From Parapedobacter defluvii (GTDB lineage: Bacteria > Bacteroidota > Bacteroidia > Sphingobacteriales > Sphingobacteriaceae): 64,000 nucleotides of DNA. Below the pieces are notes generated by a model. The model was given only the letters and a program-made list of their open reading frames with translations, made no database searches and had not been told where the DNA came from. This document shows, one piece after another, positions 1 through 64,000 of the stretch (position 1 is the stretch's first letter; every line of letters begins with the position of its first letter). The stretch is taken from assembly GCF_014642075.1 (NCBI RefSeq), contig NZ_BMIK01000023.1:1-64000 (forward strand), read 5' to 3'. Position numbers and translations under genes: made by a program.

Positions 1-65
1 CGTTTCTCTGATCTCCATAATTACTATGTCTAAAATTAATACTTATTTACTAATCTTGACACAGT

Positions 66-740
66 TCATTTTACACTCTCCCTGTGGGATTGAGCTGAAT
101 GAACCAAAAACGGATGACATAGGTAAACTGTACCTGCCTTACCAGTTGCAAATATTTCTCCCCTTTTTGGCAACTCGTCCAACTTGCTTGCAAGTTCCAT
201 AAATGAAAGACCTGGATCTCCCTCTTTGGATAATAAGCTTGCAACATCAATGTGAGAACTTTCATAAATGACTGTTGGGGCATCGTTTTCGCTGACATCC
301 GAATACAAAATCAACATCAACAATGCTCGTCCTCTCGATTTGACATTGGCACGCCATTCGAAATAATTATTGGGGTCTTTTCCCGGGAAGCTCGTATCTA
401 CGTGTTTACCGGTATCATTAGGCTGTTTAGCAGATGGAAATCTAACAGGAAATGTTCCTACGCTCCGACAAGGAATCCATTTGTCCTTGCCAACTAACTG
501 ATTGAAAGCATTGTGCAGCTTAGGAGTGTTTACTGAATTGACAAAAGGTTCATTCGTGTACATTCCCAAACGAATTACAGGCTCAGTCCAGGTTGAAGGA
601 TTTGACCTGTCACAAGGAAGGTCGTTCCATAGAATTTCTAAAGCAGCATCCGCTATTTCCTTGGAAAATGAATTATCAAGACGAACAAACCCGCTATGAA
701 TAAAATGCTCTATTTCCTTTATACCTAGTATATCTGACAT
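66..740 (-). CDS. PhyH-family dioxygenase-like protein, C-terminally truncated copy
   Basis: About 224 residues starting at MSDIL; an in-frame upstream start exists, but this one matches the paralogue at 12552-13331. The protein aligns without gaps to that paralogue at roughly 80 percent identity by eye. It keeps the likely Fe(II) ligands HVD (in GKHVDTSFPG) and the distal His in HPFLVHSAQ, as in phytanoyl-CoA dioxygenase-type 2-oxoglutarate oxygenases. Homology stops at SAQSHRE; the last roughly 38 residues of the paralogue are replaced by three unrelated ones and a stop. The lost part probably contributes to 2-oxoglutarate binding, so this copy may be inactive. Substrate unknown. It lies at the left edge of the accessory region. 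Confidence 0.7.
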   Translation of the reverse strand: MSDILGIKEIEHFIHSGFVRLDNSFSKEIADAALEILWNDLPCDRSNPSTWTEPVIRLGMYTNEPFVNSVNTPKLHNAFNQLVGKDKWIPCRSVGTFPVRFPSAKQPNDTGKHVDTSFPGKDPNNYFEWRANVKSRGRALLMLILYSDVSENDAPTVIYESSHIDVASLLSKEGDPGLSFMELASKLDELPKRGEIFATGKAGTVYLCHPFLVHSAQSHRESVK

Positions 741-838
741 AATTTTTTTGTTAAAAAAACCAACCACGGCAATAAATAGCGTCGACCAGTGGACTTGGTT
801 TTAAGATTATAATAAAATGAATGAATAATAGAAAAGTA

Positions 839-858
839 CGCTTTGTATATATAAAGCG
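839..858. promoter_or_regulatory. Inverted repeat upstream of dioxygenase copy 1
   Basis: CGCTTT (839-844) and AAAGCG (853-858) form a 6-bp inverted repeat with an 8-nt spacer. At the matching place before copy 2 (13432-13452) the arms are CGCTAT and ATAGCG. The paired change suggests that the symmetry itself is conserved, as an operator or RNA hairpin. Confidence 0.45.
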
Positions 859-1155
859 CATTGCTTAAAGAACTAAGCTTAAAAAGGGATATTATAGCAT
901 TACGGTCATTCTCATAGCCACAAAATTAAACAATATCTCTAAACCGACAAAGCGAAAAAGGACTGCATATAACCTACTAAGATTTAAACGCCAGATAACG
1001 AAGCATGACTGAAGCTTCAATCTTTGTTGACAAGTGTGCAGCGGGTGTTTTGCGCCTTACCTATAGAGTTTCGATCACTTCTGATATAAAAAAACACATC
1101 CATCTCATTAAAAGCAATTTACAATTTACCCAAATGGCTAAAATATTTTTTACCT

Positions 1156-1181
1156 AAAAACATACTAATTAGTATGTTTTT
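1156..1181. promoter_or_regulatory. 26-bp perfect palindrome, TetR-type operator candidate
   Basis: The left arm AAAAACATACTAA is followed directly by its exact complement. A TAACTTTG -7 box (1186-1193) follows at once, so a bound dimer would cover the -33 region. Length and placement fit a TetR-family operator. No TetR gene lies next to it; the only one in the window (16460) has a different operator-like repeat. Confidence 0.65.
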
Positions 1182-1217
1182 TGTTTAACTTTGCAAGCAG
1201 ACAAAAAATAGAAAAAT

Positions 1218-1649
1218 ATGCATACGCACATCATTCCTGAATTTACAATCACCAATGCATTGGCTGCTGTGCTGATTGGTTTCTTATTTATCATCATCAT
1301 GTCGTTTGTGAGGGAGCCATCTCGACAAAAAATCAACACCGTCATCATTGCCGGTGCAGGCGGTGTTTACTGGAGCGGCGGATTGGGCGTCTGGGAATAT
1401 GTTTTTGGTGCTGTTATGTTGTTTGTGGCTTTCAAAGCCCTCAAGCATTATTATTTCATCGGTATCGGTTGGCTGTTGCACACGGGCTGGGACGTAATGC
1501 ATCATCTATACGGTGAACCCATCATTCACTTTGCACCACTTTCGTCTGCCGGATGTGCCGTTTGTGATGCGGTGCTGGCAATCTGGTTTTTCTTCGGGGC
1601 TCCTACGATTTGGAATGTAATCAGAAAACAAAGCACCGTTACAACGTAA
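1218..1649 (+). CDS. DUF6010-like integral membrane protein
   Basis: 143 residues with about four hydrophobic segments. It resembles the DUF6010 family (recognised from memory): N-terminal MHTHIIPEFTITNALAA, FVREPSRQK, GIGWLLHTGWDVMHHLYG, and a late GCAVCD. Molecular role unknown. It is first in a three-gene membrane-protein operon; the next start is 2 nt after its stop. The operon sits behind a palindromic operator, so it is probably induced by a small molecule sensed by an unlinked TetR-type repressor. Confidence 0.7.
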   Translation: MHTHIIPEFTITNALAAVLIGFLFIIIMSFVREPSRQKINTVIIAGAGGVYWSGGLGVWEYVFGAVMLFVAFKALKHYYFIGIGWLLHTGWDVMHHLYGEPIIHFAPLSSAGCAVCDAVLAIWFFFGAPTIWNVIRKQSTVTT

Positions 1650-1651
1650 TT

Positions 1652-2116
1652 ATGTATTCCACTTTATTAGTTCTCCATTCTTTGATTCGTTGGCTTGTTT
1701 TAGCTTTTTTACTGTATGCCATTTACAGGGCATTTGTCGGTTTGGTCAACGACAGGACTTTTTCAAAATCGGACAACGCGTTCCGACACTGGACGGCTAC
1801 GGTTGCACATATTCAACTAATGATCGGCATCATCCTATATACGCAGAGTCCGCTGGTCAAATATTTTTGGAAAGAAAAGGAAAGTAGTTTTCAAAACGTA
1901 GAGCTGACTTTCTACGGTTTAATTCATATTATTTTAATGCTAACTGCTATTGTGGTGATAACAATCGGCTCGGCAAAGGCAAAGCGACAGCAAACGGACA
2001 AGAAGAAATTTAAAACAATGTTCGTTTGGTTTACCATTGGATTAATCCTCATTTTCGTAGCCATTCCCTGGCCGTTTTCACCCTTATCAGGCAGACCTTA
2101 TTTCAGAATATTTTAA
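1652..2116 (+). CDS. Four-helix membrane protein of unknown function
   Basis: About 154 residues starting at MYSTLLVLHS; an earlier in-frame ATG would overlap the previous gene. Four hydrophobic helices carry histidines at LHSLIRW, HWTATVAHIQ and LIHIIL, giving a cytochrome b-like look, though no confirmed haem motif is visible. It is the second gene of the operon and its stop overlaps the next ATG (TAATG), pointing to translational coupling. Function not assigned. Confidence 0.7.
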   Translation: MYSTLLVLHSLIRWLVLAFLLYAIYRAFVGLVNDRTFSKSDNAFRHWTATVAHIQLMIGIILYTQSPLVKYFWKEKESSFQNVELTFYGLIHIILMLTAIVVITIGSAKAKRQQTDKKKFKTMFVWFTIGLILIFVAIPWPFSPLSGRPYFRIF

Positions 2117-2436
2117 TGATGAAGAAACTTTTCACCACCTCTATCGGGCGTTTACGACTCCTGGCTATCTTAGAAGGCATATCATTACTTGTCTTGGTTT
2201 TTATTGCCGTACCCCTGAAGCATTTTTGGGATGTTCCCGGCTTGTCCAAGTCGCTTGGCCCCATTCACGGTGCACTTTTCCTGCTGTTTGTGTTTAATGC
2301 GTTGCGTGTAGGCGTAGAACAACAATGGAAATTCAAAGAAACCACCTGGAAGGTTCTTATTGCGTGTTTTATTCCGTTCGGTACGTTTTATATTGACTAT
2401 AAAATTCTTCGAAACATACCGACAGACGAAGATTAA
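2116..2436 (+). CDS. DUF3817 family membrane protein
   Basis: About 106 residues with three transmembrane helices. The N-terminal pattern RLRLLAILEGISLLVLVFIAVPLKH, with GLSKSLGPIHGALF and KETTWKVLIACFIPFGTFYIDYK, is that of the DUF3817 (YdzA-like) family. Two adjacent ATG codons (2116 and 2119) can start it; the first overlaps the preceding stop. It is last in the operon. Biochemical role unknown. Confidence 0.75.
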   Translation: MMKKLFTTSIGRLRLLAILEGISLLVLVFIAVPLKHFWDVPGLSKSLGPIHGALFLLFVFNALRVGVEQQWKFKETTWKVLIACFIPFGTFYIDYKILRNIPTDED

Positions 2437-2697
2437 CCGACTGAAAAAAGGGCAGCAGATAATATCGATTTTGCAAAAGGTCGGGTTAAGTGCTAAATTT
2501 AACGACAGTAATTCTATTACCGCATAAGCCATTTTCATTTCCTTTTTCTAATTCAGCAAATAGAACATGGCTTATGTAACGTTTGGGAATAACTGAAACT
2601 TCGTGTTTCTATTCACGTTCCTTTGCAAAGCCCAAAACCGATATGACGAAATTTGTCCGACGTTGACTAAAATGTAAAAATATTGAAAGTAGAAGTT

Positions 2698-3263
2698 ATG
2701 GATAATAAAATAGAAATTATTCCTTACGATAAAAACTGGGAAAGTGAGTTTCTTACTGTGCATAAAGAGATATTGAAAGTTTTAAATGACTCCTCAATAC
2801 GAATTGAACATAACGGTTCAACTTCTGTTCCCCGACTTTCAGCTAAACTGATTATAGACATCCAAATATCTGTAACTAACTTTGATAAATTAAAATCCTA
2901 CGTCCAAAACCTAAAAAAGATAGGATACACCTATATTCCACATCAAGACGATGTTTTTTCTGCTTTTCTGCATAAGCCGAAAGAATAACCTCATAAATAC
3001 CACATTCACATTGTAGAACAAGGAGGGGAAGAGGAAAAGAAAACATTGGCATTTAGAGATTATCTACGGGAACACTCAAAATAGCGAAAGAATATGAAGA
3101 TTTGAAGAAATGCATTGCGGCGAAAATTCAGGGAACCGATTTTCAATCTCAGGAAGCATATGCAAAGGCGAAAACAGAGTTTGTAACTCGAATAACTACT
3201 TTAGCATTAAAGGAAGGTTATCCACGTGTAGAAATCCGACAAATAACTCAACAGAGGTCTTAG
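2698..3263 (+). pseudogene. GrpB-family (UPF0157) protein, disrupted
   Basis: The N-terminal part (MDNKIEIIPYDKNWESEF, IEHNGSTSVPRL, KLIIDIQI) is typical of GrpB/UPF0157 nucleotidyltransferase-fold proteins. A TAA at 2986-2988 stands where the family has a Trp after HKPKE. The frame then continues with YHIHIVEQGGEEEKKTLAFRDYLREHSK, meets TAG near 3085, and resumes one frame over with IAKEYEDLKK through ALKEGYPR to the stop at 3261-3263. One nonsense change and one single-base frameshift make this a decayed gene unless the assembly is wrong. Its role as an intact protein is unknown. Confidence 0.75.
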
Positions 3264-3325
3264 CATCCTGTCGTTCCAACGTTCAGGCGTGGAAGTTCGC
3301 AATGAATTTCCGAACGAACGTCAAT

Positions 3326-3340
3326 CCATAACGGTTATGG
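3326..3340. repeat. Short palindrome CCATAAC-G-GTTATGG after grpB pseudogene
   Basis: The arms are CCATAAC and GTTATGG. The same arm sequences, extended to CCCATAAC and GTTATGGG, bound a 61-bp site at 7643-7703 after the broken GNAT gene. This is a possible remnant of a cassette recombination site. Confidence 0.35.
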
Positions 3341-3404
3341 GCAAGTAAACTGTCATAACGGCGCCCGTCTAAAAAGGGAAAGCACTGCTCAGAAAAGAAT
3401 AAAT

Positions 3405-3434
3405 CAAAGACCAGGATTAACATCTTGGTCTTTG
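3405..3434 (+). terminator. Terminator-like hairpin before mobC
   Basis: A 9-bp stem, CAAAGACCA with TGGTCTTTG, and a 12-nt loop are followed by TGGTTTTAAAA. It lies in the 279-bp gap between the grpB remnant and the coupling-protein gene. Nothing else was recognised in that gap apart from the palindrome at 3326. Confidence 0.5.
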
Positions 3435-3542
3435 TGGTTTTAAAATACTGTCAAACAAAGCCACCAAAAGCCATCGGACACCGCTTTAGATAAGCCCTTT
3501 TAAATAGCCTCTAAATTTCCTGCATCACTAAAAATTTTTGTT

Positions 3543-5537
3543 ATGCAGGGAGAAGATGATTTGAGAGGATTAGCCAAAATCATGGCTTTTATGCGTGCTG
3601 TAAGTATTCTTTTGGTACTGATGCACTTTTATTGGTTCTGTTACGGGTTCTTTGCCGAACGTGGATGGGCACTGGAAATTATCGGTAAGATACTGACCAA
3701 TTTCAACCGTACCGCAGGGCTGTTTACCCACACCCTTTACACCAAGATTTTTGCATTGTTGTTGTTGGCGTTAAGCTGTCTCGGCACTAAGGGTGTAAAG
3801 AATGAAAAGATAACATGGTCTAAGATTTACACCGCCTTAGTTATCGGCTTTGTGCTGTTCTTTCTGAACACACCGTTGTTAAAACTGTCGGCAGAGGTTG
3901 CCACATTCCTTTACATACTTACAACAAGTCTGGGATATATAGCCTTGCTCATGGCAGGGGTATGGATGAGCCGACTACTCCGCAACAATCTGATGGACGA
4001 TGTTTTCAATAATGAAAACGAGAGCTTCCAACAGGAAACCCGTCTGATAGAAAATGAATACTCGGTCAATCTTCCGACAAAGTTTTTTTACAAAGGCAAG
4101 TGGAACAATGGATGGATTAATATCGTAAACCCTTTTCGGGCTTCGATTGTACTTGGTACTCCCGGCTCCGGAAAATCCTACGCCATCGTAAACAACTACA
4201 TCAAGCAACATATCGAAAAGGGGTTTGCGATGTATATCTACGATTTCAAGTTTGACGACCTGTCCACCATTGCCTACAACCATTTGCTGAAACACTCCGA
4301 GAAGTATAAGGTTAAGCCCAAGTTTTATGTTATCAATTTTGACGACCCACGCCGTAGCCACCGATGCAATCCCCTAAGCCCTGCCTTTATGACGGATATT
4401 TCCGATGCTTACGAAGCCTCTTACACCATCATGTTAAACCTCAACAGGTCGTGGATTTTGAAGCAAGGGGATTTTTTCGTGGAAAGCCCAATTATATTGC
4501 TTGCTTCCATCATTTGGTTTCTGAAAATCTATGAAGACGGAAAGTATTGTACGTTTCCCCATGCTATTGAATTGCTGAATAAAAAATATGCAGATGTTTT
4601 TACGATACTTACCTCATATCCCGAACTTGAAAACTATCTTTCAGCTTTCATGGATGCGTGGCAAGGCGGAGCGCAAGACCAGTTGCAGGGGCAGATAGCA
4701 TCGGCAAAAATTCCGTTGTCACGGATGATTTCGCCACAGCTTTATTGGGTCATGACGGGGGATGATTTTTCACTGGACATCAATAACCCGCAGGAGCCTA
4801 AAATCTTGTGCGTTGGCAATAACCCCGACAGGCAAAATATTTACTCCGCAGCTTTGGGCTTATACAATTCAAGGATTGTAAAACTGATTAATAAAAAGGG
4901 ACAGCTTAAAAGTTCCGTTATCATTGATGAGTTGCCCACGATTTATTTCAGGGGATTGGATAACCTGATTGCAACAGCCCGTAGTAATAAGGTAGCTGTC
5001 TGTTTGGGCTTTCAGGATTTTTCGCAACTGACAAGGGATTACGGCGATAAAGAGAGTAAAGTAATACAGAATACCGTTGGTAATATATTTTCCGGTCAGG
5101 TGGTTGGCGAAACAGCAAAAAGTCTTTCGGAACGCTTTGGAAAAGTATTGCAGAAAAGACAGAGCATGACCATCAACCGAAATGATAAATCCACCTCCAT
5201 ATCTACCCAACTGGATAGCCTGATACCTGCATCCAAAATCTCAACGCTCACACAGGGTATGTTTGTCGGTGCGGTTTCCGACAACTTCGATGAACGCATC
5301 GAGCAGAAAATATTCCACGCTGAAATTGTAGTAGATAATGATAAGGTTGCTGCCGAAACCAAAGCCTACAAAAAAATACCGCAGATATTATCCTTTACCG
5401 ATGAAAACGGAGCGGATAATATGAAACAGGAAATAGAAGCCAATTACAAACAGGTAAAGCAAGATGTTATGACCGTTGTTGAAAGCGAAATGGAGCGTAT
5501 TAAGAATGACCCGGATTTGCAACACTTGGTGCAGTAG
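3543..5537 (+). CDS. mobC: Conjugation coupling protein MobC/TraG (YWFCY domain, type IV secretion ATPase)
   Basis: 664 residues, apparently full length. N-terminal membrane helices (about residues 15-145) contain the signature YWFCY at 30-34, typical of Bacteroidota conjugative-transposon coupling proteins. The cytoplasmic ATPase domain has Walker A GTPGSGKS at about 205-212 and Walker B VIIDE at about 459-463. The family delivers the relaxase-DNA complex to the mating channel at the inner membrane. The usual partners mobA, mobB and the tra genes are absent from the window, so this is an orphan: the end of a conjugative element whose rest is deleted or elsewhere. Cargo genes follow downstream. 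Confidence 0.9.
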   Translation: MQGEDDLRGLAKIMAFMRAVSILLVLMHFYWFCYGFFAERGWALEIIGKILTNFNRTAGLFTHTLYTKIFALLLLALSCLGTKGVKNEKITWSKIYTALVIGFVLFFLNTPLLKLSAEVATFLYILTTSLGYIALLMAGVWMSRLLRNNLMDDVFNNENESFQQETRLIENEYSVNLPTKFFYKGKWNNGWINIVNPFRASIVLGTPGSGKSYAIVNNYIKQHIEKGFAMYIYDFKFDDLSTIAYNHLLKHSEKYKVKPKFYVINFDDPRRSHRCNPLSPAFMTDISDAYEASYTIMLNLNRSWILKQGDFFVESPIILLASIIWFLKIYEDGKYCTFPHAIELLNKKYADVFTILTSYPELENYLSAFMDAWQGGAQDQLQGQIASAKIPLSRMISPQLYWVMTGDDFSLDINNPQEPKILCVGNNPDRQNIYSAALGLYNSRIVKLINKKGQLKSSVIIDELPTIYFRGLDNLIATARSNKVAVCLGFQDFSQLTRDYGDKESKVIQNTVGNIFSGQVVGETAKSLSERFGKVLQKRQSMTINRNDKSTSISTQLDSLIPASKISTLTQGMFVGAVSDNFDERIEQKIFHAEIVVDNDKVAAETKAYKKIPQILSFTDENGADNMKQEIEANYKQVKQDVMTVVESEMERIKNDPDLQHLVQ

Positions 5538-5603
5538 AAGCATTTGTTAAACACAGATTGTTCTGACACGTAAACCAAAAGTTTTTTCAACCACTAAAGA
5601 GAT

Positions 5604-5626
5604 TACTTAACATAGGTTCATTGCCT
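5604..5626 (+). repeat. 23-bp direct repeat, left copy
   Basis: The sequence begins TACTTAACATAGG and ends TTCATTGCCT, and is identical to 11275-11297 in the same orientation. This copy lies 66 nt after mobC and 41 nt before the HD gene. The pair brackets 5.6 kb of cargo genes. Confidence 0.8.
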
Positions 5627-5667
5627 GATTTTTCTATTCTTGAGACCTTAGCAGAAAATAATGTGAT

Positions 5668-6186
5668 ATGAAATATAAGGACATAGGAGAATCAGAGAAA
5701 TTAGACCAAGTAATCAAAGAGATGAAAAATATTTTCAGAACTGTACCATATGGCGTCGATCACACAATGAAGGTGTTAGAAAATACACGGACGATTATTG
5801 AAAGAGAAAATGTAGACAGTCAGACTGGTTGTATTATAGAGTTAAGTGCTGTTTTACACGACATAGGTTCTGTGGAAGCATTACGCAAATATGGATCAAT
5901 GGAGGGACATCTCCAAGAGCAGGAAGGAGTACCAATTGCAAGAAATATATTAAGTGAACATAATTATGAACCATTCGTAATTGAAAGAGTATGTTATATA
6001 GTTGGAAACCATCACACGCCTGAAAAAATAGATGGAAAAGATTTTCAGATTCTTTGGGAGGCAGACCTTATTGAAAACATGCAAGTTATGGATTGCACTA
6101 AGGACACAGAAACCTTAAGACAATTTGTTTCAAAAAAAATCAAAACACAAGCGGGTAAGGCGCTTGCTTTATGTAAATACAGTTAA
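5668..6186 (+). CDS. HD-domain phosphohydrolase
   Basis: 172 residues. The metal-binding pattern of the HD superfamily is visible: His in YGVDHTMKV, the HD pair in VLHDIG, His-His in VGNHHTPEK, and Asp in WEADLIEN. Such proteins hydrolyse phosphate esters or nucleotides in the cytoplasm; the substrate cannot be told. It is a single gene with its own intergenic region, first in the cargo set after mobC, and unrelated in function to the next gene, a barrel starting 17 nt later. Confidence 0.8.
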   Translation: MKYKDIGESEKLDQVIKEMKNIFRTVPYGVDHTMKVLENTRTIIERENVDSQTGCIIELSAVLHDIGSVEALRKYGSMEGHLQEQEGVPIARNILSEHNYEPFVIERVCYIVGNHHTPEKIDGKDFQILWEADLIENMQVMDCTKDTETLRQFVSKKIKTQAGKALALCKYS

Positions 6187-6203
6187 TCGGGGGAAATTTG
6201 GTA

Positions 6204-7109
6204 ATGAAATTTATTATTTTATTTTTCCTGACATTCACGTGTTATGATATAGTTGCTCAAATACAGATACAAGTCAAAGCAGAGTATTTAGGAGAATCAA
6301 GCTATAGGAAGACCGACGGTAAAACCTATCAAAAAGTGGGAGATGCAAAAGGTTCCGCTGTAATTTATCAAGCGGATGTACACATTCCTCTGTCGGTGAA
6401 GCTAAATGAAAAGAATCGTCCTACAATATGGTCGATAAGCGGAAGATTTGCACAGGCGCGATTAAACAATCGTAATTTTGACGAACCTATAGTAACGGAT
6501 AGAATTATGAATGTTGGCTTGAATCTAAATCATTTACGTCCTTTGAACCATAAATGGTCAATTATGGCAAGTATAGGTGGAGGCACATACATGCCGAGTA
6601 CGGAGTTTTCCCAAATAAGATTCAAAAACACACTTGGTAGTATCGGAACAGTATTCATATATCATTTAAGGTCAAACTTGGACTTAGGGGTAGGAGCTGC
6701 TATCAATAACTCCTTTGGATATCCGATGTTATTTCCAGCACTTTATCTCAATTGGAAAATGGAAAGGAAATATAATGTTGAAATCAATGTTTTGGACGGC
6801 TTGGAAATGTGTTTCCGATATGACCTGAACAACATCTTCCGATTAAATGTAATCGGGGAGATGAATGGACAAACAGCTCTTTTAGAACAAGATGGAAAAG
6901 ATAAGATTTTCTCGCATGCTTATATAATAGGAGGCGTTCGTCCAGAGATAAAAATTGGCGACAACATATTCTTAAATGTCACGGCCGGAATTAACGCTTG
7001 GAGACCATCGCAAATGACTGAAAGAACGATAAAAAGTATATTCAAAAAACAACAGTACTACTTTAAGGCTTCGCCCTACGTTGCTACGCAGTTAAAAATA
7101 GTGTTATGA
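6204..7109 (+). CDS. Outer-membrane beta-barrel-like protein (DUF6268-type)
   Basis: About 301 residues from the ATG at 6204; an in-frame TTG two codons earlier is less likely. A hydrophobic signal peptide (KFIILFFLTFTCYDIVAQ) precedes many alternating strands ending in an aromatic-poor KASPYVATQLKIVL. The overall look, including LNLNHLRPLNHKWSIMASIGGGTY and DLGVGAAINNSFGYP, resembles DUF6268 outer-membrane proteins. Probably located in the outer membrane; function unknown. It may be co-transcribed with the HD gene. Confidence 0.65.
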   Translation: MKFIILFFLTFTCYDIVAQIQIQVKAEYLGESSYRKTDGKTYQKVGDAKGSAVIYQADVHIPLSVKLNEKNRPTIWSISGRFAQARLNNRNFDEPIVTDRIMNVGLNLNHLRPLNHKWSIMASIGGGTYMPSTEFSQIRFKNTLGSIGTVFIYHLRSNLDLGVGAAINNSFGYPMLFPALYLNWKMERKYNVEINVLDGLEMCFRYDLNNIFRLNVIGEMNGQTALLEQDGKDKIFSHAYIIGGVRPEIKIGDNIFLNVTAGINAWRPSQMTERTIKSIFKKQQYYFKASPYVATQLKIVL

Positions 7110-7149
7110 ATAATATAGGCTGATAACAAGCTAAAAAATTAAACAAAAA

Positions 7150-7630
7150 ATGAAGTCTAAAATTAAGATTAGTAAACTTTACCCAAACGACAAAACTTCG
7201 ATAGACAAAATTGCAGATTGGTACTTTAGCGAATGGAATACACCGATAAAAAAGACCATTAAAAGATTATCAAATCAACCCAGTTACGATACAATTTTTC
7301 AAGCAATATTGACTATTGATGGAGAATTAGTCGCAACAGGTAGACTTTGTAACAATGTCAATATCTACAATAAACTTCCTGAATTGAAACAATTTAAACC
7401 ATGGATTGCGTTGCTTTTATACTCAGCCTGAATACCGGAACAAAGGATTAGGACGGAAATTATTAGAATTCATTGAACGGAACGCAAAGGCAAATAAAAT
7501 CAATAAGATTTATCTTTATACATTTACAGCCGAGTCCTTTTACAAAAGTAATGGCTGGAAAGAAATAAAAAAAGTTGATTATAAAAGCCATAAGACTGTT
7601 GTAATGGAAAAAAGTATAATCGAAACGTAG
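7150..7630 (+). pseudogene. GNAT acetyltransferase with a frameshift
   Basis: Two overlapping frames make one GNAT protein. The first gives MKSKIKISKLYPND up to LKQFKPWIA. The second gives FYTQPEYRNKGLGRKLLEFIE, containing the acetyl-CoA loop (RNKGLG), and ends TVVMEKSIIET. The switch falls at the T run in GCTTTTATAC (about 7411-7419), where one missing T would restore the frame. Either a recent inactivation or a sequencing slip. An intact protein would acetylate an unknown small molecule or protein. Confidence 0.8.
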
Positions 7631-7642
7631 AAAAGCCAGTTG

Positions 7643-7703
7643 CCCATAACGTGGAAGTGTAATAGCCGCCGATAACAATTGATAATGTAAAACTTGTTAT
7701 GGG
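7643..7703 (+). repeat. attC-like imperfect inverted-repeat site (61 bp)
   Basis: CCCATAAC at 7643-7650 pairs exactly with GTTATGGG at 7696-7703. Inside, AAGT and ACTT form a second pair. Size and two-box layout resemble integron attC sites, and it lies directly downstream of a single small gene. No integron integrase is in the window, so this is only a resemblance. Confidence 0.3.
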
Positions 7704-8274
7704 TTTAACGAGAATTTTACTAAAAAAAGACCCTTATAATATGATATATACAGAAAATGAAGTGTTCGACATAATTCTAAACGGTGAGCATACACCAAAA
7801 GTCGTTCTCATGTGTGGACTGTCAGGATCCGGAAAAACCACATTCGCAAAACAGTTAGAATGTTATGGTTTTCATAGGCTATCGGTCGATGAAGAAATAT
7901 GGAATAACTATGGTCAGTTCGGAATAGATTATGCTGAAGAAGAATATGATAAGCTATCAGCTTTAGCAGAAAAGGCACTGTTTATTCAGTTTTTGGAACT
8001 TCTAAAATCAAAACGGAATATAGTAGTAGACTTTAGCTTCTGGCAAAAAGAGAAGCGTAACGAGTTTAAGCGGATAGTGGAAACAAACCACGGAAAGTGG
8101 TTTCTTGTTTATATGAACCCTCCTATTTCAGCAATAAAAAACAGACTGAAAATAAGAAATAAAACTTTTGAGGCCAATGCCGCTTTTCCGATTACAGATT
8201 CCATCCTAAACAAATATATAGACAGCTTTCAAATTCCCGAACAAGAGAATCAATTGGAAATTGTATCTATATAA
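7699..8274 (+). CDS. P-loop AAA/kinase-like ATPase
   Basis: 191 residues. Walker A GLSGSGKTT lies at about residues 40-48, after MCGL, followed by RLSVDEEIW and VVDFSFWQKEKR, and RLKIRNKTF as a lid-like segment. This is the pattern of small predicted kinases related to zeta-toxin and chloramphenicol phosphotransferase folds. The substrate is unknown; phosphorylation of a small molecule or antibiotic is possible. A second start (MIYTENE, at 7741) would be equally plausible. The start codon lies inside the attC-like repeat. Confidence 0.7.
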   Translation: MGLTRILLKKDPYNMIYTENEVFDIILNGEHTPKVVLMCGLSGSGKTTFAKQLECYGFHRLSVDEEIWNNYGQFGIDYAEEEYDKLSALAEKALFIQFLELLKSKRNIVVDFSFWQKEKRNEFKRIVETNHGKWFLVYMNPPISAIKNRLKIRNKTFEANAAFPITDSILNKYIDSFQIPEQENQLEIVSI

Positions 8275-8301
8275 ACACAGAGCGGTTGAGATGATTGTAC
8301 T

Positions 8302-8318
8302 TAAATTTGCTAAATTTG
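8302..8318 (+). promoter_or_regulatory. -7 boxes for the AraC gene
   Basis: Two perfect TAAATTTG boxes at 8302-8309 and 8311-8318 lie 16-25 nt before the ATG at 8334. The leader would be very short. A clear -33 TTG at the ideal distance was not found. Confidence 0.4.
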
Positions 8319-8333
8319 TTAGAAAAAATCAGG

Positions 8334-9125
8334 ATGGATATCAAAATAATACAGCCTGTACCACCTCTACGAAAACATATTCGTTTTTTCTTTATAATGG
8401 AAAATACGAGCACTGCTTTTATTGGAAAATTCAAAATAATTCCCGAGGGCGTACCGGGTATGATTTTTCAGGAAAATCCCACGGTCTTTTACGATAAAGA
8501 CAAGCAAACATTACCCCAATCTTTCTTATTTGGGCAAGCTACTCAGTACTCACAGCTTACGGCAACCGGTAGTTTTCGAAATATTGGCGTCAGTTTCCAA
8601 CCCGCAGCTTTAAGACCTGTTTTCAGAATCGAAGCAATTGAATTAACGCAACGACACATTGACATCAATGATTTAGTTAAAACCACTATAAATGACCAAC
8701 TTCTAAATACGCAAACATTAGAACAAAAAGTAGCGGTTTTAGAACATTTTTTCTTACAACAAACAACAGACTGTCAAAGTGAAAATGATAAAGTAAGATT
8801 TGCGTTAAACCAGTTTCAAAAAGGTCAGGAATTAAAACAGGTGCAAGCCGATTTGAGAATATCAGAACGCTCGTTAGAACGTCTGTTTAAATCATATATA
8901 GGCATTTCCCCAAAGTTGTATTCAAGAATCTGTCGCTTTCAGTCAGCTTTAAAAACGCTAAGAACGGCTAACTTTAATGCTCTTACGGAAATAGCCTATT
9001 TAGAGAATTATTTTGACCAATCTCATTTTATCAGAGATTTTAAATATTTTACAGGCACGACTCCAAAGTCATTTCTTCTTAATGCAAACGAACAATTGCC
9101 CAATTTTCCGGAATTGAAGTTTTAG
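8334..9125 (+). CDS. AraC-family transcriptional regulator
   Basis: About 263 residues from MDIKIIQPVPPLRKHIRFFF; an upstream in-frame ATG at 8295 is less likely because promoter boxes lie between. The N-terminal ligand domain is of the DUF6597 type. The C-terminal AraC DNA-binding domain has LRISERSLERLFKSYIGISPKLYSRICRFQSAL and ENYFDQSHFIRDFKYFTGTTPKSF, the two helix-turn-helix motifs. It is followed by a VOC gene 73 nt later, a common pairing in Bacteroidota, so it may control that gene. Confidence 0.85.
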   Translation: MDIKIIQPVPPLRKHIRFFFIMENTSTAFIGKFKIIPEGVPGMIFQENPTVFYDKDKQTLPQSFLFGQATQYSQLTATGSFRNIGVSFQPAALRPVFRIEAIELTQRHIDINDLVKTTINDQLLNTQTLEQKVAVLEHFFLQQTTDCQSENDKVRFALNQFQKGQELKQVQADLRISERSLERLFKSYIGISPKLYSRICRFQSALKTLRTANFNALTEIAYLENYFDQSHFIRDFKYFTGTTPKSFLLNANEQLPNFPELKF

Positions 9126-9165
9126 TACTGTCGGTTTTATCCAATTTTCAAAAAACGGGGGACTT

Positions 9166-9173
9166 TAACTTTG
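9166..9173 (+). promoter_or_regulatory. -7 box for the VOC gene
   Basis: A perfect TAACTTTG lies 25 nt before the start at 9199. No clear -33 TTG is visible at the right spacing. Confidence 0.45.
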
Positions 9174-9198
9174 TTGAATTAATCAAAAACAGTTTAAA

Positions 9199-9582
9199 AT
9201 GAAAAGAGTAATTGATTGGTTTGAAATTTATACATCCGATTTTGACAGGGCAAAGAAATTTTACACAACAGTATTTGACTGCGGATTTAATGAAACGACA
9301 ATGAACAATGAAAGACACAGCCAAATGAGATATGCCATTTTTGAAAGCAGTGAAAACAAGCAAGAGATTGGCGGTGCGCTTGTTAGAATGGATGAAGCAA
9401 AACCCGGTATTGGCGGTGTTTTAATTTATTTTGCAACCGAAGAAATCAATACGGTATTAAACCGTGTTGAAGCTGCAGGTGGAAAAATTATTCGTCGAAA
9501 GTTGAACGTGGGGGATTTTGGTTCTATTGCTTTAATAGAAGATACAGAGGGGAATATGATTGGATTACATGCTAAAAAATAG
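9199..9582 (+). CDS. VOC-superfamily (glyoxalase/bleomycin-resistance fold) protein
   Basis: 127 residues with the paired beta-alpha-beta-beta-beta fold. The N-terminal half is VIDWFEIYTSDFDRAKKFYTTVFDCGF, and the C-terminal half carries GGVLIYFATEEINTVLNRVEAAGGKI and ALIEDTEGNMIGLHAKK. The terminal Glu and His positions are those of metal ligands or their remnants. The family covers lyases, dioxygenases and antibiotic-binding proteins; which applies is unknown. It has its own -7 box and follows the AraC gene. Confidence 0.85.
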   Translation: MKRVIDWFEIYTSDFDRAKKFYTTVFDCGFNETTMNNERHSQMRYAIFESSENKQEIGGALVRMDEAKPGIGGVLIYFATEEINTVLNRVEAAGGKIIRRKLNVGDFGSIALIEDTEGNMIGLHAKK

Positions 9583-9624
9583 CTTCATTATAATTGCACT
9601 TGATATCAATAATAAAATAAGGAA

Positions 9625-10476
9625 ATGGGAAGAGATAAAGTCATAAAGCCGGATAATACCGCAGTAAGAACCGCATTATGGAGAGCGTTACACGTTCAGA
9701 CAGATGCAAAACCTCATATACTTGAAGATGAAATAGGATTCAAGTTAATTGCACCTGATGATGATTGGCAGGAACGGCCTGACATGAAATATACCAAGCG
9801 GTTGCGGGCTTCTATCGTAGCCCGTTCACGTTTTATTGAAGATATAGCTAAAGGGCAAATTGAAAAAGGAGTAAAACAATACGTTTTGCTTGGTGCAGGA
9901 TTGGATAGTTTTGCCCAACGGAACACGGCCATAAGTTCCTATGTTGATATTTATGAAATTGACCAACCCGACACATTAACGTGGAAAGAAGAAAAGCTGA
10001 TTGAAAACGGCTATAAAATCCCCGGCAATCTCCACTTTGTACCTGTCGATTTTGAAATCTCATCTTGGTGGGACGAGCTATTAAATAAAGGTTTTAATGT
10101 TGAACAAAGGGCTTTTGTATCTTGTATCGGTGTTACGCTTTATCTTACCAAAGAAGCGATTACCGACACACTGAAAAAAATGACTTTGCTTGCACCTGGT
10201 TCTACTATTGCAATGGCCTTTTATCTGCCATTGGAATTACTTGATGAAGAAGACAAGCCATTAATGGAAATGTCGATAAAAGGAGCGGCAGCTTCAGGTA
10301 CTCCTTTTGTAAGTTTTTTTTCGGTTGAAGAAATTATAAAACTCGCTGAAAAAGTAGGTTTAAAAGAAATACAGACAATCTCCACAAAAGATATGACGGA
10401 AAAATACTTTAAGAACAGAACCGACAACCTTCTACCAGCAAGCGGAGAATTTTTTTTAGTGGCAAAGACCTTATAA
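9625..10476 (+). CDS. SAM-dependent methyltransferase, LCMT/PPM1-type (TIGR00027-like)
   Basis: 283 residues. The SAM-binding motif VLLGAGLDSFAQR (about residues 88-100) and the acidic loop YEIDQPDTLTWKEE are those of the leucine carboxyl methyltransferase-like family, as are N-terminal NTAVRTALWRALH and RASIVARSRFIED. In bacteria these often act on small molecules or polyketide-like substrates; the target here is unknown. It is a single gene of the cargo set. Confidence 0.85.
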   Translation: MGRDKVIKPDNTAVRTALWRALHVQTDAKPHILEDEIGFKLIAPDDDWQERPDMKYTKRLRASIVARSRFIEDIAKGQIEKGVKQYVLLGAGLDSFAQRNTAISSYVDIYEIDQPDTLTWKEEKLIENGYKIPGNLHFVPVDFEISSWWDELLNKGFNVEQRAFVSCIGVTLYLTKEAITDTLKKMTLLAPGSTIAMAFYLPLELLDEEDKPLMEMSIKGAAASGTPFVSFFSVEEIIKLAEKVGLKEIQTISTKDMTEKYFKNRTDNLLPASGEFFLVAKTL

Positions 10477-10614
10477 AACATGAAAAAGAATAGTTCCTTG
10501 CAACCAATATGTAGTGATATAAAATGGCTGAAAGTAATGTTTTTGCTGGTGTTTTACCGTAGGTTAACATAGTTATGAGATATCCGCACAAAAACCGGTT
10601 TATTATAAAAATGC

Positions 10615-10622
10615 TAAATTTG
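10615..10622 (+). promoter_or_regulatory. -7 box for the Crp-like gene
   Basis: A perfect TAAATTTG lies 42 nt before the start at 10665, in a 188-bp gap with no other recognised feature. No clear -33 TTG is visible. Confidence 0.45.
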
Positions 10623-10664
10623 TATTTCCTTTCTTTAAAGACAGACTAAAAAGAGAATATTTTT

Positions 10665-11231
10665 ATGGGGCACATCAGAGAATACTACGAGCGGATACTA
10701 AAATTACAGGAAACAGAATGGGAATTTATAGCTTCCCACTTTGACAGGAGGGTTTTTGCCAAAAACGAAACCATCACACGACAGGGCGAAACAGAAAAGT
10801 ACCTTTCCTTTGTAGAAACAGGCATCGTTCGATTTTATATTCCAGATGATGAAAACGAACTGACTTTTAATTTCTGTTTTGATAAAGAATTTACCTGTGC
10901 TTACAATTCATTCCTGACCCAGACACCATCTGAATACGAATTGCAGGCATTGACGGAAACCGTGGTTTGGCAAATATCTTATGATGATTTGCAAAAAGTA
11001 TATGCAGAGACCAAAGCAGGAAACTATTTAGGGCGTTTTGTGTCGGAGAAACTGTTTTTGCAAAAAGGCAAAAGAGAATTGTCGCTTTTAAAACATACAG
11101 CAAAAGAACGGTATCTAAACCTGTTCAATGAGCAACCTGATATTTTAAAATTCATTCCGTTAAAATACGTTGCTTCCTATATCGGGATAACACCACAGGC
11201 TTTGAGCCGGATACGCAGACAAATTGCATAG
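10665..11231 (+). CDS. Crp/Fnr-family transcriptional regulator
   Basis: 188 residues. An N-terminal cyclic-nucleotide-binding-like barrel (FAKNETITRQGETEKYLSFVETGIVRFY) is followed by the dimer helix and a short helix-turn-helix at the C-terminus (LKYVASYIGITPQALSRIRRQIA). The key Arg and Glu of cAMP-binding Crp are not evident, so the effector is probably different or absent. It is a single gene with its own -7 box; targets unknown. Confidence 0.85.
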   Translation: MGHIREYYERILKLQETEWEFIASHFDRRVFAKNETITRQGETEKYLSFVETGIVRFYIPDDENELTFNFCFDKEFTCAYNSFLTQTPSEYELQALTETVVWQISYDDLQKVYAETKAGNYLGRFVSEKLFLQKGKRELSLLKHTAKERYLNLFNEQPDILKFIPLKYVASYIGITPQALSRIRRQIA

Positions 11232-11274
11232 CAATCACAAACATCGTTGAAAATCAACGGAATCCATGCGCAAA

Positions 11275-11297
11275 TACTTAACATAGGTTCATTGCCT
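11275..11297 (+). repeat. 23-bp direct repeat, right copy
   Basis: Identical to 5604-5626. It lies 43 nt after the Crp-like gene and 44 nt before the peptide deformylase gene, at almost the same distance before a start codon as the left copy (41 nt). It could be a recombination site or a shared regulatory block. Confidence 0.8.
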
Positions 11298-11341
11298 ACC
11301 ATGTTTATTCTTTGGAAATTTGTTGAAAAATCCAAAGAATA

Positions 11342-11926
11342 ATGAAACGAGCCATCTTAGCATACGGACACCATATCTTAAAACAGAAATGCAACGACAT
11401 CGAAAAGGATTATCCTGAATTGGATAAATTAATTGCCGATATGTGGGAAACGATGGAAAATGCCAATGGTTGCGGATTGGCATCACCACAGATAGGACTT
11501 CCGGTTAGATTGTTTATCGTGGACAGTAAATCAACTTTTGATAATCTCGGAGAAGAAGAGAGAAAGTTTTATTTCCCCCAAGATGATAAAGGCATAATGG
11601 AAACTTTCATCAATGCCAAAATCATCCAACGGTCTGAAGAACTTTGGGAAGACGAAGAGGGCTGTTTAAGTATTCCAAATTTATTCTACAAAGTAAAGCG
11701 GAATTGGGCGATAACGATTGAATATTATAATCGGAATTTTGAAAAGCAAATCCGTACATTCAGTGGAACGACCGCGCGAATGATACAGCACGAATACGAC
11801 CATACCGAGGGAGTTCTCTATCTCGATTATCTCAAGCCTTTGACAAAAAGGCTGATGGCTTCCAAACTTCAAAAAATCCTAAAAGGTCAAATTGTACCGA
11901 CCTATCCCATGAACTTTATACGATAG
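11342..11926 (+). CDS. def: Peptide deformylase (accessory copy)
   Basis: 194 residues. All three family motifs are present: GCGLASPQIG at about 43-52, EGCLS at 106-110, and the metal motif HEYDH at 150-154. The enzyme removes the formyl group from nascent proteins in the cytoplasm. The N-terminus YGHHILKQKC departs from the usual YGDPVLR, and an insertion precedes motif 2 (residues 62-82), as in the divergent cargo-type deformylases. It lies in an accessory region, so it is likely additional to a housekeeping def, which is not in this window. It could buffer against deformylase inhibitors; that is inference. Confidence 0.85.
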   Translation: MKRAILAYGHHILKQKCNDIEKDYPELDKLIADMWETMENANGCGLASPQIGLPVRLFIVDSKSTFDNLGEEERKFYFPQDDKGIMETFINAKIIQRSEELWEDEEGCLSIPNLFYKVKRNWAITIEYYNRNFEKQIRTFSGTTARMIQHEYDHTEGVLYLDYLKPLTKRLMASKLQKILKGQIVPTYPMNFIR

Positions 11927-11956
11927 AAAAAGCAGCCATCTTAAACATACTTACTT

Positions 11957-12487
11957 ATGATAAATATTAGAAAAGTCGACATAGATGACGTGATAACTAT
12001 TTCAAAATTGGGACGTATAACATTTTCAGATACGTTTGAGTCTTTTTTCAACGACAAGAACGACCTGTTGGATTACTTGGAAGACATTTTTTCGGAAAAA
12101 AGGATTCACGACAGTATACTAAAAGCGGAATCCATTTATTGGATTGCTTTCTACGATAGCATTCCTGTTGGTTATGCGAAAGTTAAACTGGACTTCACAA
12201 GCCAATTGATAATCCCACCAAAAACGTGCTATCTTGATAAGATTTATGTCGTAAAAAAATTTATAAGCAAAGGAATCGGTAAAGAACTGCATAAAATTTT
12301 AATGCAAGAAATAATTGCTTTGAAATATCAGCGTATTTGGCTCTCTGTATTAAAAGAGAATCAAAAGGCAATAAATTTTTATCACAAAAAGGGCTATCAG
12401 ATAATAAGTCAGTATTCACAAAACATTGGTTCTCAGAAATTCGACTTTTTTGTAATGGCACTGAATTTAGACGAAAAAGCTACATGA
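11957..12487 (+). CDS. GNAT-family N-acetyltransferase
   Basis: 176 residues. GNAT motif A is YLDKIYVVKKFISKGIGKELHKIL, containing the acetyl-CoA loop SKGIGK, and motif B is LSVLKENQKAINFYHKKGYQI. The substrate is unknown. It begins 30 nt after the deformylase gene and may be co-transcribed with it. It is the last plus-strand gene of the cargo block. Confidence 0.85.
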   Translation: MINIRKVDIDDVITISKLGRITFSDTFESFFNDKNDLLDYLEDIFSEKRIHDSILKAESIYWIAFYDSIPVGYAKVKLDFTSQLIIPPKTCYLDKIYVVKKFISKGIGKELHKILMQEIIALKYQRIWLSVLKENQKAINFYHKKGYQIISQYSQNIGSQKFDFFVMALNLDEKAT

Positions 12488-12551
12488 ATTTGCATACGTA
12501 AGTAAGTTCACCTGTAGGGACAACCTCTTATTCATTTGGATGTTTTGTCAA

Positions 12552-13331
12552 TTAACCCATTGCTAAACGAATAGCCTGTTCAATGGGGGTATAGCCGACA
12601 TCAGAACCGGAAATAGTTAATTCACCCCTTAACAGCAAAGGTGGTTGTGCTATAAATTTAGGAGTTACTCCTCTGTGAAGTTGAGCTGAGTGAACCAAAA
12701 AGGGATGGCATAAATAAACTGTACCTGCCTTACCCATTGCATAGACTTCTTTTCTCTTTGGCAGCCCGTCTAACTTGCTTGCGAGCTCCATAAATGAAAG
12801 TCCAAGTTCACCCTCTTGATGTAATAACCCAGCAACGTCAATGTGAGAACCTTCGTAAATAATTGTTGGCGCATCATTTTCGCTGACATCCGAATACAAT
12901 ACCAACATCAATAAAGCTCTACCTTTTGATTTGACATTGGCACGCCATTTAAAATAATTATTAGGATCATTTCCAGGAAAACTTACATCTACGTGTTTAC
13001 CTGTATCATTGGGCTCCTGATCAGACGGAAACCTGACAGGGAATGTGCCAACACTTCGACAAGGAATCCATTTATCTTCACCAATCAATTGGTTAAAAGC
13101 TGAATATAGCTTTGGTGTGTTTAGCGATTCAATAAAAGGTCGCTGCATGTACATCCCTAAACGAATGACAGGTTCCGTCCATGTAGAAGGATTTGACCTA
13201 TCACAAGGAAGGTCGTTCCATAGAATATCTAAAGCTGCATCTGCAACTTCTTGAGAAAATGCATGATCAATCCGGACAAAACCGTTAAGAATAAACTGCT
13301 CTATTTCCCTTTTACTTAGTATTTCAGACAT
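12552..13331 (-). CDS. PhyH-family dioxygenase-like protein, complete copy
   Basis: 259 residues starting at MSEIL. A double-stranded beta-helix oxygenase of phytanoyl-CoA dioxygenase type is suggested by HVD in GKHVDVSFPG, the distal His in HPFLVHSAQ, and basic residues after it (HRGVTPKF). Members use Fe(II) and 2-oxoglutarate; the substrate here is unknown. It is the intact paralogue of 66-740 and ends with ISGSDVGYTPIEQAIRLAMG, which the other copy lacks. It is transcribed against the cargo genes and has a conserved upstream region shared with copy 1. Confidence 0.75.
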   Translation of the reverse strand: MSEILSKREIEQFILNGFVRIDHAFSQEVADAALDILWNDLPCDRSNPSTWTEPVIRLGMYMQRPFIESLNTPKLYSAFNQLIGEDKWIPCRSVGTFPVRFPSDQEPNDTGKHVDVSFPGNDPNNYFKWRANVKSKGRALLMLVLYSDVSENDAPTIIYEGSHIDVAGLLHQEGELGLSFMELASKLDGLPKRKEVYAMGKAGTVYLCHPFLVHSAQLHRGVTPKFIAQPPLLLRGELTISGSDVGYTPIEQAIRLAMG

Positions 13332-13848
13332 GTTTTTTTGTTTTTCTCAACTACTTCGAAGAAACAACAAATATCTGTTGACCAACTATTTAGTCAAGAT
13401 TGTTAATAAAAAATTGAATAGTAAAATAAAGCGCTATATATGGAGCATAGCGTATTGCTCAAGAACTAAGCTCGAAAGGATATTATAACATCACAGTCAT
13501 TCTCATACAACAAAACTAAAAATTATCTACAAACTAACAAAACAAAAAGGGGCATAAAAATATCACACCCTAAAAACAGATCCCATTTCTAACAAACGAC
13601 TGCTGACTTAAAACTTAATTCAGTTTATCGTCTTGGTTTTGCTGTATTCCATAAAAAATCAGCCATACGACAAAAGCCTTGGCAAATCCTATCCACGAGT
13701 TTTCATAGACAATGCGGCAAAACCTCCTCATAAATAATAACAAAACCGCTCACAATCCCACATCCGACATCACATTTAAAAATTCTTTGTATATTCGCTA
13801 AGTTACAGGGTACCAAACTATTTGGCCGTTTCTGTGTTGGCTTACTAA
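13332..13848. other. Intergenic region left of the IS element
   Basis: No gene was seen. The part up to about 13557 matches the upstream region of dioxygenase copy 1. The remainder, up to the target duplication, probably held the original promoter of the Gfo/Idh/MocA gene at 15199 before the IS inserted. No convincing TAnnTTTG box was found there. Confidence 0.5.
13432..13452. promoter_or_regulatory. Inverted repeat upstream of dioxygenase copy 2
   Basis: CGCTAT (13432-13437) and ATAGCG (13447-13452) pair across a 9-nt spacer, corresponding to CGCTTT/AAAGCG before copy 1. Both arms changed together between the copies. Confidence 0.45.
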
Positions 13849-13857
13849 TTAAAAACC

Positions 13858-15174
13858 CACTAGTGTCCCATTAAAAATGGGACGTTGTTAAAAATTAAAT
13901 AAAGTTGGCCCATTCGGTCCAAATCGTTCTTTGTCATATTGAAATTTAGTTTTGCTAAAGAGATCTCGAAGGTTCGTTTTATCAGTCAGTGAGATACTCA
14001 ATATTTGGAGCACTTCGTAGGTGGTTCTGTTCAGTTTCATGTCGTTTTGAACGATTGCCACCAGGCAGTATGTGCATATTGCGGCGTAGACCTGGATCCG
14101 GACGGCATTCTCGGTAGTGCCCCAGAACTTTTTGATTTTGAGGTGCTGTTTCAGCCATTTGAAGAACAGTTCCACCTGCCACCGGTTCTTGTAAAGTTCA
14201 GCGATCTGAAGAGCTGGGATGTGGGTGGCATTGGTCAGGAAGACAAACTCACGCTTTTGTTCTTCATCCCAGTATCTGACCAGACGGATAGGCTCGGGAT
14301 AATACTGCTTCGGATAGAAGCCGGTCAATTCGATCGTTACATCGGAAAGTACGTTCCCGGGCAGCCTGCGTTTCCATTTGATGGATTTGCATTGAAGGTT
14401 TTTCTTTGCCCTGACAACGAAATAGGCCCCGATCTGATGTATCTTATACAGCATCCTGAAGTTGTTGTAGCCCCGGTCAAAGATATAGTATGAGCCCGGT
14501 TCATAGGGGATTTCTCTCATAGCCTTTGAATCGTGCACCGAAGCCTCGGTAATATGGAAGAATGCCGGTATCTGTGTTTCCACATCATATAATGTATGCA
14601 CTTTGATGCCGCCTTTTTTCTTACGGAACTTCGCCCACCAGAATACCGAAAGGCAGAGATCGATCGTCGTTGAGTCAAAAGCGTAAATGTTACCACCCAG
14701 ATGGAATATATTGGTGGCACGCTTCTCCCTTGCTTCGTTTACCAGATAGTAAGCATACTCTTCAAAGATGTGGTAGTCTCTATCCTGATTGGCTCTGGCC
14801 AAAGATGATTTGGAGACATTCCTGCCCATTCCCAAATGGTAACATTTGGAGTGATGGGCATCAAGGGCGACGATCAGGTCCCTTAAACTGTCACGATTGG
14901 AGAGTTGGCCGAACATCAGGGCAAGAAGTTGATTCCAACAACTGAAATGCTTCACATATCTGTCGCCATTGTATCTGGCAACAATACGATTGAACTTACT
15001 CCGATTTAGAAACGAGACCAATTGAGCGAAAACGTATTTATCTTGAAACATCTGCCATCAGATTAACCTGATGCTAAGCTATGTTTTCAAGTCTGTTCGC
15101 TTGAAAAACCCCTGTAACTAACTATATTTCAAATATTTCAAAGAACTATTTTGGATTTTAATGGGACACTAATG
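13858..15174 (-). mobile_element. IS4-type insertion sequence, complete (1317 bp)
   Basis: The ends are 18-bp inverted repeats, CACTAGTGTCCCATTAAAA-type on the left and the complement of CATTAGTGTCCCATTAAAA on the right, differing at the third base. A 9-bp target duplication TTAAAAACC flanks it (13849-13857 and 15175-15183). One intact transposase gene is inside. The perfect target duplication and intact gene indicate a recent insertion. It sits 24 nt before the start codon at 15199. Confidence 0.92.
13888..15051 (-). CDS. IS4-family transposase
   Basis: 387 residues, intact. An N-terminal DUF4372-like domain (FNRIVARYNGDRYVKHFSCWNQLLALMFGQLSNRDSLRDL) precedes a DDE catalytic domain: Asp in IYAFDSTTIDLCLSVF, Asp in YIFDRGYNNF, and the Glu of YKNRWQVELFFKWLKQHLKIKKF (the Y-R-E signature). 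The enzyme cuts and pastes the element. The gene fills most of the 1317-bp element, leaving short ends. Base composition is richer in G and C than the cargo region to the left. Confidence 0.93.
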   Translation of the reverse strand: MFQDKYVFAQLVSFLNRSKFNRIVARYNGDRYVKHFSCWNQLLALMFGQLSNRDSLRDLIVALDAHHSKCYHLGMGRNVSKSSLARANQDRDYHIFEEYAYYLVNEAREKRATNIFHLGGNIYAFDSTTIDLCLSVFWWAKFRKKKGGIKVHTLYDVETQIPAFFHITEASVHDSKAMREIPYEPGSYYIFDRGYNNFRMLYKIHQIGAYFVVRAKKNLQCKSIKWKRRLPGNVLSDVTIELTGFYPKQYYPEPIRLVRYWDEEQKREFVFLTNATHIPALQIAELYKNRWQVELFFKWLKQHLKIKKFWGTTENAVRIQVYAAICTYCLVAIVQNDMKLNRTTYEVLQILSISLTDKTNLRDLFSKTKFQYDKERFGPNGPTLFNF

Positions 15175-15198
15175 TTAAAAACCATTAAATGCTAGCGT

Positions 15199-16317
15199 AT
15201 GAATTCACGTCGCGACTTCCTGCAGAAATTAACCGCTTCCGCCATTGCCATTCCCTTTCTATCGTCTGTCAGGGCATGGAATGAACCCATCCATTCAGCT
15301 GACAACCCTCAAGGTTCCGTGTTGCGGGTCGCATTGATGGGGTTGGGTGGATATGCTTCCATAGTGGCTGAGGCAATGCAAAAATGTAAGCGGGCAAAAA
15401 TAACCGGTCTGATTAGCGGTACTCCTGCTAAACTCAATGAATGGGGCACGAAATACAACGTACCGGAGAAAAACCGCTATAACTATGAAACCTTCGATGA
15501 TATTAAGAACAATCCTGATATCGATGTCGTCTACGTAACCACACCGAATGCATTGCATCACGACCAGGTCATCCGCGTGGCCCGTGCCGGGAAACACGCA
15601 ATCAGTGAAAAACCGATGGCTCTCAATGCGAAAGATGCACAGGAAATGGTAGACGCTTGTTCGGAAGCCGGGGTTAAACTGTTGGTAGGTTACCGGATGC
15701 ATTTTGAGCCCAAAACGCTTGAAGTAATACGGATGCGTAGCGAGGGCGAGTTCGGAAAAATCATGTTTTTTCAGGGACAAAGCGGTTTCCGGATCGGTGA
15801 TCCAAACCAGTGGCGATTAAATAAAGCATTGGCTGGTGGTGGATCGCTCATGGACATCGGCATCTACGCAATCAACGGCGCACGTTATATGATAGGCGAA
15901 GAACCGATTTGGGTGACAGCTCAGGAAACGAAAACGGATACCGTCAAATTTAAAGAAGGGGTCGACGAAACCATCCAGTTTCAGATGGGCTTCCCGAGTG
16001 GTGCCGTGGCATCTTGTCTATCTACCTACAACATGAATTACCTGGACCGCTTTTACTTAAACGGCGAAAAAGGTTTTGCAGAACTGCAACCCTCCACCGG
16101 ATATGGCCCTATCAAAGGACGGACGAACAAGGGGGAGCTCACGCAGCCCCACATCACCCATCAAACTTTACAGATGGATGCCATGGCCGGAATCATCCTC
16201 GATGGCCATGCACCTGCTGTACCCGTTGACGGCGCAGAAGGCGTAAAAGATTTAAAAATTATCGATGCAATCTACGCCGCATGTGCATCCGGAAAACGAC
16301 AGGAACTAAATATTTGA
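15199..16317 (+). CDS. Gfo/Idh/MocA-family oxidoreductase with a Tat signal
   Basis: 372 residues. The N-terminus MNSRRDFLQKLTASAIAIPF is a twin-arginine signal, so the protein probably acts folded in the periplasm. The Rossmann core VALMGLGGYASIVAEAM and the family motif EKPM (in HAISEKPMALNA) are present, resembling glucose-fructose oxidoreductase-type proteins with tightly bound NADP. The sugar substrate is unknown. The IS element lies immediately upstream, so its native promoter has been moved 1.3 kb away and expression may be altered. Confidence 0.88.
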   Translation: MNSRRDFLQKLTASAIAIPFLSSVRAWNEPIHSADNPQGSVLRVALMGLGGYASIVAEAMQKCKRAKITGLISGTPAKLNEWGTKYNVPEKNRYNYETFDDIKNNPDIDVVYVTTPNALHHDQVIRVARAGKHAISEKPMALNAKDAQEMVDACSEAGVKLLVGYRMHFEPKTLEVIRMRSEGEFGKIMFFQGQSGFRIGDPNQWRLNKALAGGGSLMDIGIYAINGARYMIGEEPIWVTAQETKTDTVKFKEGVDETIQFQMGFPSGAVASCLSTYNMNYLDRFYLNGEKGFAELQPSTGYGPIKGRTNKGELTQPHITHQTLQMDAMAGIILDGHAPAVPVDGAEGVKDLKIIDAIYAACASGKRQELNI

Positions 16318-16422
16318 AATGCCGATCCGGTTTTACGTATAGATGACAAAACATAATTAATTATCATCCAACTAATTAAACTATTAGCCTCGACAGGTAG
16401 CGACTTTTTCTATTTTAAGCGA

Positions 16423-16452
16423 TTGTTTTAATTAAACGTTTGTTTAATTTTG
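16423..16452 (+). promoter_or_regulatory. Promoter and operator of the TetR/efflux operon
   Basis: TTG at 16423-16425, a 19-nt spacer and TAATTTTG at 16445-16452 match the Bacteroidota -33/-7 consensus. The inverted repeat ATTAAACGTTTGTTTAAT (16431-16448) fills the spacer and enters the -7 box. This is a typical layout for autorepression by the TetR protein encoded 8 nt downstream. Confidence 0.8.
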
Positions 16453-16459
16453 CGCCGTT

Positions 16460-17107
16460 ATGTCGGAAAAGGTGCAATACAACGAAAAGCAACAACAGAT
16501 TATGGCGGTTGCGCTCCGTCTTTTTGCCGAAAACGGATACGATAAAACATCCATCCGGGACATCGCAAGGGAGGCGGAGGTAAATGTAGCCATGGTATCC
16601 TATTACTTTGGTTCCAAGGACAAATTGCTCGAAGCAGTTTTCATCAACCATTTCAAATCCATACGGGCATCATTTAAGGTGATTCTCAATCATCGGGGCG
16701 ATTCCGCCACGGACAAAGTGAGCAAAATCATTGATATGTTTATCGATATGCTGGCAAACCGTCAGCTTTTTCACCGGTTGATGATCCGTGAATCGGGTAT
16801 CCTTAAGCAGGGTCCTCTGTTTGATATGATCAATGAGATGAAAACAGCAAACAGGCGGTTGGTAGAAAAGGCGGTAAAAAACGGACAGCAATTGGGCGTT
16901 TTCCGTAAAGATGTGGATGTGTTTTTCATGTCTTCCGTACTGATAGGCAGCGTAAACCAAAATATGGCTAATACACGGTACGAATTGGAACACCGCAACA
17001 TAACCAAAGAACAACGGGAAATAATAAAACATGAACGGACGGAGACCTTACGAACACATCTTAAACGCATGTTTATTGCTTACTTAACCGATACCAATAC
17101 CCCATAA
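16460..17107 (+). CDS. TetR-family repressor of the efflux operon
   Basis: 215 residues. The N-terminal helix-turn-helix is typical of the family (ALRLFAENGYDKTSIRDIAREAEVNVAMVSYYFGSKDKLLEAVF). The C-terminal helical domain would bind an inducer, probably a drug-like compound. The gene is first of a four-gene operon with the TolC-type protein (9 nt gap), membrane-fusion protein and MFS pump. The inverted repeat in its own promoter is the probable binding site, so it likely represses the whole operon. Confidence 0.92.
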   Translation: MSEKVQYNEKQQQIMAVALRLFAENGYDKTSIRDIAREAEVNVAMVSYYFGSKDKLLEAVFINHFKSIRASFKVILNHRGDSATDKVSKIIDMFIDMLANRQLFHRLMIRESGILKQGPLFDMINEMKTANRRLVEKAVKNGQQLGVFRKDVDVFFMSSVLIGSVNQNMANTRYELEHRNITKEQREIIKHERTETLRTHLKRMFIAYLTDTNTP

Positions 17108-17115
17108 AAATAAAC

Positions 17116-18477
17116 ATGAACACAACGATACGTTTTATAAGAACAGGGTCAGTAATAGGAGCTCTACTCATTTTCGGATTCGCGAGTGGGCAGGAGTCCC
17201 ATCCCCTATCATTGGAAGACGCTGTTGCCGCAAGCTTGGCACATAGCAATGAACTCAAAATTGACAAAAGCAAAATCAAAGCGTCGACTGCCGCGGTACA
17301 GGATGCAAAAAACAGCCGACTGCCGGACATTGATGTTTCCGGGCAATACCTCCGGGTTAATGAACCGAATATCGGCTTGAAATTTGACGCTGGTAAAAAT
17401 GAGGGGGAACAAGAAAGCGCAGGGGGATCTTTTCCAGCAGTAAATCAGGTCATGTTTGGCATGGCCACGGCTTCGTTGCCATTGTTTACCGGCGGAAAGA
17501 TCAATCAAAGCATCGCTTCCGCCAAGTTTCTTGAGACAGCTGCGCGGCTGGATGCCCAATACGACAGGCAGCATATCATCCAGAATACCGTATCCGCATA
17601 TTATAATCTCTACAAAGCCCAGGCTGCGGTTGCACTGGTAAAAGAAAACCTGAAATCATCCCAGCAGCGCGTCAAGGATTTTCAAAACCTGGAAGCAAAT
17701 GGACTGGTTGCCCGGAATGACCTGCTGAAAGTGCAATTGCAGGAAAGCAACCTGGAACTCGCATTGATCAATGCAGAAAATAATGCGGCCGTTTGTAATT
17801 ATAATTTCAATCTGATGCTTGGATTAGATGGGCAAACGCTCTTAGCGTTGGATACTGCGGTGCTGATAGCGACTCCGTTGGCCCTGTCGGTCGATGAATG
17901 GGAAGCCAACGCATTGGATCATCGGTCAGATTATCAGGCACTTGCTAACCGCAAACAGGCAGCGCATGCTGGTGTGAACATTGCGAAAAGTGCCTACTAT
18001 CCGGCTTTAGCAATAAGCGCCGGGTACATGGGTGCCAATATCCCCCATGCGTTGACAGTTACCAATGCCCTCAATGCCGGACTGGGGTTAAGTTATAACC
18101 TCGGTTCGCTTTATAAGGCAGGTGCTAAAATAAGGCAGGCAAAAGCACAGGAGGAAGAACTTCTATGGCATCGCGAGCAACTGAGCGAAGGAATTAAAAG
18201 CCAAATCCACCAAGCGTACCTGGACTATTCCCAAAGCTTGAAAAAAATAGAGGTATATCTCAAAGCGATGGAGCAGGCAAATGAAAATTACCGCATCACA
18301 AAAAACAAATATGAAAATAGCCTGGCAACAACCACCGACCTGCTCGATGCGGATGTAGCAAGGCTGCAGGCGCAGATAGACTATGCGTATGCCAAAGCGG
18401 ACGCAGCGGTGGCTTACCACAAACTGTATGAAAGTGCCGGCTTGGAACCTGCAACTTTTACAGCACGGCACGAATAA
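17116..18477 (+). CDS. TolC-family outer-membrane efflux protein
   Basis: 453 residues with a signal peptide (GSVIGALLIFGFASGQ). Two OEP repeats with long coiled alpha-helices can be seen (LSLEDAVAASLAHSNELK ... ASTAAVQDAKNSRLPDIDVSG; AKSAYYPALAISAGYMG ... LLDADVARLQAQIDYAYAKADAAVAYHKLYESAG). It forms the outer-membrane channel of the tripartite pump encoded by the following two genes. Second gene of the TetR operon. Confidence 0.93.
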   Translation: MNTTIRFIRTGSVIGALLIFGFASGQESHPLSLEDAVAASLAHSNELKIDKSKIKASTAAVQDAKNSRLPDIDVSGQYLRVNEPNIGLKFDAGKNEGEQESAGGSFPAVNQVMFGMATASLPLFTGGKINQSIASAKFLETAARLDAQYDRQHIIQNTVSAYYNLYKAQAAVALVKENLKSSQQRVKDFQNLEANGLVARNDLLKVQLQESNLELALINAENNAAVCNYNFNLMLGLDGQTLLALDTAVLIATPLALSVDEWEANALDHRSDYQALANRKQAAHAGVNIAKSAYYPALAISAGYMGANIPHALTVTNALNAGLGLSYNLGSLYKAGAKIRQAKAQEEELLWHREQLSEGIKSQIHQAYLDYSQSLKKIEVYLKAMEQANENYRITKNKYENSLATTTDLLDADVARLQAQIDYAYAKADAAVAYHKLYESAGLEPATFTARHE

Positions 18478-18512
18478 TATATAAGTAGACGACTTTTATC
18501 TCAGCAAACACT

Positions 18513-19625
18513 ATGCAATCCAATAATCAGCATTCAACAGCAACCAAGGAAAAAAAATCAGGTAATAAAGGCTTTGCCATTGTGTTCGTCGTGCTTATCC
18601 TCGTCGGAGGAATCTATGGCGTGATTAAATTCATCCATGCGCAACGGCACGAAGAGACCGACGATGCACAGATCGTATCGACCATCAGTCCGGTTATACC
18701 ACGTGTTGCCGGCTACATCCAAGAGGTGCGCGTACAGGACAACCAAATCGTACACAAAGGTGATACGCTGGTCATACTGGACAACCGCGATTTTCAGGTA
18801 CGGCTGGCACAGGCGGAAGCCTTGCTGGCATCGGCCAAAAGCAACGTCGATGTAGCCGGCGCGGGCATTGCCGTTGCCCAGGCCAATATAGACGCATCGG
18901 AAACCAACATCAATACGGCCGATGCACAGATCGAATCGGCCAAGGTTGATCTTTGGCGGGCCCAAAAGGATTTTGAACGTTATCAAAATCTGATTGCCGA
19001 TCACAGCATCACCCAACAGCAGTATGAACAGGCACTTGCAGCCAAGAAAGTGGCTGAGCAACGTTTGGCGGTGCTTGAATCCCAAAAGCAAGCGGCCATA
19101 CGCCAGGTCAATACTGTCAGCCGGCAGAAATCCGTAAGCAGCAGCCAGGCTTCCGTTGCCGCAGCCACGATCAGGCAGCGCGAAGCGGAAGTTGATGCCG
19201 CACGGCTGGACCTCTCCTACACGGTCATTACCGCGGCTATAGATGGACAGGTAGGCAAGGTGAATTTACAAGCAGGCCAGTTTCTCAATGCCGGACAAGC
19301 GCTGTTCAGCATCGTACCTACCCACGATAAATGGGTGGTAGCCAATTTCAAGGAAACACAGCTTACTAAAATGCAGGTGGGACAAACGGTATCAATCAAA
19401 GTGGATGCCTTCCCCGATTCGACACTTGAAGGGACGATTACTTCTTTTTCGCCGGCCACGGGAGCCGCACAGTCACTCCTGCCTCCAGACAATGCTTCCG
19501 GCAATTTTGTGAAAGTGGTACAACGGGTACCGGTCCGTATCGATTTCCAGGAACATGATCACCTGGCATTCATCGAAAAGATGCGGACGGGGATGAATGT
19601 ATTGGTGGATGTTCACCTGAACTGA
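18513..19625 (+). CDS. HlyD/EmrA-type membrane-fusion protein
   Basis: 370 residues. One N-terminal transmembrane helix (GFAIVFVVLILVGGIYGVIKF) is followed by the EmrA-type motif HEETDDAQI, a lipoyl-like half (VRVQDNQIVHKGDTLVILD), a long helical hairpin with many Ala and Gln, and the second lipoyl half (GQVGKVNLQAGQFLNAGQALFSIVP). It links the inner-membrane MFS pump at 19627 to the TolC-type channel. One base separates its stop from the next start. Confidence 0.93.
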   Translation: MQSNNQHSTATKEKKSGNKGFAIVFVVLILVGGIYGVIKFIHAQRHEETDDAQIVSTISPVIPRVAGYIQEVRVQDNQIVHKGDTLVILDNRDFQVRLAQAEALLASAKSNVDVAGAGIAVAQANIDASETNINTADAQIESAKVDLWRAQKDFERYQNLIADHSITQQQYEQALAAKKVAEQRLAVLESQKQAAIRQVNTVSRQKSVSSSQASVAAATIRQREAEVDAARLDLSYTVITAAIDGQVGKVNLQAGQFLNAGQALFSIVPTHDKWVVANFKETQLTKMQVGQTVSIKVDAFPDSTLEGTITSFSPATGAAQSLLPPDNASGNFVKVVQRVPVRIDFQEHDHLAFIEKMRTGMNVLVDVHLN

Positions 19626-19626
19626 T

Positions 19627-21204
19627 ATGCAACAGGACTCTTTGGTAGAATACGGATTCCGGCGCGCCATCGTTACCATTACGGCGGTGTTTTGTGCGCT
19701 GCTGGAAATCGTAGATACGACCATTATCAATGTAGCGCTCAATGAAATGCGTGGCAGCATGGGGGCTACATTAAGCGAAATCGGATGGGTGATTACGGCC
19801 TATGCCATCGGCAACGTGATTGTCGTACCGCTCACCAGCTTCCTTTCTCAGCAATTCGGGCGTACCCATTATTTTGCCGGATCCATCATTCTTTTTACCA
19901 TCTGTTCGTTCTTATGCGGGAATGCCACCGCCATGTGGGAACTGATCTTGTTCCGTTTCCTGCAAGGTGTGGGTGGCGGTGCACTGCTGGTTACCTCACA
20001 GACCATTATCACCGAAGTTTACCCGGTTGAAAAACGGGGAATGGCACAAGCTATATACGGCCTTGGAGTAATCGTCGGCCCCACCCTCGGGCCGCCCCTG
20101 GGTGGTTATATTGTGGAGAATTTCAGCTGGCCTTATATCTTTTACATCAATATACCGGTAGGTGTCATCGCGGCTATGCTGACGCTTCGTTTTATCAAAA
20201 GTCCCCAATATGGGGAACGCCAAACCGCAGACCAAATCGACTGGTGGGGCATCGTTTTTCTTGCCGGTGCCGTCGGATCGCTGCAGCTCGTACTCGAACG
20301 TGGTCAGGAAGAGGATTGGTTCAGCAGCAGCATGATCTTGTTTTTCGCCGTACTATTCGGATTATGCATCTACCTCTTTATTTGGCGGGAGCTTAGGTGC
20401 AGGAATCCCATTGTAGAGCTAAGGGTACTCAAAAACAGTAATCTCCGCGTAGGTACGGTCCTTTCGTTCATCCTGGGGTTCGGCCTCTATGGATCTACAT
20501 TTATCATTCCGCTGTATACCCAGAATTCTCTGGGATGGACGGCCTATCAAGCAGGCTTATTAATGGTTCCGTCTTCCTTAATGACAGCTTTCATGATGCC
20601 GATGATCGGACAGGCCATACAGCGCGGGGTTAAGCAAAAATACCTCGCAGCCACAGGCATGTTCCTGTTTTTCATTTTCTGTATCTGGGGCTACCGGATA
20701 CTTACGCCCGATACCGGCAGTGACGCATTTTTCTGGATGCTGATGCTCCGTGGCTTTGCCATGAGCATGCTATTCATCCCGGTCTCAACTTTATCGCTGT
20801 CCACCCTGCATGGGAAGCAGATTGGTCAGGGAGCGGCATTCACGGGTATGATGCGGCAATTAGGCGGCTCTTTTGGCATTGCCCTGATCACAACCTTCAT
20901 GACAAGACGAAACGCCCTGCACCGAAACGACCTGATTAATCACATTACACCCGATAATCCGGCCTTCCAGCAAAATTACCAGGGAATGGTGGCAAACTTC
21001 ATGCAGCACGGCATGGCACCCAACCAGGCCCAGGCCGCTGCCTTAAAAGCCATGGATGGTTCCATTTCGGGGCAGGTAGCGGTATTGTCCTATATGGATG
21101 TATTTTTATACATCGGTATGATGTTCCTGATCTGCGTGCCCTTTATTCTGATGCTGAAAAATAAAACCGCACAGGGAAAAGTTGATTTATCTGCTTCTCA
21201 CTAG
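19627..21204 (+). CDS. DHA2-family (EmrB/QacA) MFS drug exporter
   Basis: 525 residues with about 14 transmembrane helices. Motif C-like GVIVGPTLGPPLGGYIVENFSWPYIFYINIPVG and early LEIVDTTIINVALNEMRGSMGATLSEIGWVITAYAIG are diagnostic of DHA2 drug-proton antiporters. It is the inner-membrane component of the tripartite system and last in the operon. Its stop overlaps the stop region of the minus-strand methyltransferase by 4 nt, a convergent arrangement without a separate terminator. Confidence 0.93.
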   Translation: MQQDSLVEYGFRRAIVTITAVFCALLEIVDTTIINVALNEMRGSMGATLSEIGWVITAYAIGNVIVVPLTSFLSQQFGRTHYFAGSIILFTICSFLCGNATAMWELILFRFLQGVGGGALLVTSQTIITEVYPVEKRGMAQAIYGLGVIVGPTLGPPLGGYIVENFSWPYIFYINIPVGVIAAMLTLRFIKSPQYGERQTADQIDWWGIVFLAGAVGSLQLVLERGQEEDWFSSSMILFFAVLFGLCIYLFIWRELRCRNPIVELRVLKNSNLRVGTVLSFILGFGLYGSTFIIPLYTQNSLGWTAYQAGLLMVPSSLMTAFMMPMIGQAIQRGVKQKYLAATGMFLFFIFCIWGYRILTPDTGSDAFFWMLMLRGFAMSMLFIPVSTLSLSTLHGKQIGQGAAFTGMMRQLGGSFGIALITTFMTRRNALHRNDLINHITPDNPAFQQNYQGMVANFMQHGMAPNQAQAAALKAMDGSISGQVAVLSYMDVFLYIGMMFLICVPFILMLKNKTAQGKVDLSASH

Positions 21205-21923
21205 GCAACGGCCCATTTGCCTGACTTCTTGAGGTACCGGATGGTGAAATAATAAATAGCCAGCACCAGCAATATCAGGACAAGCCACTGATTCCGCGTA
21301 TCGGTATCCCATTGTCCATGCGGATAGTTAAAGAAAAGGATCAAGGTAATTCCCGTCAGCCAGATCACCTGGGTATTGTATTCCTTGATCAGCCATCTTT
21401 TCCATAAAAAGTGCATTCCAGACAACGTTTTTCCCAATCCGGAGGGATTGATCAGCCAACGGTGGACGCGTTTGGCGTAGGTATCGAACTGGTCGCCGAA
21501 TTTGCTCCGCAGAAAATTCTCTTCCGCCAAAACAATAGCTTGGTAGATGAACAGAAACAACGGAATAAAAAACAACAGGTAGAGCAATGAATTGGCAAGG
21601 ATACCCACGCCCGCCAGCATCAGGATATTCCCCACGTATAACGGGTTGCGGCAATGGGCAAAAATGCCATTTGTAACCAACTGTTCGGCGTATACTTTTT
21701 TATCTTTTCCGCCTCTTACAATATAAGCAAGGGAAATGGTAGCCCCCCGTATCAGCTGCCCGGTAACCGTGATGACCAGGCCGATAATCAATGGATACAG
21801 GTAGAAATCCGGACCAAAATTACGTTCGCTGAAAATGGGCGGAGAAGGAATAAACAGCGCCAAATAAAGGAAAATAAACAGGTAGTTGCGGTACCTGAAG
21901 AAAAAATTGCCAATCTGAATCAT
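21201..21923 (-). CDS. Isoprenylcysteine carboxyl methyltransferase-like (ICMT/PEMT) membrane protein
   Basis: 240 residues with several membrane helices. The family's cofactor motif is seen as TNGIFAHCRNPLYVGNILMLAGVG, followed by VLAEENFLRSKFGDQFDTYAKRVHRWLIN, with the typical Glu-Glu pair. Members methylate lipid or membrane-bound substrates with SAM; the substrate here is unknown. It lies 7 nt after cmoA on the same strand and may be co-transcribed with it. Confidence 0.8.
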   Translation of the reverse strand: MIQIGNFFFRYRNYLFIFLYLALFIPSPPIFSERNFGPDFYLYPLIIGLVITVTGQLIRGATISLAYIVRGGKDKKVYAEQLVTNGIFAHCRNPLYVGNILMLAGVGILANSLLYLLFFIPLFLFIYQAIVLAEENFLRSKFGDQFDTYAKRVHRWLINPSGLGKTLSGMHFLWKRWLIKEYNTQVIWLTGITLILFFNYPHGQWDTDTRNQWLVLILLVLAIYYFTIRYLKKSGKWAVA

Positions 21924-21930
21924 ACCCCTG

Positions 21931-22662
21931 TTATTTGATGGCCGTGAATCCGGAAAAATTATACCATTTGAAAAAGACTTCCGTATGACTGAATCCTGCT
22001 TCCATCAACAGCTTGAGGTTTTCACTCAGCTTATAAGGAATCAGTACATTTTCGAGTGCCTCGCGTTTCTGTGAAATCTCCAGCTCGCTGTAGTGATTGC
22101 GTCTTTTATAATCGTAATAGTATTTAATAAAATTGCGGTTAAACAAGCTGTCTTCTGCCAGTATTTTCTCTGAAATAATCAGAACTCCGCCCGGCACAAG
22201 TCCATCATAGATCTTTTTTAACAATTTCTCGCGGTATATCGGCCTTACAAACTGCATCGTCAGGCACAAAATAACGACCGATGCATTCTCAATTTCAAAA
22301 TGATCATGCAGATCGACATTCTTTAATTCATATTTCCGGGAAAGTTTGGCTTCCTGGAGCTTGGCCGCACATTTTTCAAGCATATCCTTCGAGTCGTCGA
22401 TGCCGACAAAATGGACGTCTTTATCCACATAGGGATCCAAGTTGAGGAAGGTAGTCCCTGTTGAACAACCCAAGTCATACACGTTGGTACCCGGAACTGC
22501 AAACTCCGCGGCCTGTTCGATGATCATCCGCTGTATTTCGTTGTAAAATGGAACAGAACGCTCCACCATGTCATCGAACGCACTTGCAACTGTAGCACCA
22601 AATTTAAAATCAGAAGGCTTTTTTATTACCTCGCTGAACACATTATCCTTATTCTTACTCAT
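21931..22662 (-). CDS. cmoA: Carboxy-SAM synthase, CmoA-like
   Basis: 243 residues. The class I methyltransferase fold has the CmoA-type pattern DNVFSEVIKKPSDFKFGATVASAFDDMVERSVPFYNEIQ, the SAM loop YDLGCSTGTTF, and the YYYDYKRRNHYSELEI segment. CmoA makes carboxy-SAM from SAM and prephenate for wobble-uridine modification of tRNA by CmoB. No cmoB is in the window. The assignment rests on overall resemblance to the family; a related methyltransferase is possible. Confidence 0.78.
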   Translation of the reverse strand: MSKNKDNVFSEVIKKPSDFKFGATVASAFDDMVERSVPFYNEIQRMIIEQAAEFAVPGTNVYDLGCSTGTTFLNLDPYVDKDVHFVGIDDSKDMLEKCAAKLQEAKLSRKYELKNVDLHDHFEIENASVVILCLTMQFVRPIYREKLLKKIYDGLVPGGVLIISEKILAEDSLFNRNFIKYYYDYKRRNHYSELEISQKREALENVLIPYKLSENLKLLMEAGFSHTEVFFKWYNFSGFTAIK

Positions 22663-22746
22663 AAAGTTTTCCAGGTTAATTGCCTTGATTGAATGAAGGC
22701 CAAAGTAGCGGCGAAATCTGGAAAGAATCTGGAAATGTTGCTGGAA

Positions 22747-23802
22747 TCAGTGCTCTTCGTTAAAATATAATATATAGTAATTCATCCCCTTTTCGTCATC
22801 GTATCCCTTCTCGATGAACTCCCGTTTCCCATGCACATAGACGTGGAAATTCTTATCCAATTTCAATACGCTTTTGTAGGTAGCTTGCACCTTCTTTACC
22901 GCCTGGCTTGAAATGGCAAACTGATCACCGAATGGGGCATCAAATTCCTCCTCGAACTGCTGGCGATAGGTGTTGAAAAGTCCAGCAGCCTGCGGATTAC
23001 CAAGCACCTCTTCAGCAAATTCATCTTGCTTGAATGTTTCTTTATGCTTGAAATAATCCATCGAGCGGTTCAGGAGATCGATTTTATCAGCCCGCTGCAA
23101 CTCAAATGCTTCATCCAATTCTTCATTGACAAATTTCTTGTATACTTTCAGGAAATTTCCCGTTTGGTTGAACGCGTCATTACGCACCCGCACACCCAGA
23201 AAATCATCCTTCCAGTAAACGGCTTCCTGTTGCCGGTTTGTCTGGTCTATCACCAATACTTTGTAACCTTCGTCGGCATCCGTATTGATAATAAGACACC
23301 CCTTGTCAAGCTTATTGATATTGATGGCTTCCTGCTCATAATCCAGATCAAAGGCACCCTGTACCGGCGAGATTTTCAAGTAGGCCTCTTTATTTTCGGA
23401 TTTGAATATTCCGATCGCTTCATGGACCTCCCCTTCCAACTGAACATCACGCAGGTGTACGACGTAAAGCTCTCCCCCTTTTATGTTTGGGTGATTGGAT
23501 ACTTCGAATAGGTGTTTAGATATCTGTTGACTAAATTCCAGGAATCCGAGTTCACCGGTAAAAAACGCATTTGAAAAATGAAAGATTTCATTCAATGAAA
23601 GCGTATCGGTGGTATGGAATAGCCGGTAAACTTCGTTCAGCTTGGTAAACGGGTTCAGGAAATAATGCATCAGCAGTTGGCTAAGCACACCGTCAGCCAA
23701 ATCGACGGTCTTTTCACTCAATACATAAAATTCATCCTGCAATTTGTTACCCACCCGGTGAATGGCCAATTGTTCAATTACGGCATCGGTATAGTAAAAC
23801 AT
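22747..23802 (-). CDS. Nucleoid-associated protein NdpA/YejK family
   Basis: 351 residues. It matches the NdpA (YejK) family in length and pattern: VIEQLAIHRVGNK at the N-terminus, LLMHYFLNPFTKLNEVYRL, and a C-terminal half with KETFKQDEFAEEVLGNPQ. These proteins associate with the nucleoid in the cytoplasm; the biochemical role is poorly known. Transcribed separately, with 84 nt to cmoA and 22 nt to the deacetylase gene upstream. Confidence 0.8.
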   Translation of the reverse strand: MFYYTDAVIEQLAIHRVGNKLQDEFYVLSEKTVDLADGVLSQLLMHYFLNPFTKLNEVYRLFHTTDTLSLNEIFHFSNAFFTGELGFLEFSQQISKHLFEVSNHPNIKGGELYVVHLRDVQLEGEVHEAIGIFKSENKEAYLKISPVQGAFDLDYEQEAININKLDKGCLIINTDADEGYKVLVIDQTNRQQEAVYWKDDFLGVRVRNDAFNQTGNFLKVYKKFVNEELDEAFELQRADKIDLLNRSMDYFKHKETFKQDEFAEEVLGNPQAAGLFNTYRQQFEEEFDAPFGDQFAISSQAVKKVQATYKSVLKLDKNFHVYVHGKREFIEKGYDDEKGMNYYILYFNEEH

Positions 23803-23824
23803 AGTTAGTTATTTTTTTAACAGT

Positions 23825-24727
23825 TCAATCGTAAATGCGCGCTGCGACCTTAAATGTTTGGCAATGGGCGTCCACAATATCCCGGATGCGGAGGGAATAT
23901 CCTCCTCCCATGCTCACCTGAAGAGGTACCTTATGTGCGCGGCAATATTCAAACACCAATTCGTCCCGTCGGCGGCAGCCAGCAGGGGTCAGTGCCAATT
24001 TGCCTAGTTTATCGGTTGCGAGCACATCAACTCCCGCCTGGTAGAACACGAAATCGGGCTGCACGCGCGGAAAAATAGCCTGTAGCTGGTGTTCCAGTAC
24101 CGCAAGATAGGCTTCGTCGCCTGTTCCTTCAGGCAATCCCACATCCACATCCGAACGCTCTTTTCGGAATGGAAAATTACGTTCACTGTGCATCGAAAAA
24201 GTGAATACACGGGGCTCACCGGCAAAGATCTGAGCAGTTCCATTCCCTTGATGCACGTCTAAATCGACGACCAGCACCTGGCGACAAATTCTGCTGTGGA
24301 TCAGGTAAGCTGCGGCAACCGCTTGGTCGTTAAGCAGGCAAAAACCTTCACCCCAATTATATCCCGCATGGTGGGTTCCACCGGCTACATTAAATGCAAC
24401 GCCATATTGATTCGCAAACCCGCATGCTTCCAGCGTACCCTGCACAATGCGGAGTTCGCGATCTACCAATGCCGCCGACAGTGGAAAGCCGATGCGTCTG
24501 ACCATTGAGGGAGAAAGTGTCAAGTCAAGTAACTGGCGGCAGTAACCAGTGGCGTGCGCAAGTGCAATCGTTTTAAAATCTGCCTTTACAGGTTCAAAAA
24601 AGCTATCAGCCTGCACTGTGCCTTCATAAAGCAGTTGAGCAGGAATCAATTCATACTTCTCCATCGGGAAGCGATGACCCTCAGGCAGCGGATGTGCATA
24701 GCTCGGATGATAGGCAATTTTCAACAC
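23825..24727 (-). CDS. Histone-deacetylase-family (AcuC-like) amidohydrolase
   Basis: About 300 residues. Zinc-hydrolase motifs are clear: GGTHHAGYNWGEGFCLLNDQAVAAAYL, VVDLDVHQGNGTAQIF, and YQAGVDVLATDKLGKLALT. The family deacetylates lysines or polyamines. The frame is open further upstream to 24808, but the family normally starts (M)LKIAYHPSYAHPLPEGHRFP, which here would need GTG (24727) or TTG (24724). A TATCTTCG -7-like box at 24732-24739 on this strand supports a start this late. Divergent from the yceH gene. Confidence 0.82.
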   Translation of the reverse strand: MLKIAYHPSYAHPLPEGHRFPMEKYELIPAQLLYEGTVQADSFFEPVKADFKTIALAHATGYCRQLLDLTLSPSMVRRIGFPLSAALVDRELRIVQGTLEACGFANQYGVAFNVAGGTHHAGYNWGEGFCLLNDQAVAAAYLIHSRICRQVLVVDLDVHQGNGTAQIFAGEPRVFTFSMHSERNFPFRKERSDVDVGLPEGTGDEAYLAVLEHQLQAIFPRVQPDFVFYQAGVDVLATDKLGKLALTPAGCRRRDELVFEYCRAHKVPLQVSMGGGYSLRIRDIVDAHCQTFKVAARIYD

Positions 24728-24820
24728 AGGGCGAAGATAGCAAACAACGAACATCAGCTTGCTTATTTCTGATAAAAATATCATTTTTGGCAATTGACAA
24801 TAACGCATAAACCAGAAATC

Positions 24821-25468
24821 ATGGATACGATACCGCCACTTCCTATTTTGTCTGCCGAAGAGCAGCGTGTTTTGGGTGCGCTGATGGAGAAAGCAAAAGC
24901 AACGCCCGAATACTATCCCCTGACGCTAAACGCGCTGGTTGCCGCGTGCAATCAAAAGACATCGCGGAAACCCGTGGTGAGGTATGACGATAATACCGTT
25001 ATTACCACGCTGGATTCGCTTCGGAAAAAAGGGCTGGTCTCGACCGTCACGGGCGGTTCAAGCCGGGTAACCAAATACAAACACAATTTTGCGGTGGTGT
25101 ATCCGGTCATCCCTGCGGAGGTGACAATTATTTGTTTACTACTACTGCGGGGTGCCCAGACGCCCGGTGAGCTGAATACCAACTCGGGGAGAATGCATGA
25201 ATTTGAATCGCTTGAGGAAGTTCAGTCGATATTGGACAACCTCGCAAATGCGGAGCAACCTTATGTCAGGCAGTTGGCAAAACGCCCGGGACAAAAAGAA
25301 GCACGCTATATGCACCTGTTGGGAGGAGGAGAACTCCCGGACGATGACGACATTGATTTTCAGGATATGGGATCGTCTGCGGAACTGGCAAGCCGTCTGG
25401 CAAAAGTGGAATCCGAATTGGCTGCATTGCGGGCTGAATTTGACAAGCTTATGCAGCAATTGACGTAA
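24821..25468 (+). CDS. YceH-family protein (DUF480, UPF0502)
   Basis: 215 residues from ATG 24821; a TTG nine codons earlier is unlikely. Two winged-helix domains of the DUF480 family can be seen: LSAEEQRVLGALMEKAKATPEYYPLTLNALVAACNQKTSR, then VTIICLLLLRGAQTPGELNTNSGRMHEFESLEEV. The C-terminus is a short coiled coil (LASRLAKVESELAALRAEFDKLMQQ). Function unknown; the fold suggests DNA binding. It is a single gene. Confidence 0.88.
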   Translation: MDTIPPLPILSAEEQRVLGALMEKAKATPEYYPLTLNALVAACNQKTSRKPVVRYDDNTVITTLDSLRKKGLVSTVTGGSSRVTKYKHNFAVVYPVIPAEVTIICLLLLRGAQTPGELNTNSGRMHEFESLEEVQSILDNLANAEQPYVRQLAKRPGQKEARYMHLLGGGELPDDDDIDFQDMGSSAELASRLAKVESELAALRAEFDKLMQQLT

Positions 25469-25562
25469 CCGGCGAAAGAATTTATTTTACCGGGTACCCA
25501 AACCAAATTTCATAAATAGTTGTTATCTTTACGTAAAGTTAAAGACATCAACCCCCATTGTT

Positions 25563-26033
25563 ATGGAAACAAAACCCATAAAATACCAGCGCATACTCAT
25601 TGCGACTGATGACAGTGAGTGTTCAAAAAAAGCGTTACAGCACGGCTATAACCTTGCCAAAAACATGGAGTCGTCCGTGGCATTGATCCACGTTATCGAA
25701 CCCGCCTCCCCCACAAACTATGGGGCCGATCCATTGATGGGGCAACAGCCCATTATTATTCCCGAAACCACAGAAATACAGGAAGAAAATTCAAAGAAAT
25801 TGCTGGATGAACTCAGTAAGGAATTCCACGACGTGAAAGAGGTTTTCACTTTCAGCCGTATAGGCACTCCCAAACAGGAAATACTTTCCGTTGCCAGTGA
25901 ATGGGCTGCAGACCTGATTATTATGGGTACGCACGGACGCACCGGTTTTGACCATTTCATATCAGGCAGCGTATCCGAAAGTGTATTGAGGAGGGCCTCC
26001 TGCCCCGTATTGGTAGTACCCAGCAAATGTTGA
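25563..26033 (+). CDS. Universal stress protein (UspA family)
   Basis: 156 residues, a single Usp domain. The ATP-binding pattern G-x2-G-x9-G-S is present in GTHGRTGFDHFISGSVSESVLRR, followed by ASCPVLVVP, so it belongs to the ATP-binding class. The N-terminus ILIATDDSECSKKALQHG is typical. It is a cytoplasmic stress protein. A box TATCTTTA (25525-25532) precedes it, near the -7 consensus, and a terminator hairpin follows. Confidence 0.93.
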   Translation: METKPIKYQRILIATDDSECSKKALQHGYNLAKNMESSVALIHVIEPASPTNYGADPLMGQQPIIIPETTEIQEENSKKLLDELSKEFHDVKEVFTFSRIGTPKQEILSVASEWAADLIIMGTHGRTGFDHFISGSVSESVLRRASCPVLVVPSKC

Positions 26034-26043
26034 TCCCATAAAC

Positions 26044-26082
26044 AAAAAGGCCTCTATCTGTTTGATAGGAGCCTTTTATTTT
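26044..26082 (+). terminator. Terminator after uspA
   Basis: AAAAAGGC/CTCTATC pairs with GATAGG/AGCCTTTTA around TGTTT, with small mismatches in the middle and a T-rich tail. It lies between uspA and the convergent ferredoxin gene and may serve both. Confidence 0.7.
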
Positions 26083-26110
26083 ATCGGTCGGAAATAATAT
26101 AAACTGTATC

Positions 26111-26461
26111 TTACTCCCCGTGGAGCCAAGCTTTTTTTGCCAATAATTCGTCTTCTGTTTCGCGGACGTCTTCGTCATCCACACAACAGTCTACCGGACA
26201 AACCGCAGCACATTGAGGTTCATCATGAAATCCCACACACTCTGTGCATTTATCCGAAACGATGTAATACACTTCATCTGAAATTGCTGCTTGTTCCTCA
26301 TCGGCGTCGAGTGTCGTTCCGTCACCAAAATCTATCACTCCCCTGAGTTCCGTCCCCTCGGAAAACCGCCAACTCACCCCCGCATCATATATTGCGTTAT
26401 TAGGGCATTCCGGTTCGCAAGCCCCGCAATTGATGCATTCATCTGTTATCTTTATTGCCAT
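26111..26461 (-). CDS. 4Fe-4S dicluster ferredoxin
   Basis: 116 residues. The first cluster motif is [12 protein letters not shown] (CxxCxxCxxxCP). The second is [18 protein letters not shown], with the loop insertion seen in YfhL-type ferredoxins. A 30-residue insert separates the two. It is an electron carrier in the cytoplasm. It is divergent from the LuxC-type reductase gene at 26618, with a shared 156-bp intergenic region carrying TAACTTTG on this strand (26530-26537). Confidence 0.92.
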
Positions 26462-26617
26462 CTAATCTTACAGTATATTGATAAAAATAAAAAACCTATT
26501 TTTGCAGCCTGATCAGCAAAATATTACTACAAAGTTAGTAGTCTTTTTGTTCATCGGCTTACATATTTTTTGCAAATATACAACAATATTATCTAAATAG
26601 GTGCTAAAATTGACATT

Positions 26618-27634
26618 TTGACACAGGAACAACGCATCAATGCATTCGCTTTATTGGGTGACTACCTGCGATCCAACAGCGCAGATCTGCAGCAGGTTAT
26701 TGAACGGGCTCATCATCACAACGCTTGGTTTACACCTGCTAATGTAAGGAAAGCCCTTACCACGACTGGGGCTCTCCTATCGGTGCCAAATTTAACCCAA
26801 TGGTTAACTCCCTACTCTTTTCACGCAGAGACGGAAAAAACGGTCGGACTGATTTTAGCCGGCAACATTCCCTTAGTTGGATTTCACGACATGCTAAGCG
26901 CGCTTTGTGCGGGATTCAACATCCAGGTAAAAACATCAGCCGATGACCCGGTATTGACAGCACATGTGCTACGTAAATTACAGGAAATCGAACCCCGTTT
27001 TTCGTCGAAGATTGCAATAAGCGAACGGCTTAAAAATTTCGATTTGGTTATTGCCACGGGCAATGATAACAGCGCGCGGTATTTTTCCTATTATTTTGGC
27101 AAGGTTCCCCATATTATCCGAAAAAATCGCAACAGCATCGCGGTACTGACCGGAAAGGAGACATCTGCAGTTATTCAGGAGCTGGGCAACGACATTTTTG
27201 ATTACTTCGGACTTGGATGCCGCAGTGTATCGAAATTTTTCGTACCCCAAGGATATGATATCTCTACATTCTTTGAAGGGATAACGCAGTTTTCAGCGAT
27301 CATCAACCACCACAAATACGTCAATAACTACGACTACAATAAGTCGATTTATCTTATAAACGGCGACACCCATTATGACAATGGATTCCTGCTGGTCAAA
27401 CCCGATCAACGCACTGCATCTCCATTGGCCGTTCTATATATGGAAACGTATGCGAACCATCGGGAGTTGACGGAACGACTGGATATGCTGGCACCTCAAT
27501 TGCAATGCGTGGTAAGTACGGAGCCGCTGGCAATCACCACACCGGTAGTTATGCCCGGCCGGAGCCAGGAACCTGCATTGGACGATTACGCCGACGGCGT
27601 GAATACGCTGGGTTTTTTGGCAGAACACCGATGA
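26618..27634 (+). CDS. Acyl-CoA reductase, LuxC family
   Basis: 338 residues from a TTG codon; no ATG is in frame before the conserved region, and the following TQEQRINAFALLGDYL matches the family's N-terminus. LuxC features include VGLILAGNIPLVGFHDMLSALCAGF, KTSADDPVL, the catalytic region DYFGLGCRSVSKFFVPQGYD with its Cys, and NHHKYVNNYDYNKSIYL. The family reduces acyl-CoA or acyl-ACP to aldehyde with NADPH. No luxD or luxE partners are present. It is divergent from the ferredoxin gene. Confidence 0.88.
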   Translation: MTQEQRINAFALLGDYLRSNSADLQQVIERAHHHNAWFTPANVRKALTTTGALLSVPNLTQWLTPYSFHAETEKTVGLILAGNIPLVGFHDMLSALCAGFNIQVKTSADDPVLTAHVLRKLQEIEPRFSSKIAISERLKNFDLVIATGNDNSARYFSYYFGKVPHIIRKNRNSIAVLTGKETSAVIQELGNDIFDYFGLGCRSVSKFFVPQGYDISTFFEGITQFSAIINHHKYVNNYDYNKSIYLINGDTHYDNGFLLVKPDQRTASPLAVLYMETYANHRELTERLDMLAPQLQCVVSTEPLAITTPVVMPGRSQEPALDDYADGVNTLGFLAEHR

Positions 27635-27661
27635 AGCCTTTCGCTTTCACCCAATTAATGC

Positions 27662-27669
27662 TAACTTTG
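27662..27669 (+). promoter_or_regulatory. -7 box before the small protein/FtsE operon
   Basis: A perfect TAACTTTG stands 7 nt before the ATG at 27677 and 16 nt before a second in-frame ATG at 27686. The closeness to the first ATG favours the second start or a leaderless transcript. Confidence 0.5.
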
Positions 27670-27676
27670 CCACACG

Positions 27677-27889
27677 ATGTATGTCATGAAAGTCAAGGGC
27701 GTGGCCAAAATACCGGATTATGTCCAATTGCGTGACGATTCATTTACGTTGTTGGCTTATTTCCGGGTCGACCGACCGGATAAGTCCCTCGACAAACTGG
27801 GACTGGGCGATCAGGCGGAGCGAATTATGGAAGTCGTCAAAGAAATGCCTTTTGGACAAATTAAAAAATTAGAAATTACGGATTTATGA
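27677..27889 (+). CDS. Conserved small protein of unknown function coupled to FtsE-like ATPase
   Basis: 70 residues (67 from the second ATG at 27686). No known domain was recognised. The sequence is soluble and mixed alpha/beta, with VKGVAKIPDYVQLRDDSFTLLAYFRVDRPDKSL and a C-terminal helix-rich half. It overlaps the ftsE-like start by four bases (ATGA), so the two are translationally coupled and probably function together. Confidence 0.65.
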   Translation: MYVMKVKGVAKIPDYVQLRDDSFTLLAYFRVDRPDKSLDKLGLGDQAERIMEVVKEMPFGQIKKLEITDL

Positions 27890-28566
27890 TCGGCGATACG
27901 GTAATCACACTCAAAAATGTTGACATCTACCAACCTAAGCATTTGGTATTAGCAAATGTAAATCTCAAAATCGACAAAGGTGAATTTGTGTTTCTCATTG
28001 GTCAAACGGGAAGCGGTAAGAGCAGCCTATTGAAAATTATTTACGGAGATCTGCACATTGCCAGCGGAGAGGGAATGGTGGCCGGCTTTGACTTAAAAAA
28101 ACTCAGCGAACGTGAAGTCCCCTACCTAAGACGGAAATTAGGCATTGTTTTCCAGGATTTCCACCTGCTCACCGATCGGACCGTAGAAAAGAACCTCGAG
28201 TTTGCTTTACGGGCTACCGGATGGAAAGACAAAGCATTGATTAACAATCGGATGCTTGATGTTTTGGAGAAAGTGGGCCTGCGTTCCAAACTCAAGAAAA
28301 TGCCACATGAGCTGTCCGGCGGTGAGCAACAACGGGTTGTGATTGCTCGTGCGTTGCTAAACAATCCAGAAGTTATCCTTGCCGATGAACCTACCGGAAA
28401 TCTCGACCCTGAAACATCGGAAGAAATCGTATTGTTGTTAAGAGAAATCAGCCGTTCGGGCACCTCCATTTTGATGGCAACACATGATTACCAGATCATC
28501 CGGAACATGCCTTCAAGGATTATCAAAACAGCCAACGGGGCTTTACTGGACAATGTGTCAATATAG
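27886..28566 (+). CDS. ftsE: FtsE-like ABC transporter ATPase
   Basis: 226 residues. Walker A GQTGSGKSS, Q-loop FQDFHLL, signature LSGGEQQRV, Walker B VILADEPTGNLDPE and the H-loop MATHDYQII are all present; the arrangement is closest to the FtsE/LolD group. FtsE works with membrane protein FtsX to regulate cell-wall hydrolases at the divisome. No ftsX gene follows here, so a partner must be encoded elsewhere. The stop codon lies inside a tandem 11-bp repeat. Confidence 0.82.
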   Translation: MIGDTVITLKNVDIYQPKHLVLANVNLKIDKGEFVFLIGQTGSGKSSLLKIIYGDLHIASGEGMVAGFDLKKLSEREVPYLRRKLGIVFQDFHLLTDRTVEKNLEFALRATGWKDKALINNRMLDVLEKVGLRSKLKKMPHELSGGEQQRVVIARALLNNPEVILADEPTGNLDPETSEEIVLLLREISRSGTSILMATHDYQIIRNMPSRIIKTANGALLDNVSI

Positions 28567-28578
28567 GGTCAATATAGG
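28557..28578 (+). repeat. Tandem 11-bp repeat upstream of grpE
   Basis: GTCAATATAGG occurs twice in direct succession (28557-28567 and 28568-28578), overlapping the ftsE stop codon. The 11-bp period places both units on the same DNA face. It lies about 100 bp before the sigma-54-like element of grpE, and each unit begins GTCAAT, as does the right arm of the palindrome at 30535-30567. Confidence 0.6.
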
Positions 28579-28664
28579 CATTCGACTGCAAAGCCTGCCA
28601 TAAAATACGCCAATTTGTAAGCATACAACCCAGAAAAACTGACAGGGTGGCGGTCTTTTTGTAA

Positions 28665-28680
28665 TGGCAATGAAATTGCG
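28665..28680 (+). promoter_or_regulatory. Sigma-54-like promoter of grpE-dnaJ
   Basis: TGGCAATGAAATTGCG has GG and GC at the -24/-12 spacing, matching the sigma-54 consensus TGGCAC-N5-TTGCA closely. It lies 38 nt before the ATG at 28718. Similar elements stand before lon (40263) and the barrel gene (30715). Confidence 0.6.
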
Positions 28681-28717
28681 GCTGCAACCTCAAGGTTGAT
28701 AAAGCGATGGAACGCGT

Positions 28718-29302
28718 ATGACAAAGTACAAGAAAAAAAAAGATCAGGATAATAACGACATAATGGGAGAAAATCAATCTACTGCACCGGAAACGCAATC
28801 GGCCGAAGCAGCTAAACCCCAAAAGGGGACCGAACCTGCCAAGGAAGAGTCGACACCCGAACAGCAATTGGCGGCTGAATTGGCTGCGGCCAATGATAAA
28901 TACCTACGTTTATATGCGGAATTTGACAATTACAAACGCCGGATTGCCAAAGAACGGGTTGAGCTCATGCAGACCGCCGGCAAGGAAATTATCAGCAATT
29001 TATTGCCGGTAATTGATGATTTTGACCGGGCGATAAAGGCTTTCGAAACAGCAACTGAGCTGGGTCCGGTAAAAGAAGGTGTTTCACTGGTTGGCCAAAA
29101 GCTGAAAAATATATTAACCCTCCAAGGGTTAACCGAAATGGAATCGATCGGAAAACCTTTTGATGCCGAACTACAGGAAGCAATTACAAACGTACCCGCC
29201 CCAAGCGATGACCTGAAAGGCAAAGTAATTGATGAAATTGAAAAAGGCTACTTTTTACATGGTAAGGTATTGCGCCATGCCAAAGTTGTTGTTGGCAGTT
29301 AA
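28718..29302 (+). CDS. grpE: GrpE, nucleotide-exchange factor of DnaK
   Basis: 194 residues from the first [12 protein letters not shown] at 28763 is an alternative start. A charged disordered N-terminus leads to the long coiled-coil helix ([42 protein letters not shown]) and the beta-domain with [21 protein letters not shown] and [17 protein letters not shown]. It releases ADP from DnaK in the cytoplasm. In an operon with dnaJ (11 nt gap); dnaK is not in the window. A sigma-54-like element precedes it. Confidence 0.95.
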
Positions 29303-29313
29303 TTCCTAATCGC

Positions 29314-30462
29314 ATGGCAAAAAGAGATTACTACGATGTATTGGGTGTGTCGCGCAATGCAGACCAAGCGGAGATAAAATCTGCCTACCGGAAGCTAGCG
29401 ATCAAATATCATCCAGACAAAAACCCGGGCAACGCCGAAGCCGAGGAAAAATTCAAGGAAGCCGCTGAGGCCTATGAAATACTCAGTAATCCTGAAAAGC
29501 GGCAACGCTATGATCGCTTTGGACATTCGGGGGCTTCGGGCGGCTTCGGTGGCGGTGGCATGAATATGGAAGATATATTCAGCCAGTTCGGTGATATATT
29601 TGGCGGTGGCGGCAGTCCCTTTGAAAGTTTCTTTGGGGGCGGTGGCAGCCAACGCGGTGGGCGACGAGTAGCCAAAGGCTCTAACCTCCGTATTAAAGTA
29701 AAGCTTACCCTTCAGGAAATTGCAAAGGGTTCTGAAAAGAAAATAAAAGTAAACAAACAGGTAGTCTGTACTGCCTGTGATGGAAGTGGGGCAAAAGACA
29801 AATCGTCATTTCACAACTGCCGTACCTGTGGAGGCACGGGAACCGTCAGACGAGTAACCAATACCATTCTAGGCCAAATGCAAACCACCAGCACCTGCCC
29901 TACCTGTAACGGTGAAGGCGTGGAAATATCGGCAAAATGCCCGGTGTGTCATGGCGACGGATTGGTGCGTGGCGAGGAAACCATCAGCATTAACATCCCG
30001 GCAGGCGTAAGCGAAGGCATGCAACTGTCCATGAGCGGAAAGGGAAATGCTGCTCCCCGCGGTGGAGTGCCGGGCGATTTGATCATCCTCATTGACGAAA
30101 TCCCTCATGAAACGCTCAAACGGGACGGGACCAATGTCATTTACGATCTGTACATTAATTTCGTAGATGCAACGTTAGGGACGAGCGCAGAAATTCCGAC
30201 CATAGACGGCAAAGCGAAAATAAAAATTGAACCCGGCACCCAAGGAGGGAAAATTCTACGGCTTAAAGGCAAAGGGGTGCCCGAAGTAAATTCCTATCAC
30301 AAAGGCGATCAGTTGGTATATGTGAACGTATGGACACCCAAGGCCGTATCATCCGAGGAAAAAGAATTATTGGAACGCCTCCGAAATTCACCGAACTTCA
30401 GACCGCAACCCGGAAAAAGCGAAAAAACCTTTTTTGAGCGAATAAAGGAATATTTCGAATGA
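29314..30462 (+). CDS. dnaJ: Chaperone DnaJ
   Basis: 382 residues with all domains of a type I Hsp40. The J domain has HPD (KYHPDKNPG), then a Gly/Phe-rich linker, four CxxCxGxG zinc repeats ([32 protein letters not shown]) and the C-terminal substrate-binding domains. It stimulates DnaK and delivers unfolded clients. It is transcribed with grpE and followed by a terminator. Confidence 0.97.
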
Positions 30463-30480
30463 GGTATTTTCAGTGTTAAA

Positions 30481-30515
30481 AAAACCCGGAGCATGCAGAT
30501 CTCCGGTTTTTTTTT
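30481..30515 (+). terminator. Terminator of grpE-dnaJ
   Basis: The stem CCGGAG/CTCCGG is extended by A/T pairs, with a 9-nt loop and a run of nine T, 18 nt after the dnaJ stop. Confidence 0.88.
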
Positions 30516-30534
30516 AAATATCTCTCTCTTAATT

Positions 30535-30567
30535 ATTGACACTGACATTTAATGTCAAAAAGTCAAT
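30535..30567. promoter_or_regulatory. Nested palindrome, candidate activator site
   Basis: TGACATTTAATGTCA (30543-30557) is a perfect palindrome around one T. It is enclosed by ATTGAC (30535-30540) and GTCAAT (30562-30567), a second inverted pair. It lies about 150-180 bp before the sigma-54-like element at 30715, the usual distance for an enhancer-binding activator. Confidence 0.6.
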
Positions 30568-30714
30568 GCAGATAATTTATGTCACTGTCTGTTCCTATTT
30601 CACTGTCAAACTCTTTCCATTCAAGTTAGATTTTCCTGAAATTTAATGCATTGAACGAATATTCTACAAAAACAGACACAAGCGTGACACAGTTAACCCC
30701 TATCCCCCATGTTT

Positions 30715-30730
30715 TGGCATTTGTATTGCA
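30715..30730 (+). promoter_or_regulatory. Sigma-54-like promoter of the barrel gene
   Basis: TGGCATTTGTATTGCA keeps GG and GC exactly 12 bases apart and matches the sigma-54 -24/-12 consensus. Transcription would begin near 30742, giving a leader of about 64 nt before ATG 30806. Confidence 0.6.
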
Positions 30731-30733
30731 TAT

Positions 30734-30748
30734 TGACTTTCAAAGTCA
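30734..30748. promoter_or_regulatory. Second TGAC-N7-GTCA palindrome, at the start site
   Basis: TGACTTTCAAAGTCA is a perfect 15-bp palindrome with the same layout as 30543-30557. It begins 4 nt after the -12 element and covers the predicted transcription start, so a bound protein here could repress. Confidence 0.55.
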
Positions 30749-30805
30749 GATAGTCTAATATAAAAAGACGAACTGACAAATGGTTTAACTAAATAAATAT
30801 ACAAA

Positions 30806-31390
30806 ATGAAAAAACTATTTTTAACCTTATCTGCTGCTGTTGCTGTAACGTTTGCTGCGAATGCACAAACTGAAAAAGGAAAGACAATCCTTGGAGGAAA
30901 TGTTTCCTATAATTATAACAAAATACAAGACGTAGATGGTAGCATTCAAAGTTTTTCTATCCTACCAAATGTCGGCGTATTCGTCAGCGATAACATTGCT
31001 GTAGGTTTAGGTTTCGGATACTCATGGTCTCAAAGCGACGATGGCAGCGAAAAATCAAAAATTGGCGAATTTTCAGCCGCACCTTTTGCTCGTTTGTATA
31101 AAGGAGATGGCGATTTTAAATTTTTCGGGCAACTGTCTGTACCGATGGGTTGGGGTACATCCAAAGTTGACGATACGAAAGTTAACAACACTGCACGTTA
31201 TGGTGTAGCACTGTCTCCGGGTTTTGCTTATTTCCCAACCAGCAAAGTTGGCATTGAATTTTCAGTTAGAGGTCTGTACTATCAAAACAGTTCAGTGGAA
31301 CCAGAAGGAGGCGAAAAAACCACCACCAATTCATTTGGTCTGAATGCTAATTCCTTAGCTCCCAGCATTGGTATTCAATTCTATTTCTAA
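30806..31390 (+). CDS. Outer-membrane beta-barrel protein
   Basis: 194 residues. The signal peptide is MKKLFLTLSAAVAVTFAANAQ. It is followed by about eight amphipathic strands with the small-barrel pattern (GGNVSYNYNK, NIAVGLGFGYSWSQSDD, AAPFARLYKG, GIEFSVRGLYYQ) and a terminal aromatic strand IGIQFYF for BAM recognition. It probably sits in the outer membrane like OmpX/OmpW-type proteins; role unknown. It is a single gene between strong terminators, with an elaborate upstream region (sigma-54-like element and two palindromes) suggesting stress control. Confidence 0.85.
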   Translation: MKKLFLTLSAAVAVTFAANAQTEKGKTILGGNVSYNYNKIQDVDGSIQSFSILPNVGVFVSDNIAVGLGFGYSWSQSDDGSEKSKIGEFSAAPFARLYKGDGDFKFFGQLSVPMGWGTSKVDDTKVNNTARYGVALSPGFAYFPTSKVGIEFSVRGLYYQNSSVEPEGGEKTTTNSFGLNANSLAPSIGIQFYF

Positions 31391-31405
31391 GTAATAAAAG
31401 TGAAC

Positions 31406-31443
31406 AAAAAGCCGCTTTGGTCTGTTACCAAAGCGGCTTTTTT
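31406..31443 (+). terminator. Terminator of the barrel gene
   Basis: A 16-bp perfect stem, AAAAAGCCGCTTTGGT with its complement, around a 5-nt loop, ends in a T run. It lies 16 nt after the stop. Confidence 0.93.
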
Positions 31444-31463
31444 AGTGCAAATACCCTATAAAA

Positions 31464-31496
31464 AAAGGTTTCCAAACGGGGAGAATGGAAACCTTT
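31464..31496 (-). terminator. Terminator of the pdxH-nuoCD transcript
   Basis: AAAGGTTTCCA pairs with TGGAAACCTTT (11 bp) around an 11-nt loop. On the minus strand a T run follows, so it would stop transcription coming from nuoD, 84 nt upstream. Confidence 0.75.
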
Positions 31497-31579
31497 ACTA
31501 ACCAATTATAAACCTAAATTATGATGGCGCAAAAGTAAGGTTTATTTTAGATATTCCAAAAATTATTTATTGTTTTTTT

Positions 31580-32818
31580 TTAGCGATCCACTTCACCCAA
31601 TACGATATCGATCGATCCCAGTATTGCGACAAGATCCGCAATCAGTACGCCTTTCGCCAACTCCGGCAAAACGGAAAGATTATGAAAACTCGGCCCTCTT
31701 GCTTTAACCCGTTTCGGAATGTCACTTTTCTCCTGGGTCACAAAGTAAAACCCCAGCTCACCTTTCGGGTTTTCAGCCCGTACATAATAATCTTGTGCCT
31801 TTACATTTACTTTCTTCGGTACAAGTGCCCTCGGATCAAAGTCGGCTGTACGCTTCAGCTCCCTGGTCAATCGTTCGAGGCATTGCTCGATGATACGGAC
31901 AGATTCTCTGATTTCATCAACACGTACTTTGAAGCGATCCCAACAATCGCCCAGGCTGCCCATTTCTCCGCTGCCGACGGGAATATCAAACTCAATTTCA
32001 GGATACACAGAATAATTATCGACACGCCTTAGATCCCACTTAATGCCTGAGGCACGGAGCATCGGCCCTGAGCAGCCGTAATTGATCGCCACATCCGCCG
32101 GTAACGTGCCGATATTGGCTGTTCGCGAGATAAAGATTTGGTTTGCAGTGAGCAATTCATCCAGCTCTACCAATTTAGGTTTGAAATAATTAATAAACTC
32201 ACCACAGCGGGATTCGAAATCCACCGGCAGGTCATAAAACAGTCCACCGACCCAAATATAATTATAGAGCATCCGCGAACCGGATGCCCATTCTAACATA
32301 TTCATAATGTGTTCCCGATCCCGGAAACACCACATGAATGGAGTAAATGCACCAATATCAATGCCGTATGTGCCAATGGCTATCAAATGGGAAGCGATAC
32401 GGTTTAATTCACATACCAGCACACGGATGTATTCGATCCGCTTGGGAATCTGCTGATCAATCCCCAGCATGCGCTCAACCCCCATCACAAATGCATGACT
32501 GTTATTCATCGAGGCCAGGTAATCCATACGATCGGTAAACGGAATAGTTTTTCCATAATTCATGGATTCGGCATGCTTTTCAAAGCAACGGTGCAGGTAG
32601 CCGATGTGCGGAATTACCTCTTTTACCAGCTCACCATCGGTAATCAATTGTAATCTCAGTACACCGTGCGTCGATGGGTGCTGGGGGCCCATATTAATAA
32701 TCATCTCTTCGGCCCCTATTGCGGCTAATCGCTCTTCATAGACACGTTGTGCGTGCCGGTATGGATTATCTGGCAATGACATGTTATCGGTAGATCGTGT
32801 GCTGAGCTGCATTCTCAT
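31580..32818 (-). CDS. nuoD: NADH-quinone oxidoreductase subunit D
   Basis: 412 residues. The 49-kDa subunit signatures are [60 protein letters not shown] and the C-terminal VLGEVDR. It lies in the peripheral arm of complex I at the quinone site. Its ATG overlaps the nuoC stop (ATGA). No other nuo gene is in the window: transcription ends here, although nuoA to nuoN are usually clustered. Confidence 0.95.
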
Positions 32819-33315
32819 TTAATAGCTATGCCGTGGTACATTTCGGCCTCCTCATAATCCTTTCGCAACGGATACCCTTCCCAGTCTTCCGGCAATAAAA
32901 TACGTCTCAAATCCGGATGTCCTTCAAAATACACGCCCATTAGATCAAATGCTTCCCGCTCATGCCAATCGGCTGTCCGCCACACCCCGCTTACACTGGG
33001 TACCGAAGGCAGATTATCGAGTCGCCGGTCATTCGGCACGACCACTTTGAGTGTAAGCTGATAGTTGTAAGGAATGGATGCTAAATGATAAACGACGGTA
33101 AAAGTACCCGCCTCTATCCCATCATCGACTGCACTGATGCAGGACAGGAAATCAAAATAAGTGTCCTCATGGTCGCGTAGTAACAAACACACCTGCGGTA
33201 ACAAGGCCGGATCAACAACCAACGCAGGCTGCAAGCCCGATGATTCAATCGTCGCTACCTGCTCACCGAACTGAGCTATCAAAAGTGCATGGATGCGTGT
33301 AATTAATTCTTCCAT
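32815..33315 (-). CDS. nuoC: NADH-quinone oxidoreductase subunit C
   Basis: 166 residues from MEELITRIH; the frame extends upstream into pdxH, but this ATG is 13 nt after the pdxH stop. The 30-kDa subunit signature is [43 protein letters not shown]. It forms the peripheral arm with NuoD and NuoB. It is separate from nuoD here, whereas some bacteria have a fused NuoCD. The upstream neighbour is pdxH, not nuoB. Confidence 0.94.
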
Positions 33316-33328
33316 TTTCGTATAGGTA

Positions 33329-33979
33329 TTAGGGAGCCAAACGGGTAATCTTCCAGTTATTCCCCTGTTTGCTATAGCGCAACCGATCATGCAATCTGCC
33401 ACTCCGTCCTTGCCAAAACTCGATGGATTCGGGAACAAGCCAATATCCGCCCCAATGAGCGGGCCTAGGGAGGGAACTCACGTCCTTATACCGCTCTTCC
33501 ATTGCAGCCAGCGGTACATCAAGCACATTACGATCCACGATCTCCTGGCTTTGAGGAGAAACAATGGCGCCGATTTGACTGGCCTTGGGTCTTGATTGAA
33601 AATATGCATCGGACAGTTCAGACGGCATCTTCATCGTACGGCCCGATACCCGTACCTGTCTTTGCAGCTCGGGCCAAAAAAACAATAGCGCCGCATACGG
33701 ATTGTCTGCTAACTCCTGACCTTTTTGACTTTGGTAATTGGTATAAAAGCCAAAGCCGGATTCGTTTACTTGTTTTAACAACACAATTCTCGAAGAGGGA
33801 CGGCCCGACGCTGAAACTGTGGATAGCGTCATGGCATTGGGTTCCATAACCTGCTTCTCAATCGCTTGATCAAACCAAGCCTGAAATTGTTCGATTGCAT
33901 CAGCAGCAACCTCTCCTTCGCTCAATTGCCCCATTTTATATTCTGTGCGGATTGCTGCAACATCGGTTTTACTCAGCAT
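33329..33979 (-). CDS. pdxH: Pyridoxamine 5'-phosphate oxidase
   Basis: 216 residues, the usual family length. FMN-binding and active-site segments are present: NAMTLSTVSASGRPSSRIVLLKQVNESGFGFYTNYQSQKG, ALLFFWPELQRQVRVSGR, SRPKASQIGAIVSPQSQ, and the C-terminal GYWLVPESIEFWQGRSGRLHDRLRY. It oxidises pyridoxine or pyridoxamine phosphate to PLP in the cytoplasm. It is first gene of the apparent pdxH-nuoC-nuoD transcript. Confidence 0.95.
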   Translation of the reverse strand: MLSKTDVAAIRTEYKMGQLSEGEVAADAIEQFQAWFDQAIEKQVMEPNAMTLSTVSASGRPSSRIVLLKQVNESGFGFYTNYQSQKGQELADNPYAALLFFWPELQRQVRVSGRTMKMPSELSDAYFQSRPKASQIGAIVSPQSQEIVDRNVLDVPLAAMEERYKDVSSLPRPAHWGGYWLVPESIEFWQGRSGRLHDRLRYSKQGNNWKITRLAP

Positions 33980-34033
33980 CTTTTCGTATGTTTTTTAACG
34001 CTGCACAAACATACGAAAAACCGCAAGAACATA

Positions 34034-34843
34034 CTATTTCTTATAGTAACCCATTGCCTCTGGAATCAACTTCTGGATATTGTTGATGCGGCGTGCGTCG
34101 CTCGGGTGGGTGCTCAGAAATTCAGGTGGCGCACCACCTTGCGATTGTTTTGCCTGTGCCATCCGTTCCCAAAAACCGACAGCTTCGTTAGGGTTATACC
34201 CCGCCATTGCCATAAAGACCAATCCCAAGCGATCTGCTTCGCTTTCCTGATTGCGCGAATAACTCAGCAAGGCAAGCTGCCCGCCTAAACCATAGGCCGT
34301 GTTAAGCACAGCCCGGGTCGTATTTGACTTTTCAGCAGTGGCTACATCTACTGCTACCCCGCCAGCCTGTGCAATGATAGATTGAGACATACGCTCGGCC
34401 GAATGCTTGGCAATGGCGTGGGCCACCTCATGTCCCATTACAGTTGCCAGTCCGGCTTCATTTTTGGTAATCGGCAGGATTCCCGTATATACCGCAACCT
34501 TGCCGCCCGGCATACACCAGGCATTGATCTGATCTTCCTGGATCAGGTTAAATTCCCATTGAAAATCATATTGGTTGCCGTATCCGTTTTCCTGCAGAAA
34601 CCGGGTCACTGCCGAGGCGATGTTCTTTCCCACCTTTTGTACCAACTGAGCCTGGGACGTGCCCTTTATCACTTTGGTTTTGGAATCTCCAAGCAAATCT
34701 TTGTAAACGAGTGCCGCCTGCTGCTGAATCTCCGATTCATTCACCAAGCTTAATTGCTTCCGTCCCGTAAGCGGCACAGTAGCACAGGAAGCGATTATTC
34801 CGACTATCAGCAACCCGCAAATATGTTTCATAAATGGTTTCAT
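34034..34843 (-). CDS. M48-family metalloprotease lipoprotein
   Basis: 269 residues. The lipoprotein signal has its lipobox at IIASC. The catalytic HExxH is in MGHEVAHAIAKHSAERM, with the third ligand Glu in NQESEADRLG, as in YcaL, LoiP and BepA. It probably acts in the periplasm, anchored to a membrane, on misfolded outer-membrane proteins. A single gene between pdxH and plsY on the same strand, with intergenic gaps of 54 and 72 nt. Confidence 0.92.
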   Translation of the reverse strand: MKPFMKHICGLLIVGIIASCATVPLTGRKQLSLVNESEIQQQAALVYKDLLGDSKTKVIKGTSQAQLVQKVGKNIASAVTRFLQENGYGNQYDFQWEFNLIQEDQINAWCMPGGKVAVYTGILPITKNEAGLATVMGHEVAHAIAKHSAERMSQSIIAQAGGVAVDVATAEKSNTTRAVLNTAYGLGGQLALLSYSRNQESEADRLGLVFMAMAGYNPNEAVGFWERMAQAKQSQGGAPPEFLSTHPSDARRINNIQKLIPEAMGYYKK

Positions 34844-34915
34844 TGCAACTAATTTTATGATAGATTGATAAGTTATCCGGAGAAATTAAAGCAATATATA
34901 TGCCGAATTTACGGA

Positions 34916-35566
34916 TCAAGCCCTGGCTCGTTTCCGGAAGAGATAGACTTTGGATTCTTTGCCCTTTAGTAGGCGTTCAATATTTTTTTGATGCGTGATA
35001 AGTATCAACACGCAGATACACATTCCGTAAAGCAGGACAGATTTCACTGAAGTATGAAATAAAAAGACAATACTGAAGGGAAAAGCGAAACCTGCACAGA
35101 TAGAGCTCAGTGATACATAGTGGGTAAGCAACAGCACGACGAGAAAAACCGAAACACACACCAGCGCCGCCTGAAAGTGAACTGCCAGAATCATTCCGAA
35201 AAGGGTTGCAACTCCTTTCCCTCCCCTGAACCCTGCAAAAACAGGGAACAGATGTCCCACTACGGCGATTACGCCCAGTGCCAATTGGAAATTAACAAAC
35301 TGGGCTGCCGCTTGCGGGCCGGTAACCGAGGGGCCTATAAAATAAGCCAAATTAGTTGCTGTCCATCCTTTTAAAATATCGATAATCATAACAGCTACAC
35401 CAGCCTTCGTACCCAATACCCGGAATGTGTTGGTTGCTCCGGCATTTCCACTCCCATATTCTCTTACATCCACGCCGTAAAAAGACTGTCCTAACCACAC
35501 AGCGGTGGGTATGGAACCAAACAGATAAGCCAATACAACTGCTCCGACTAAGTAACCCGATATCAT
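34916..35566 (-). CDS. plsY: Glycerol-3-phosphate acyltransferase PlsY
   Basis: 216 residues from ATG 35566, which overlaps the nadC stop by 4 nt; a TTG three codons earlier is unlikely. The three PlsY motifs are FGSIPTAVWLG, YGSGNAGATNTFRVLG and GFRGGKGVAT, in a multi-helix membrane protein. It acylates glycerol-3-phosphate from acyl phosphate in the inner membrane, the first step of phospholipid synthesis. The stop overlap with nadC indicates an operon DUF4783-nadC-plsY. Confidence 0.95.
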   Translation of the reverse strand: MISGYLVGAVVLAYLFGSIPTAVWLGQSFYGVDVREYGSGNAGATNTFRVLGTKAGVAVMIIDILKGWTATNLAYFIGPSVTGPQAAAQFVNFQLALGVIAVVGHLFPVFAGFRGGKGVATLFGMILAVHFQAALVCVSVFLVVLLLTHYVSLSSICAGFAFPFSIVFLFHTSVKSVLLYGMCICVLILITHQKNIERLLKGKESKVYLFRKRARA

Positions 35567-36432
35567 GAATTGCAAGATACGATTTTTGCTTTCAAACTCA
35601 TGTCTAAGCTTTTCACGGAATGAGTAAGCGCACCGATGGAGATATAGTCCACTCCTGTCTCGGCATATTCACGGACGTTCTCTTCAGTAATGCCACCCGA
35701 CGCTTCCGTTACAAACCGGCCGCCAATCCATGCAACCGCTTCACGTATCTGTGCTGGTTTAAAATTATCAAGCATAATACGTTCTATCTTCCCCACTTCC
35801 AATACTTTTTTGACCTCCTCCAGATTACGTACTTCTATTTCGATCGCGATGGGTTTATCCAATGTTTCCCGGTAATGGTTTGCTTTTTCAATCGCTTCCC
35901 CGATCCCCCCTGCGTAATCGACATGATTATCCTTAATCAGTATCATATCATATAAGCCAAAACGATGGTTTACTCCACCGCCTAAGCGAACCGCTTTCTT
36001 TTCGAGAAACCGTAGTAAAGGCGTGGTTTTCCGGGTATCCAACACGCGGGTTTGCGTACCGGCCAAGGCATCAACAATCCTTCGGGTGGCAGTAGCAATC
36101 CCACTCATACGTTGCATGATATTAAGCAGAAGCCGTTCGGCTAACAAAATGCTGTGAATGCATCCTTCTACACACATCACCACATCCCCCACACGCACCG
36201 ACTGGCCGTCGGTCATAAAAACTTCCACCTGCAGCCCCTTATCCACCTGTTCGAGTACGGTCAGTGCTTCCTCTATTCCCGCTACTGTCCCAGATTCCTT
36301 AATTATCAATTGAGCGATCCCTCTTTTCTCTACTGGAATGGTAGATAGTGACGTATGGTCGCCATCTCCCACATCTTCCGCAAGCGCCGCTTTAATAAAA
36401 TGAACCAGTTCTCCTTTTTCTTTCTCAGTCAT
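35563..36432 (-). CDS. nadC: Nicotinate-nucleotide pyrophosphorylase (carboxylating)
   Basis: 289 residues. The quinolinate phosphoribosyltransferase signatures are EDVGDGDHTSLSTIP, RMSGIATATRRIVDAL, VLDTRKTTPLLRFLEKKAVRLGGGVNHRFGLYDMILIKDNH and EASGGITEENV. It converts quinolinate and PRPP to nicotinate mononucleotide in NAD synthesis. It lies between DUF4783 and plsY on one strand, as in many Bacteroidota. nadA and nadB are not here. Confidence 0.96.
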   Translation of the reverse strand: MTEKEKGELVHFIKAALAEDVGDGDHTSLSTIPVEKRGIAQLIIKESGTVAGIEEALTVLEQVDKGLQVEVFMTDGQSVRVGDVVMCVEGCIHSILLAERLLLNIMQRMSGIATATRRIVDALAGTQTRVLDTRKTTPLLRFLEKKAVRLGGGVNHRFGLYDMILIKDNHVDYAGGIGEAIEKANHYRETLDKPIAIEIEVRNLEEVKKVLEVGKIERIMLDNFKPAQIREAVAWIGGRFVTEASGGITEENVREYAETGVDYISIGALTHSVKSLDMSLKAKIVSCNS

Positions 36433-36564
36433 TGGTCACAACTACATACTAAATTGACCAGCAACTGCAATCATCAGGCAGTGTTGGCCCATGCGTAAAT
36501 AAAAACGCTGCTAAGATGACTATTTAAAACAAAAAATAGCGAATAAAAATAAAATTTGACGGTG

Positions 36565-36981
36565 TTAGTAAATAGGTTCTACGCGAAACTCGGTCACTTG
36601 AAAGGTATTGTCGTTGTTAGTGAGTTTATAAGAAACACGAAAAGTATCCTTGGATGTTTCCAGGTTAAGTACTACATACCTGAAATTCGGGTTGGAATCC
36701 AATCGGTGAGCCATTTTTACATTGGTAGGTGTATTCCTTCCAAAAAAATCACGCAGGATAATTTCAGCCTGTACACGGGAGTAAATACCTTCATCGTTCA
36801 ATAAGATCATGCTCACGGTGGAGGAAAAGTATTTAGAAAGTTCCTTTGTATTCGCGCTTTTGATACACGATGAAATATCATCAATGACGTCATTCATATG
36901 GGCAACGCTCGTCATTGCAAACAAACACATTATCCCCACTAGCTTTGCCCTTTTGATCAATCTGATTCCCATCACTTTCAC
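36565..36981 (-). CDS. DUF4783 family secreted protein
   Basis: About 138 residues; MGIRLIKRAK three codons later is an alternative start. The hydrophobic N-terminus (LVGIMCLFAMTSVAH) is a signal peptide. The rest has an NTF2/SnoaL-like cone pattern: DDISSCIKSANTKELSKYFSSTVSMILLNDEGIYSRVQAEIILRDFF ... RYVVLNLETSKDTFRVSYKLT. This is the DUF4783 family, commonly just upstream of nadC in Bacteroidota. Function unknown. Confidence 0.82.
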   Translation of the reverse strand: MKVMGIRLIKRAKLVGIMCLFAMTSVAHMNDVIDDISSCIKSANTKELSKYFSSTVSMILLNDEGIYSRVQAEIILRDFFGRNTPTNVKMAHRLDSNPNFRYVVLNLETSKDTFRVSYKLTNNDNTFQVTEFRVEPIY

Positions 36982-37171
36982 AGTAGTAGTTTATTCAAAT
37001 GTTACCGTTGTTAACTATCCAACAATCTTGACTTTCAAAAAAGTGTAGACTTTTTTCTACAGAAAACAGCCCTTTTAAAAAACCCACTTTCTTTAAGAAG
37101 TTTATAGCTAAAAACATGCCACATTTCAAAAATGCGTAACTTCCCTTTTCCGTAGGTTCCCTTTAAATCGT

Positions 37172-37179
37172 TATATTTG
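37172..37179 (+). promoter_or_regulatory. -7 box just before gpmI
   Basis: A perfect TATATTTG ends only 4 nt before the GTG start of gpmI. If used, the transcript would begin at about the start codon. No good -33 TTG is visible. Confidence 0.4.
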
Positions 37180-37183
37180 TATC

Positions 37184-38713
37184 GTGAATACCAAGAAAAA
37201 AGTTGCACTCATTATCCTGGATGGATTGGGTTATGGCAAAGAAGATCGCTCGAATGCCGTCTTAGCGGCAAATACTCCCTATTTGGACCAGCTACTTACT
37301 CGATATCCCCATTCGAAACTGGAAGCTTCCGGCGAGGCCGTAGGTTTGCCGGAAGGTCAAATGGGTAATTCAGAGGTCGGCCACATGAATCTGGGGGCTG
37401 GAAGAGTGGTTTATCAGGAGCTTGGCAGAATTCATAAAGCGGTAAAAGATGGTGAATTGAACCGGAATGAAGTCCTACAGTCGGCTTTTGAGTATGCCAA
37501 AGCCAATGGCAGGGCCGTACATTTCATCGGATTGCTTTCCGATGGTGGCGTCCATGCGCACACCCAACACCTCAAAGGGTTGTGTGTGGCCGCAAAAAAT
37601 GCTGGGATAAGCAGCGATCAGGTATTTGTCCACGCCTTTCTGGATGGACGGGATACCGATCCGAACTCAGGCATTGGCTATGTCACCGACATTGAACAAT
37701 TTTTAGGGTCAAACGGAGGTCGCCTTGCCTCCGCAATAGGAAGGTATTACGCGATGGACCGCGACAACCGGTGGGAGCGCGTCAAACAAGCGTATGATCT
37801 GCTTGTTCATGGGACGGGAACCGCTACTCAGGATATCGCCCAATCCATCCAGCAATCTTACAACGAAGGCATTACGGATGAATTTGTAAAGCCCATTGTC
37901 AAAACCGACGCCCACGGAACTCCCCTAGTAACCCTGAAAAACGGAGATGTTGTGGTATGTTTCAATTTCCGCACAGACAGGGGACGTGAAATCACGATCG
38001 CGCTTACACAGCGTGATTTCCCGGAATACAACATGTATCCCTTAGAATTGCGCTATTTGACCATGACAACCTACGATGAAACATTTAAGGAGGTTGACGT
38101 CTTATTCCTTAAAGAAAATCTCACCAATACGCTCGGGGAAGTACTGGAAGCCAATGGAAAAACCCAGACACGCATTGCAGAGACAGAAAAATACCCACAT
38201 GTCACTTTCTTTTTTTCGGGTGGACGCGAAAAAGAATTCACCGGCGAAAACCGGATTCTCATTCCCTCTCCCAAGGTAGCTACTTACGATCTGCAACCAG
38301 AAATGAGTGCGCAAGGTGTAGCAGATGCAATTTGTAATGACATTACCGACCATCAGCCTGATTTCATTTGTCTGAACTTTGCCAATCCGGATATGGTTGG
38401 ACATACCGGCGTTTTCGAAGCTGTTGTCAAGGCCGTTGAGACTGTAGACAGCTGCTTGCGGCAGGTAGTGGAGTGTGGCGTAAAATTTGGATATTCTTTT
38501 ATCATCATTGCCGACCACGGTAATGCAGAGTTCATGATTAACGAAGACGGTTCTGTTAATACCGCCCACACGACCAATTTGGTGCCCTGTATCTTAATTG
38601 ACAAGGATCATACCGCGATATCCAACGGAAAATTGGGCGATATTGCACCCACCGTTTTGAAGCTTTTGGAACTGCCCATACCAAATGAAATGAACGGGAA
38701 CGTATTGATTTAA
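37184..38713 (+). CDS. gpmI: 2,3-bisphosphoglycerate-independent phosphoglycerate mutase
   Basis: 509 residues starting at GTG. The N-terminal metal motif is VALIILDGLGYGKEDRSNAV, then GNSEVGHMNLGAGRVVYQ with the catalytic Ser, HAFLDGRDTDPNSG, CFNFRTDRGREIT, and C-terminal metal ligands NPDMVGHTG and IIADHGNAE. It interconverts 3- and 2-phosphoglycerate in glycolysis. The start cannot lie downstream because the metal motif would be lost. A lipoprotein gene follows after 2 nt. Confidence 0.96.
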   Translation: MNTKKKVALIILDGLGYGKEDRSNAVLAANTPYLDQLLTRYPHSKLEASGEAVGLPEGQMGNSEVGHMNLGAGRVVYQELGRIHKAVKDGELNRNEVLQSAFEYAKANGRAVHFIGLLSDGGVHAHTQHLKGLCVAAKNAGISSDQVFVHAFLDGRDTDPNSGIGYVTDIEQFLGSNGGRLASAIGRYYAMDRDNRWERVKQAYDLLVHGTGTATQDIAQSIQQSYNEGITDEFVKPIVKTDAHGTPLVTLKNGDVVVCFNFRTDRGREITIALTQRDFPEYNMYPLELRYLTMTTYDETFKEVDVLFLKENLTNTLGEVLEANGKTQTRIAETEKYPHVTFFFSGGREKEFTGENRILIPSPKVATYDLQPEMSAQGVADAICNDITDHQPDFICLNFANPDMVGHTGVFEAVVKAVETVDSCLRQVVECGVKFGYSFIIIADHGNAEFMINEDGSVNTAHTTNLVPCILIDKDHTAISNGKLGDIAPTVLKLLELPIPNEMNGNVLI

Positions 38714-38715
38714 CG

Positions 38716-39279
38716 ATGGGTCAACGTAAAAGTGCATTTGCATTTCACATCCATCTCGCTTTTCTTGGGCTAGTAGGATGTTGTGCCTGTACCCGGCCTG
38801 ATAATACGCCTGCATCATCTGCTATGGCAAGCTCCTATTTTAGCTTGGAAGAATTTTTCCGGAGTGAAGCTACTCGCCTCACAAAACTAGCGCCCACTGT
38901 TGAAAAGACCGTATCCAGAAATGGTATGTCGGAAGGTAAGTCCGTGCAAATAAACGACTGGAAAAATGAATTGGCTTTGTTTATGGATTCAGACATTAAC
39001 AAGCCGGCATGGCAGAACAGCTATCGGGTAGACAGTACCGACCGTTTGCTTACGTATACGAGTACTGACCCCGAATTGCGCACTCAAAAAATCAGCATAG
39101 AAAAAGATGAGAACGAAAAAGTAAAGCATATTGCCATTATTAACCATGCCAGCAATATGCTTTACCAAACCGAGGAACGTCTCGATTATTATCCTGATTC
39201 ACTTTATCAAATCGATAAACAACAGCAGGTCCGTCTCATCGGCGAAAGCCAGTATTCAATAAGAGGGGTCCTGCAATAA
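38716..39279 (+). CDS. Lipoprotein of unknown function downstream of gpmI
   Basis: 187 residues. The N-terminal hydrophobic stretch with lipobox LGLVGCCAC indicates a lipoprotein. The remainder has no recognised domain: a helical part (LEEFFRSEATRLTKLAPTVEKTVSRNG) and strands reading RTQKISIEKDENEKVKHIAIINHASNMLYQTEERLDYYPDSLYQI. It is co-transcribed with gpmI (2-nt gap). Probably periplasmic. Function unknown. Confidence 0.75.
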   Translation: MGQRKSAFAFHIHLAFLGLVGCCACTRPDNTPASSAMASSYFSLEEFFRSEATRLTKLAPTVEKTVSRNGMSEGKSVQINDWKNELALFMDSDINKPAWQNSYRVDSTDRLLTYTSTDPELRTQKISIEKDENEKVKHIAIINHASNMLYQTEERLDYYPDSLYQIDKQQQVRLIGESQYSIRGVLQ

Positions 39280-39296
39280 GCGGGTAGCGGGATTCC

Positions 39297-39971
39297 TTAC
39301 TTAAGGTTATCCCGGTATACTTTTGCTTTCTTGACTTCGGTTTGTATATCCTTTTTGCCCGGTGTCATCGTCAACACCTGTTCAAAATCTGCAATACTTT
39401 TATCGTACGATTCGGAGGCTAGTGCTTTATCGTAATTTGCCGTGCCTTCGGTTCCGCGCAAAATCCCAAGATCCCGGTAGGCTATGCCCCGATTCTGATA
39501 GTATTTCGCATCGTTGCCATTCAGTTCGATGGCTTTGGTATAATCGGCTATCGCTTCGTTCAGCATCTTTTCGCGGTTGGCAGAACTTATTTTCGTATCC
39601 GTTTGAACCGCAAGTATATTATTTGCCTTTCCGCGATAATAATAAGCGGATTCGTGTTCCGGGAGCAGTTGTATAACTTTACCGAAAGATGCCAATGCTT
39701 TTTTATATTCACCAATCTGATATTGCGAATATCCCAACATATACATCACATCCGGATCGCTGGCTTCAGCTGGCAGAGCCTTTTGCAAATGGTTGGCCGC
39801 CGCTTTAAAATCACCGTCGATCAACGCTTTTTGTCCCAACCGTACATTGGGATTGCTGGGTGCTGTCTCAGTGGTTTGTGCCTGTACTGCCAATACCGCT
39901 ATACATAGCATCCCACCGATAATCCCATGTTTCAAATTTCCCAAAAAAAAGCTCAATTCGTTTTTTTTCAT
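39297..39971 (-). CDS. TPR-repeat secreted protein
   Basis: About 224 residues from MKKNELSFFLGNLKHG; the frame is open further upstream through the promoter. The signal peptide ends near VQAQT. At least three tetratricopeptide repeats can be seen (DPDVMYMLGYSQYQIGEYKKALASFGKVIQLLP; SAYYYRGKANNI ... AIADYTKAIELNGNDAKYYQNRGIAYRDLGIL; DKSIADFEQVLTMTPGKKDIQTEVKKAK). It is likely a periplasmic protein-interaction module; partner unknown. Convergent with the gpmI-lipoprotein operon. Confidence 0.85.
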   Translation of the reverse strand: MKKNELSFFLGNLKHGIIGGMLCIAVLAVQAQTTETAPSNPNVRLGQKALIDGDFKAAANHLQKALPAEASDPDVMYMLGYSQYQIGEYKKALASFGKVIQLLPEHESAYYYRGKANNILAVQTDTKISSANREKMLNEAIADYTKAIELNGNDAKYYQNRGIAYRDLGILRGTEGTANYDKALASESYDKSIADFEQVLTMTPGKKDIQTEVKKAKVYRDNLK

Positions 39972-40026
39972 CACTTTCAAATTAAACAAAATCCTTCTGA
40001 TTGACCACCCTGCAATTTCCGTGCTA

Positions 40027-40057
40027 CAAACATAACCATAATTGCATGCAAATACAA
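40027..40057 (-). promoter_or_regulatory. Promoter of the TPR-protein gene
   Basis: On the minus strand TTG (40057-40055), a 20-nt spacer and TATGTTTG (40034-40027) match the Bacteroidota -33/-7 consensus. The leader would be about 50 nt, which supports the start at 39971. Confidence 0.7.
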
Positions 40058-40362
40058 TTTGTCCACCGTGCAACTTATTCACAGGGAAATTTACACATAA
40101 AACTCCAAAACTTTTCCTTTATTATTTTTCTGATAAATTTTTATTTTAGCTGTTCGTGCCGCGGGGAACAACCGAGCCAATCCGTTCCGAAGAGCTGACT
40201 TTTTTTCAGCACGGATACCTCGAAAGTGAAACTTACCCTAAAATTTGAGGTAAATTTGCTATTGGCATAGGCATTGCAATTACTTAGAGAAAGTAGATTT
40301 TTAACTTACCCACTGATCAGGGCTGCCAATATGGCGCCGGTATAGACGAAATAAAAGTATTC
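40058..40362. other. Intergenic region upstream of lon
   Basis: No gene was seen. It carries a TAAATTTG -7 box (40251-40258) and, 4 nt later, a sigma-54-like -24/-12 element (40263-40278). A GCTGA/TCAGC hairpin lies near 40194-40210. No TGAC-N7-GTCA palindrome was found here. Confidence 0.6.
40251..40278 (+). promoter_or_regulatory. Two overlapping lon promoters: -7 box and sigma-54-like element
   Basis: TAAATTTG at 40251-40258 fits the housekeeping -7 box, though no -33 TTG is visible. TGGCATAGGCATTGCA at 40263-40278 has the sigma-54 GG and GC 12 bases apart, and matches the grpE element at 11 of 16 positions. Start near 40289 would leave a leader of about 74 nt. Confidence 0.6.
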
Positions 40363-42813
40363 ATGAGCAATTTTGATCCATTCGATTTTAACCAAGCAAT
40401 CCCCATTATAAATGAAGACACGGAATTCTTTCCGTTATTAAGCCAGCAAGATGAAGATGAGATGCGAAACGCAGACCTTCCGGAATCTCTTTCCATTCTT
40501 CCGCTGCGCAATACGGTGTTGTTTCCGGGTGTTGTCATACCGATTACCGTTGGCAGAGATAAGTCTATCAAATTAGTCAAGGAAGCATACAAAGGTGACC
40601 GGATTATCGGCGTTGTGTCTCAGCAGAATATGGCCATTGAAGACCCGACGTTTGAGCAACTCAATAAAGTGGGTACCGTAGCCATGATTATCAAGATTCT
40701 GCAGATGCCCGATGGAAATACAACGGTCATTATCCAGGGAAAACAACGTTTCAGATTGCGGGATCTCATCCAAAGCGAGCCCTATATCAAAGCATCCATC
40801 GAACGCTTCGAAGAAAAAAAACACAAAGCCAGCCGGGAATTCAATGCAATGATTTCTTCCATCAAAGAGATGGCATTGCAAATTATCCAGCTGTCCCCGC
40901 ACATACCCAGTGAGGCCGGTATTGCCATCAAAAACATCGAAAGCCCGGCTTTCCTCATCAATTTTATCTCTTCTAACCTGAATGCAGACCTGTCCTTCAA
41001 ACAGCAACTGCTGGAAATTGCCGATCTGGATAAGCGGGCCGCCAAGGTACTGGAACAGCTTGATGTAGAACTCCAACTGCTCGAACTGAAAACACAGATA
41101 CAGAACAAAGTACGAGGAGATTTAGACAAACAACAGCGGGATTATTTTCTCAACCAGCAATTAAAAACCATACAGGAGGAACTAGGTGGCAACACACCCG
41201 ACCTGGAAATGGAAGATCTACGTAAGCGTGCGAAAGCAAAAAAATGGCCCGCAGACGTAGGAGAACATTTTAATAAAGAACTTGATAAACTGGCCCGTAT
41301 CAATCCGGCAGCGGCTGACTATTCGGTACAGGTCAATTACCTCGAATTGTTATTGGATCTTCCCTGGAATGACTTCACCAAAGACAACTTCGACCTCAAC
41401 CGCGCTAAGCGGGTGCTGGATCGCGACCATTACGGCTTGGATAAAGTGAAACAACGGATCATCGAATACCTGGCGGTATTAAAACTGAAGCGCAATATGA
41501 AGGCGCCCATCCTCTGCTTGGTAGGTCCTCCGGGAGTAGGAAAGACGTCTTTGGGTAAATCAATTGCCAAGGCTCTGGGGCGCAAATATACCCGTATGGC
41601 ACTCGGCGGTATCCGTGATGAAGCGGAGATAAGGGGGCACCGCAAAACATACATCGGTGCCATGCCCGGCCGTATTATCCAGTCGCTTAAAAAGGCAGGA
41701 GCCTCCAATCCGGTGTTCGTGCTGGATGAGATCGATAAAGTAGGCAGCGATTTCCGGGGCGACCCTTCATCTGCCCTACTGGAAGTACTGGATCCGGAGC
41801 AGAACAATGCATTCTACGATCATTATGTGGAGTTGGACTACGATCTGTCAAATGTAATGTTCATCGCCACGGCCAACTCACTGAGCAACATACAGCCGGC
41901 ACTGCTTGACCGGATGGAGATTATTGAGGTCAATGGATATACAATCGAGGAAAAAATAGAAATCGCCAAGAAACACCTCATTCCAAAACAACGCGAGCTG
42001 CACGGACTCGGTGCAAAAGATTTTTCCCTTCGGTCAAAAGTCATCGAAAAAATTATCGACGAATATACCCGCGAATCGGGCGTACGTGGCCTGGAAAAGA
42101 AAATTGGATCAATCATCCGGGGTGTAGCTACACGTATCGTGATGGATAACCCGTTAACCCAACCGATAGATACCGCAATGGTTGAGAAAATACTCGGTGC
42201 TCCTATATATGATAAGGAATTTTATGAAGGAAACGATGTTGCCGGTGTAGTTACAGGTCTTGCATGGACTCAGGTGGGCGGAGATATCCTTTATATCGAA
42301 TCAAGCCTGAGTCCTGGAAAGGGAAAATTGACCTTAACAGGTAATCTGGGGGAGGTTATGAAAGAATCTGCAAGCATTGCCATGGCCTATCTGCGTGCAA
42401 ATGCAGCGCAATTTGGCATCGACTATCAGGTATTTGATAAGTGGGATGTGCACATCCACGTACCGGCGGGTGCCACCCCTAAAGATGGTCCATCGGCCGG
42501 GATCACGATGCTTACCGCACTTGCATCCAGTTTCACACAACGGAAAGTAAAAGAAAAACTAGCCATGACAGGAGAAATCACCTTGCGAGGGAAAGTACTT
42601 CCGGTAGGCGGCATCAAAGAAAAAATATTGGCGGCGAAACGTGCCAACATCAAGGAAGTGATCCTCTCAAAAGCCAACCGGAAAGATATCCTGGAAATCA
42701 AGGAAGATTACATCAAGGACCTGACATTCCACTATGTCTCGGAAATGCATGAGGTGGTCAATATTGCTTTGCTCAAACAGCGGGTAAAAAACGCTAAGCA
42801 ATTGTTAAATTAA
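40363..42813 (+). CDS. lon: ATP-dependent protease Lon
   Basis: 816 residues. The N-terminal LON domain is SILPLRNTVLFPGVVIPITVGRDKSI. The AAA+ module has Walker A GPPGVGKTS at 388-396 and Walker B PVFVLDEIDKV. The protease domain carries the Ser-Lys dyad: Ser711 in PKDGPSAGI and Lys754 in GGIKEK, 43 residues apart as in E. coli Lon. It degrades misfolded and regulatory proteins in the cytoplasm. The sigma-54-like element upstream suggests stress induction shared with grpE. A CorC-type gene follows after 16 nt. Confidence 0.97.
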   Translation: MSNFDPFDFNQAIPIINEDTEFFPLLSQQDEDEMRNADLPESLSILPLRNTVLFPGVVIPITVGRDKSIKLVKEAYKGDRIIGVVSQQNMAIEDPTFEQLNKVGTVAMIIKILQMPDGNTTVIIQGKQRFRLRDLIQSEPYIKASIERFEEKKHKASREFNAMISSIKEMALQIIQLSPHIPSEAGIAIKNIESPAFLINFISSNLNADLSFKQQLLEIADLDKRAAKVLEQLDVELQLLELKTQIQNKVRGDLDKQQRDYFLNQQLKTIQEELGGNTPDLEMEDLRKRAKAKKWPADVGEHFNKELDKLARINPAAADYSVQVNYLELLLDLPWNDFTKDNFDLNRAKRVLDRDHYGLDKVKQRIIEYLAVLKLKRNMKAPILCLVGPPGVGKTSLGKSIAKALGRKYTRMALGGIRDEAEIRGHRKTYIGAMPGRIIQSLKKAGASNPVFVLDEIDKVGSDFRGDPSSALLEVLDPEQNNAFYDHYVELDYDLSNVMFIATANSLSNIQPALLDRMEIIEVNGYTIEEKIEIAKKHLIPKQRELHGLGAKDFSLRSKVIEKIIDEYTRESGVRGLEKKIGSIIRGVATRIVMDNPLTQPIDTAMVEKILGAPIYDKEFYEGNDVAGVVTGLAWTQVGGDILYIESSLSPGKGKLTLTGNLGEVMKESASIAMAYLRANAAQFGIDYQVFDKWDVHIHVPAGATPKDGPSAGITMLTALASSFTQRKVKEKLAMTGEITLRGKVLPVGGIKEKILAAKRANIKEVILSKANRKDILEIKEDYIKDLTFHYVSEMHEVVNIALLKQRVKNAKQLLN

Positions 42814-42829
42814 TTATTATCTTAGCTAC

Positions 42830-44125
42830 ATGCTTACAGAGTCGCTGATTATCTTGGCGTTGATCCTGTTGAATGGTATTTTTTCAGCTTCCGAAATTGC
42901 GATTGTGTCCAGTCGGAAAGCCCGTTTACAAGTATTAACGGACCGGAAAAATGCCGCCGCTAAGCAAGTGCTTAAACTAAAGGGCTCGCCCAACCAATTT
43001 CTTTCCACCGTACAGATCGGCATTACACTGATCGGGATTTTGACCGGGATTTTCGGGGGTGCAACCATCGCCCAACGGTTGGATGTTTACCTCTCGGAAG
43101 TTGCGTGGATGGATGGCTACAGCTCACAGATTTCCGTACTCATCGTTGTGATTGTGATTACGTTTCTCACCCTGGTATTAGGCGAGCTGGTTCCCAAACG
43201 CATTGGCTTGGCCATTCCCGAAAAATACGCCATGATTGTGGCGTTTCCGATGAATGTGCTCAGCAAAATCGTAGCCCCTTTCGTATGGCTGCTGAGCGCA
43301 ACCACCGAAGGCATCGTCAGGCTGCTGAATATAAAAACGTCACAGAATGCGGTTACGGAAGAAGAAATCAAAGCACTGGTCGATGAGGGAGCGGATATAG
43401 GCGCCATCGAACACATTGAACACGAAATTGTAGACCGGGTTTTCAGCTTAGGCGACAAACGTGCAGTTAACCTGATGACCCATCGCAGCAATATTGTATG
43501 GCTGGATATCAACGACGAATACGAGGTACATAAACAAACCATTTTGAAAAGCGGACACACCGTGTATCCGGTATGCCAGGGAGGGCTTGATAATGTTATC
43601 GGGGTCGTTCATATCAAATCATTACTCAAGCAATACCTCATTGACCAACCGATCCAGCTCAAACAATTGACACATCCACTCAATTATGTACACGAAAACA
43701 GCTCCGCATATAGCATATTGAACAAGTTTAAGGCCTCCAAGATACATCAAGCCATCGTACTGGATGAATATGGAGCCTTACAGGGTATTGTTACCATCAA
43801 CGACATTTTGAGCAGCCTTGTCGGCGATATTTCAGACAGCGATACGGCAGAACGGCCTGAAATTGTTACCCGCGAAGACGGTAGCCTGCTGATTGACGGT
43901 CAGTATCAGATCGACGATCTTTTTACTGCGCTTAATATTGACATATCAGAAGAGGAAGAAGCGGGATTGGGAAGTATAAACACCATCGCGGGACTGGTTC
44001 TCCTGAAATTAGGCCATATGCCTACAGCGGGCGAACGTATGCAGTGGCAAAATCATGAATTTGAAGTAGTAGACATGGATGGGAACCGGATTGATAAAAT
44101 ATTGGTAAAATTACTGGATTCCTGA
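42830..44125 (+). CDS. HlyC/CorC-family membrane protein (CNNM and CBS domains)
   Basis: 431 residues. The N-terminal DUF21/CNNM membrane domain (NGIFSASEIAIVSSRKARLQ, FLSTVQIGITLIGILTGIFGGATIA, LGELVPKRIGLAIPE) is followed by a CBS pair (VNLMTHRSNIVWLDINDEYEV; IHQAIVLDEYGALQGIVTINDILSSLVGDI) and a C-terminal CorC/HlyC domain. Members are implicated in magnesium or cobalt efflux in the inner membrane; exact ion unknown. The close spacing after lon suggests co-transcription. Confidence 0.9.
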   Translation: MLTESLIILALILLNGIFSASEIAIVSSRKARLQVLTDRKNAAAKQVLKLKGSPNQFLSTVQIGITLIGILTGIFGGATIAQRLDVYLSEVAWMDGYSSQISVLIVVIVITFLTLVLGELVPKRIGLAIPEKYAMIVAFPMNVLSKIVAPFVWLLSATTEGIVRLLNIKTSQNAVTEEEIKALVDEGADIGAIEHIEHEIVDRVFSLGDKRAVNLMTHRSNIVWLDINDEYEVHKQTILKSGHTVYPVCQGGLDNVIGVVHIKSLLKQYLIDQPIQLKQLTHPLNYVHENSSAYSILNKFKASKIHQAIVLDEYGALQGIVTINDILSSLVGDISDSDTAERPEIVTREDGSLLIDGQYQIDDLFTALNIDISEEEEAGLGSINTIAGLVLLKLGHMPTAGERMQWQNHEFEVVDMDGNRIDKILVKLLDS

Positions 44126-44142
44126 CCGCATTTTTTATACAA

Positions 44143-44976
44143 TTATACGATCCCCTTCGCGGCAAGTTCTCGTTCCATCTCACGCTGTAATGCGCTTGCC
44201 TCCTGCCGTGCCCGTTCTGCAAAGTCCGTTCCGTTGGATGCATAGATAATGGAACGTGTTGCGTTCACCAGCAAACCACAATCTGCGGTCATGCCATATT
44301 TACACACTTCTTGAAGACTTCCTCCCTGCGCCCCTATGCCGGGCACCAATAAAAAATGGTCCGGCGCATGCTTCCGGACCGACTCGAAGGCCTGTCCACG
44401 GGTGGCTCCGACCACGTACATCAAATTGGACGGGTTACCCCAGGTATTGGTCTTTTGGATTACCTGCTCAAAAAGGCGCACGCCCTCTGTATTGGCAAAG
44501 GTCTGAAAATCCAAGCTTCCGGTATTTGAAGTGAGTGCCAGAACAATTGTCCACTTTCCCTGAAATTGCAAAAAAGGCTGCACAGAATCGTGTCCCATGT
44601 ACGGCGCTACCGTAATTGCGTCAAATCCAAGTCCTGAGCGTTGTTCATCAAAAAAAGCCGTGGCATACATCCGGGAAGTATTTCCGATGTCACCACGTTT
44701 AGCATCCGCTATGCTCAGGCAGTCTTTGGGTAAAATACGCCAGGTTTTCCGGAGACTTTCCCACCCGGCCGCTCCCATACTTTCGTAAAATGCGATATTG
44801 GGTTTGTAAGCTACACACAAATCAGCAGTAGCTTCGATAATTTGACGATTGAATTCAAACACCGGGTCTTCATGGTCGAGCAAATGCATAGGTATCTGGT
44901 TGATATCCGTATCAAGCCCCACGCAGAGAAAAGAACGTTTGATTTTAATTTGGTGTATGAGTTCGTCCCGTGTCAT
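44143..44976 (-). CDS. pyrF: Orotidine 5'-phosphate decarboxylase (PyrF type 2)
   Basis: 277 residues, the length of the long (type 2) form. Signatures include [34 protein letters not shown], the catalytic [28 protein letters not shown] and VPGIGAQGG. It makes UMP from OMP. Single gene, convergent with the CorC-type gene (17 nt apart) and divergent from the dehydrogenase gene at 45062. Confidence 0.95.
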
Positions 44977-45061
44977 ATCATCGGCTGTGTTTTGATTTCT
45001 GCAAACCTAAGACAAAATTACGGTTAAAAAACAAAAACCGTATATTTACGCAGCAATTACG

Positions 45062-46039
45062 ATGAATATATTTGTTACCCGAGCGCTACCCGAGACGATC
45101 AGAAAGTCGCTGACAGACCGAGGGCATACCCTTTCGGAATGGACGGAAAAGCGAGACCTTTCGGCAAGTGAATTAATTCACAACACGCGAGACAGCGATG
45201 CCTTATTCAGTATTGGCAAAAATCAAATCGATAAGCATTTTTTAGCGGCGCGTCCCAACCTTCGTGTCATCGCGCTGTGCAGCGTAGGCTATGATAATGT
45301 GGATGTGGCTGAAGCCACCCGGTTAGGTGTCCCCATCGGTAACACACCGGGTGTTCTTAGCAAGGCTACTGCCGACACCGCTTTTCTGTTGATGCAGAAC
45401 GTGGCACGGAAAGCTTTTCACAACCACAAAGAAATTTTACGGGGTCATTGGGGGTTCTTTGACCCCATGGCTGATCTGGGTATCGAACTGCAGGGCAAAA
45501 CCCTTGGAATATATGGATTGGGGCGTATCGGTTTTGAATTGGCCCGGAGTTGCCGGTACGCTTTTGACATGCCCGTCATCTACCACAACCGCGGGCATAA
45601 TGAAGCGGCTGAACAGGAATTGGGCGCCAGGCGGGTATCGTTTGAGGAACTCCTCGGGCAAAGCGATGTGCTCAGCGTACATGCGAATTTAAGCAAAGAA
45701 ACAGCGGGAATATTCAACCGCGCGGCCTTTTCTAAAATGAAAGCTTCGGCCATCTTCATTAATACCGCGCGGGGCGCAATCCACAACGAAGCCGATCTGC
45801 GGCAGGCGCTTGAGGAAGGGCAGATATGGGGTGCAGGTTTAGACGTGACGCATCCCGAACCCATGGCTCCGGATAATCCATTACTGGAAATGCCCAATGT
45901 TGCAATATTGCCCCACATCGGTTCAGCCACCATTGAAACACGGATAAAAATGATGCAGCTTACAGTGGAAAACCTACTTGCGGGACTTGCCGGACAGCAG
46001 CTCCCCTATTGCGTCAATCCACAGGTATATAAGAAATAA
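45062..46039 (+). CDS. D-2-hydroxyacid dehydrogenase (glyoxylate/hydroxypyruvate reductase type)
   Basis: 325 residues. The NAD(P) loop is GIYGLGRIGFELARS. The catalytic residues are seen as Arg in INTARGAIHNE, Glu in THPEPM and His in ILPHIGSAT. The family reduces glyoxylate, hydroxypyruvate or similar 2-oxoacids; the specific substrate is not readable. A TATATTTA box (45041-45048), close to the -7 consensus, stands 13 nt before the start. Single gene. Confidence 0.92.
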   Translation: MNIFVTRALPETIRKSLTDRGHTLSEWTEKRDLSASELIHNTRDSDALFSIGKNQIDKHFLAARPNLRVIALCSVGYDNVDVAEATRLGVPIGNTPGVLSKATADTAFLLMQNVARKAFHNHKEILRGHWGFFDPMADLGIELQGKTLGIYGLGRIGFELARSCRYAFDMPVIYHNRGHNEAAEQELGARRVSFEELLGQSDVLSVHANLSKETAGIFNRAAFSKMKASAIFINTARGAIHNEADLRQALEEGQIWGAGLDVTHPEPMAPDNPLLEMPNVAILPHIGSATIETRIKMMQLTVENLLAGLAGQQLPYCVNPQVYKK

Positions 46040-46073
46040 AGCGGTGACCTACGCCTATTCGGCGGCGATCAAT

Positions 46074-46970
46074 TCACATCTCCCCCTCCACGCCCAAGCC
46101 AAACAATGCAAAGTCGTAACGCACCGGGTCATCGGCATCCAGCACGCGCAGGTTTTCCGTCAACTCACAGGCTGTTTTCCAGTCCGATTGCTTGCGCTGG
46201 ATCAGTCCGAGTTTCCGTGCCACACGCTCTACATGTACGTCGCAGGGACATATCAATTGAAAAGGGGCTATCCGGTGCCACAATCCAAAATCCACACCCC
46301 GTTCATCACGCCGTACCATCCAGCGTAAAAACATATTCAACCGCTTGCAGGCAGAATTCTGTGCCGGCGAGCTGATGTGCTTTCGCGTACGCAGCGGATA
46401 ATCGGCCTGGCTGAAAAAATAATTCCGGAAATGGATTAATCCCTCTTCCATGTCAAAACGGGATTGGGCCAATCTACCCAACAGACACGTCGGTGAAGTT
46501 ACCTCCTCTGCACCGGCAGTAACCGGATATGCCTCCATGTACTCCGCACGGAACGCTGGGTTGGCCGACGGAGGAAGGAATGCATCTTCCAGGGAATTGT
46601 ACCGCTCATAATGCAGGCGGAAGAAGCTGACAAAATAAAGCAGATCGGTGTCGTTAAACGTGCGGTGCTTAAACCCCAGCAACGATTTCAAATCCGTTTC
46701 CCGGTGGTTCCGGATGAAATCAAAGGGCGTTCCGTCCATACGAGCAAGCAACTCTGTACACTTGTTGATAATCGTCTTGCGTTGTCCCCAAGCCAATATT
46801 GCAGCAAAGAATGCTGCGATTTCCCTGTCCTGTTTCCGTTCAAACCGATGGGGAATACAGATCGGATCATTTTCAATAAAAGAAAGCCGATTGTATTCCT
46901 CCACCTTGCGATCAAGAAAATCCTTTATGTCAGTTTGCCGATCGGTGAAAATCCGTTCCATCCGTGTCAT
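46074..46970 (-). CDS. TIGR02757/DUF2400 family protein
   Basis: 298 residues. The DUF2400 pattern is present: EYNRLSFIENDPICIPHRFERKQDREIAAFFAAILAWGQRKTIINKC, LLGFKHRTFNDTDLLYFVSFFR, CKRLNMFLRWMVRRDERGVDFGLWHRI and LICPCDVHVERVARKLGL. Function unknown; it has a DNA-glycosylase-like helical look. Its first residues (MTRMERIFTD) are encoded by an intergenic repeat rather than by family sequence, so the usual start has been replaced. 14 nt lie between it and the upstream metB-like stop. Confidence 0.82.
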   Translation of the reverse strand: MTRMERIFTDRQTDIKDFLDRKVEEYNRLSFIENDPICIPHRFERKQDREIAAFFAAILAWGQRKTIINKCTELLARMDGTPFDFIRNHRETDLKSLLGFKHRTFNDTDLLYFVSFFRLHYERYNSLEDAFLPPSANPAFRAEYMEAYPVTAGAEEVTSPTCLLGRLAQSRFDMEEGLIHFRNYFFSQADYPLRTRKHISSPAQNSACKRLNMFLRWMVRRDERGVDFGLWHRIAPFQLICPCDVHVERVARKLGLIQRKQSDWKTACELTENLRVLDADDPVRYDFALFGLGVEGEM

Positions 46971-46990
46971 CCGCGTTCCATCGGTTATCC
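46938..46990. repeat. GGATGGAAC-type intergenic repeat
   Basis: On the minus strand the sequence reads ATGGAACGCGGATGACACGG, then ATGGAACGGATTTTCACCGA. Its GGATGGAAC/ACGGAT vocabulary recurs at 53350-53405. This kind of element is common between genes in Sphingobacteriaceae (from memory). Here it spans the metB-like stop and the start of the DUF2400 gene. Confidence 0.5.
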
Positions 46991-48130
46991 CAATGCCTGT
47001 TCCAAATCAGCCAGCAAATCTTCGATATCCTCCACCCCTACACTGATGCGGATCAGGTTATCCACTACGCCCACTTTCTCCCGCACTTCCCTGGGTATGG
47101 AACCGTGTGTCATGGTAGCCGGGTGGTTAATCAACGATTCCACACCACCCAATGATTCCGCCAGGGTAAATACCTTAAAAGAAGCGGCCACTTTAAACGT
47201 ATCTTCCAGCGATGCACCCCTCAATACGATCGACACCATTCCACCAAAATCGCGCATCTGTTTTTTTGCGATGTTATGCCCCGGATGATCTTCAAAACCG
47301 GGCCAGTATATTTTCTCAACCCTCGGATGATTCTTCAGGTATTCAGCCACCTTCCTGCCATTTTCGCAATGGGCCCGCATCCGCAGATGAAGCGTTTTGA
47401 TACCCCGCAGCACCAGGAAGCTATCCTGAGGCCCCGGTGTGCCCCCGCATGCGTTGTAATAAAAAAACAGCCGATCATACAATTCCCGGTCATTCACAAC
47501 CAATGCCCCCATAACCACATCCGAGTGGCCTCCGATGTATTTGGTGACGGAATGCATGACGATATCTGCGCCAAGATCCAATGGATTCTGCAGGTAAGGA
47601 GAAGCGAAGGTGTTATCTACCGCAAAAAGCACCCCTGCCTCCTTAGCTACTTTCCCGATGGCTTCAATATCCGCCAATTTCAATGTCGGATTCGTAGGAG
47701 TTTCCACCCATATCAGGCGCGTGGCAGACGATATTCTCTCGGCAATGCGTTCCGGATCAGACGTGTTGACAAAATGAAACTTAATGCCATAATGTTCAAA
47801 TACGTTGGTAAAGATCCGGTAGGATCCGCCATACAGATCATCACCCGTAATCACCTCGTCGCCCGGCTTCAGTAACTTCAGCACAGTCTCCGTGGCCGCC
47901 ATCCCGCTGGAAAAAGCCAATCCATACGTTCCATTTTCCAAAGCAGCAAGGCAATCTTCCAACGCCTTGCGGGTGGGGTTTGTGCCGCGCGAATACTCAT
48001 ATCCCTTGTGATCGCCCGGTGCCGCCTGCTGGTAGGTGGAAGTCTGATAGATCGGAGTCATCACCGCTCCCGTGGTGGGGTCCGCATGCTGCCCCGCATG
48101 GATGGCCTTCGTAGCAAATTTATATCCCAT
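46985..48130 (-). CDS. Cystathionine gamma-synthase/lyase-type PLP enzyme
   Basis: 381 residues from [14 protein letters not shown]; the frame is open further upstream, but this is the family start. Cys/Met-metabolism PLP enzyme motifs are [72 protein letters not shown] (PLP Lys in the VTKY segment) and [17 protein letters not shown]. It could be a cystathionine gamma-synthase (MetB) or gamma-lyase; sequence alone does not decide. It follows the NAD-epimerase-like gene by 49 nt. Confidence 0.9.
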
Positions 48131-48179
48131 GATAATCGGTAATTTAATGTGGAAATGTGTAAAGTTAGGCAAATCCCGT

Positions 48180-48974
48180 TTAAAACTGAAGCGGCGACCG
48201 GTATACAAATGAATAGTCCAGGTCGGCAATAAGCCGTTCCGGCGAGACGATTTTCGCGGTTTGATCGGTAACTGTAAAGGAAGATGGCAAACCATAACCA
48301 TATTTCGCTGCAGATACAGCGATGACATCCTTTTTCAGCGGATGTTCCGGACAAACCACATTATAGGTACGGCCCTGAACCTTTTTATTCACCATGGCCA
48401 GGATAATGCGATAGATATCTTCTACGTGCACAAAGTTGGCGGTTTGGTATCCAATTTCACAAACCCTGCCTACAAAATGCTTGGCCATCGTCCGTTCCAG
48501 ACCAAACAGCCCTCCCAACCGCAACACGTTCAATTCAGGAAATGCCGAGCGCAGCCTGGATTCCCCGAGCCAAAGCTTTTGATCCAGTTCATGGGGGTCA
48601 AATGTATCCTCCGCGATTACGGCACTCACTTTCGGGTAAATACCCACCGAGCCAAAAAACAACGATTGCCTGAAAGACAGTTTCTCTAAAAATGTAACCA
48701 GCCGTTCAAAACGGGCTTTCACCGTTTCAGGTGCATCTTTATGCGTGATGGGTACGCTGATGATGACCACATCAAACGTGTCCTCATCCAAACCTCCGAC
48801 CCTGTCATCGCGATCGAAATTCATTACATGCGACCGCAATCCCATCCGAGCTAATTTCAGGGCCTTTTCAGCAGTCGTACAGGTACCCCACAAATCGTGT
48901 CCTTCGCGTAGTAATTGGGATGCGACATAAGTGCCTACCCAACCACAGCCCACAATCAGTACCTTCATTGACAT
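48180..48974 (-). CDS. NAD-dependent epimerase/dehydratase-like protein (atypical SDR)
   Basis: 264 residues (an ATG two codons later is equally possible). The N-terminal nucleotide-binding loop is VLIVGCGWVGTYVASQLL (GxGxxG). FGSVGIYP holds the SDR Ser/Tyr region in degenerate form, and FVHVEDIYRIILAMV with YNVVCPEHPLKK follows extended-SDR patterns. Resembles YeeZ-type proteins. Substrate unknown. It lies 15 nt after proS on the same strand. Confidence 0.8.
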   Translation of the reverse strand: MSMKVLIVGCGWVGTYVASQLLREGHDLWGTCTTAEKALKLARMGLRSHVMNFDRDDRVGGLDEDTFDVVIISVPITHKDAPETVKARFERLVTFLEKLSFRQSLFFGSVGIYPKVSAVIAEDTFDPHELDQKLWLGESRLRSAFPELNVLRLGGLFGLERTMAKHFVGRVCEIGYQTANFVHVEDIYRIILAMVNKKVQGRTYNVVCPEHPLKKDVIAVSAAKYGYGLPSSFTVTDQTAKIVSPERLIADLDYSFVYRSPLQF

Positions 48975-48989
48975 GACACGATTACGATG

Positions 48990-50462
48990 TTAATACGCTC
49001 TTGCAAACAGCACACGCTGAATGGAAGGTTTTCCCGTCCGGACGCATGTCCCTTGCTCCAACGGGTTATTTAATGGAATACAACGGATGGTTGCTTTCGT
49101 TTCTTCCTTAATCAGTTGCTCCGTCTCCCTGGTCCCGTCCCAATGGGCGGCCACAAAGCCCCCCTCTTCTTCAAGCACCCGCTTAAACTCCTCGTAGGTA
49201 TCCACCGATACCGTATTTGCTTCACGGAATGCAGCAGCCTTATTGTAAATCTGTTGTTGGATATCAATCAACAACTGCTCCACCCGGTCGGCCAGCCCCG
49301 CTTGAGAGACGGTTTCCTTTGCCTGGGTATCACGGCGGGCTATTTCCACCGTTCCTTGCTGCATATCCCGGGTGCCCACCGCAATGCGCACAGGAACACC
49401 CTTCAGTTCCCATTCGGCAAATTTAAATCCAGGACGATGGGTATCCCGATCGTCGTATTTGATGGAAATACCTTTGGACTTCAGTTCACTGATCAGCGTA
49501 TCGGCCAGCGCCCCGATTGCCATCTGTTCCTCTTCTGTCTTAAAAATGGGTACAATGACCACCTGAATGGGTGCCAATTTAGGGGGTAGCACTAGTCCCT
49601 GATCGTCTGAATGTGCCATAATCAGTGCTCCCATCAGCCGCGTCGATACACCCCAGGACGTAGCCCATACATAGTCAAGTTTACCATCTTTAGCCGTAAA
49701 CTTTACGTCAAATGCCTTCGCAAAATTCTGTCCGAGGAAATGTGATGTACCCGCCTGCAAGGCTTTGCCATCTTGCATCAACGCTTCGATGCACAGGGTA
49801 TCCAATGCTCCGGCAAATCGCTCGTTTTCCGTTTTACGGCCGCGGATTACCGGTAAGGCCAACCAATTCTCCGCAAAATCCGCATATACATTCAGCATTT
49901 GTTCAGCTTCGGCTAATGCCTCCTCTTTCGTGGCATGTGCGGTATGCCCTTCCTGCCACAAAAACTCGGCCGTGCGCAGGAATAGCCGGGTACGCATCTC
50001 CCACCGTACTACGTTAGCCCACTGATTTACTAAAATAGGCAAGTCCCGATAAGATTCAATCCAGCCTTTGTACGTATTCCAGATAATAGTTTCAGAAGTT
50101 GGGCGCACGATAAGTTCCTCCTCCAATTTTGCCTCCTCATCGACCACGATGTTGCCGGTTCCGTCATTTTTTAACCGGTAATGCGTTACGACTGCACATT
50201 CAGTCGCAAAACCTTCCACATGGGAAGCTTCTTTCGAAAAGAAAGACTTAGGGATAAACAAAGGAAAATACGCGTTGCTGTGCCCCGTATCCTTAAACAT
50301 CTTATCCAAAGCTGCTTGCATTTTCTCCCAGATGGCATACCCGTAGGGTTTGATCACCATACAACCCCGCACAGCTGAGTGCTCTGCAAGATCGGCTTTC
50401 ACGACCAATTCATTGTACCATTGGGAGTAATCCGTTTCGCGGCTCGTAATTCCTTTGCTCAT
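48990..50462 (-). CDS. proS: Prolyl-tRNA synthetase (archaeal/eukaryotic type)
   Basis: 490 residues. Class II motifs are visible: motif 2 region [27 protein letters not shown] and motif 3 [28 protein letters not shown]. The anticodon-binding domain ([13 protein letters not shown]) and the type 3 C-terminal zinc-like domain follow; the last residues are RVLFARAY. No YbaK-type insertion is present. It charges tRNA-Pro. A TACCTTTG -7 box lies on this strand at 50515-50522. Confidence 0.96.
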
Positions 50463-50637
50463 AGTTGACTTTCAATAAAATTATTATAAGATTTGCCTCT
50501 TGATATTTGCCCAGCAAAGGTAGCCTGTTTTGGCAAATTACCGAATAAAAAAATGCGCGGCTAAATTAAACCAAACGCTCAAAAATGCGTCTATAAGAAT
50601 AAAGCGTTGGGCATTACCAAACGAAAGGACAGTTAAG

Positions 50638-51771
50638 ATGAAAAGCAATAGATTAATAGTCAGCACAGTAGCTTTAGTGGGCATATTGTTTTTGGGGTCA
50701 TGCAGCACCACAAGGCAGGCTGCTTTCCGTGACGATGTCTATAATACACAAGCCCGGGCGGTGGAAGAAAATTACCAAAGTCCGGATTATTATTATGACC
50801 AGGAAACAGCGCAGGGAGAATCCTACGCCGACGGAGGCTACTATGAAGACGAATATACGGACGAAGGCTATTCCAGCGACTATTATGCCGATGAATATAG
50901 CGACAGTGAATATGCCAACCGGATTAACCGGTTTTATTACTATTCACCGGGCATGAGTTATTACGATCCATGGTTTGATCCTTGGTATGGATTTAATTCC
51001 TGGTACAGCCCCGGTTGGGGATGGAACAGTGCCTGGAGCCTCGGTTTCGGCTGGGGTTGGGGTGGCGGCTGGGGCCTCGGTTGGGGTAGCAGTTGGTATA
51101 ATCCTTATTACGGTGGTTATTGGGGTTGGGGATCTCCTTATTATGGAAGGGGATTCGGTGGTCCGTATGCCTACAGCCGCTGGGGCTGGGGCGGATGGGG
51201 CGGTTATTATCCCGGTACCATCATCATTGACAACCGCACGAGAGGCATGCGGTCCGCTTCGCGGTCGCGCATGGATGTGAGAACCGGCCGCACGAGCCGA
51301 TCAGCGGGAACGACAACACGGACTGCCTCACGAACCGCTATAAGCAGGGATGCCAATGGCCGTATTTCTACCCGCACCATATCCACCAGGGGTGATGCAG
51401 GCACCCGCACATCTGTAACACGGTCTACCGGCTCACGGGAAGCCGTTCGGCCAAGCGGCACATCACGTAGGCCGACCGGAGAAGCTGTAAGGCCTGGTAG
51501 TTCAACAAGACCGTCAAGCGGCGTAAGACCCTCCTCTTCACGGCGTCCATCGGGCAGCAGCGCACGGCCTGCCGCTAGGCCTTCATCAGGCTCGCGTCCG
51601 AGTGCAGCACCCTCACGGCCAAGCGCGGCTCCTCGCTCTTCTGGAAGCAGTTCCCGTGGGTCATCCGTAGCTCCCCCCTCCCGGTCTTCCGGATCATCGG
51701 CTTCATCCGGCGGAAGTAGCCGGGGAAGCAGCAGCGGTGGAAGTAGCCGTAGCGGCGGCAGAGGCAGATAA
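50638..51771 (+). CDS. Low-complexity Tyr/Gly/Trp- and Arg/Ser-rich lipoprotein
   Basis: 377 residues from the ATG at 50638 (an upstream in-frame ATG is rejected because the lipoprotein signal starts here). The lipobox is FLGSC. The regions in order are an acidic Tyr/Asp-rich stretch (about 30-90), a Trp/Gly/Tyr-rich stretch (about 100-200) and a C-terminal Arg/Ser/Pro/Gly-rich tail of repeated RPS, SSR and GSS units. No catalytic domain is recognised. Its composition suggests a flexible, possibly adhesive or wall-binding surface protein. It is 15 nt before a FadL-like barrel gene in the same transcript. Confidence 0.8.
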   Translation: MKSNRLIVSTVALVGILFLGSCSTTRQAAFRDDVYNTQARAVEENYQSPDYYYDQETAQGESYADGGYYEDEYTDEGYSSDYYADEYSDSEYANRINRFYYYSPGMSYYDPWFDPWYGFNSWYSPGWGWNSAWSLGFGWGWGGGWGLGWGSSWYNPYYGGYWGWGSPYYGRGFGGPYAYSRWGWGGWGGYYPGTIIIDNRTRGMRSASRSRMDVRTGRTSRSAGTTTRTASRTAISRDANGRISTRTISTRGDAGTRTSVTRSTGSREAVRPSGTSRRPTGEAVRPGSSTRPSSGVRPSSSRRPSGSSARPAARPSSGSRPSAAPSRPSAAPRSSGSSSRGSSVAPPSRSSGSSASSGGSSRGSSSGGSSRSGGRGR

Positions 51772-51786
51772 TATTTCAACTATAAC

Positions 51787-53331
51787 ATGGCAAAATCAGC
51801 GTATATAACACTCTCTCTATTTTTAGTAAGTTTCTCGCTTACAGAGGTTAATGCCCAGTCACTTGATGAGTTTCTTCGTGTTGCACAACCCGAGCAGGGC
51901 GCATCCGCACGCTTCAAAGCATTGGGCAATGCACAAACGGCCCTGGGTGGCGACTTAAGTTCCGTTTCCGGTAATCCTGCAGGTCTTGGATTTTTTGGCC
52001 AATCAGACATCGGCCTCTCTTTTGATTTCAGCAGCGACCTCAACAAGGCGCTGTATTTTGGAACAAATAGCAAAAATAACGTAGATAAATTTGCAATAAA
52101 TCAGGCAGCAGCGGTGTTTCATATTCCCATGCGCAGAGCCCGGGGCAGCAACCTTTCCTCCGGTTGGTTGAATTTTAACATCGGAATCGGCTATCACCGG
52201 ACCGGTAATTTTAATTCTACCATGGGTTTTACCGGCATAAATGACGAAAGCAGCTACGGCCACTTTATGGCGTTGGAAGACGGCAACTTACCAGGTGATA
52301 TCGGGTGGCAGTTCGGTATGGTCGACGAAAACGCGGACGGCGACCTTATTCCCATGACCACGCTTAATAACGTGCAGACCGCCTATTATCGCGAAGGGGG
52401 AAGTCAGTCCGAAACAAATCTTTCTTTCGGTACGAATTACGCCAATAAGTTTTACATCGGTGCCAGCGTCGGTTTCGCGCGGATTAATTACCGGATGAAC
52501 CGGTTGTTTATGGAAGCGGGGGGCATTCAGAATTACGGCTACATTTACGCCCAGAACCCCAATAGCCGTTTTGTCAATTCCGCAAATGCGGATTATGACA
52601 TCTATAACCCGCTATTGGAATCGGAATATGACTTCGAAGACGAATACTGGTCAAACACTTCCGGAAACGGCATCAACGCAAAACTTGGCGTGATCTTCAA
52701 ACCGGTGCCCCAATTTCAGATCGGTGTTTCTGCTACGACACCAACCTGGTATAGCCTTACGAATGATTATGAAGATTATTTCGGCATTACCAACTACCTC
52801 ACCGACGGGACAGATAATTCGGATGACAGTCCGAGCGAACCCATTTATTACGACTACAACCTACGCACTCCCTACAAGCTTAGTGCCGGATTGGCCTATA
52901 TCTTCGAAGGTGGTGGCCTGCTGAGTGCAGATATCGACTATGTAGACTATGCCAACTTATCCATGTCATCGTCTAATGCAGAAGATGACCGGTTTTTCAA
53001 TGACGGCATTGCCGACACCTATGCCGGAGCGATAAACTTCAGGGTAGGTGGTGAATACATGATTGCTCCGCAACTGATGGTAAGAGCGGGATATGGTTAT
53101 ACCGGAAGCCCCTACAAAGATGAGAGCATCGATTACAGCGGACAGACGGTTTCCGGCGGTCTTGGATACCGGATCAACAATATCTATGTCGATCTGACTT
53201 ACCAGAATTTCCAGCGGAATTACAACATGATCCCATATCTGTTAGATGATGCGGCAGGCCAATACAGCCCCGTGGTGGAAGTTAAGAACCAGCGGCACAA
53301 TGTATTGTTGTCAGTCGGGCTAAAATTTTAG
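51787..53331 (+). CDS. FadL/OmpP1-like outer-membrane protein
   Basis: 514 residues. A signal peptide (ITLSLFLVSFSLTEVNAQ) is followed by the FadL-type start: DEFLRVAQPEQGASARFKALGNAQTALGGDLSSVSGNPAGLGFFGQSDIGLSF. Long stretches of beta-barrel strands end in HNVLLSVGLKF. FadL-type proteins admit hydrophobic molecules through the outer membrane. It is co-transcribed with the low-complexity lipoprotein upstream. Substrate unknown. Confidence 0.87.
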   Translation: MAKSAYITLSLFLVSFSLTEVNAQSLDEFLRVAQPEQGASARFKALGNAQTALGGDLSSVSGNPAGLGFFGQSDIGLSFDFSSDLNKALYFGTNSKNNVDKFAINQAAAVFHIPMRRARGSNLSSGWLNFNIGIGYHRTGNFNSTMGFTGINDESSYGHFMALEDGNLPGDIGWQFGMVDENADGDLIPMTTLNNVQTAYYREGGSQSETNLSFGTNYANKFYIGASVGFARINYRMNRLFMEAGGIQNYGYIYAQNPNSRFVNSANADYDIYNPLLESEYDFEDEYWSNTSGNGINAKLGVIFKPVPQFQIGVSATTPTWYSLTNDYEDYFGITNYLTDGTDNSDDSPSEPIYYDYNLRTPYKLSAGLAYIFEGGGLLSADIDYVDYANLSMSSSNAEDDRFFNDGIADTYAGAINFRVGGEYMIAPQLMVRAGYGYTGSPYKDESIDYSGQTVSGGLGYRINNIYVDLTYQNFQRNYNMIPYLLDDAAGQYSPVVEVKNQRHNVLLSVGLKF

Positions 53332-53349
53332 AAGTTCAGGTTATCACAT

Positions 53350-53405
53350 GCCACGGATGCACGAATGGAACACAGATGAATTCTGCGTTTATCCGTGCAT
53401 CCTTG
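53350..53405. repeat. Intergenic repeat with 9-bp inverted ends
   Basis: GGATGCACG (53355-53363) and CGTGCATCC (53394-53402) bound a stretch containing GAATGGAACACAGATGAA. Its vocabulary resembles the repeat at 46938-46990. It lies between the FadL-like gene and the terminator. Confidence 0.5.
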
Positions 53406-53424
53406 CCTTTTTGAGACAAGCGAA

Positions 53425-53456
53425 ACGGGCAGCAGTTTTCTACAACTGCTGCCCGT
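53425..53456. terminator. Terminator between the barrel gene and dps
   Basis: A 13-bp perfect stem (ACGGGCAGCAGTT with its complement) around a 6-nt loop, followed by TCTTTGTG. It lies between the convergent FadL-like and dps genes. The T run is poor, so one-way efficiency is uncertain. Confidence 0.75.
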
Positions 53457-53501
53457 CTTTGTGTATTTACAAAACGATTACTGAATTAAGCTAAGCAAGC
53501 A

Positions 53502-53981
53502 CTACGCTTTATTTACAAACGCTCTCAGCATCCAATTCTGTTTCTCGTTAAATTGCATGAAGGCATTGATCATATCATTCGTCCCTTCATCTTCCGCTTC
53601 GGAAGTAATATCCAACAGATCCCGTTGCATAGCAATCAACGCTTCCAAATCTCCAATAATCGCCTTCACCATGTCGATATCTTTCATACCGATCGTATCC
53701 ACCTCCTTGATTTCCGAGTTAGACACATAATCCTTAAACGTACTGAAAGGCGATTTTCCCAATGTGAGAATACGTTCTGCCAGTTCATCGATGGTAGTCA
53801 GTGCGTTCGTATAAAGTTCTTCAAACTTGGCATGCAAAGTGAAGAAATGATTTCCCCGCACATTCCAATGACATCCCCTCAACTTTTGGTAGTGGATATG
53901 GTAGTTGGCCAACAGGTCATTCAGGTGATCAACAACAGGTCTTAATTTTTTTTCTTCTAAACTAATTACTTTTGGGTTCAT
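53502..53981 (-). CDS. dps: Dps-family DNA-binding/ferritin-like protein
   Basis: 159 residues. Dps ferroxidase motifs at the dimer interface are seen: LANYHIHYQKLRGCHWNVRGNHFFTLHAKFEELYTNALTTIDELAERIL. The four-helix bundle pattern continues to FNEKQNWMLRAFV. It oxidises and stores iron with hydrogen peroxide and protects DNA. The N-terminal tail is short (MNPKVISLEEKKLRP), with few lysines, so DNA binding may be weak. Confidence 0.94.
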   Translation of the reverse strand: MNPKVISLEEKKLRPVVDHLNDLLANYHIHYQKLRGCHWNVRGNHFFTLHAKFEELYTNALTTIDELAERILTLGKSPFSTFKDYVSNSEIKEVDTIGMKDIDMVKAIIGDLEALIAMQRDLLDITSEAEDEGTNDMINAFMQFNEKQNWMLRAFVNKA

Positions 53982-54041
53982 GCTATTCTATTTTAGATAC
54001 AACCATAAAACAGCTAAAGCTACAAAAAGTTTAACGCAACA

Positions 54042-55400
54042 TCAGGAAGTGCGCCTTTTTCTGACGAAAAGATTGTAGTTCTCATGTTTTTCCACATAGA
54101 TATCTTCTCCGATATCTATAAAACCATCCAACGCCACGGCATCGTACCATTTCCCATCAATTTCCACCTTTCCGGATGGGCGGAGAACCGTTTTCGCCAC
54201 TCCTTCCCTATTCACTAACTCAGTATTCAATCGGGAGGAAGTATATCCCTCTTCCGATCGCTGTTCGTCCTGCAGTACAAGGCGTTTGAATGCTTTGGTT
54301 TTGAGCAGGCTCTTACCAAAAATGACCATTACGATTGTCGCCGTCACCATGGAAGCGATGACTAACAGAAATGAATTGAATAACATACCCGGCGCGGCGA
54401 TGGAAAAATTGAAATAATCATTGGCTACCATGCTGAACGCCAATCCACAGACCAGACAGATGATACCCAATATGCCGGCAACACCGAATCCTGGAATTAC
54501 AAACAGCTCCAGTAAGATCAGCACAACGCCTGCAACAAACAGGGCAATCTCCCAATTGTCTGCCAGCCCCTGAATATAGAGCGGAGCAAAAAATAATACC
54601 GCTGCAATGACCGCAACCACCAAGGCAAACCCAATACCAGGTGTTTGCATTTCAAAATAAATACCCCCAATAATCAGCAGGATCAAAATACCGCTCACTG
54701 CCGGATTGATAAGGAATGAAATAATCCGGTCTACTAGGGTAATCTGATGGATGGTAATCTGTGGATTGCTGATCCCTTCAGCCGCCAATACGTCTGCTAT
54801 AGATGTGGCCTCCGCATTAGCCAACCCGATGCTTACCGCTTCTGAAGAAGTGAGTGTTAATATTTTACCCGCCTGTTTTAGAGAAGGCAACTCCACGTCC
54901 GGGTCCACAAATGCTTCGGCAACCTTTGGGTCGCGCCCCTTCGCTTCGGCTGTTGCCCGCATCAATCCCCGCATATATGACTGGTGTTTTTCAGGCAACA
55001 CCTGACCGGACTGGTCCACCACACTGGCTGCTCCGATGCTGGACCCTTTGCTCATATAGATACGGTCGCTCGCCAGTGCAATCAATGCCCCTGCTGATGC
55101 CGCATTGTGATTGATGAAAACCACCGTTTCCAAGGGCGAATCAAGTATCCGGCTCCGGATGGAATCCGCAAAATTAACCATGCCCCCGAAGGTATTCATC
55201 TCAATCAATATCAAATCCACCTTACTTTCCTCAGCTTTGGAATAGGCATTTTTTACGGTCCGCCACGCAGCGGGACCAATATCCCCCTCTAAATCAAACT
55301 GATAAATAGATTGGGCCTGTACTGAAAACAGGGGCAATATCCAGCACGCAATCCCCATCAGTAAGAACAATAATTTCTTTCCGCGTTTTTTTTTGTGCAT
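54042..55400 (-). CDS. NfeD-family membrane-bound serine protease (ClpP-class)
   Basis: 452 residues from MHKKKRGKK (ATG 55400); a TTG three codons earlier is unlikely. A signal-like helix precedes the ClpP-class protease domain, which has FGGMVNFADSIRSRI and the catalytic Ser in NHNAASAGALIALASDRIYMS with Lys in HQSYMRGL. About four transmembrane helices (residues about 230-360) and the C-terminal NfeD OB-fold domain follow. The long form acts with a stomatin-like partner on membrane proteins; none is adjacent. Divergent from the DUF4905 gene. Confidence 0.9.
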   Translation of the reverse strand: MHKKKRGKKLLFLLMGIACWILPLFSVQAQSIYQFDLEGDIGPAAWRTVKNAYSKAEESKVDLILIEMNTFGGMVNFADSIRSRILDSPLETVVFINHNAASAGALIALASDRIYMSKGSSIGAASVVDQSGQVLPEKHQSYMRGLMRATAEAKGRDPKVAEAFVDPDVELPSLKQAGKILTLTSSEAVSIGLANAEATSIADVLAAEGISNPQITIHQITLVDRIISFLINPAVSGILILLIIGGIYFEMQTPGIGFALVVAVIAAVLFFAPLYIQGLADNWEIALFVAGVVLILLELFVIPGFGVAGILGIICLVCGLAFSMVANDYFNFSIAAPGMLFNSFLLVIASMVTATIVMVIFGKSLLKTKAFKRLVLQDEQRSEEGYTSSRLNTELVNREGVAKTVLRPSGKVEIDGKWYDAVALDGFIDIGEDIYVEKHENYNLFVRKRRTS

Positions 55401-55424
55401 ATCGTTCAAAACGTTATAATTTTG
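55392..55424 (+). promoter_or_regulatory. Promoter of the DUF4905 gene
   Basis: TTTG (55392-55395), a 21-nt spacer and TAATTTTG (55417-55424) match the -33/-7 consensus. It overlaps the first codons of the divergent nfeD gene, so the two transcripts may interfere. Confidence 0.65.
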
Positions 55425-55457
55425 AGGCCGGGCTGGTATACAACCTATCGACTATCA

Positions 55458-56213
55458 ATGGATAAATATACGTTAAAAACCGCATTTAGAAAAAGTTTTT
55501 TAGGGATGGTCTGGCGCATCGAAGCCGATACGACCGCTACCCTATTGGCTATCGAAACGCGTAACGAAGATACGGGAATGCCCTTATTCTCAGCAATTGA
55601 ATACGATAGCGGTGTACCATTCATGGATGAAAAACCATACGGCGACCGGACATGGTCGCTGGCGGGAATCGTGGAAGACAACTTAATTTTGCGGGCATGG
55701 GGCCAGCATACTCCCGATGGTGCAGGCATCGCTTGCATCAATGCCACTACGGGCGATGTTTTATGGGAGCAGTTTAACTATACATTGGTAGCCATCCAAC
55801 ATCGGCAGTTGGTTGTGAGGCATCGCAATTTCGCCAGTGGTTATGAACAACGTATGAACCCTCTTGATGGAAATTTAACACAAATTAACAATCCGGCAAC
55901 TAAACCTGACGCACCCAAAATTGTCTTACCCGAACGATATAGGGATGATAAACCCCTGTTTTTGGAACGTTACCCCATACAGGGCGATCTATTTTACTGC
56001 CAGGTGGGAGACCGCATGGTTTGGGCATTTCACGAAGTCTCTGATCATACGTATTGCATTCGAATAGCCGTGTCCCGTGGCTTGAAAATGCTGGCGGACA
56101 GGGTTATGGTTTCAGGATTAGCTAGAATGGCACCGGAACTGTTCTTTATGATTAATAATCAGGTTTTCTTTATTGGTGATAATAAACGGGAAATTGTATC
56201 GTATTTAGTATAA
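55458..56213 (+). CDS. DUF4905-like protein of unknown function
   Basis: About 251 residues from MDKYTLKTAFRKSFLG (an earlier in-frame ATG lies inside the promoter). The pattern GMVWRIEADTTATLLAIETRNEDTGMPLFSAIEYDSG, WSLAGIVEDNLILRAWGQHTPDGAGIACINATTGDVLWEQ looks like a cytoplasmic beta-propeller-like fold. It resembles DUF4905, found in Sphingobacteriaceae. No signal peptide. It is followed within 20 nt by a LysM protein gene. Function unknown. Confidence 0.7.
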   Translation: MDKYTLKTAFRKSFLGMVWRIEADTTATLLAIETRNEDTGMPLFSAIEYDSGVPFMDEKPYGDRTWSLAGIVEDNLILRAWGQHTPDGAGIACINATTGDVLWEQFNYTLVAIQHRQLVVRHRNFASGYEQRMNPLDGNLTQINNPATKPDAPKIVLPERYRDDKPLFLERYPIQGDLFYCQVGDRMVWAFHEVSDHTYCIRIAVSRGLKMLADRVMVSGLARMAPELFFMINNQVFFIGDNKREIVSYLV

Positions 56214-56231
56214 TTGCAACGGATTTTTAAC

Positions 56232-57140
56232 ATGAACAAAATATATCAGACCTATTTATACCGCACCTCTCTTTTCGTCATCCTATTAGTAGGTTGTTGT
56301 GGCCTGTCCAAAGTTGCTGCCACACCGGTGGATTCGATTGGAGTAAAATATGAAAATGGAAAAAAAATCATCATTCACCAATTAGAAGCAAAGGAAACTT
56401 ATTTCGGCCTAAGCAGGCACTACGGTGTCCCTGTCAAACAAATCATCGCAGCCAATGGAAATAAATCGCTGAAAGTCGGAGACACGGTACATATCCCGAT
56501 GGATACAGGCAGAACCATTGCCGATGCAAATGTACCGGCCAATGCAGGGCAGCAACAATCCCAACAACCTTCGCCCCCGCCTGCCTTAAATCAGGACGAG
56601 TATACGTCATACAAAGTAGGCAAAGGTGAGACCCTATTTACTATTTCAAAACGATTTATCATATCTGTTGAAAGCATCAGGCGAGCAAATGGACTTACCG
56701 GCGATTCACTAAAAATAGGCCAGATTCTGAAAATCCCCAATAAGGAACTTCCCCCACCTCCTCCCAAATTGAACGAAATCATTGTAACGGACACCGTCAG
56801 TGGTGATTCAACGGAAGAAAATATGGAAATTCCCGCAAACCGGTATGGTATCCGGGAAATGACGGAAAAGGGCATCGGCGTATGGATCGATGACCTGAGT
56901 CAGGAAGGCGGAAGCATGTTGGCACTGCATAAAACAGCTCCCATCGGTACCGTAATTAAAATTACCAATCCGATGACCAACCGCACGACCTTTGCCAAAG
57001 TCGTCGGCAAATTTGCAGATTCGGCTGAAACCCAAAATGCTATCATCGTCATTTCCAAATCCGCAGCGTCGCTCATCGGCGTATTAGACCGGCGGTTCCA
57101 GGTTGAAATAGCATATGGCACCCCAAATGACGGCAACTAA
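56232..57140 (+). CDS. LysM-repeat secreted protein with RlpA-like C-terminal domain
   Basis: 302 residues. A signal peptide (SLFVILLVGCCGLSKVAA) precedes two LysM repeats: IIHQLEAKETYFGLSRHYGVPVKQIIAANG ... VGDTVHIP, then YKVGKGETLFTISKRFIISVESIRRANGLTGDSLKIGQILKIP, separated by a Gln/Pro linker. The C-terminal half (IGVWIDDLSQEGGSMLALHKTAPIGTVIKITNPMTNRTTFAKVVGKF) resembles the double-psi barrel of RlpA. It probably binds peptidoglycan in the periplasm. Its end overlaps the uridine kinase start by 26 nt. Confidence 0.88.
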   Translation: MNKIYQTYLYRTSLFVILLVGCCGLSKVAATPVDSIGVKYENGKKIIIHQLEAKETYFGLSRHYGVPVKQIIAANGNKSLKVGDTVHIPMDTGRTIADANVPANAGQQQSQQPSPPPALNQDEYTSYKVGKGETLFTISKRFIISVESIRRANGLTGDSLKIGQILKIPNKELPPPPPKLNEIIVTDTVSGDSTEENMEIPANRYGIREMTEKGIGVWIDDLSQEGGSMLALHKTAPIGTVIKITNPMTNRTTFAKVVGKFADSAETQNAIIVISKSAASLIGVLDRRFQVEIAYGTPNDGN

Positions 57141-57780
57141 GCCCTATGTTGTTGGGATCGCAGGAAGCAGTGGATCGGGAAAAACGTTTTTCCTGAATTG
57201 TTTTGTCAATCACTTTACCCCGCATGAAGTGGCCTTGATTTCACAGGACGACTATTACATACCCGCCCATACCAAGACACAGGAAGAAAATAAGCTTTAT
57301 AACTTTGATCTACCCACCGCTATCGACCGGGAGGCCTTTTACCGGGATATCCGGATGCTTTTCGAAGGACATACGATACGCCGCGAGGAATACACATTCA
57401 ATAACCCCGCCCTGACTCCGAAAATGATAGAAATCAAGCCGGCGCCGGTCCTGATTGTCGAAGGGTTATTTATTTTCTTTTACGAAGAAGTCAATCACCT
57501 GCTCAATCATCGGATATTTCTGCACGCAGAAGAGGAGATAGCCTTACAGCGACGATTGAAAAGGGATTTGGTAGAACGGGGATATGACGAAGAAGACGTA
57601 CGATTTAAGTGGGTGAATCATGTGATGCCTGCCTACTACCGATATTTACTGCCGTTTCGGGAGCAATGCGACCGCGTCATCCTTAACAATACCGATGATC
57701 CTGCCCCGATCCGCACCATTGCCGACGAAATATCCACCGAACTGCGGAAAATTGCCCCCGGGTTACACCGGGTTTTATAA
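57115..57780 (+). CDS. udk: Uridine kinase
   Basis: 221 residues (MTATKPYVVG, four codons later, is an alternative start). P-loop GIAGSSGSGKTF is followed by SQDDYYIP, FDLPTAIDREAFYRDI and VLIVEGLFIFF, the pattern of uridine/cytidine kinases. It phosphorylates uridine in pyrimidine salvage. The start overlaps the LysM gene, suggesting coupled translation. Convergent overlap of 6 nt with scoB. Confidence 0.9.
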   Translation: MAPQMTATKPYVVGIAGSSGSGKTFFLNCFVNHFTPHEVALISQDDYYIPAHTKTQEENKLYNFDLPTAIDREAFYRDIRMLFEGHTIRREEYTFNNPALTPKMIEIKPAPVLIVEGLFIFFYEEVNHLLNHRIFLHAEEEIALQRRLKRDLVERGYDEEDVRFKWVNHVMPAYYRYLLPFREQCDRVILNNTDDPAPIRTIADEISTELRKIAPGLHRVL

Positions 57781-58434
57781 CCGCATTTCGGGCACATCAT
57801 CTGCCGCAAAAAAACGCCCTGCTGTCGCGTTCCGTATTTCCGTTATGCTAACTCCCGGAGCACGTTCAATCAGATGGAATCCTCCGTTTTGGATATCGAT
57901 TTCAAAGACCGCCAATTCAGTCACCACTTTACGGATACAGCGTACGCCTGTCAAGGGTAAGGTACACCGCGGAAGTAGCTTGCTCTCCCCCGCTTTGTTT
58001 ACCTGCTGCATTGCTACAATGATATTTTTCGCAGAAGCCACGAGATCCATCGCTCCGCCCATTCCCTTCACCAGCTTACCCGGGATCTTCCAATTGGCAA
58101 TGTCGCCGTATTCGGATACTTCCATGGCACCTAATATCGTAAGGTCTACCTTTTGTGCCCGGATCATACCAAAACTCATTGCCGAATCAAATACTGCAGA
58201 ACCCGGCAGCATGGTGATGGTCTGCTTCCCGGCATTGATCAGATCCGGATCTTCCGAACCTTCGTACGGAAACGGCCCCATACCCAACAAACCGTTTTCA
58301 GATTGCAGCACAACATCGATATCTTCTGGAATGTAGTTGGCTACCAGCGTGGGGATACCAATTCCCAGATTGACGTAATAGCCGTCTTTGATTTCCCGCG
58401 CAATCCGTTTTGCGATTCCCTCTTTATCCAGCAT
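57775..58434 (-). CDS. scoB: 3-oxoacid CoA-transferase subunit B
   Basis: 219 residues from MLDKEGIAKRIAREI, which matches the family start. The catalytic Glu motif is SENGLLGMGPFPYEG; also GYYVNLGIGIPTLVANYIPE and GAMEVSEYGDIANWKIPGKLVKGMGGAMDLV. With subunit A it exchanges CoA between succinyl-CoA and acetoacetate. Its start overlaps the scoA end by 11 nt, so the two are coupled. Confidence 0.95.
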   Translation of the reverse strand: MLDKEGIAKRIAREIKDGYYVNLGIGIPTLVANYIPEDIDVVLQSENGLLGMGPFPYEGSEDPDLINAGKQTITMLPGSAVFDSAMSFGMIRAQKVDLTILGAMEVSEYGDIANWKIPGKLVKGMGGAMDLVASAKNIIVAMQQVNKAGESKLLPRCTLPLTGVRCIRKVVTELAVFEIDIQNGGFHLIERAPGVSITEIRNATAGRFFAADDVPEMRL

Positions 58435-59161
58435 AATCTTCCGCTTTGGTAATGTCCAATCCTTCGTATTTGCGAACCGTCCGTTGTTCGATTCGCTTTT
58501 CATAATTCATACCCTGAAAAATACGGTGAACATAGATACCCGGTGTATGGATTTGATCGGGGTCCAGTGTCCCCTCAGGAACCAACTCTTCCACCTCAGC
58601 TACCGTCACCTTACCGGCCATTGCCATCACAGGATTGAAATTGCGGGCGGTATGCCGATACATGAGATTGCCTGCCGTGTCGCCCCGCCATGCCTTCACC
58701 AATGCAAAATCTGCTTCAAAGGCCCTTTCCAACAGGTAGTCTTTACCGCCAAAGGTGCGTACTTCCTTGCCCTCGGCAACCTCAGTCCCCACGCCTGCCG
58801 GTGTAAAAATTGCCGGCATTCCATATCCAGCTGCAAGACACCGGGTAGCCAATGTACCCTGCGGGATCAATTCCACCTCCAGCTCACCACTCAATAGTTG
58901 GCGCTCAAACTCTGCATTTTCACCGACATAAGAAGCAATCATTTTTTTTACCTGACGTTTCTGTAACATCAACCCGATGCCAAAATCATCTACTCCCGCA
59001 TTGTTTGAAATGCAGGTAAGACCCGAAACCCCTTTTCTCACCAACTCATTGATACAGTTTTCGGGAATGCCGCACAGGCCGAATCCACCCAGCATCAGGG
59101 TCATGCCGTCAGCAAGATCAGCCAGGGCTTCTCCCGCGTTTTTTACGACTTTATTAATCAT
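58424..59161 (-). CDS. scoA: 3-oxoacid CoA-transferase subunit A
   Basis: 245 residues. Subunit A signatures are MINKVVKNAGEALADLADGMTLMLGGFGLCGIPENCINEL, the glycine-rich CoA loop, and FIGGKDYL-type EVRTFGGKDYLLERAFEADFALVKAWRGDTAGNLMYR. It forms the heterodimer with ScoB for acetoacetate use in the cytoplasm. It is first gene of the scoAB operon. Upstream lies the promoter of the divergent cysteine-rich protein gene. Confidence 0.95.
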   Translation of the reverse strand: MINKVVKNAGEALADLADGMTLMLGGFGLCGIPENCINELVRKGVSGLTCISNNAGVDDFGIGLMLQKRQVKKMIASYVGENAEFERQLLSGELEVELIPQGTLATRCLAAGYGMPAIFTPAGVGTEVAEGKEVRTFGGKDYLLERAFEADFALVKAWRGDTAGNLMYRHTARNFNPVMAMAGKVTVAEVEELVPEGTLDPDQIHTPGIYVHRIFQGMNYEKRIEQRTVRKYEGLDITKAEDYAG

Positions 59162-59227
59162 GTGTATCCATTCATTTATAATCGGTTATTCGCTTCAAAC
59201 AGGAGATTGGACAAGGTACAAAAGTTC

Positions 59228-59259
59228 TTGGAATTTTTCTAAATAAAACACTAAATTTG
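59228..59259 (+). promoter_or_regulatory. Promoter of the small cysteine-rich gene
   Basis: TTG (59228-59230), a 21-nt spacer and a perfect TAAATTTG (59252-59259) stand 8 nt before the ATG. The elements match the Bacteroidota consensus and support transcription of the short gene. Confidence 0.7.
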
Positions 59260-59267
59260 CCCCTGAG

Positions 59268-59444
59268 ATGTTTGAGGAGTTTTCTTTTTTTACGTTTGAG
59301 TGCCCGGCATGCCCCTTACAGCCGATTGATCCTCAAAATTTTAAGGGACTTAACCCTTACCAGGAGGGGAGCGGCTGTGATTTCAAAAAATGCTGCAAGA
59401 AGTACAAGCGGGGAAAGCGGTGCAAGAAATGTCCAAAACGATAA
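59268..59444 (+). CDS. 58-residue cysteine-rich protein, possible zinc-binding
   Basis: A short open frame beginning MFEEFSFFTFECPACPL and ending CKKYKRGKRCKKCPKR. It has seven cysteines: CPAC at 12-15, C37, the pair C42-C43, and CKKC at 52-55. Two CxxC knuckles suggest a zinc ribbon; the C-terminus is strongly basic, so nucleic-acid binding is possible. It has a good promoter and fills the gap between scoA and the minus-strand MFS gene, ending 1 nt before that gene's stop. I recall similar small proteins in Sphingobacteriaceae, but cannot check. Function unknown. Confidence 0.75.
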   Translation: MFEEFSFFTFECPACPLQPIDPQNFKGLNPYQEGSGCDFKKCCKKYKRGKRCKKCPKR

Positions 59445-59445
59445 A

Positions 59446-60675
59446 TCACCGTTCCACAAAATCCAAATCCCGGTCGAAGCTTTCTTTCAATTGGCTCAGC
59501 GCAAAGATCGCAACACCAGTCAGCAGAAAAATCATCACATAAGCCGCCGTGACAATATCCGAATGGCGGACAAAAAATTCAAACAACAACGTGGAAGGAA
59601 TCAATGCTCCGCGCACAAAATTCGGTGCAGTGGTGGTTACTGTCGCGCGTAGATTGGTACCAAACTGCTCGGATGCGATGGTTACAAAAGTCGCCCAATA
59701 ACCAATGGAAATTCCCATAAAGAAAGCAATCCAATGAAATCGTTGTTCGGTGAGTCCCTCACTGCTCAAATACCATGAAGATGTTGCGATGATCAGTACC
59801 TGAAATAAAAATACCGCCAGTCTCCGCGATTTGGTAAGCTGGGCAAACAGTCCGGCGAGCACGTCGCCAAGCGACAACCCCAGGTAAGTAAACAGAATTC
59901 CTTTACCCGCACTCAGGGTTACCGGTGCTCCAAGCGCCTTTCCAAATTCAGGCGCTTGTGTAACCAATATCCCCACGACAAACCAAATGGGCAGCCCGAT
60001 CAACAGACAATACAGATACCTTTTAAATCGCTCTTTATCGGTAAATAGCATGCTGAATTTTCCTTTTTCCACCTGTTTGTCTTCCACTCCTTTAAACATA
60101 GCCGATTCAAAGGTACCCACCCTTAGGATGAGCAATAACAACCCCATGGCGCCTCCGGCAAAATACGCGTTGCGCCAATCGAAGAGTTCAGACACATAAT
60201 ATGCCGCAACGGCACCGAGCACCCCTATCGAAGCGACGATCATCGTACCATACCCCCGTTTATCTTTTTGCATGCTCTCACTCACCAGGGTAATGCCTGC
60301 TCCCAGCTCACCCGCCAATCCGATACCTGCTACGAGGCGGACGATGGCATAGGAGTGGATATCCTGCACAAACCCGTTTGCAATATTGGCCAACGAATAC
60401 ATCAGGATGGAGCCAAACAGTACTTTAATCCGCCCAAAACGGTCGCCCAATATCCCCCACAATATGCCACCGAGCAGCAGTCCACCCATTTGCATATTGA
60501 GCACATATTCCCCATCTATGCGCATCTCTTCTTCCGGTATACCGATGTCCCGAAAACTCTGCACACGGACAATGGAAAAAACAACGAGATCATAGATATC
60601 AACGAAATAACCCAATGCGGCTACAATTACCAATAACCAGGCATTTTTGGTTTCCGACAGGCTCTTTTTGGTCAT
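59446..60675 (-). CDS. MFS transporter
   Basis: 409 residues with about 12 transmembrane helices. MFS motif A is seen as ILWGILGDRFGRIKVLFGSILMYS, then RLVAGIGLAGELGAGITLVSESMQKDKRGYGTMIVASIG, the sugar/metabolite-proton symporter type of signature. It probably imports an organic acid or related compound in the inner membrane; substrate unknown. Single gene; no regulator is adjacent. Confidence 0.9.
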   Translation of the reverse strand: MTKKSLSETKNAWLLVIVAALGYFVDIYDLVVFSIVRVQSFRDIGIPEEEMRIDGEYVLNMQMGGLLLGGILWGILGDRFGRIKVLFGSILMYSLANIANGFVQDIHSYAIVRLVAGIGLAGELGAGITLVSESMQKDKRGYGTMIVASIGVLGAVAAYYVSELFDWRNAYFAGGAMGLLLLILRVGTFESAMFKGVEDKQVEKGKFSMLFTDKERFKRYLYCLLIGLPIWFVVGILVTQAPEFGKALGAPVTLSAGKGILFTYLGLSLGDVLAGLFAQLTKSRRLAVFLFQVLIIATSSWYLSSEGLTEQRFHWIAFFMGISIGYWATFVTIASEQFGTNLRATVTTTAPNFVRGALIPSTLLFEFFVRHSDIVTAAYVMIFLLTGVAIFALSQLKESFDRDLDFVER

Positions 60676-60787
60676 GGAATTTTAAGATTTACGGCGCTAA
60701 ATTAAACTTTTCGCTGAATTATGTTGTTTTTTTTCTATTTCCCTTTATTTTCCGTCTTTCAAAATTTGTGGTTAACTTAGTAGTCCT

Positions 60788-61285
60788 ATGGGGCTATCGG
60801 AAAATACACTGAAATGGGTCATGCGGTTATATCCCCCTTTTTTCTTCCAACGGATTTGGGTGCGTCGTTTTGGCAAAGGTTTTACCTCAGCTGAGGTAAA
60901 AATCAACAAGAGTTTGGTCAATCGCAATTACAATGCCTCCATTTTCGGAGGGACCATCTTCGCCGCCGCCGATCCATTTTATGCACTGATGTTTGATCAG
61001 GCACTCCGGCGGAGGGGATTTAAAACCGTAGTTTGGTTAAAAAGTGCATCCATCCAATATATAAAACCCGCTCGCACCGCTCTCTTTTTCCGGATCGATC
61101 TGAGTGAAGAAGAAATTCTTCTTGCCGAACAGGCGCTTGCCGAACAGGGTAAGTTTGTGAAAACCTATCCGATTGTCATCACCGACAGAAATGGCGAAAT
61201 ATGCGCCGTTATGCAAAACGAGGTATATATCAAGGATATCGGGTATAAGAAAGCGGACCGCAAACAGGTAAATCAAGAAGTATAA
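60788..61285 (+). CDS. DUF4442-type hotdog-fold protein
   Basis: 165 residues. The pattern LYPPFFFQRIWVRRFGKGFTSAEVKINKSLVNRNYNASIFGGTIFAAADPFYALMFDQAL matches DUF4442, a thioesterase-like hotdog family. A GG-containing helix stands where acyl-CoA thioesterases have theirs. It may hydrolyse acyl-thioesters; substrate unknown. The next gene starts 2 nt later, so the two share a transcript. Confidence 0.8.
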   Translation: MGLSENTLKWVMRLYPPFFFQRIWVRRFGKGFTSAEVKINKSLVNRNYNASIFGGTIFAAADPFYALMFDQALRRRGFKTVVWLKSASIQYIKPARTALFFRIDLSEEEILLAEQALAEQGKFVKTYPIVITDRNGEICAVMQNEVYIKDIGYKKADRKQVNQEV

Positions 61286-61287
61286 GC

Positions 61288-61926
61288 GTGAACATCAAAA
61301 CATTGATACTGCAGGGAGAAGGCGAGCAGCTTGATTTTAAAAACCGGATCAGCAGTTGCGAGAAAATTGCAAAAACGCTGGCTGCTTTTGCCAACAACAA
61401 AGGGGGGAAACTACTGGTGGGCGTAGCTGATAACGGATCTATCAAAGGTGTAAAAAATGAAGACGAAGAAAAATACATGCTCCAACGTGCGGGGCACCTG
61501 TATTGCCGTCCGGCCATCGACATCCATTTTGAGGAAATTTACGTAGATGACAAATTAGTATTGTTGGCCGAAATTGCCGAAAGCGACATTAAACCTCATT
61601 ACGCTCTCGGCGAAGATCAAAAATGGTGGGTATATGTCCGCGTACAGGACAAAAGTATTTTGGCGGGCAAAGTAGTGGTTGACGTGCTGCACCGGAGCAG
61701 CCACCCCATCGGGGTCTTCATCAACTATACAGACAAAGAGAAGGAATTGCTGGGATACATGCAAAATCATCCTAAACCGCAGCTTCCCGAATTATGCAGA
61801 CACCTTCAGCTGTCCAGGCGTAAAACCCAGCGAATTCTCGTCAACCTCATTGTAGCAGGAGTCATTGACGTGCACAGCAGCGACCGGGAAGAATATTTTT
61901 CCCTATCTTTGTCAGGCAACTCATAG
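61288..61926 (+). CDS. AlbA_2/Schlafen-like putative DNA-binding protein
   Basis: 212 residues from a GTG start, 2 nt after the previous stop. The N-terminal AlbA_2 domain shows GEQLDFKNRISSCEKIAKTLAAFANNKGGKLLVGVADNGSIKGV, the pattern of divergent AAA-4/AlbA_2 proteins. A C-terminal winged helix is suggested by LPELCRHLQLSRRKTQRILVNLIVAGVIDVHSSDREEYFSLS. It may regulate or bind nucleic acids. Role unknown. Confidence 0.8.
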   Translation: MNIKTLILQGEGEQLDFKNRISSCEKIAKTLAAFANNKGGKLLVGVADNGSIKGVKNEDEEKYMLQRAGHLYCRPAIDIHFEEIYVDDKLVLLAEIAESDIKPHYALGEDQKWWVYVRVQDKSILAGKVVVDVLHRSSHPIGVFINYTDKEKELLGYMQNHPKPQLPELCRHLQLSRRKTQRILVNLIVAGVIDVHSSDREEYFSLSLSGNS

Positions 61927-61935
61927 TGGAATATC

Positions 61936-62379
61936 ATGAAACATACGATCTTATTAATCAGCGCCGGTTTATTAGTGATGGCTGCCTGCAACAATGGCAG
62001 CAACGAAACCGGTGAAATTGACCGGCTGCGCGAGGAAGCAATCGCCGTACACGATGAAATCATGCCTCAGATCAGCGCTTTCGACCGTAATACAGTAAAA
62101 ATCGATTCGATATTGGCAAATCTGCCCCAGCTGAAGGAAGCACAGCCTGAAATCGACACTACGCAAACCCGTACAGACCTCAGTGGCCTGAAAAATCGGT
62201 TGGAACTGGCAACCGATTCCATGATGAATTGGATGACAGCCTTTGACGTAGACCCTCAAGACAAGTCTACAGACGAAATCAAAGCATATTACGAGGAAGA
62301 AGTTGAAAAGGTGAAGGCGATGAAACAATTCTTCGACGAGGTATCCAAAGAAGCAACCGATAAACTGGCAAAATTTTAA
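61936..62379 (+). CDS. Small helical lipoprotein
   Basis: 147 residues. Lipoprotein signal with lipobox VMAAC (ISAGLLVMAACNNGSNETGEID). The rest is helical and charged (EIDRLREEAIAVHDEIMPQISAFDRNTVKIDSILANLPQLKEA ... EIKAYYEEEVEKVKAMKQFFDEVSKEATDKLAKF), likely a coiled coil. It is just before the Sco and cytochrome genes in the same direction and may belong to their transcript, perhaps as a periplasmic partner. Function unknown. Confidence 0.78.
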   Translation: MKHTILLISAGLLVMAACNNGSNETGEIDRLREEAIAVHDEIMPQISAFDRNTVKIDSILANLPQLKEAQPEIDTTQTRTDLSGLKNRLELATDSMMNWMTAFDVDPQDKSTDEIKAYYEEEVEKVKAMKQFFDEVSKEATDKLAKF

Positions 62380-62385
62380 GTGGCC

Positions 62386-63030
62386 ATGCGTAGCATTTTT
62401 TTCTTGTTGATGAGTGGTTCCATACTGGCTGGCCTCGCTGCATGCAGCAATGAAACATCGAAAACTCTCCCGATCCTGGGATCGCGTGATCCGGTTACCA
62501 AAGTGGTTGACGGAAAGACAATTACCGACACCCTGTATCATACCATACCAGATTTTGAACTGCTTAATCAGGACAGTACCCTGATCACCAACCAGGCATT
62601 CGAAGACGGAGTCTATATCGCCAATTTTTTCTTTACGCACTGTCCAAGCATTTGCCCTACGATGCAGCGCAACCTGCTGAAAGTTTATGAAAAATACAAA
62701 GGCGACAAACGTGTGAAGTTCCTGTCGCACAGCATCGACTTCCGACACGATTCGCCATCCGTACTTAAATCCTATGCCGAAAAACTCGGCGTCACCAATG
62801 ATCAGTGGCAGTTTGTTACCGGCAGCAAGGCTAGTGTTTATGGCTTGGCAGACAGTTATATGGTATATACCAAAGAAGATAGCAACATCCCCGGGGGCTA
62901 CGACCATTCGGGATACCTGCTGCTGGTAGACAGCAACCGGCATATCCGCGGCGCCTACGACGGCACGAACGACGAACAAATACAGTTGCTGTTTGATGAA
63001 TTGGCAATTCTTTTGAAGGAATATGAATGA
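62386..63030 (+). CDS. SCO1/SenC-family copper chaperone lipoprotein
   Basis: About 214 residues from ATG 62386 (GTG 62380 is two codons earlier). The lipobox is LAAC. The thioredoxin-like fold carries the copper-binding CPSIC (in FFFTHCPSICPTM) and the third ligand His in YDHSGYLLL, as in Sco proteins that load copper into cytochrome c oxidase. It acts in the periplasm, membrane-anchored. It overlaps the cytochrome gene downstream by 4 nt. Confidence 0.92.
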   Translation: MRSIFFLLMSGSILAGLAACSNETSKTLPILGSRDPVTKVVDGKTITDTLYHTIPDFELLNQDSTLITNQAFEDGVYIANFFFTHCPSICPTMQRNLLKVYEKYKGDKRVKFLSHSIDFRHDSPSVLKSYAEKLGVTNDQWQFVTGSKASVYGLADSYMVYTKEDSNIPGGYDHSGYLLLVDSNRHIRGAYDGTNDEQIQLLFDELAILLKEYE

Positions 63031-63455
63031 GGCGTAACACTTCCCTGCACGTAGGTGCAGCACTCCTATCGATTTATATCCTATTCCATGCCTGCCAAAG
63101 TGAACAAGCGATACGGACCGCCCAATATGCAGTAAACGGACAAAAACTATATGGGATGCATTGTCAGAATTGCCACGGCGCAAAGGGCGAAGGATTAGGT
63201 ACCCTTTATCCGCCGTTAACCGACAGTACCTTCCTGATCACCCGTCGGAAGCAACTCCCCTGCATCGTAAAAAACGGTTCGTCCTCCCCCATCCAGGTCG
63301 GCGGAAAGACATTTAATACCGAGATGCCCTCCAATCCACAACTTACCCCCATTGAAACAGCCTATGTCCTTACATACATAGGCAACTCATTTGGCAACAA
63401 AATGGGTATTTTTACAGTAGAGGAAGTGCAGCAGGCTTTGGCGGACTGCCGTTAA
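63027..63455 (+). CDS. Class I c-type cytochrome lipoprotein
   Basis: 142 residues. The N-terminus has a hydrophobic segment ending FHAC, a probable lipobox. The haem motif CQNCH (MHCQNCHGAKGEG) and a likely Met ligand in TEMPSNPQLTPIETAYVLTYI make it a single-haem cytochrome c. It probably carries electrons in the periplasm for a terminal oxidase; its overlap with the Sco gene (ATGA) supports that link. Confidence 0.92.
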   Translation: MRRNTSLHVGAALLSIYILFHACQSEQAIRTAQYAVNGQKLYGMHCQNCHGAKGEGLGTLYPPLTDSTFLITRRKQLPCIVKNGSSSPIQVGGKTFNTEMPSNPQLTPIETAYVLTYIGNSFGNKMGIFTVEEVQQALADCR

Positions 63456-63468
63456 TAAGGAACCTATG

Positions 63469-63852
63469 TTACAATACCAGGGCATTGAACAGTCGATCAA
63501 GTGTATCCCGCGCGTCCACACAAAGGCCCGGGTGCACAGCCGATAACTGAATGACGGTACTTCGCTTGGCTGTAAGCCACCGAAAACGCTCCGCAGGCGG
63601 CAAATCGGCAATGGGGCCTCCCGCACGCGCACCCTTGCAGATCAAATCAAAGCCTGTCAGGTAGGTTTCTAGTTCTTCCGCGTCATACGACGGATATAAC
63701 GCACGTAGTTTTTCAGCTGACAGTTCATATTTCATGTCGAGGAAACGCTGATCACGGGAATAAAGCACTACCCCGATGTTGATGAACTCTTCACGTTCCA
63801 CCCGGGGCACCCAACGGATCACGGCATACTCAAATAATTCTTTTCCTGGCAT
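63469..63852 (-). CDS. DUF3037 family protein
   Basis: 127 residues from MPGKELFEYAVIRWVPRVEREEFINIGVVLYSRDQRFLDMKYELSAEKLRALYPSYD, which is the DUF3037 pattern. The frame is open further upstream, but this start matches the family. Its upstream neighbour on this strand encodes a HipA-like kinase, with which DUF3037 genes are commonly paired. It overlaps that gene by 23 nt. Function unknown. Confidence 0.85.
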   Translation of the reverse strand: MPGKELFEYAVIRWVPRVEREEFINIGVVLYSRDQRFLDMKYELSAEKLRALYPSYDAEELETYLTGFDLICKGARAGGPIADLPPAERFRWLTAKRSTVIQLSAVHPGLCVDARDTLDRLFNALVL

Positions 63853-64000
63853 CTTGCGCTTCTTTAACAAAAACCCCTGACGCAGCAATCCGCATCTCCA
63901 AAAACTGTGCGTAGACCTTTTTGGCATCCGCAGGCAACACTCCTTCCTTATTGTTCAGCCATTCATCCGGCACCTGCTCCGTAATGCGTTGAATAACAGA
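63830..64000 (-). CDS. HipA-like kinase, C-terminal part (cut by window edge)
   Basis: The last 56 codons before a TGA at 63830-63832 run off the right edge. They read IQRITEQVPDEWLNNKEGVL and end KEAQDARKRII. The VPxEWL element and the following helix look like the end of the HipA-related kinases that accompany DUF3037. The kinase core is outside the window, so the assignment depends partly on the neighbour. The stop lies 23 nt inside the DUF3037 gene, so the two are coupled. Confidence 0.55.
   Translation of the reverse strand, partial: SVIQRITEQVPDEWLNNKEGVLPADAKKVYAQFLEMRIAASGVFVKEAQDARKRII

Follow-up and report, generated by a model that had tools for sequence, protein, structure and literature searches.

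A stretch of 64,000 nt from the Parapedobacter defluvii contig NZ_BMIK01000023.1 (the window) carries a real, conserved gene for a small cysteine-rich protein, and the family to which this protein belongs is without description in Pfam, NCBIfam, the PDB or the literature searched. The best explanation for the gene, one to which we give slightly less than an even chance, is that it encodes a four-cysteine [2Fe-2S] electron carrier that frees iron, and that it would be controlled by Fur and translated from an mRNA that is leaderless or nearly so. The gene, the elements in front of it, the parts of its product and its two flanking genes are listed in Table 1.

Table 1. Positions in the window of the small-protein gene, its upstream elements and its neighbours
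Feature	Position	Strand	Basis and remarks
CoA-transferase subunit gene, divergent	58424..59161	-	Pfam CoA_trans and synteny; outside the feature
Fur-box-like inverted repeat CTTGGAATTTTTCTAAA	59227..59243	+	13/16 to TTTAGAATnATTCTAAA; covers the -33 region and ends 8 nt before the -7 box
TTG, candidate -33 element	59228..59230	+	Sequence; inside the operator-like repeat
-7 box TAAATTTG	59252..59259	+	Bacteroidota consensus TAnnTTTG, as given in the cited text (PMC9723704); 8 nt 5' of the ATG
Small-protein gene	59268..59444	+	ATG to TAA, stop included; 58 aa, seven Cys
Linker, residues 21-31 (DPxxxKGLNPY)	59328..59360	+	Moderately conserved, mainly in members of the window's taxonomic family (alignments)
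Conserved core, residues 39-56, FKKCCKKYKRGKRCKKCP	59382..59435	+	CC-x8-C-x2-C = C42, C43, C52, C55; Cys in 56/56 alignment rows
MFS transporter gene, convergent	59446..60675	-	Pfam MFS_1 and synteny; outside the feature

An earlier, sequence-only reading of this DNA had proposed a short gene with seven cysteines and its own promoter, ending one base from a convergent neighbour. The frame is found in the sequence as claimed, a single base does separate its end from the MFS gene, and the proposed promoter, a TTG followed after a 21-nt spacer by the -7 box, is present. Whether the frame is conserved in relatives had been named beforehand as decisive, and it is present as protein in 71 of the 151 genomes of the taxonomic family, with one match in each (56-row profile, E 0.001). 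A single-sequence query at E 0.01 or better matched 70 of the 151, and in this search one genome (G090) gave a second, weak match carrying stops. All nine Parapedobacter genomes searched carry the gene. Substitutions that ignore codon positions had been named as evidence against it, and the opposite pattern, in the gene's favour, was observed: in the last 21 codons of eight Parapedobacter orthologues, pairwise differences number 19 at first, 26 at second and 278 at third codon positions, and the codon pairs comprise 243 synonymous versus 49 non-synonymous cases.

The gene extends beyond the family of the window. It was counted in 69 of 120 genomes of a second family of the class and in 69 of 395 genomes of a class-wide even draw, counts for which the best 30 matches of each search were inspected as sequence. 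A phylum-wide even draw gave matches in 22 of 395 genomes, at least two of them (L065 and L066) spurious. Named carriers among the matches listed include Parapedobacter pyrenivorans, P. soli, P. koreensis, P. luteus and P. lycopersici, together with Sphingobacterium, Edaphocola and Taibaiella; the contig scan for the family comprised at least 15 loci. Left out of the counts were L002 (E 0.208), L032, L047 (no ATG), L068 and L193. L065 and L066, which both lack the core and one of which contains a stop, were also removed, as was a spurious frame of L197. Searches for the window protein in phages and for one relative in plasmids found no copies; a viral-contig match (L032) aligned with residues 10-35 only and was discarded.

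The small gene keeps the same company in some genomes of the taxonomic family to which the window belongs, namely genes for CoA-transferase subunits, a uridine-kinase-like gene and the MFS gene. In the second family its neighbours are DnaJ-like and gcvP-like genes (named by eye). As the neighbours differ between the two families, they are uninformative on role, and an operon or neighbour partner as a clue to function was rejected for this reason. No conserved operon partner was seen in the neighbourhoods compared, and the gene appears to be a unit of its own. A terminator scan found none, and searches of the window with Rfam (at gathering scores) and for tRNA genes were negative. An 18-nt inverted repeat (78%) has its first arm (59261-59278) beginning just 5' of the ATG and its second (59330-59347) inside the 5' part of the gene, so that folding of the mRNA is possible.

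At the other end of the window, positions 1-16000 have a G+C content of 0.36-0.41 versus 0.44-0.51 further on. This low-G+C stretch, which resembles a portion of an integrated conjugative element, contains a conjugative coupling protein gene (3543-5537; YWFCY and T4SS-DNA_transf), a leucine carboxyl methyltransferase-like gene (9625-10476) and a DDE transposase gene (13888-15051). Two genes that by eye look closely similar and dioxygenase-like lie on the minus strand at 66-767 and 12552-13331, one near each side of the stretch; neither has a Pfam match at E 1e-5.

The position of the -7 box is characteristic of the family. When the first ATG is taken as the start in both groups, the box is found for 80 of 98 family members versus 52 of 338 neighbouring genes, and it lies 0-9 nt 5' of the ATG in 62 of 98 versus 24 of 338; the controls are neighbouring genes with free upstream space, and neither group is made up of genes independent by descent. 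With chosen family starts, 86 of 97 members have the box no more than 60 nt from the ATG and 66 of 97 have it at 0-9 nt, set against 52 of 337 neighbouring genes with a box and 24 of 337 with one at 0-9 nt; the chosen starts were picked to follow the -7 box and the controls kept their first ATG, and the first-ATG recount keeps the contrast. The commonest gap between box and ATG is 4 nt (38 of 97 members, chosen starts). To judge by its name, a -7 box should sit about 4 nt upstream of the transcription start, so that a 4-nt gap would leave the mRNA without a leader and the 8 nt of the window gene would give a leader of a few bases; from this spacing we infer that its mRNA is leaderless or nearly so. 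In Flavobacterium psychrophilum, leaderless transcripts made up 5.5% of the mRNAs examined, as stated in the cited text (PMC9723704). The layout of the small-gene promoter, with its box 0-9 nt from the ATG, is thus unusual for a phylum in which leaderless mRNAs are rare in one mapped species.

The TTG that had been read as a minus-33 box is present, but it lies within a conserved operator-like inverted repeat, and the earlier description is corrected to that extent. The consensus of the repeat in the family is TTTAGAATnATTCTAAA, of which the right half, TCTAAA, is best kept and the left half is looser; the repeat of the window itself has three mismatches of 16. With the first ATG taken as start throughout, a score of at least 13/16 is reached by 67 of 98 family promoters versus 5 of 338 neighbouring genes; with the chosen family starts, the counts are 70 of 97 versus 5 of 337. 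The consensus was derived from these same promoters, and independent support comes from sites elsewhere in the P. defluvii genome and from a published box. The family repeat matches ATTTAGAATTATTCTAAAT, the box that has been derived for Fur of Riemerella anatipestifer, and in electrophoretic mobility shift assays reported with it Fur bound four selected promoters with putative boxes (PMC5609570). A later Riemerella paper gives, in its account of the box, one of E. coli type instead (PMC7976709). The small-gene family and the Riemerella Fur regulon are alike in operator consensus and in the -7 box type of promoter, and no box among the 11 given in Table 5 of the earlier study is recognisably that of the small gene (PMC5609570).

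In the P. defluvii genome, a search with a 20-mer of this type, allowing up to three mismatches, gave 34 strand-matches, versus seven for the reversed pattern, and 24 distinct sites. Twenty of these were inspected, one being the small gene's own, and five precede iron-uptake genes named by Pfam: FeoA/FeoB, a siderophore-interacting protein and three TonB receptor plug genes. Others have hemA-like and respiratory genes downstream (by eye), and the remaining sites are without a clear iron link, one of them (L104) looking coding by eye. Twenty sites in two further genomes include one at a hemA gene, one at a gene for a di-haem peroxidase and one at a Fumerase/Lyase_1 pair, with many others lacking an obvious iron link. 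The pair is found in a genome of the same class (G355), where the box stands between the divergent Fumerase and Lyase_1 genes (Pfam; class I and class II fumarases by eye); this arrangement, with a Fur-type box near position 1503 of locus L245, looks like an iron-sparing switch. The P. defluvii genome encodes three FUR-family regulators. Two further palindromic Fur-type sites, L098 (G000:C18:32226) and L100 (G000:C20:9027), have no listed frame of at least 50 aa starting nearby, and since the L098 site bears a TATCTTTG -7 box, a small RNA or a very short gene is possible there.

On these grounds, the inverted repeat in front of the small gene is taken to be a predicted Fur box, and the gene is very probably regulated by iron. 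Repression by iron would follow from the placing of the repeat over the promoter. The remaining 31 of 98 family promoters fall short of 13/16. The three loci from Taibaiella and the two from Edaphocola are among them, along with several others, so iron control is not universal in the family.

The protein is short and basic throughout the family: 93 distinct proteins have lengths of 44-63 aa (mean 52) and net charges of +4 to +13, the window protein having +7. The seven cysteines had been expected to form a conserved set, and this did not hold; what is kept is the CC-x8-C-x2-C motif in the basic tail. Its four cysteines are invariant in the alignment (Table 1), C37 is Cys in 43 of 56 rows, and the columns of C12 and C15 are Cys in two of 56 rows each. 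The spacing between vicinal pair and CxxC is x8 in 91 of the 93 distinct proteins and x9 in the other two. Members were gathered with regular expressions requiring CC-xn-CxxC, which in part builds in the invariance of the four cysteines; every one of the 29 loci that came from a plain sequence search (L003-L031) carries the four-Cys core. These cysteines are best read as one metal site within a basic stretch of about 20 residues, and the pattern makes metal binding by the protein a probable property. An AlphaFold prediction (pLDDT 54.6, pTM 0.20) gave no usable model.

The four-Cys site and the basic tail are in line with a zinc-binding small protein, a zinc knuckle or ribbon associated for example with the ribosome or with DNA, and zinc would fit the four cysteines equally well. 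A zinc ribbon had been suggested in the earlier reading, which also considered a metal or redox sensor and made no mention of iron, the metal to which the regulatory context points. Of that reading, a small gene served by its own promoter is supported, as is a probable metal site formed by cysteines, and the zinc ribbon made of two CxxC motifs is not supported, for the first CxxC is nearly absent in relatives: a CxxC anywhere before the core occurs in five of the 93 distinct proteins, and two conserved CxxC pairs were not found. No zinc-finger family appears in the Pfam matches of the window protein or of 24 relatives, and the operator matches a Fur box that precedes iron-uptake genes at five of 20 sites examined. 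A zinc protein of this kind is unlikely in our view. Nucleic-acid binding through the basic tail, or a role as sensor, is possible for such a sequence.

The basic surface would suit either an acidic redox partner or RNA, and the latter leads to another reading, in which the protein, basic and under Fur control, would assist an iron-sparing response by binding RNA with its Lys/Arg tail, its cysteines holding zinc or a labile Fe-S cluster in a structural or sensing role. The length of 44-63 aa, the net charge of +4 to +13, the Fur-box promoter and the lack of a conserved operon partner in the neighbourhoods seen are in line with it. So is the parallel with FbpA, FbpB and FbpC of Bacillus subtilis, which the cited text describes as Fur-regulated small basic proteins and suggested RNA chaperones (PMC7430163). 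The likeness, small size, basic character and predicted Fur regulation, does not define homology, and the comparison is one of descriptions; unlike the small protein, the Fbp proteins are not credited with a cysteine core in the passages describing them, which also treat the RNA binding of FbpB itself as unproven (PMC7430163). Four cysteines at fixed spacing suggest, against this reading, a metal function, and we consider an RNA helper a minority possibility, fairly unlikely as matters stand. The same operator evidence, from family promoters and from iron-uptake sites in the P. defluvii genome, would also agree with an iron chaperone, buffer or regulator partner that tunes the iron response, for example by binding Fe(II) or Fur directly. 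Nothing specific counts against such a role, and CC-x8-C-x2-C would be an unusual site for an Fe(II) carrier; we hold it to be improbable.

Comparison with described proteins gave little. Searches run up to E 10 gave no Pfam family and no PDB chain for the window protein, and its one NCBIfam match is at chance level (TIGR03950, 9.3 bits versus a cut-off of 137.9). The 24 relatives gave three single chance-level Pfam matches (CARM1, DUF3069 and TSP3_bac) and, besides TIGR03950, scattered chance-level matches in NCBIfam. A literature search for five core peptide strings returned no match. The bacterioferritin-associated ferredoxin Bfd is a small [2Fe-2S] protein used when iron is scarce, and its cysteine pattern differs from CC-x8-C-x2-C; neither the window protein nor the 24 relatives match a ferredoxin or BFD Pfam model at E up to 10.

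The closest parallel in cysteine order is FhuF, the ferric-siderophore reductase of E. coli. FhuF is under Fur control and binds a [2Fe-2S] cluster through CC-x10-C-x2-C, a motif called unprecedented in the text cited (PMC8068687). Like FhuF, with its C-terminal module PF11575, the small protein has predicted Fur control and a vicinal Cys pair followed by CxxC at the C-terminus, and by eye some residues agree as well (CC-x-x-Y-[KR]). In contrast, FhuF has 262 residues and the small protein about 52, and the FhuF spacing, CC-x10-C-x2-C, occurs in none of the 93 distinct proteins. Homology had been raised by the weak matches to TIGR03950 (siderophore ferric reductase), which appear, with E values of 10 or below and 0.31 at best, in 12 of 25 members and in none of ten Cys-preserving shuffles of the window protein; a genome search with TIGR03950 gave no match anywhere, the controls included, and is uninformative. 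PF11575 (FhuF_C) has no match at the small gene at E 1 or better and is over the cut-off in none of 60 relatives. A profile was built from six FhuF C-termini out of 11 fetched loci, the other five having no stretch that fitted the regular expression. Against this HMM, 56 members score -2.17 bits on average versus -3.75 (sd 4.17) for 1120 Cys-preserving shuffles, a mean at the 63rd percentile of the shuffles. An hhalign comparison of the family with FhuF gave a probability of 1.7% and a P-value of 0.028 for the single comparison. Homology to FhuF is thus not supported, members scoring about as shuffles do. The order of the cysteines is kept and kinship is unsupported, so the small protein may resemble the cluster module of FhuF in function and yet be no FhuF.

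With the FhuF profile giving no separation and PF11575 no match, the Fe-S reading rests on analogy of motif. As a first guess, to which we give rather less than an even chance, we propose an Fe-S electron carrier that serves iron release. The wider idea, that a FhuF-like vicinal-Cys arrangement has been reinvented in Bacteroidota as a Fur-controlled mini-ferredoxin of about 50 residues, made from a leaderless mRNA and serving iron release, is a more speculative analogy and on the doubtful side.

The course of events that we infer, from Fur binding, direction of regulation and start site to identity of the metal, electron transfer and partner, would be as follows. With iron present, Fur-Fe(II) would occupy the repeat, which runs from -33 almost up to the -7 box, and so keep RNA polymerase out. 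When iron runs short, transcription would start from a -7 box close enough to the ATG to give an mRNA with little or no leader. The vicinal-cysteine motif would assemble a [2Fe-2S] cluster, and the protein, as a tiny electron carrier, would help to release iron from ferric siderophores or ferritin, its basic tail docking it to an acidic partner. A siderophore-interacting protein as a fixed partner was considered and rejected: it occurs in 18 of 151 genomes, 15 of them with the small gene, and is absent from eight of the nine Parapedobacter, all of which carry the gene.

The usual reductases are mostly lacking from these bacteria, with FhuF_C over the cut-off in none of 60 genomes and the siderophore-interacting protein confined to the 18 of 151. 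Pfam, NCBIfam and the PDB contain no model or chain for the family, and tables of iron-responsive genes therefore probably list the gene only as hypothetical, if at all. To our knowledge, the reduction and release of iron, whether imported or stored, is poorly mapped in Bacteroidota. A small protein widely kept under a predicted Fur box is a clear candidate for a missing step there.
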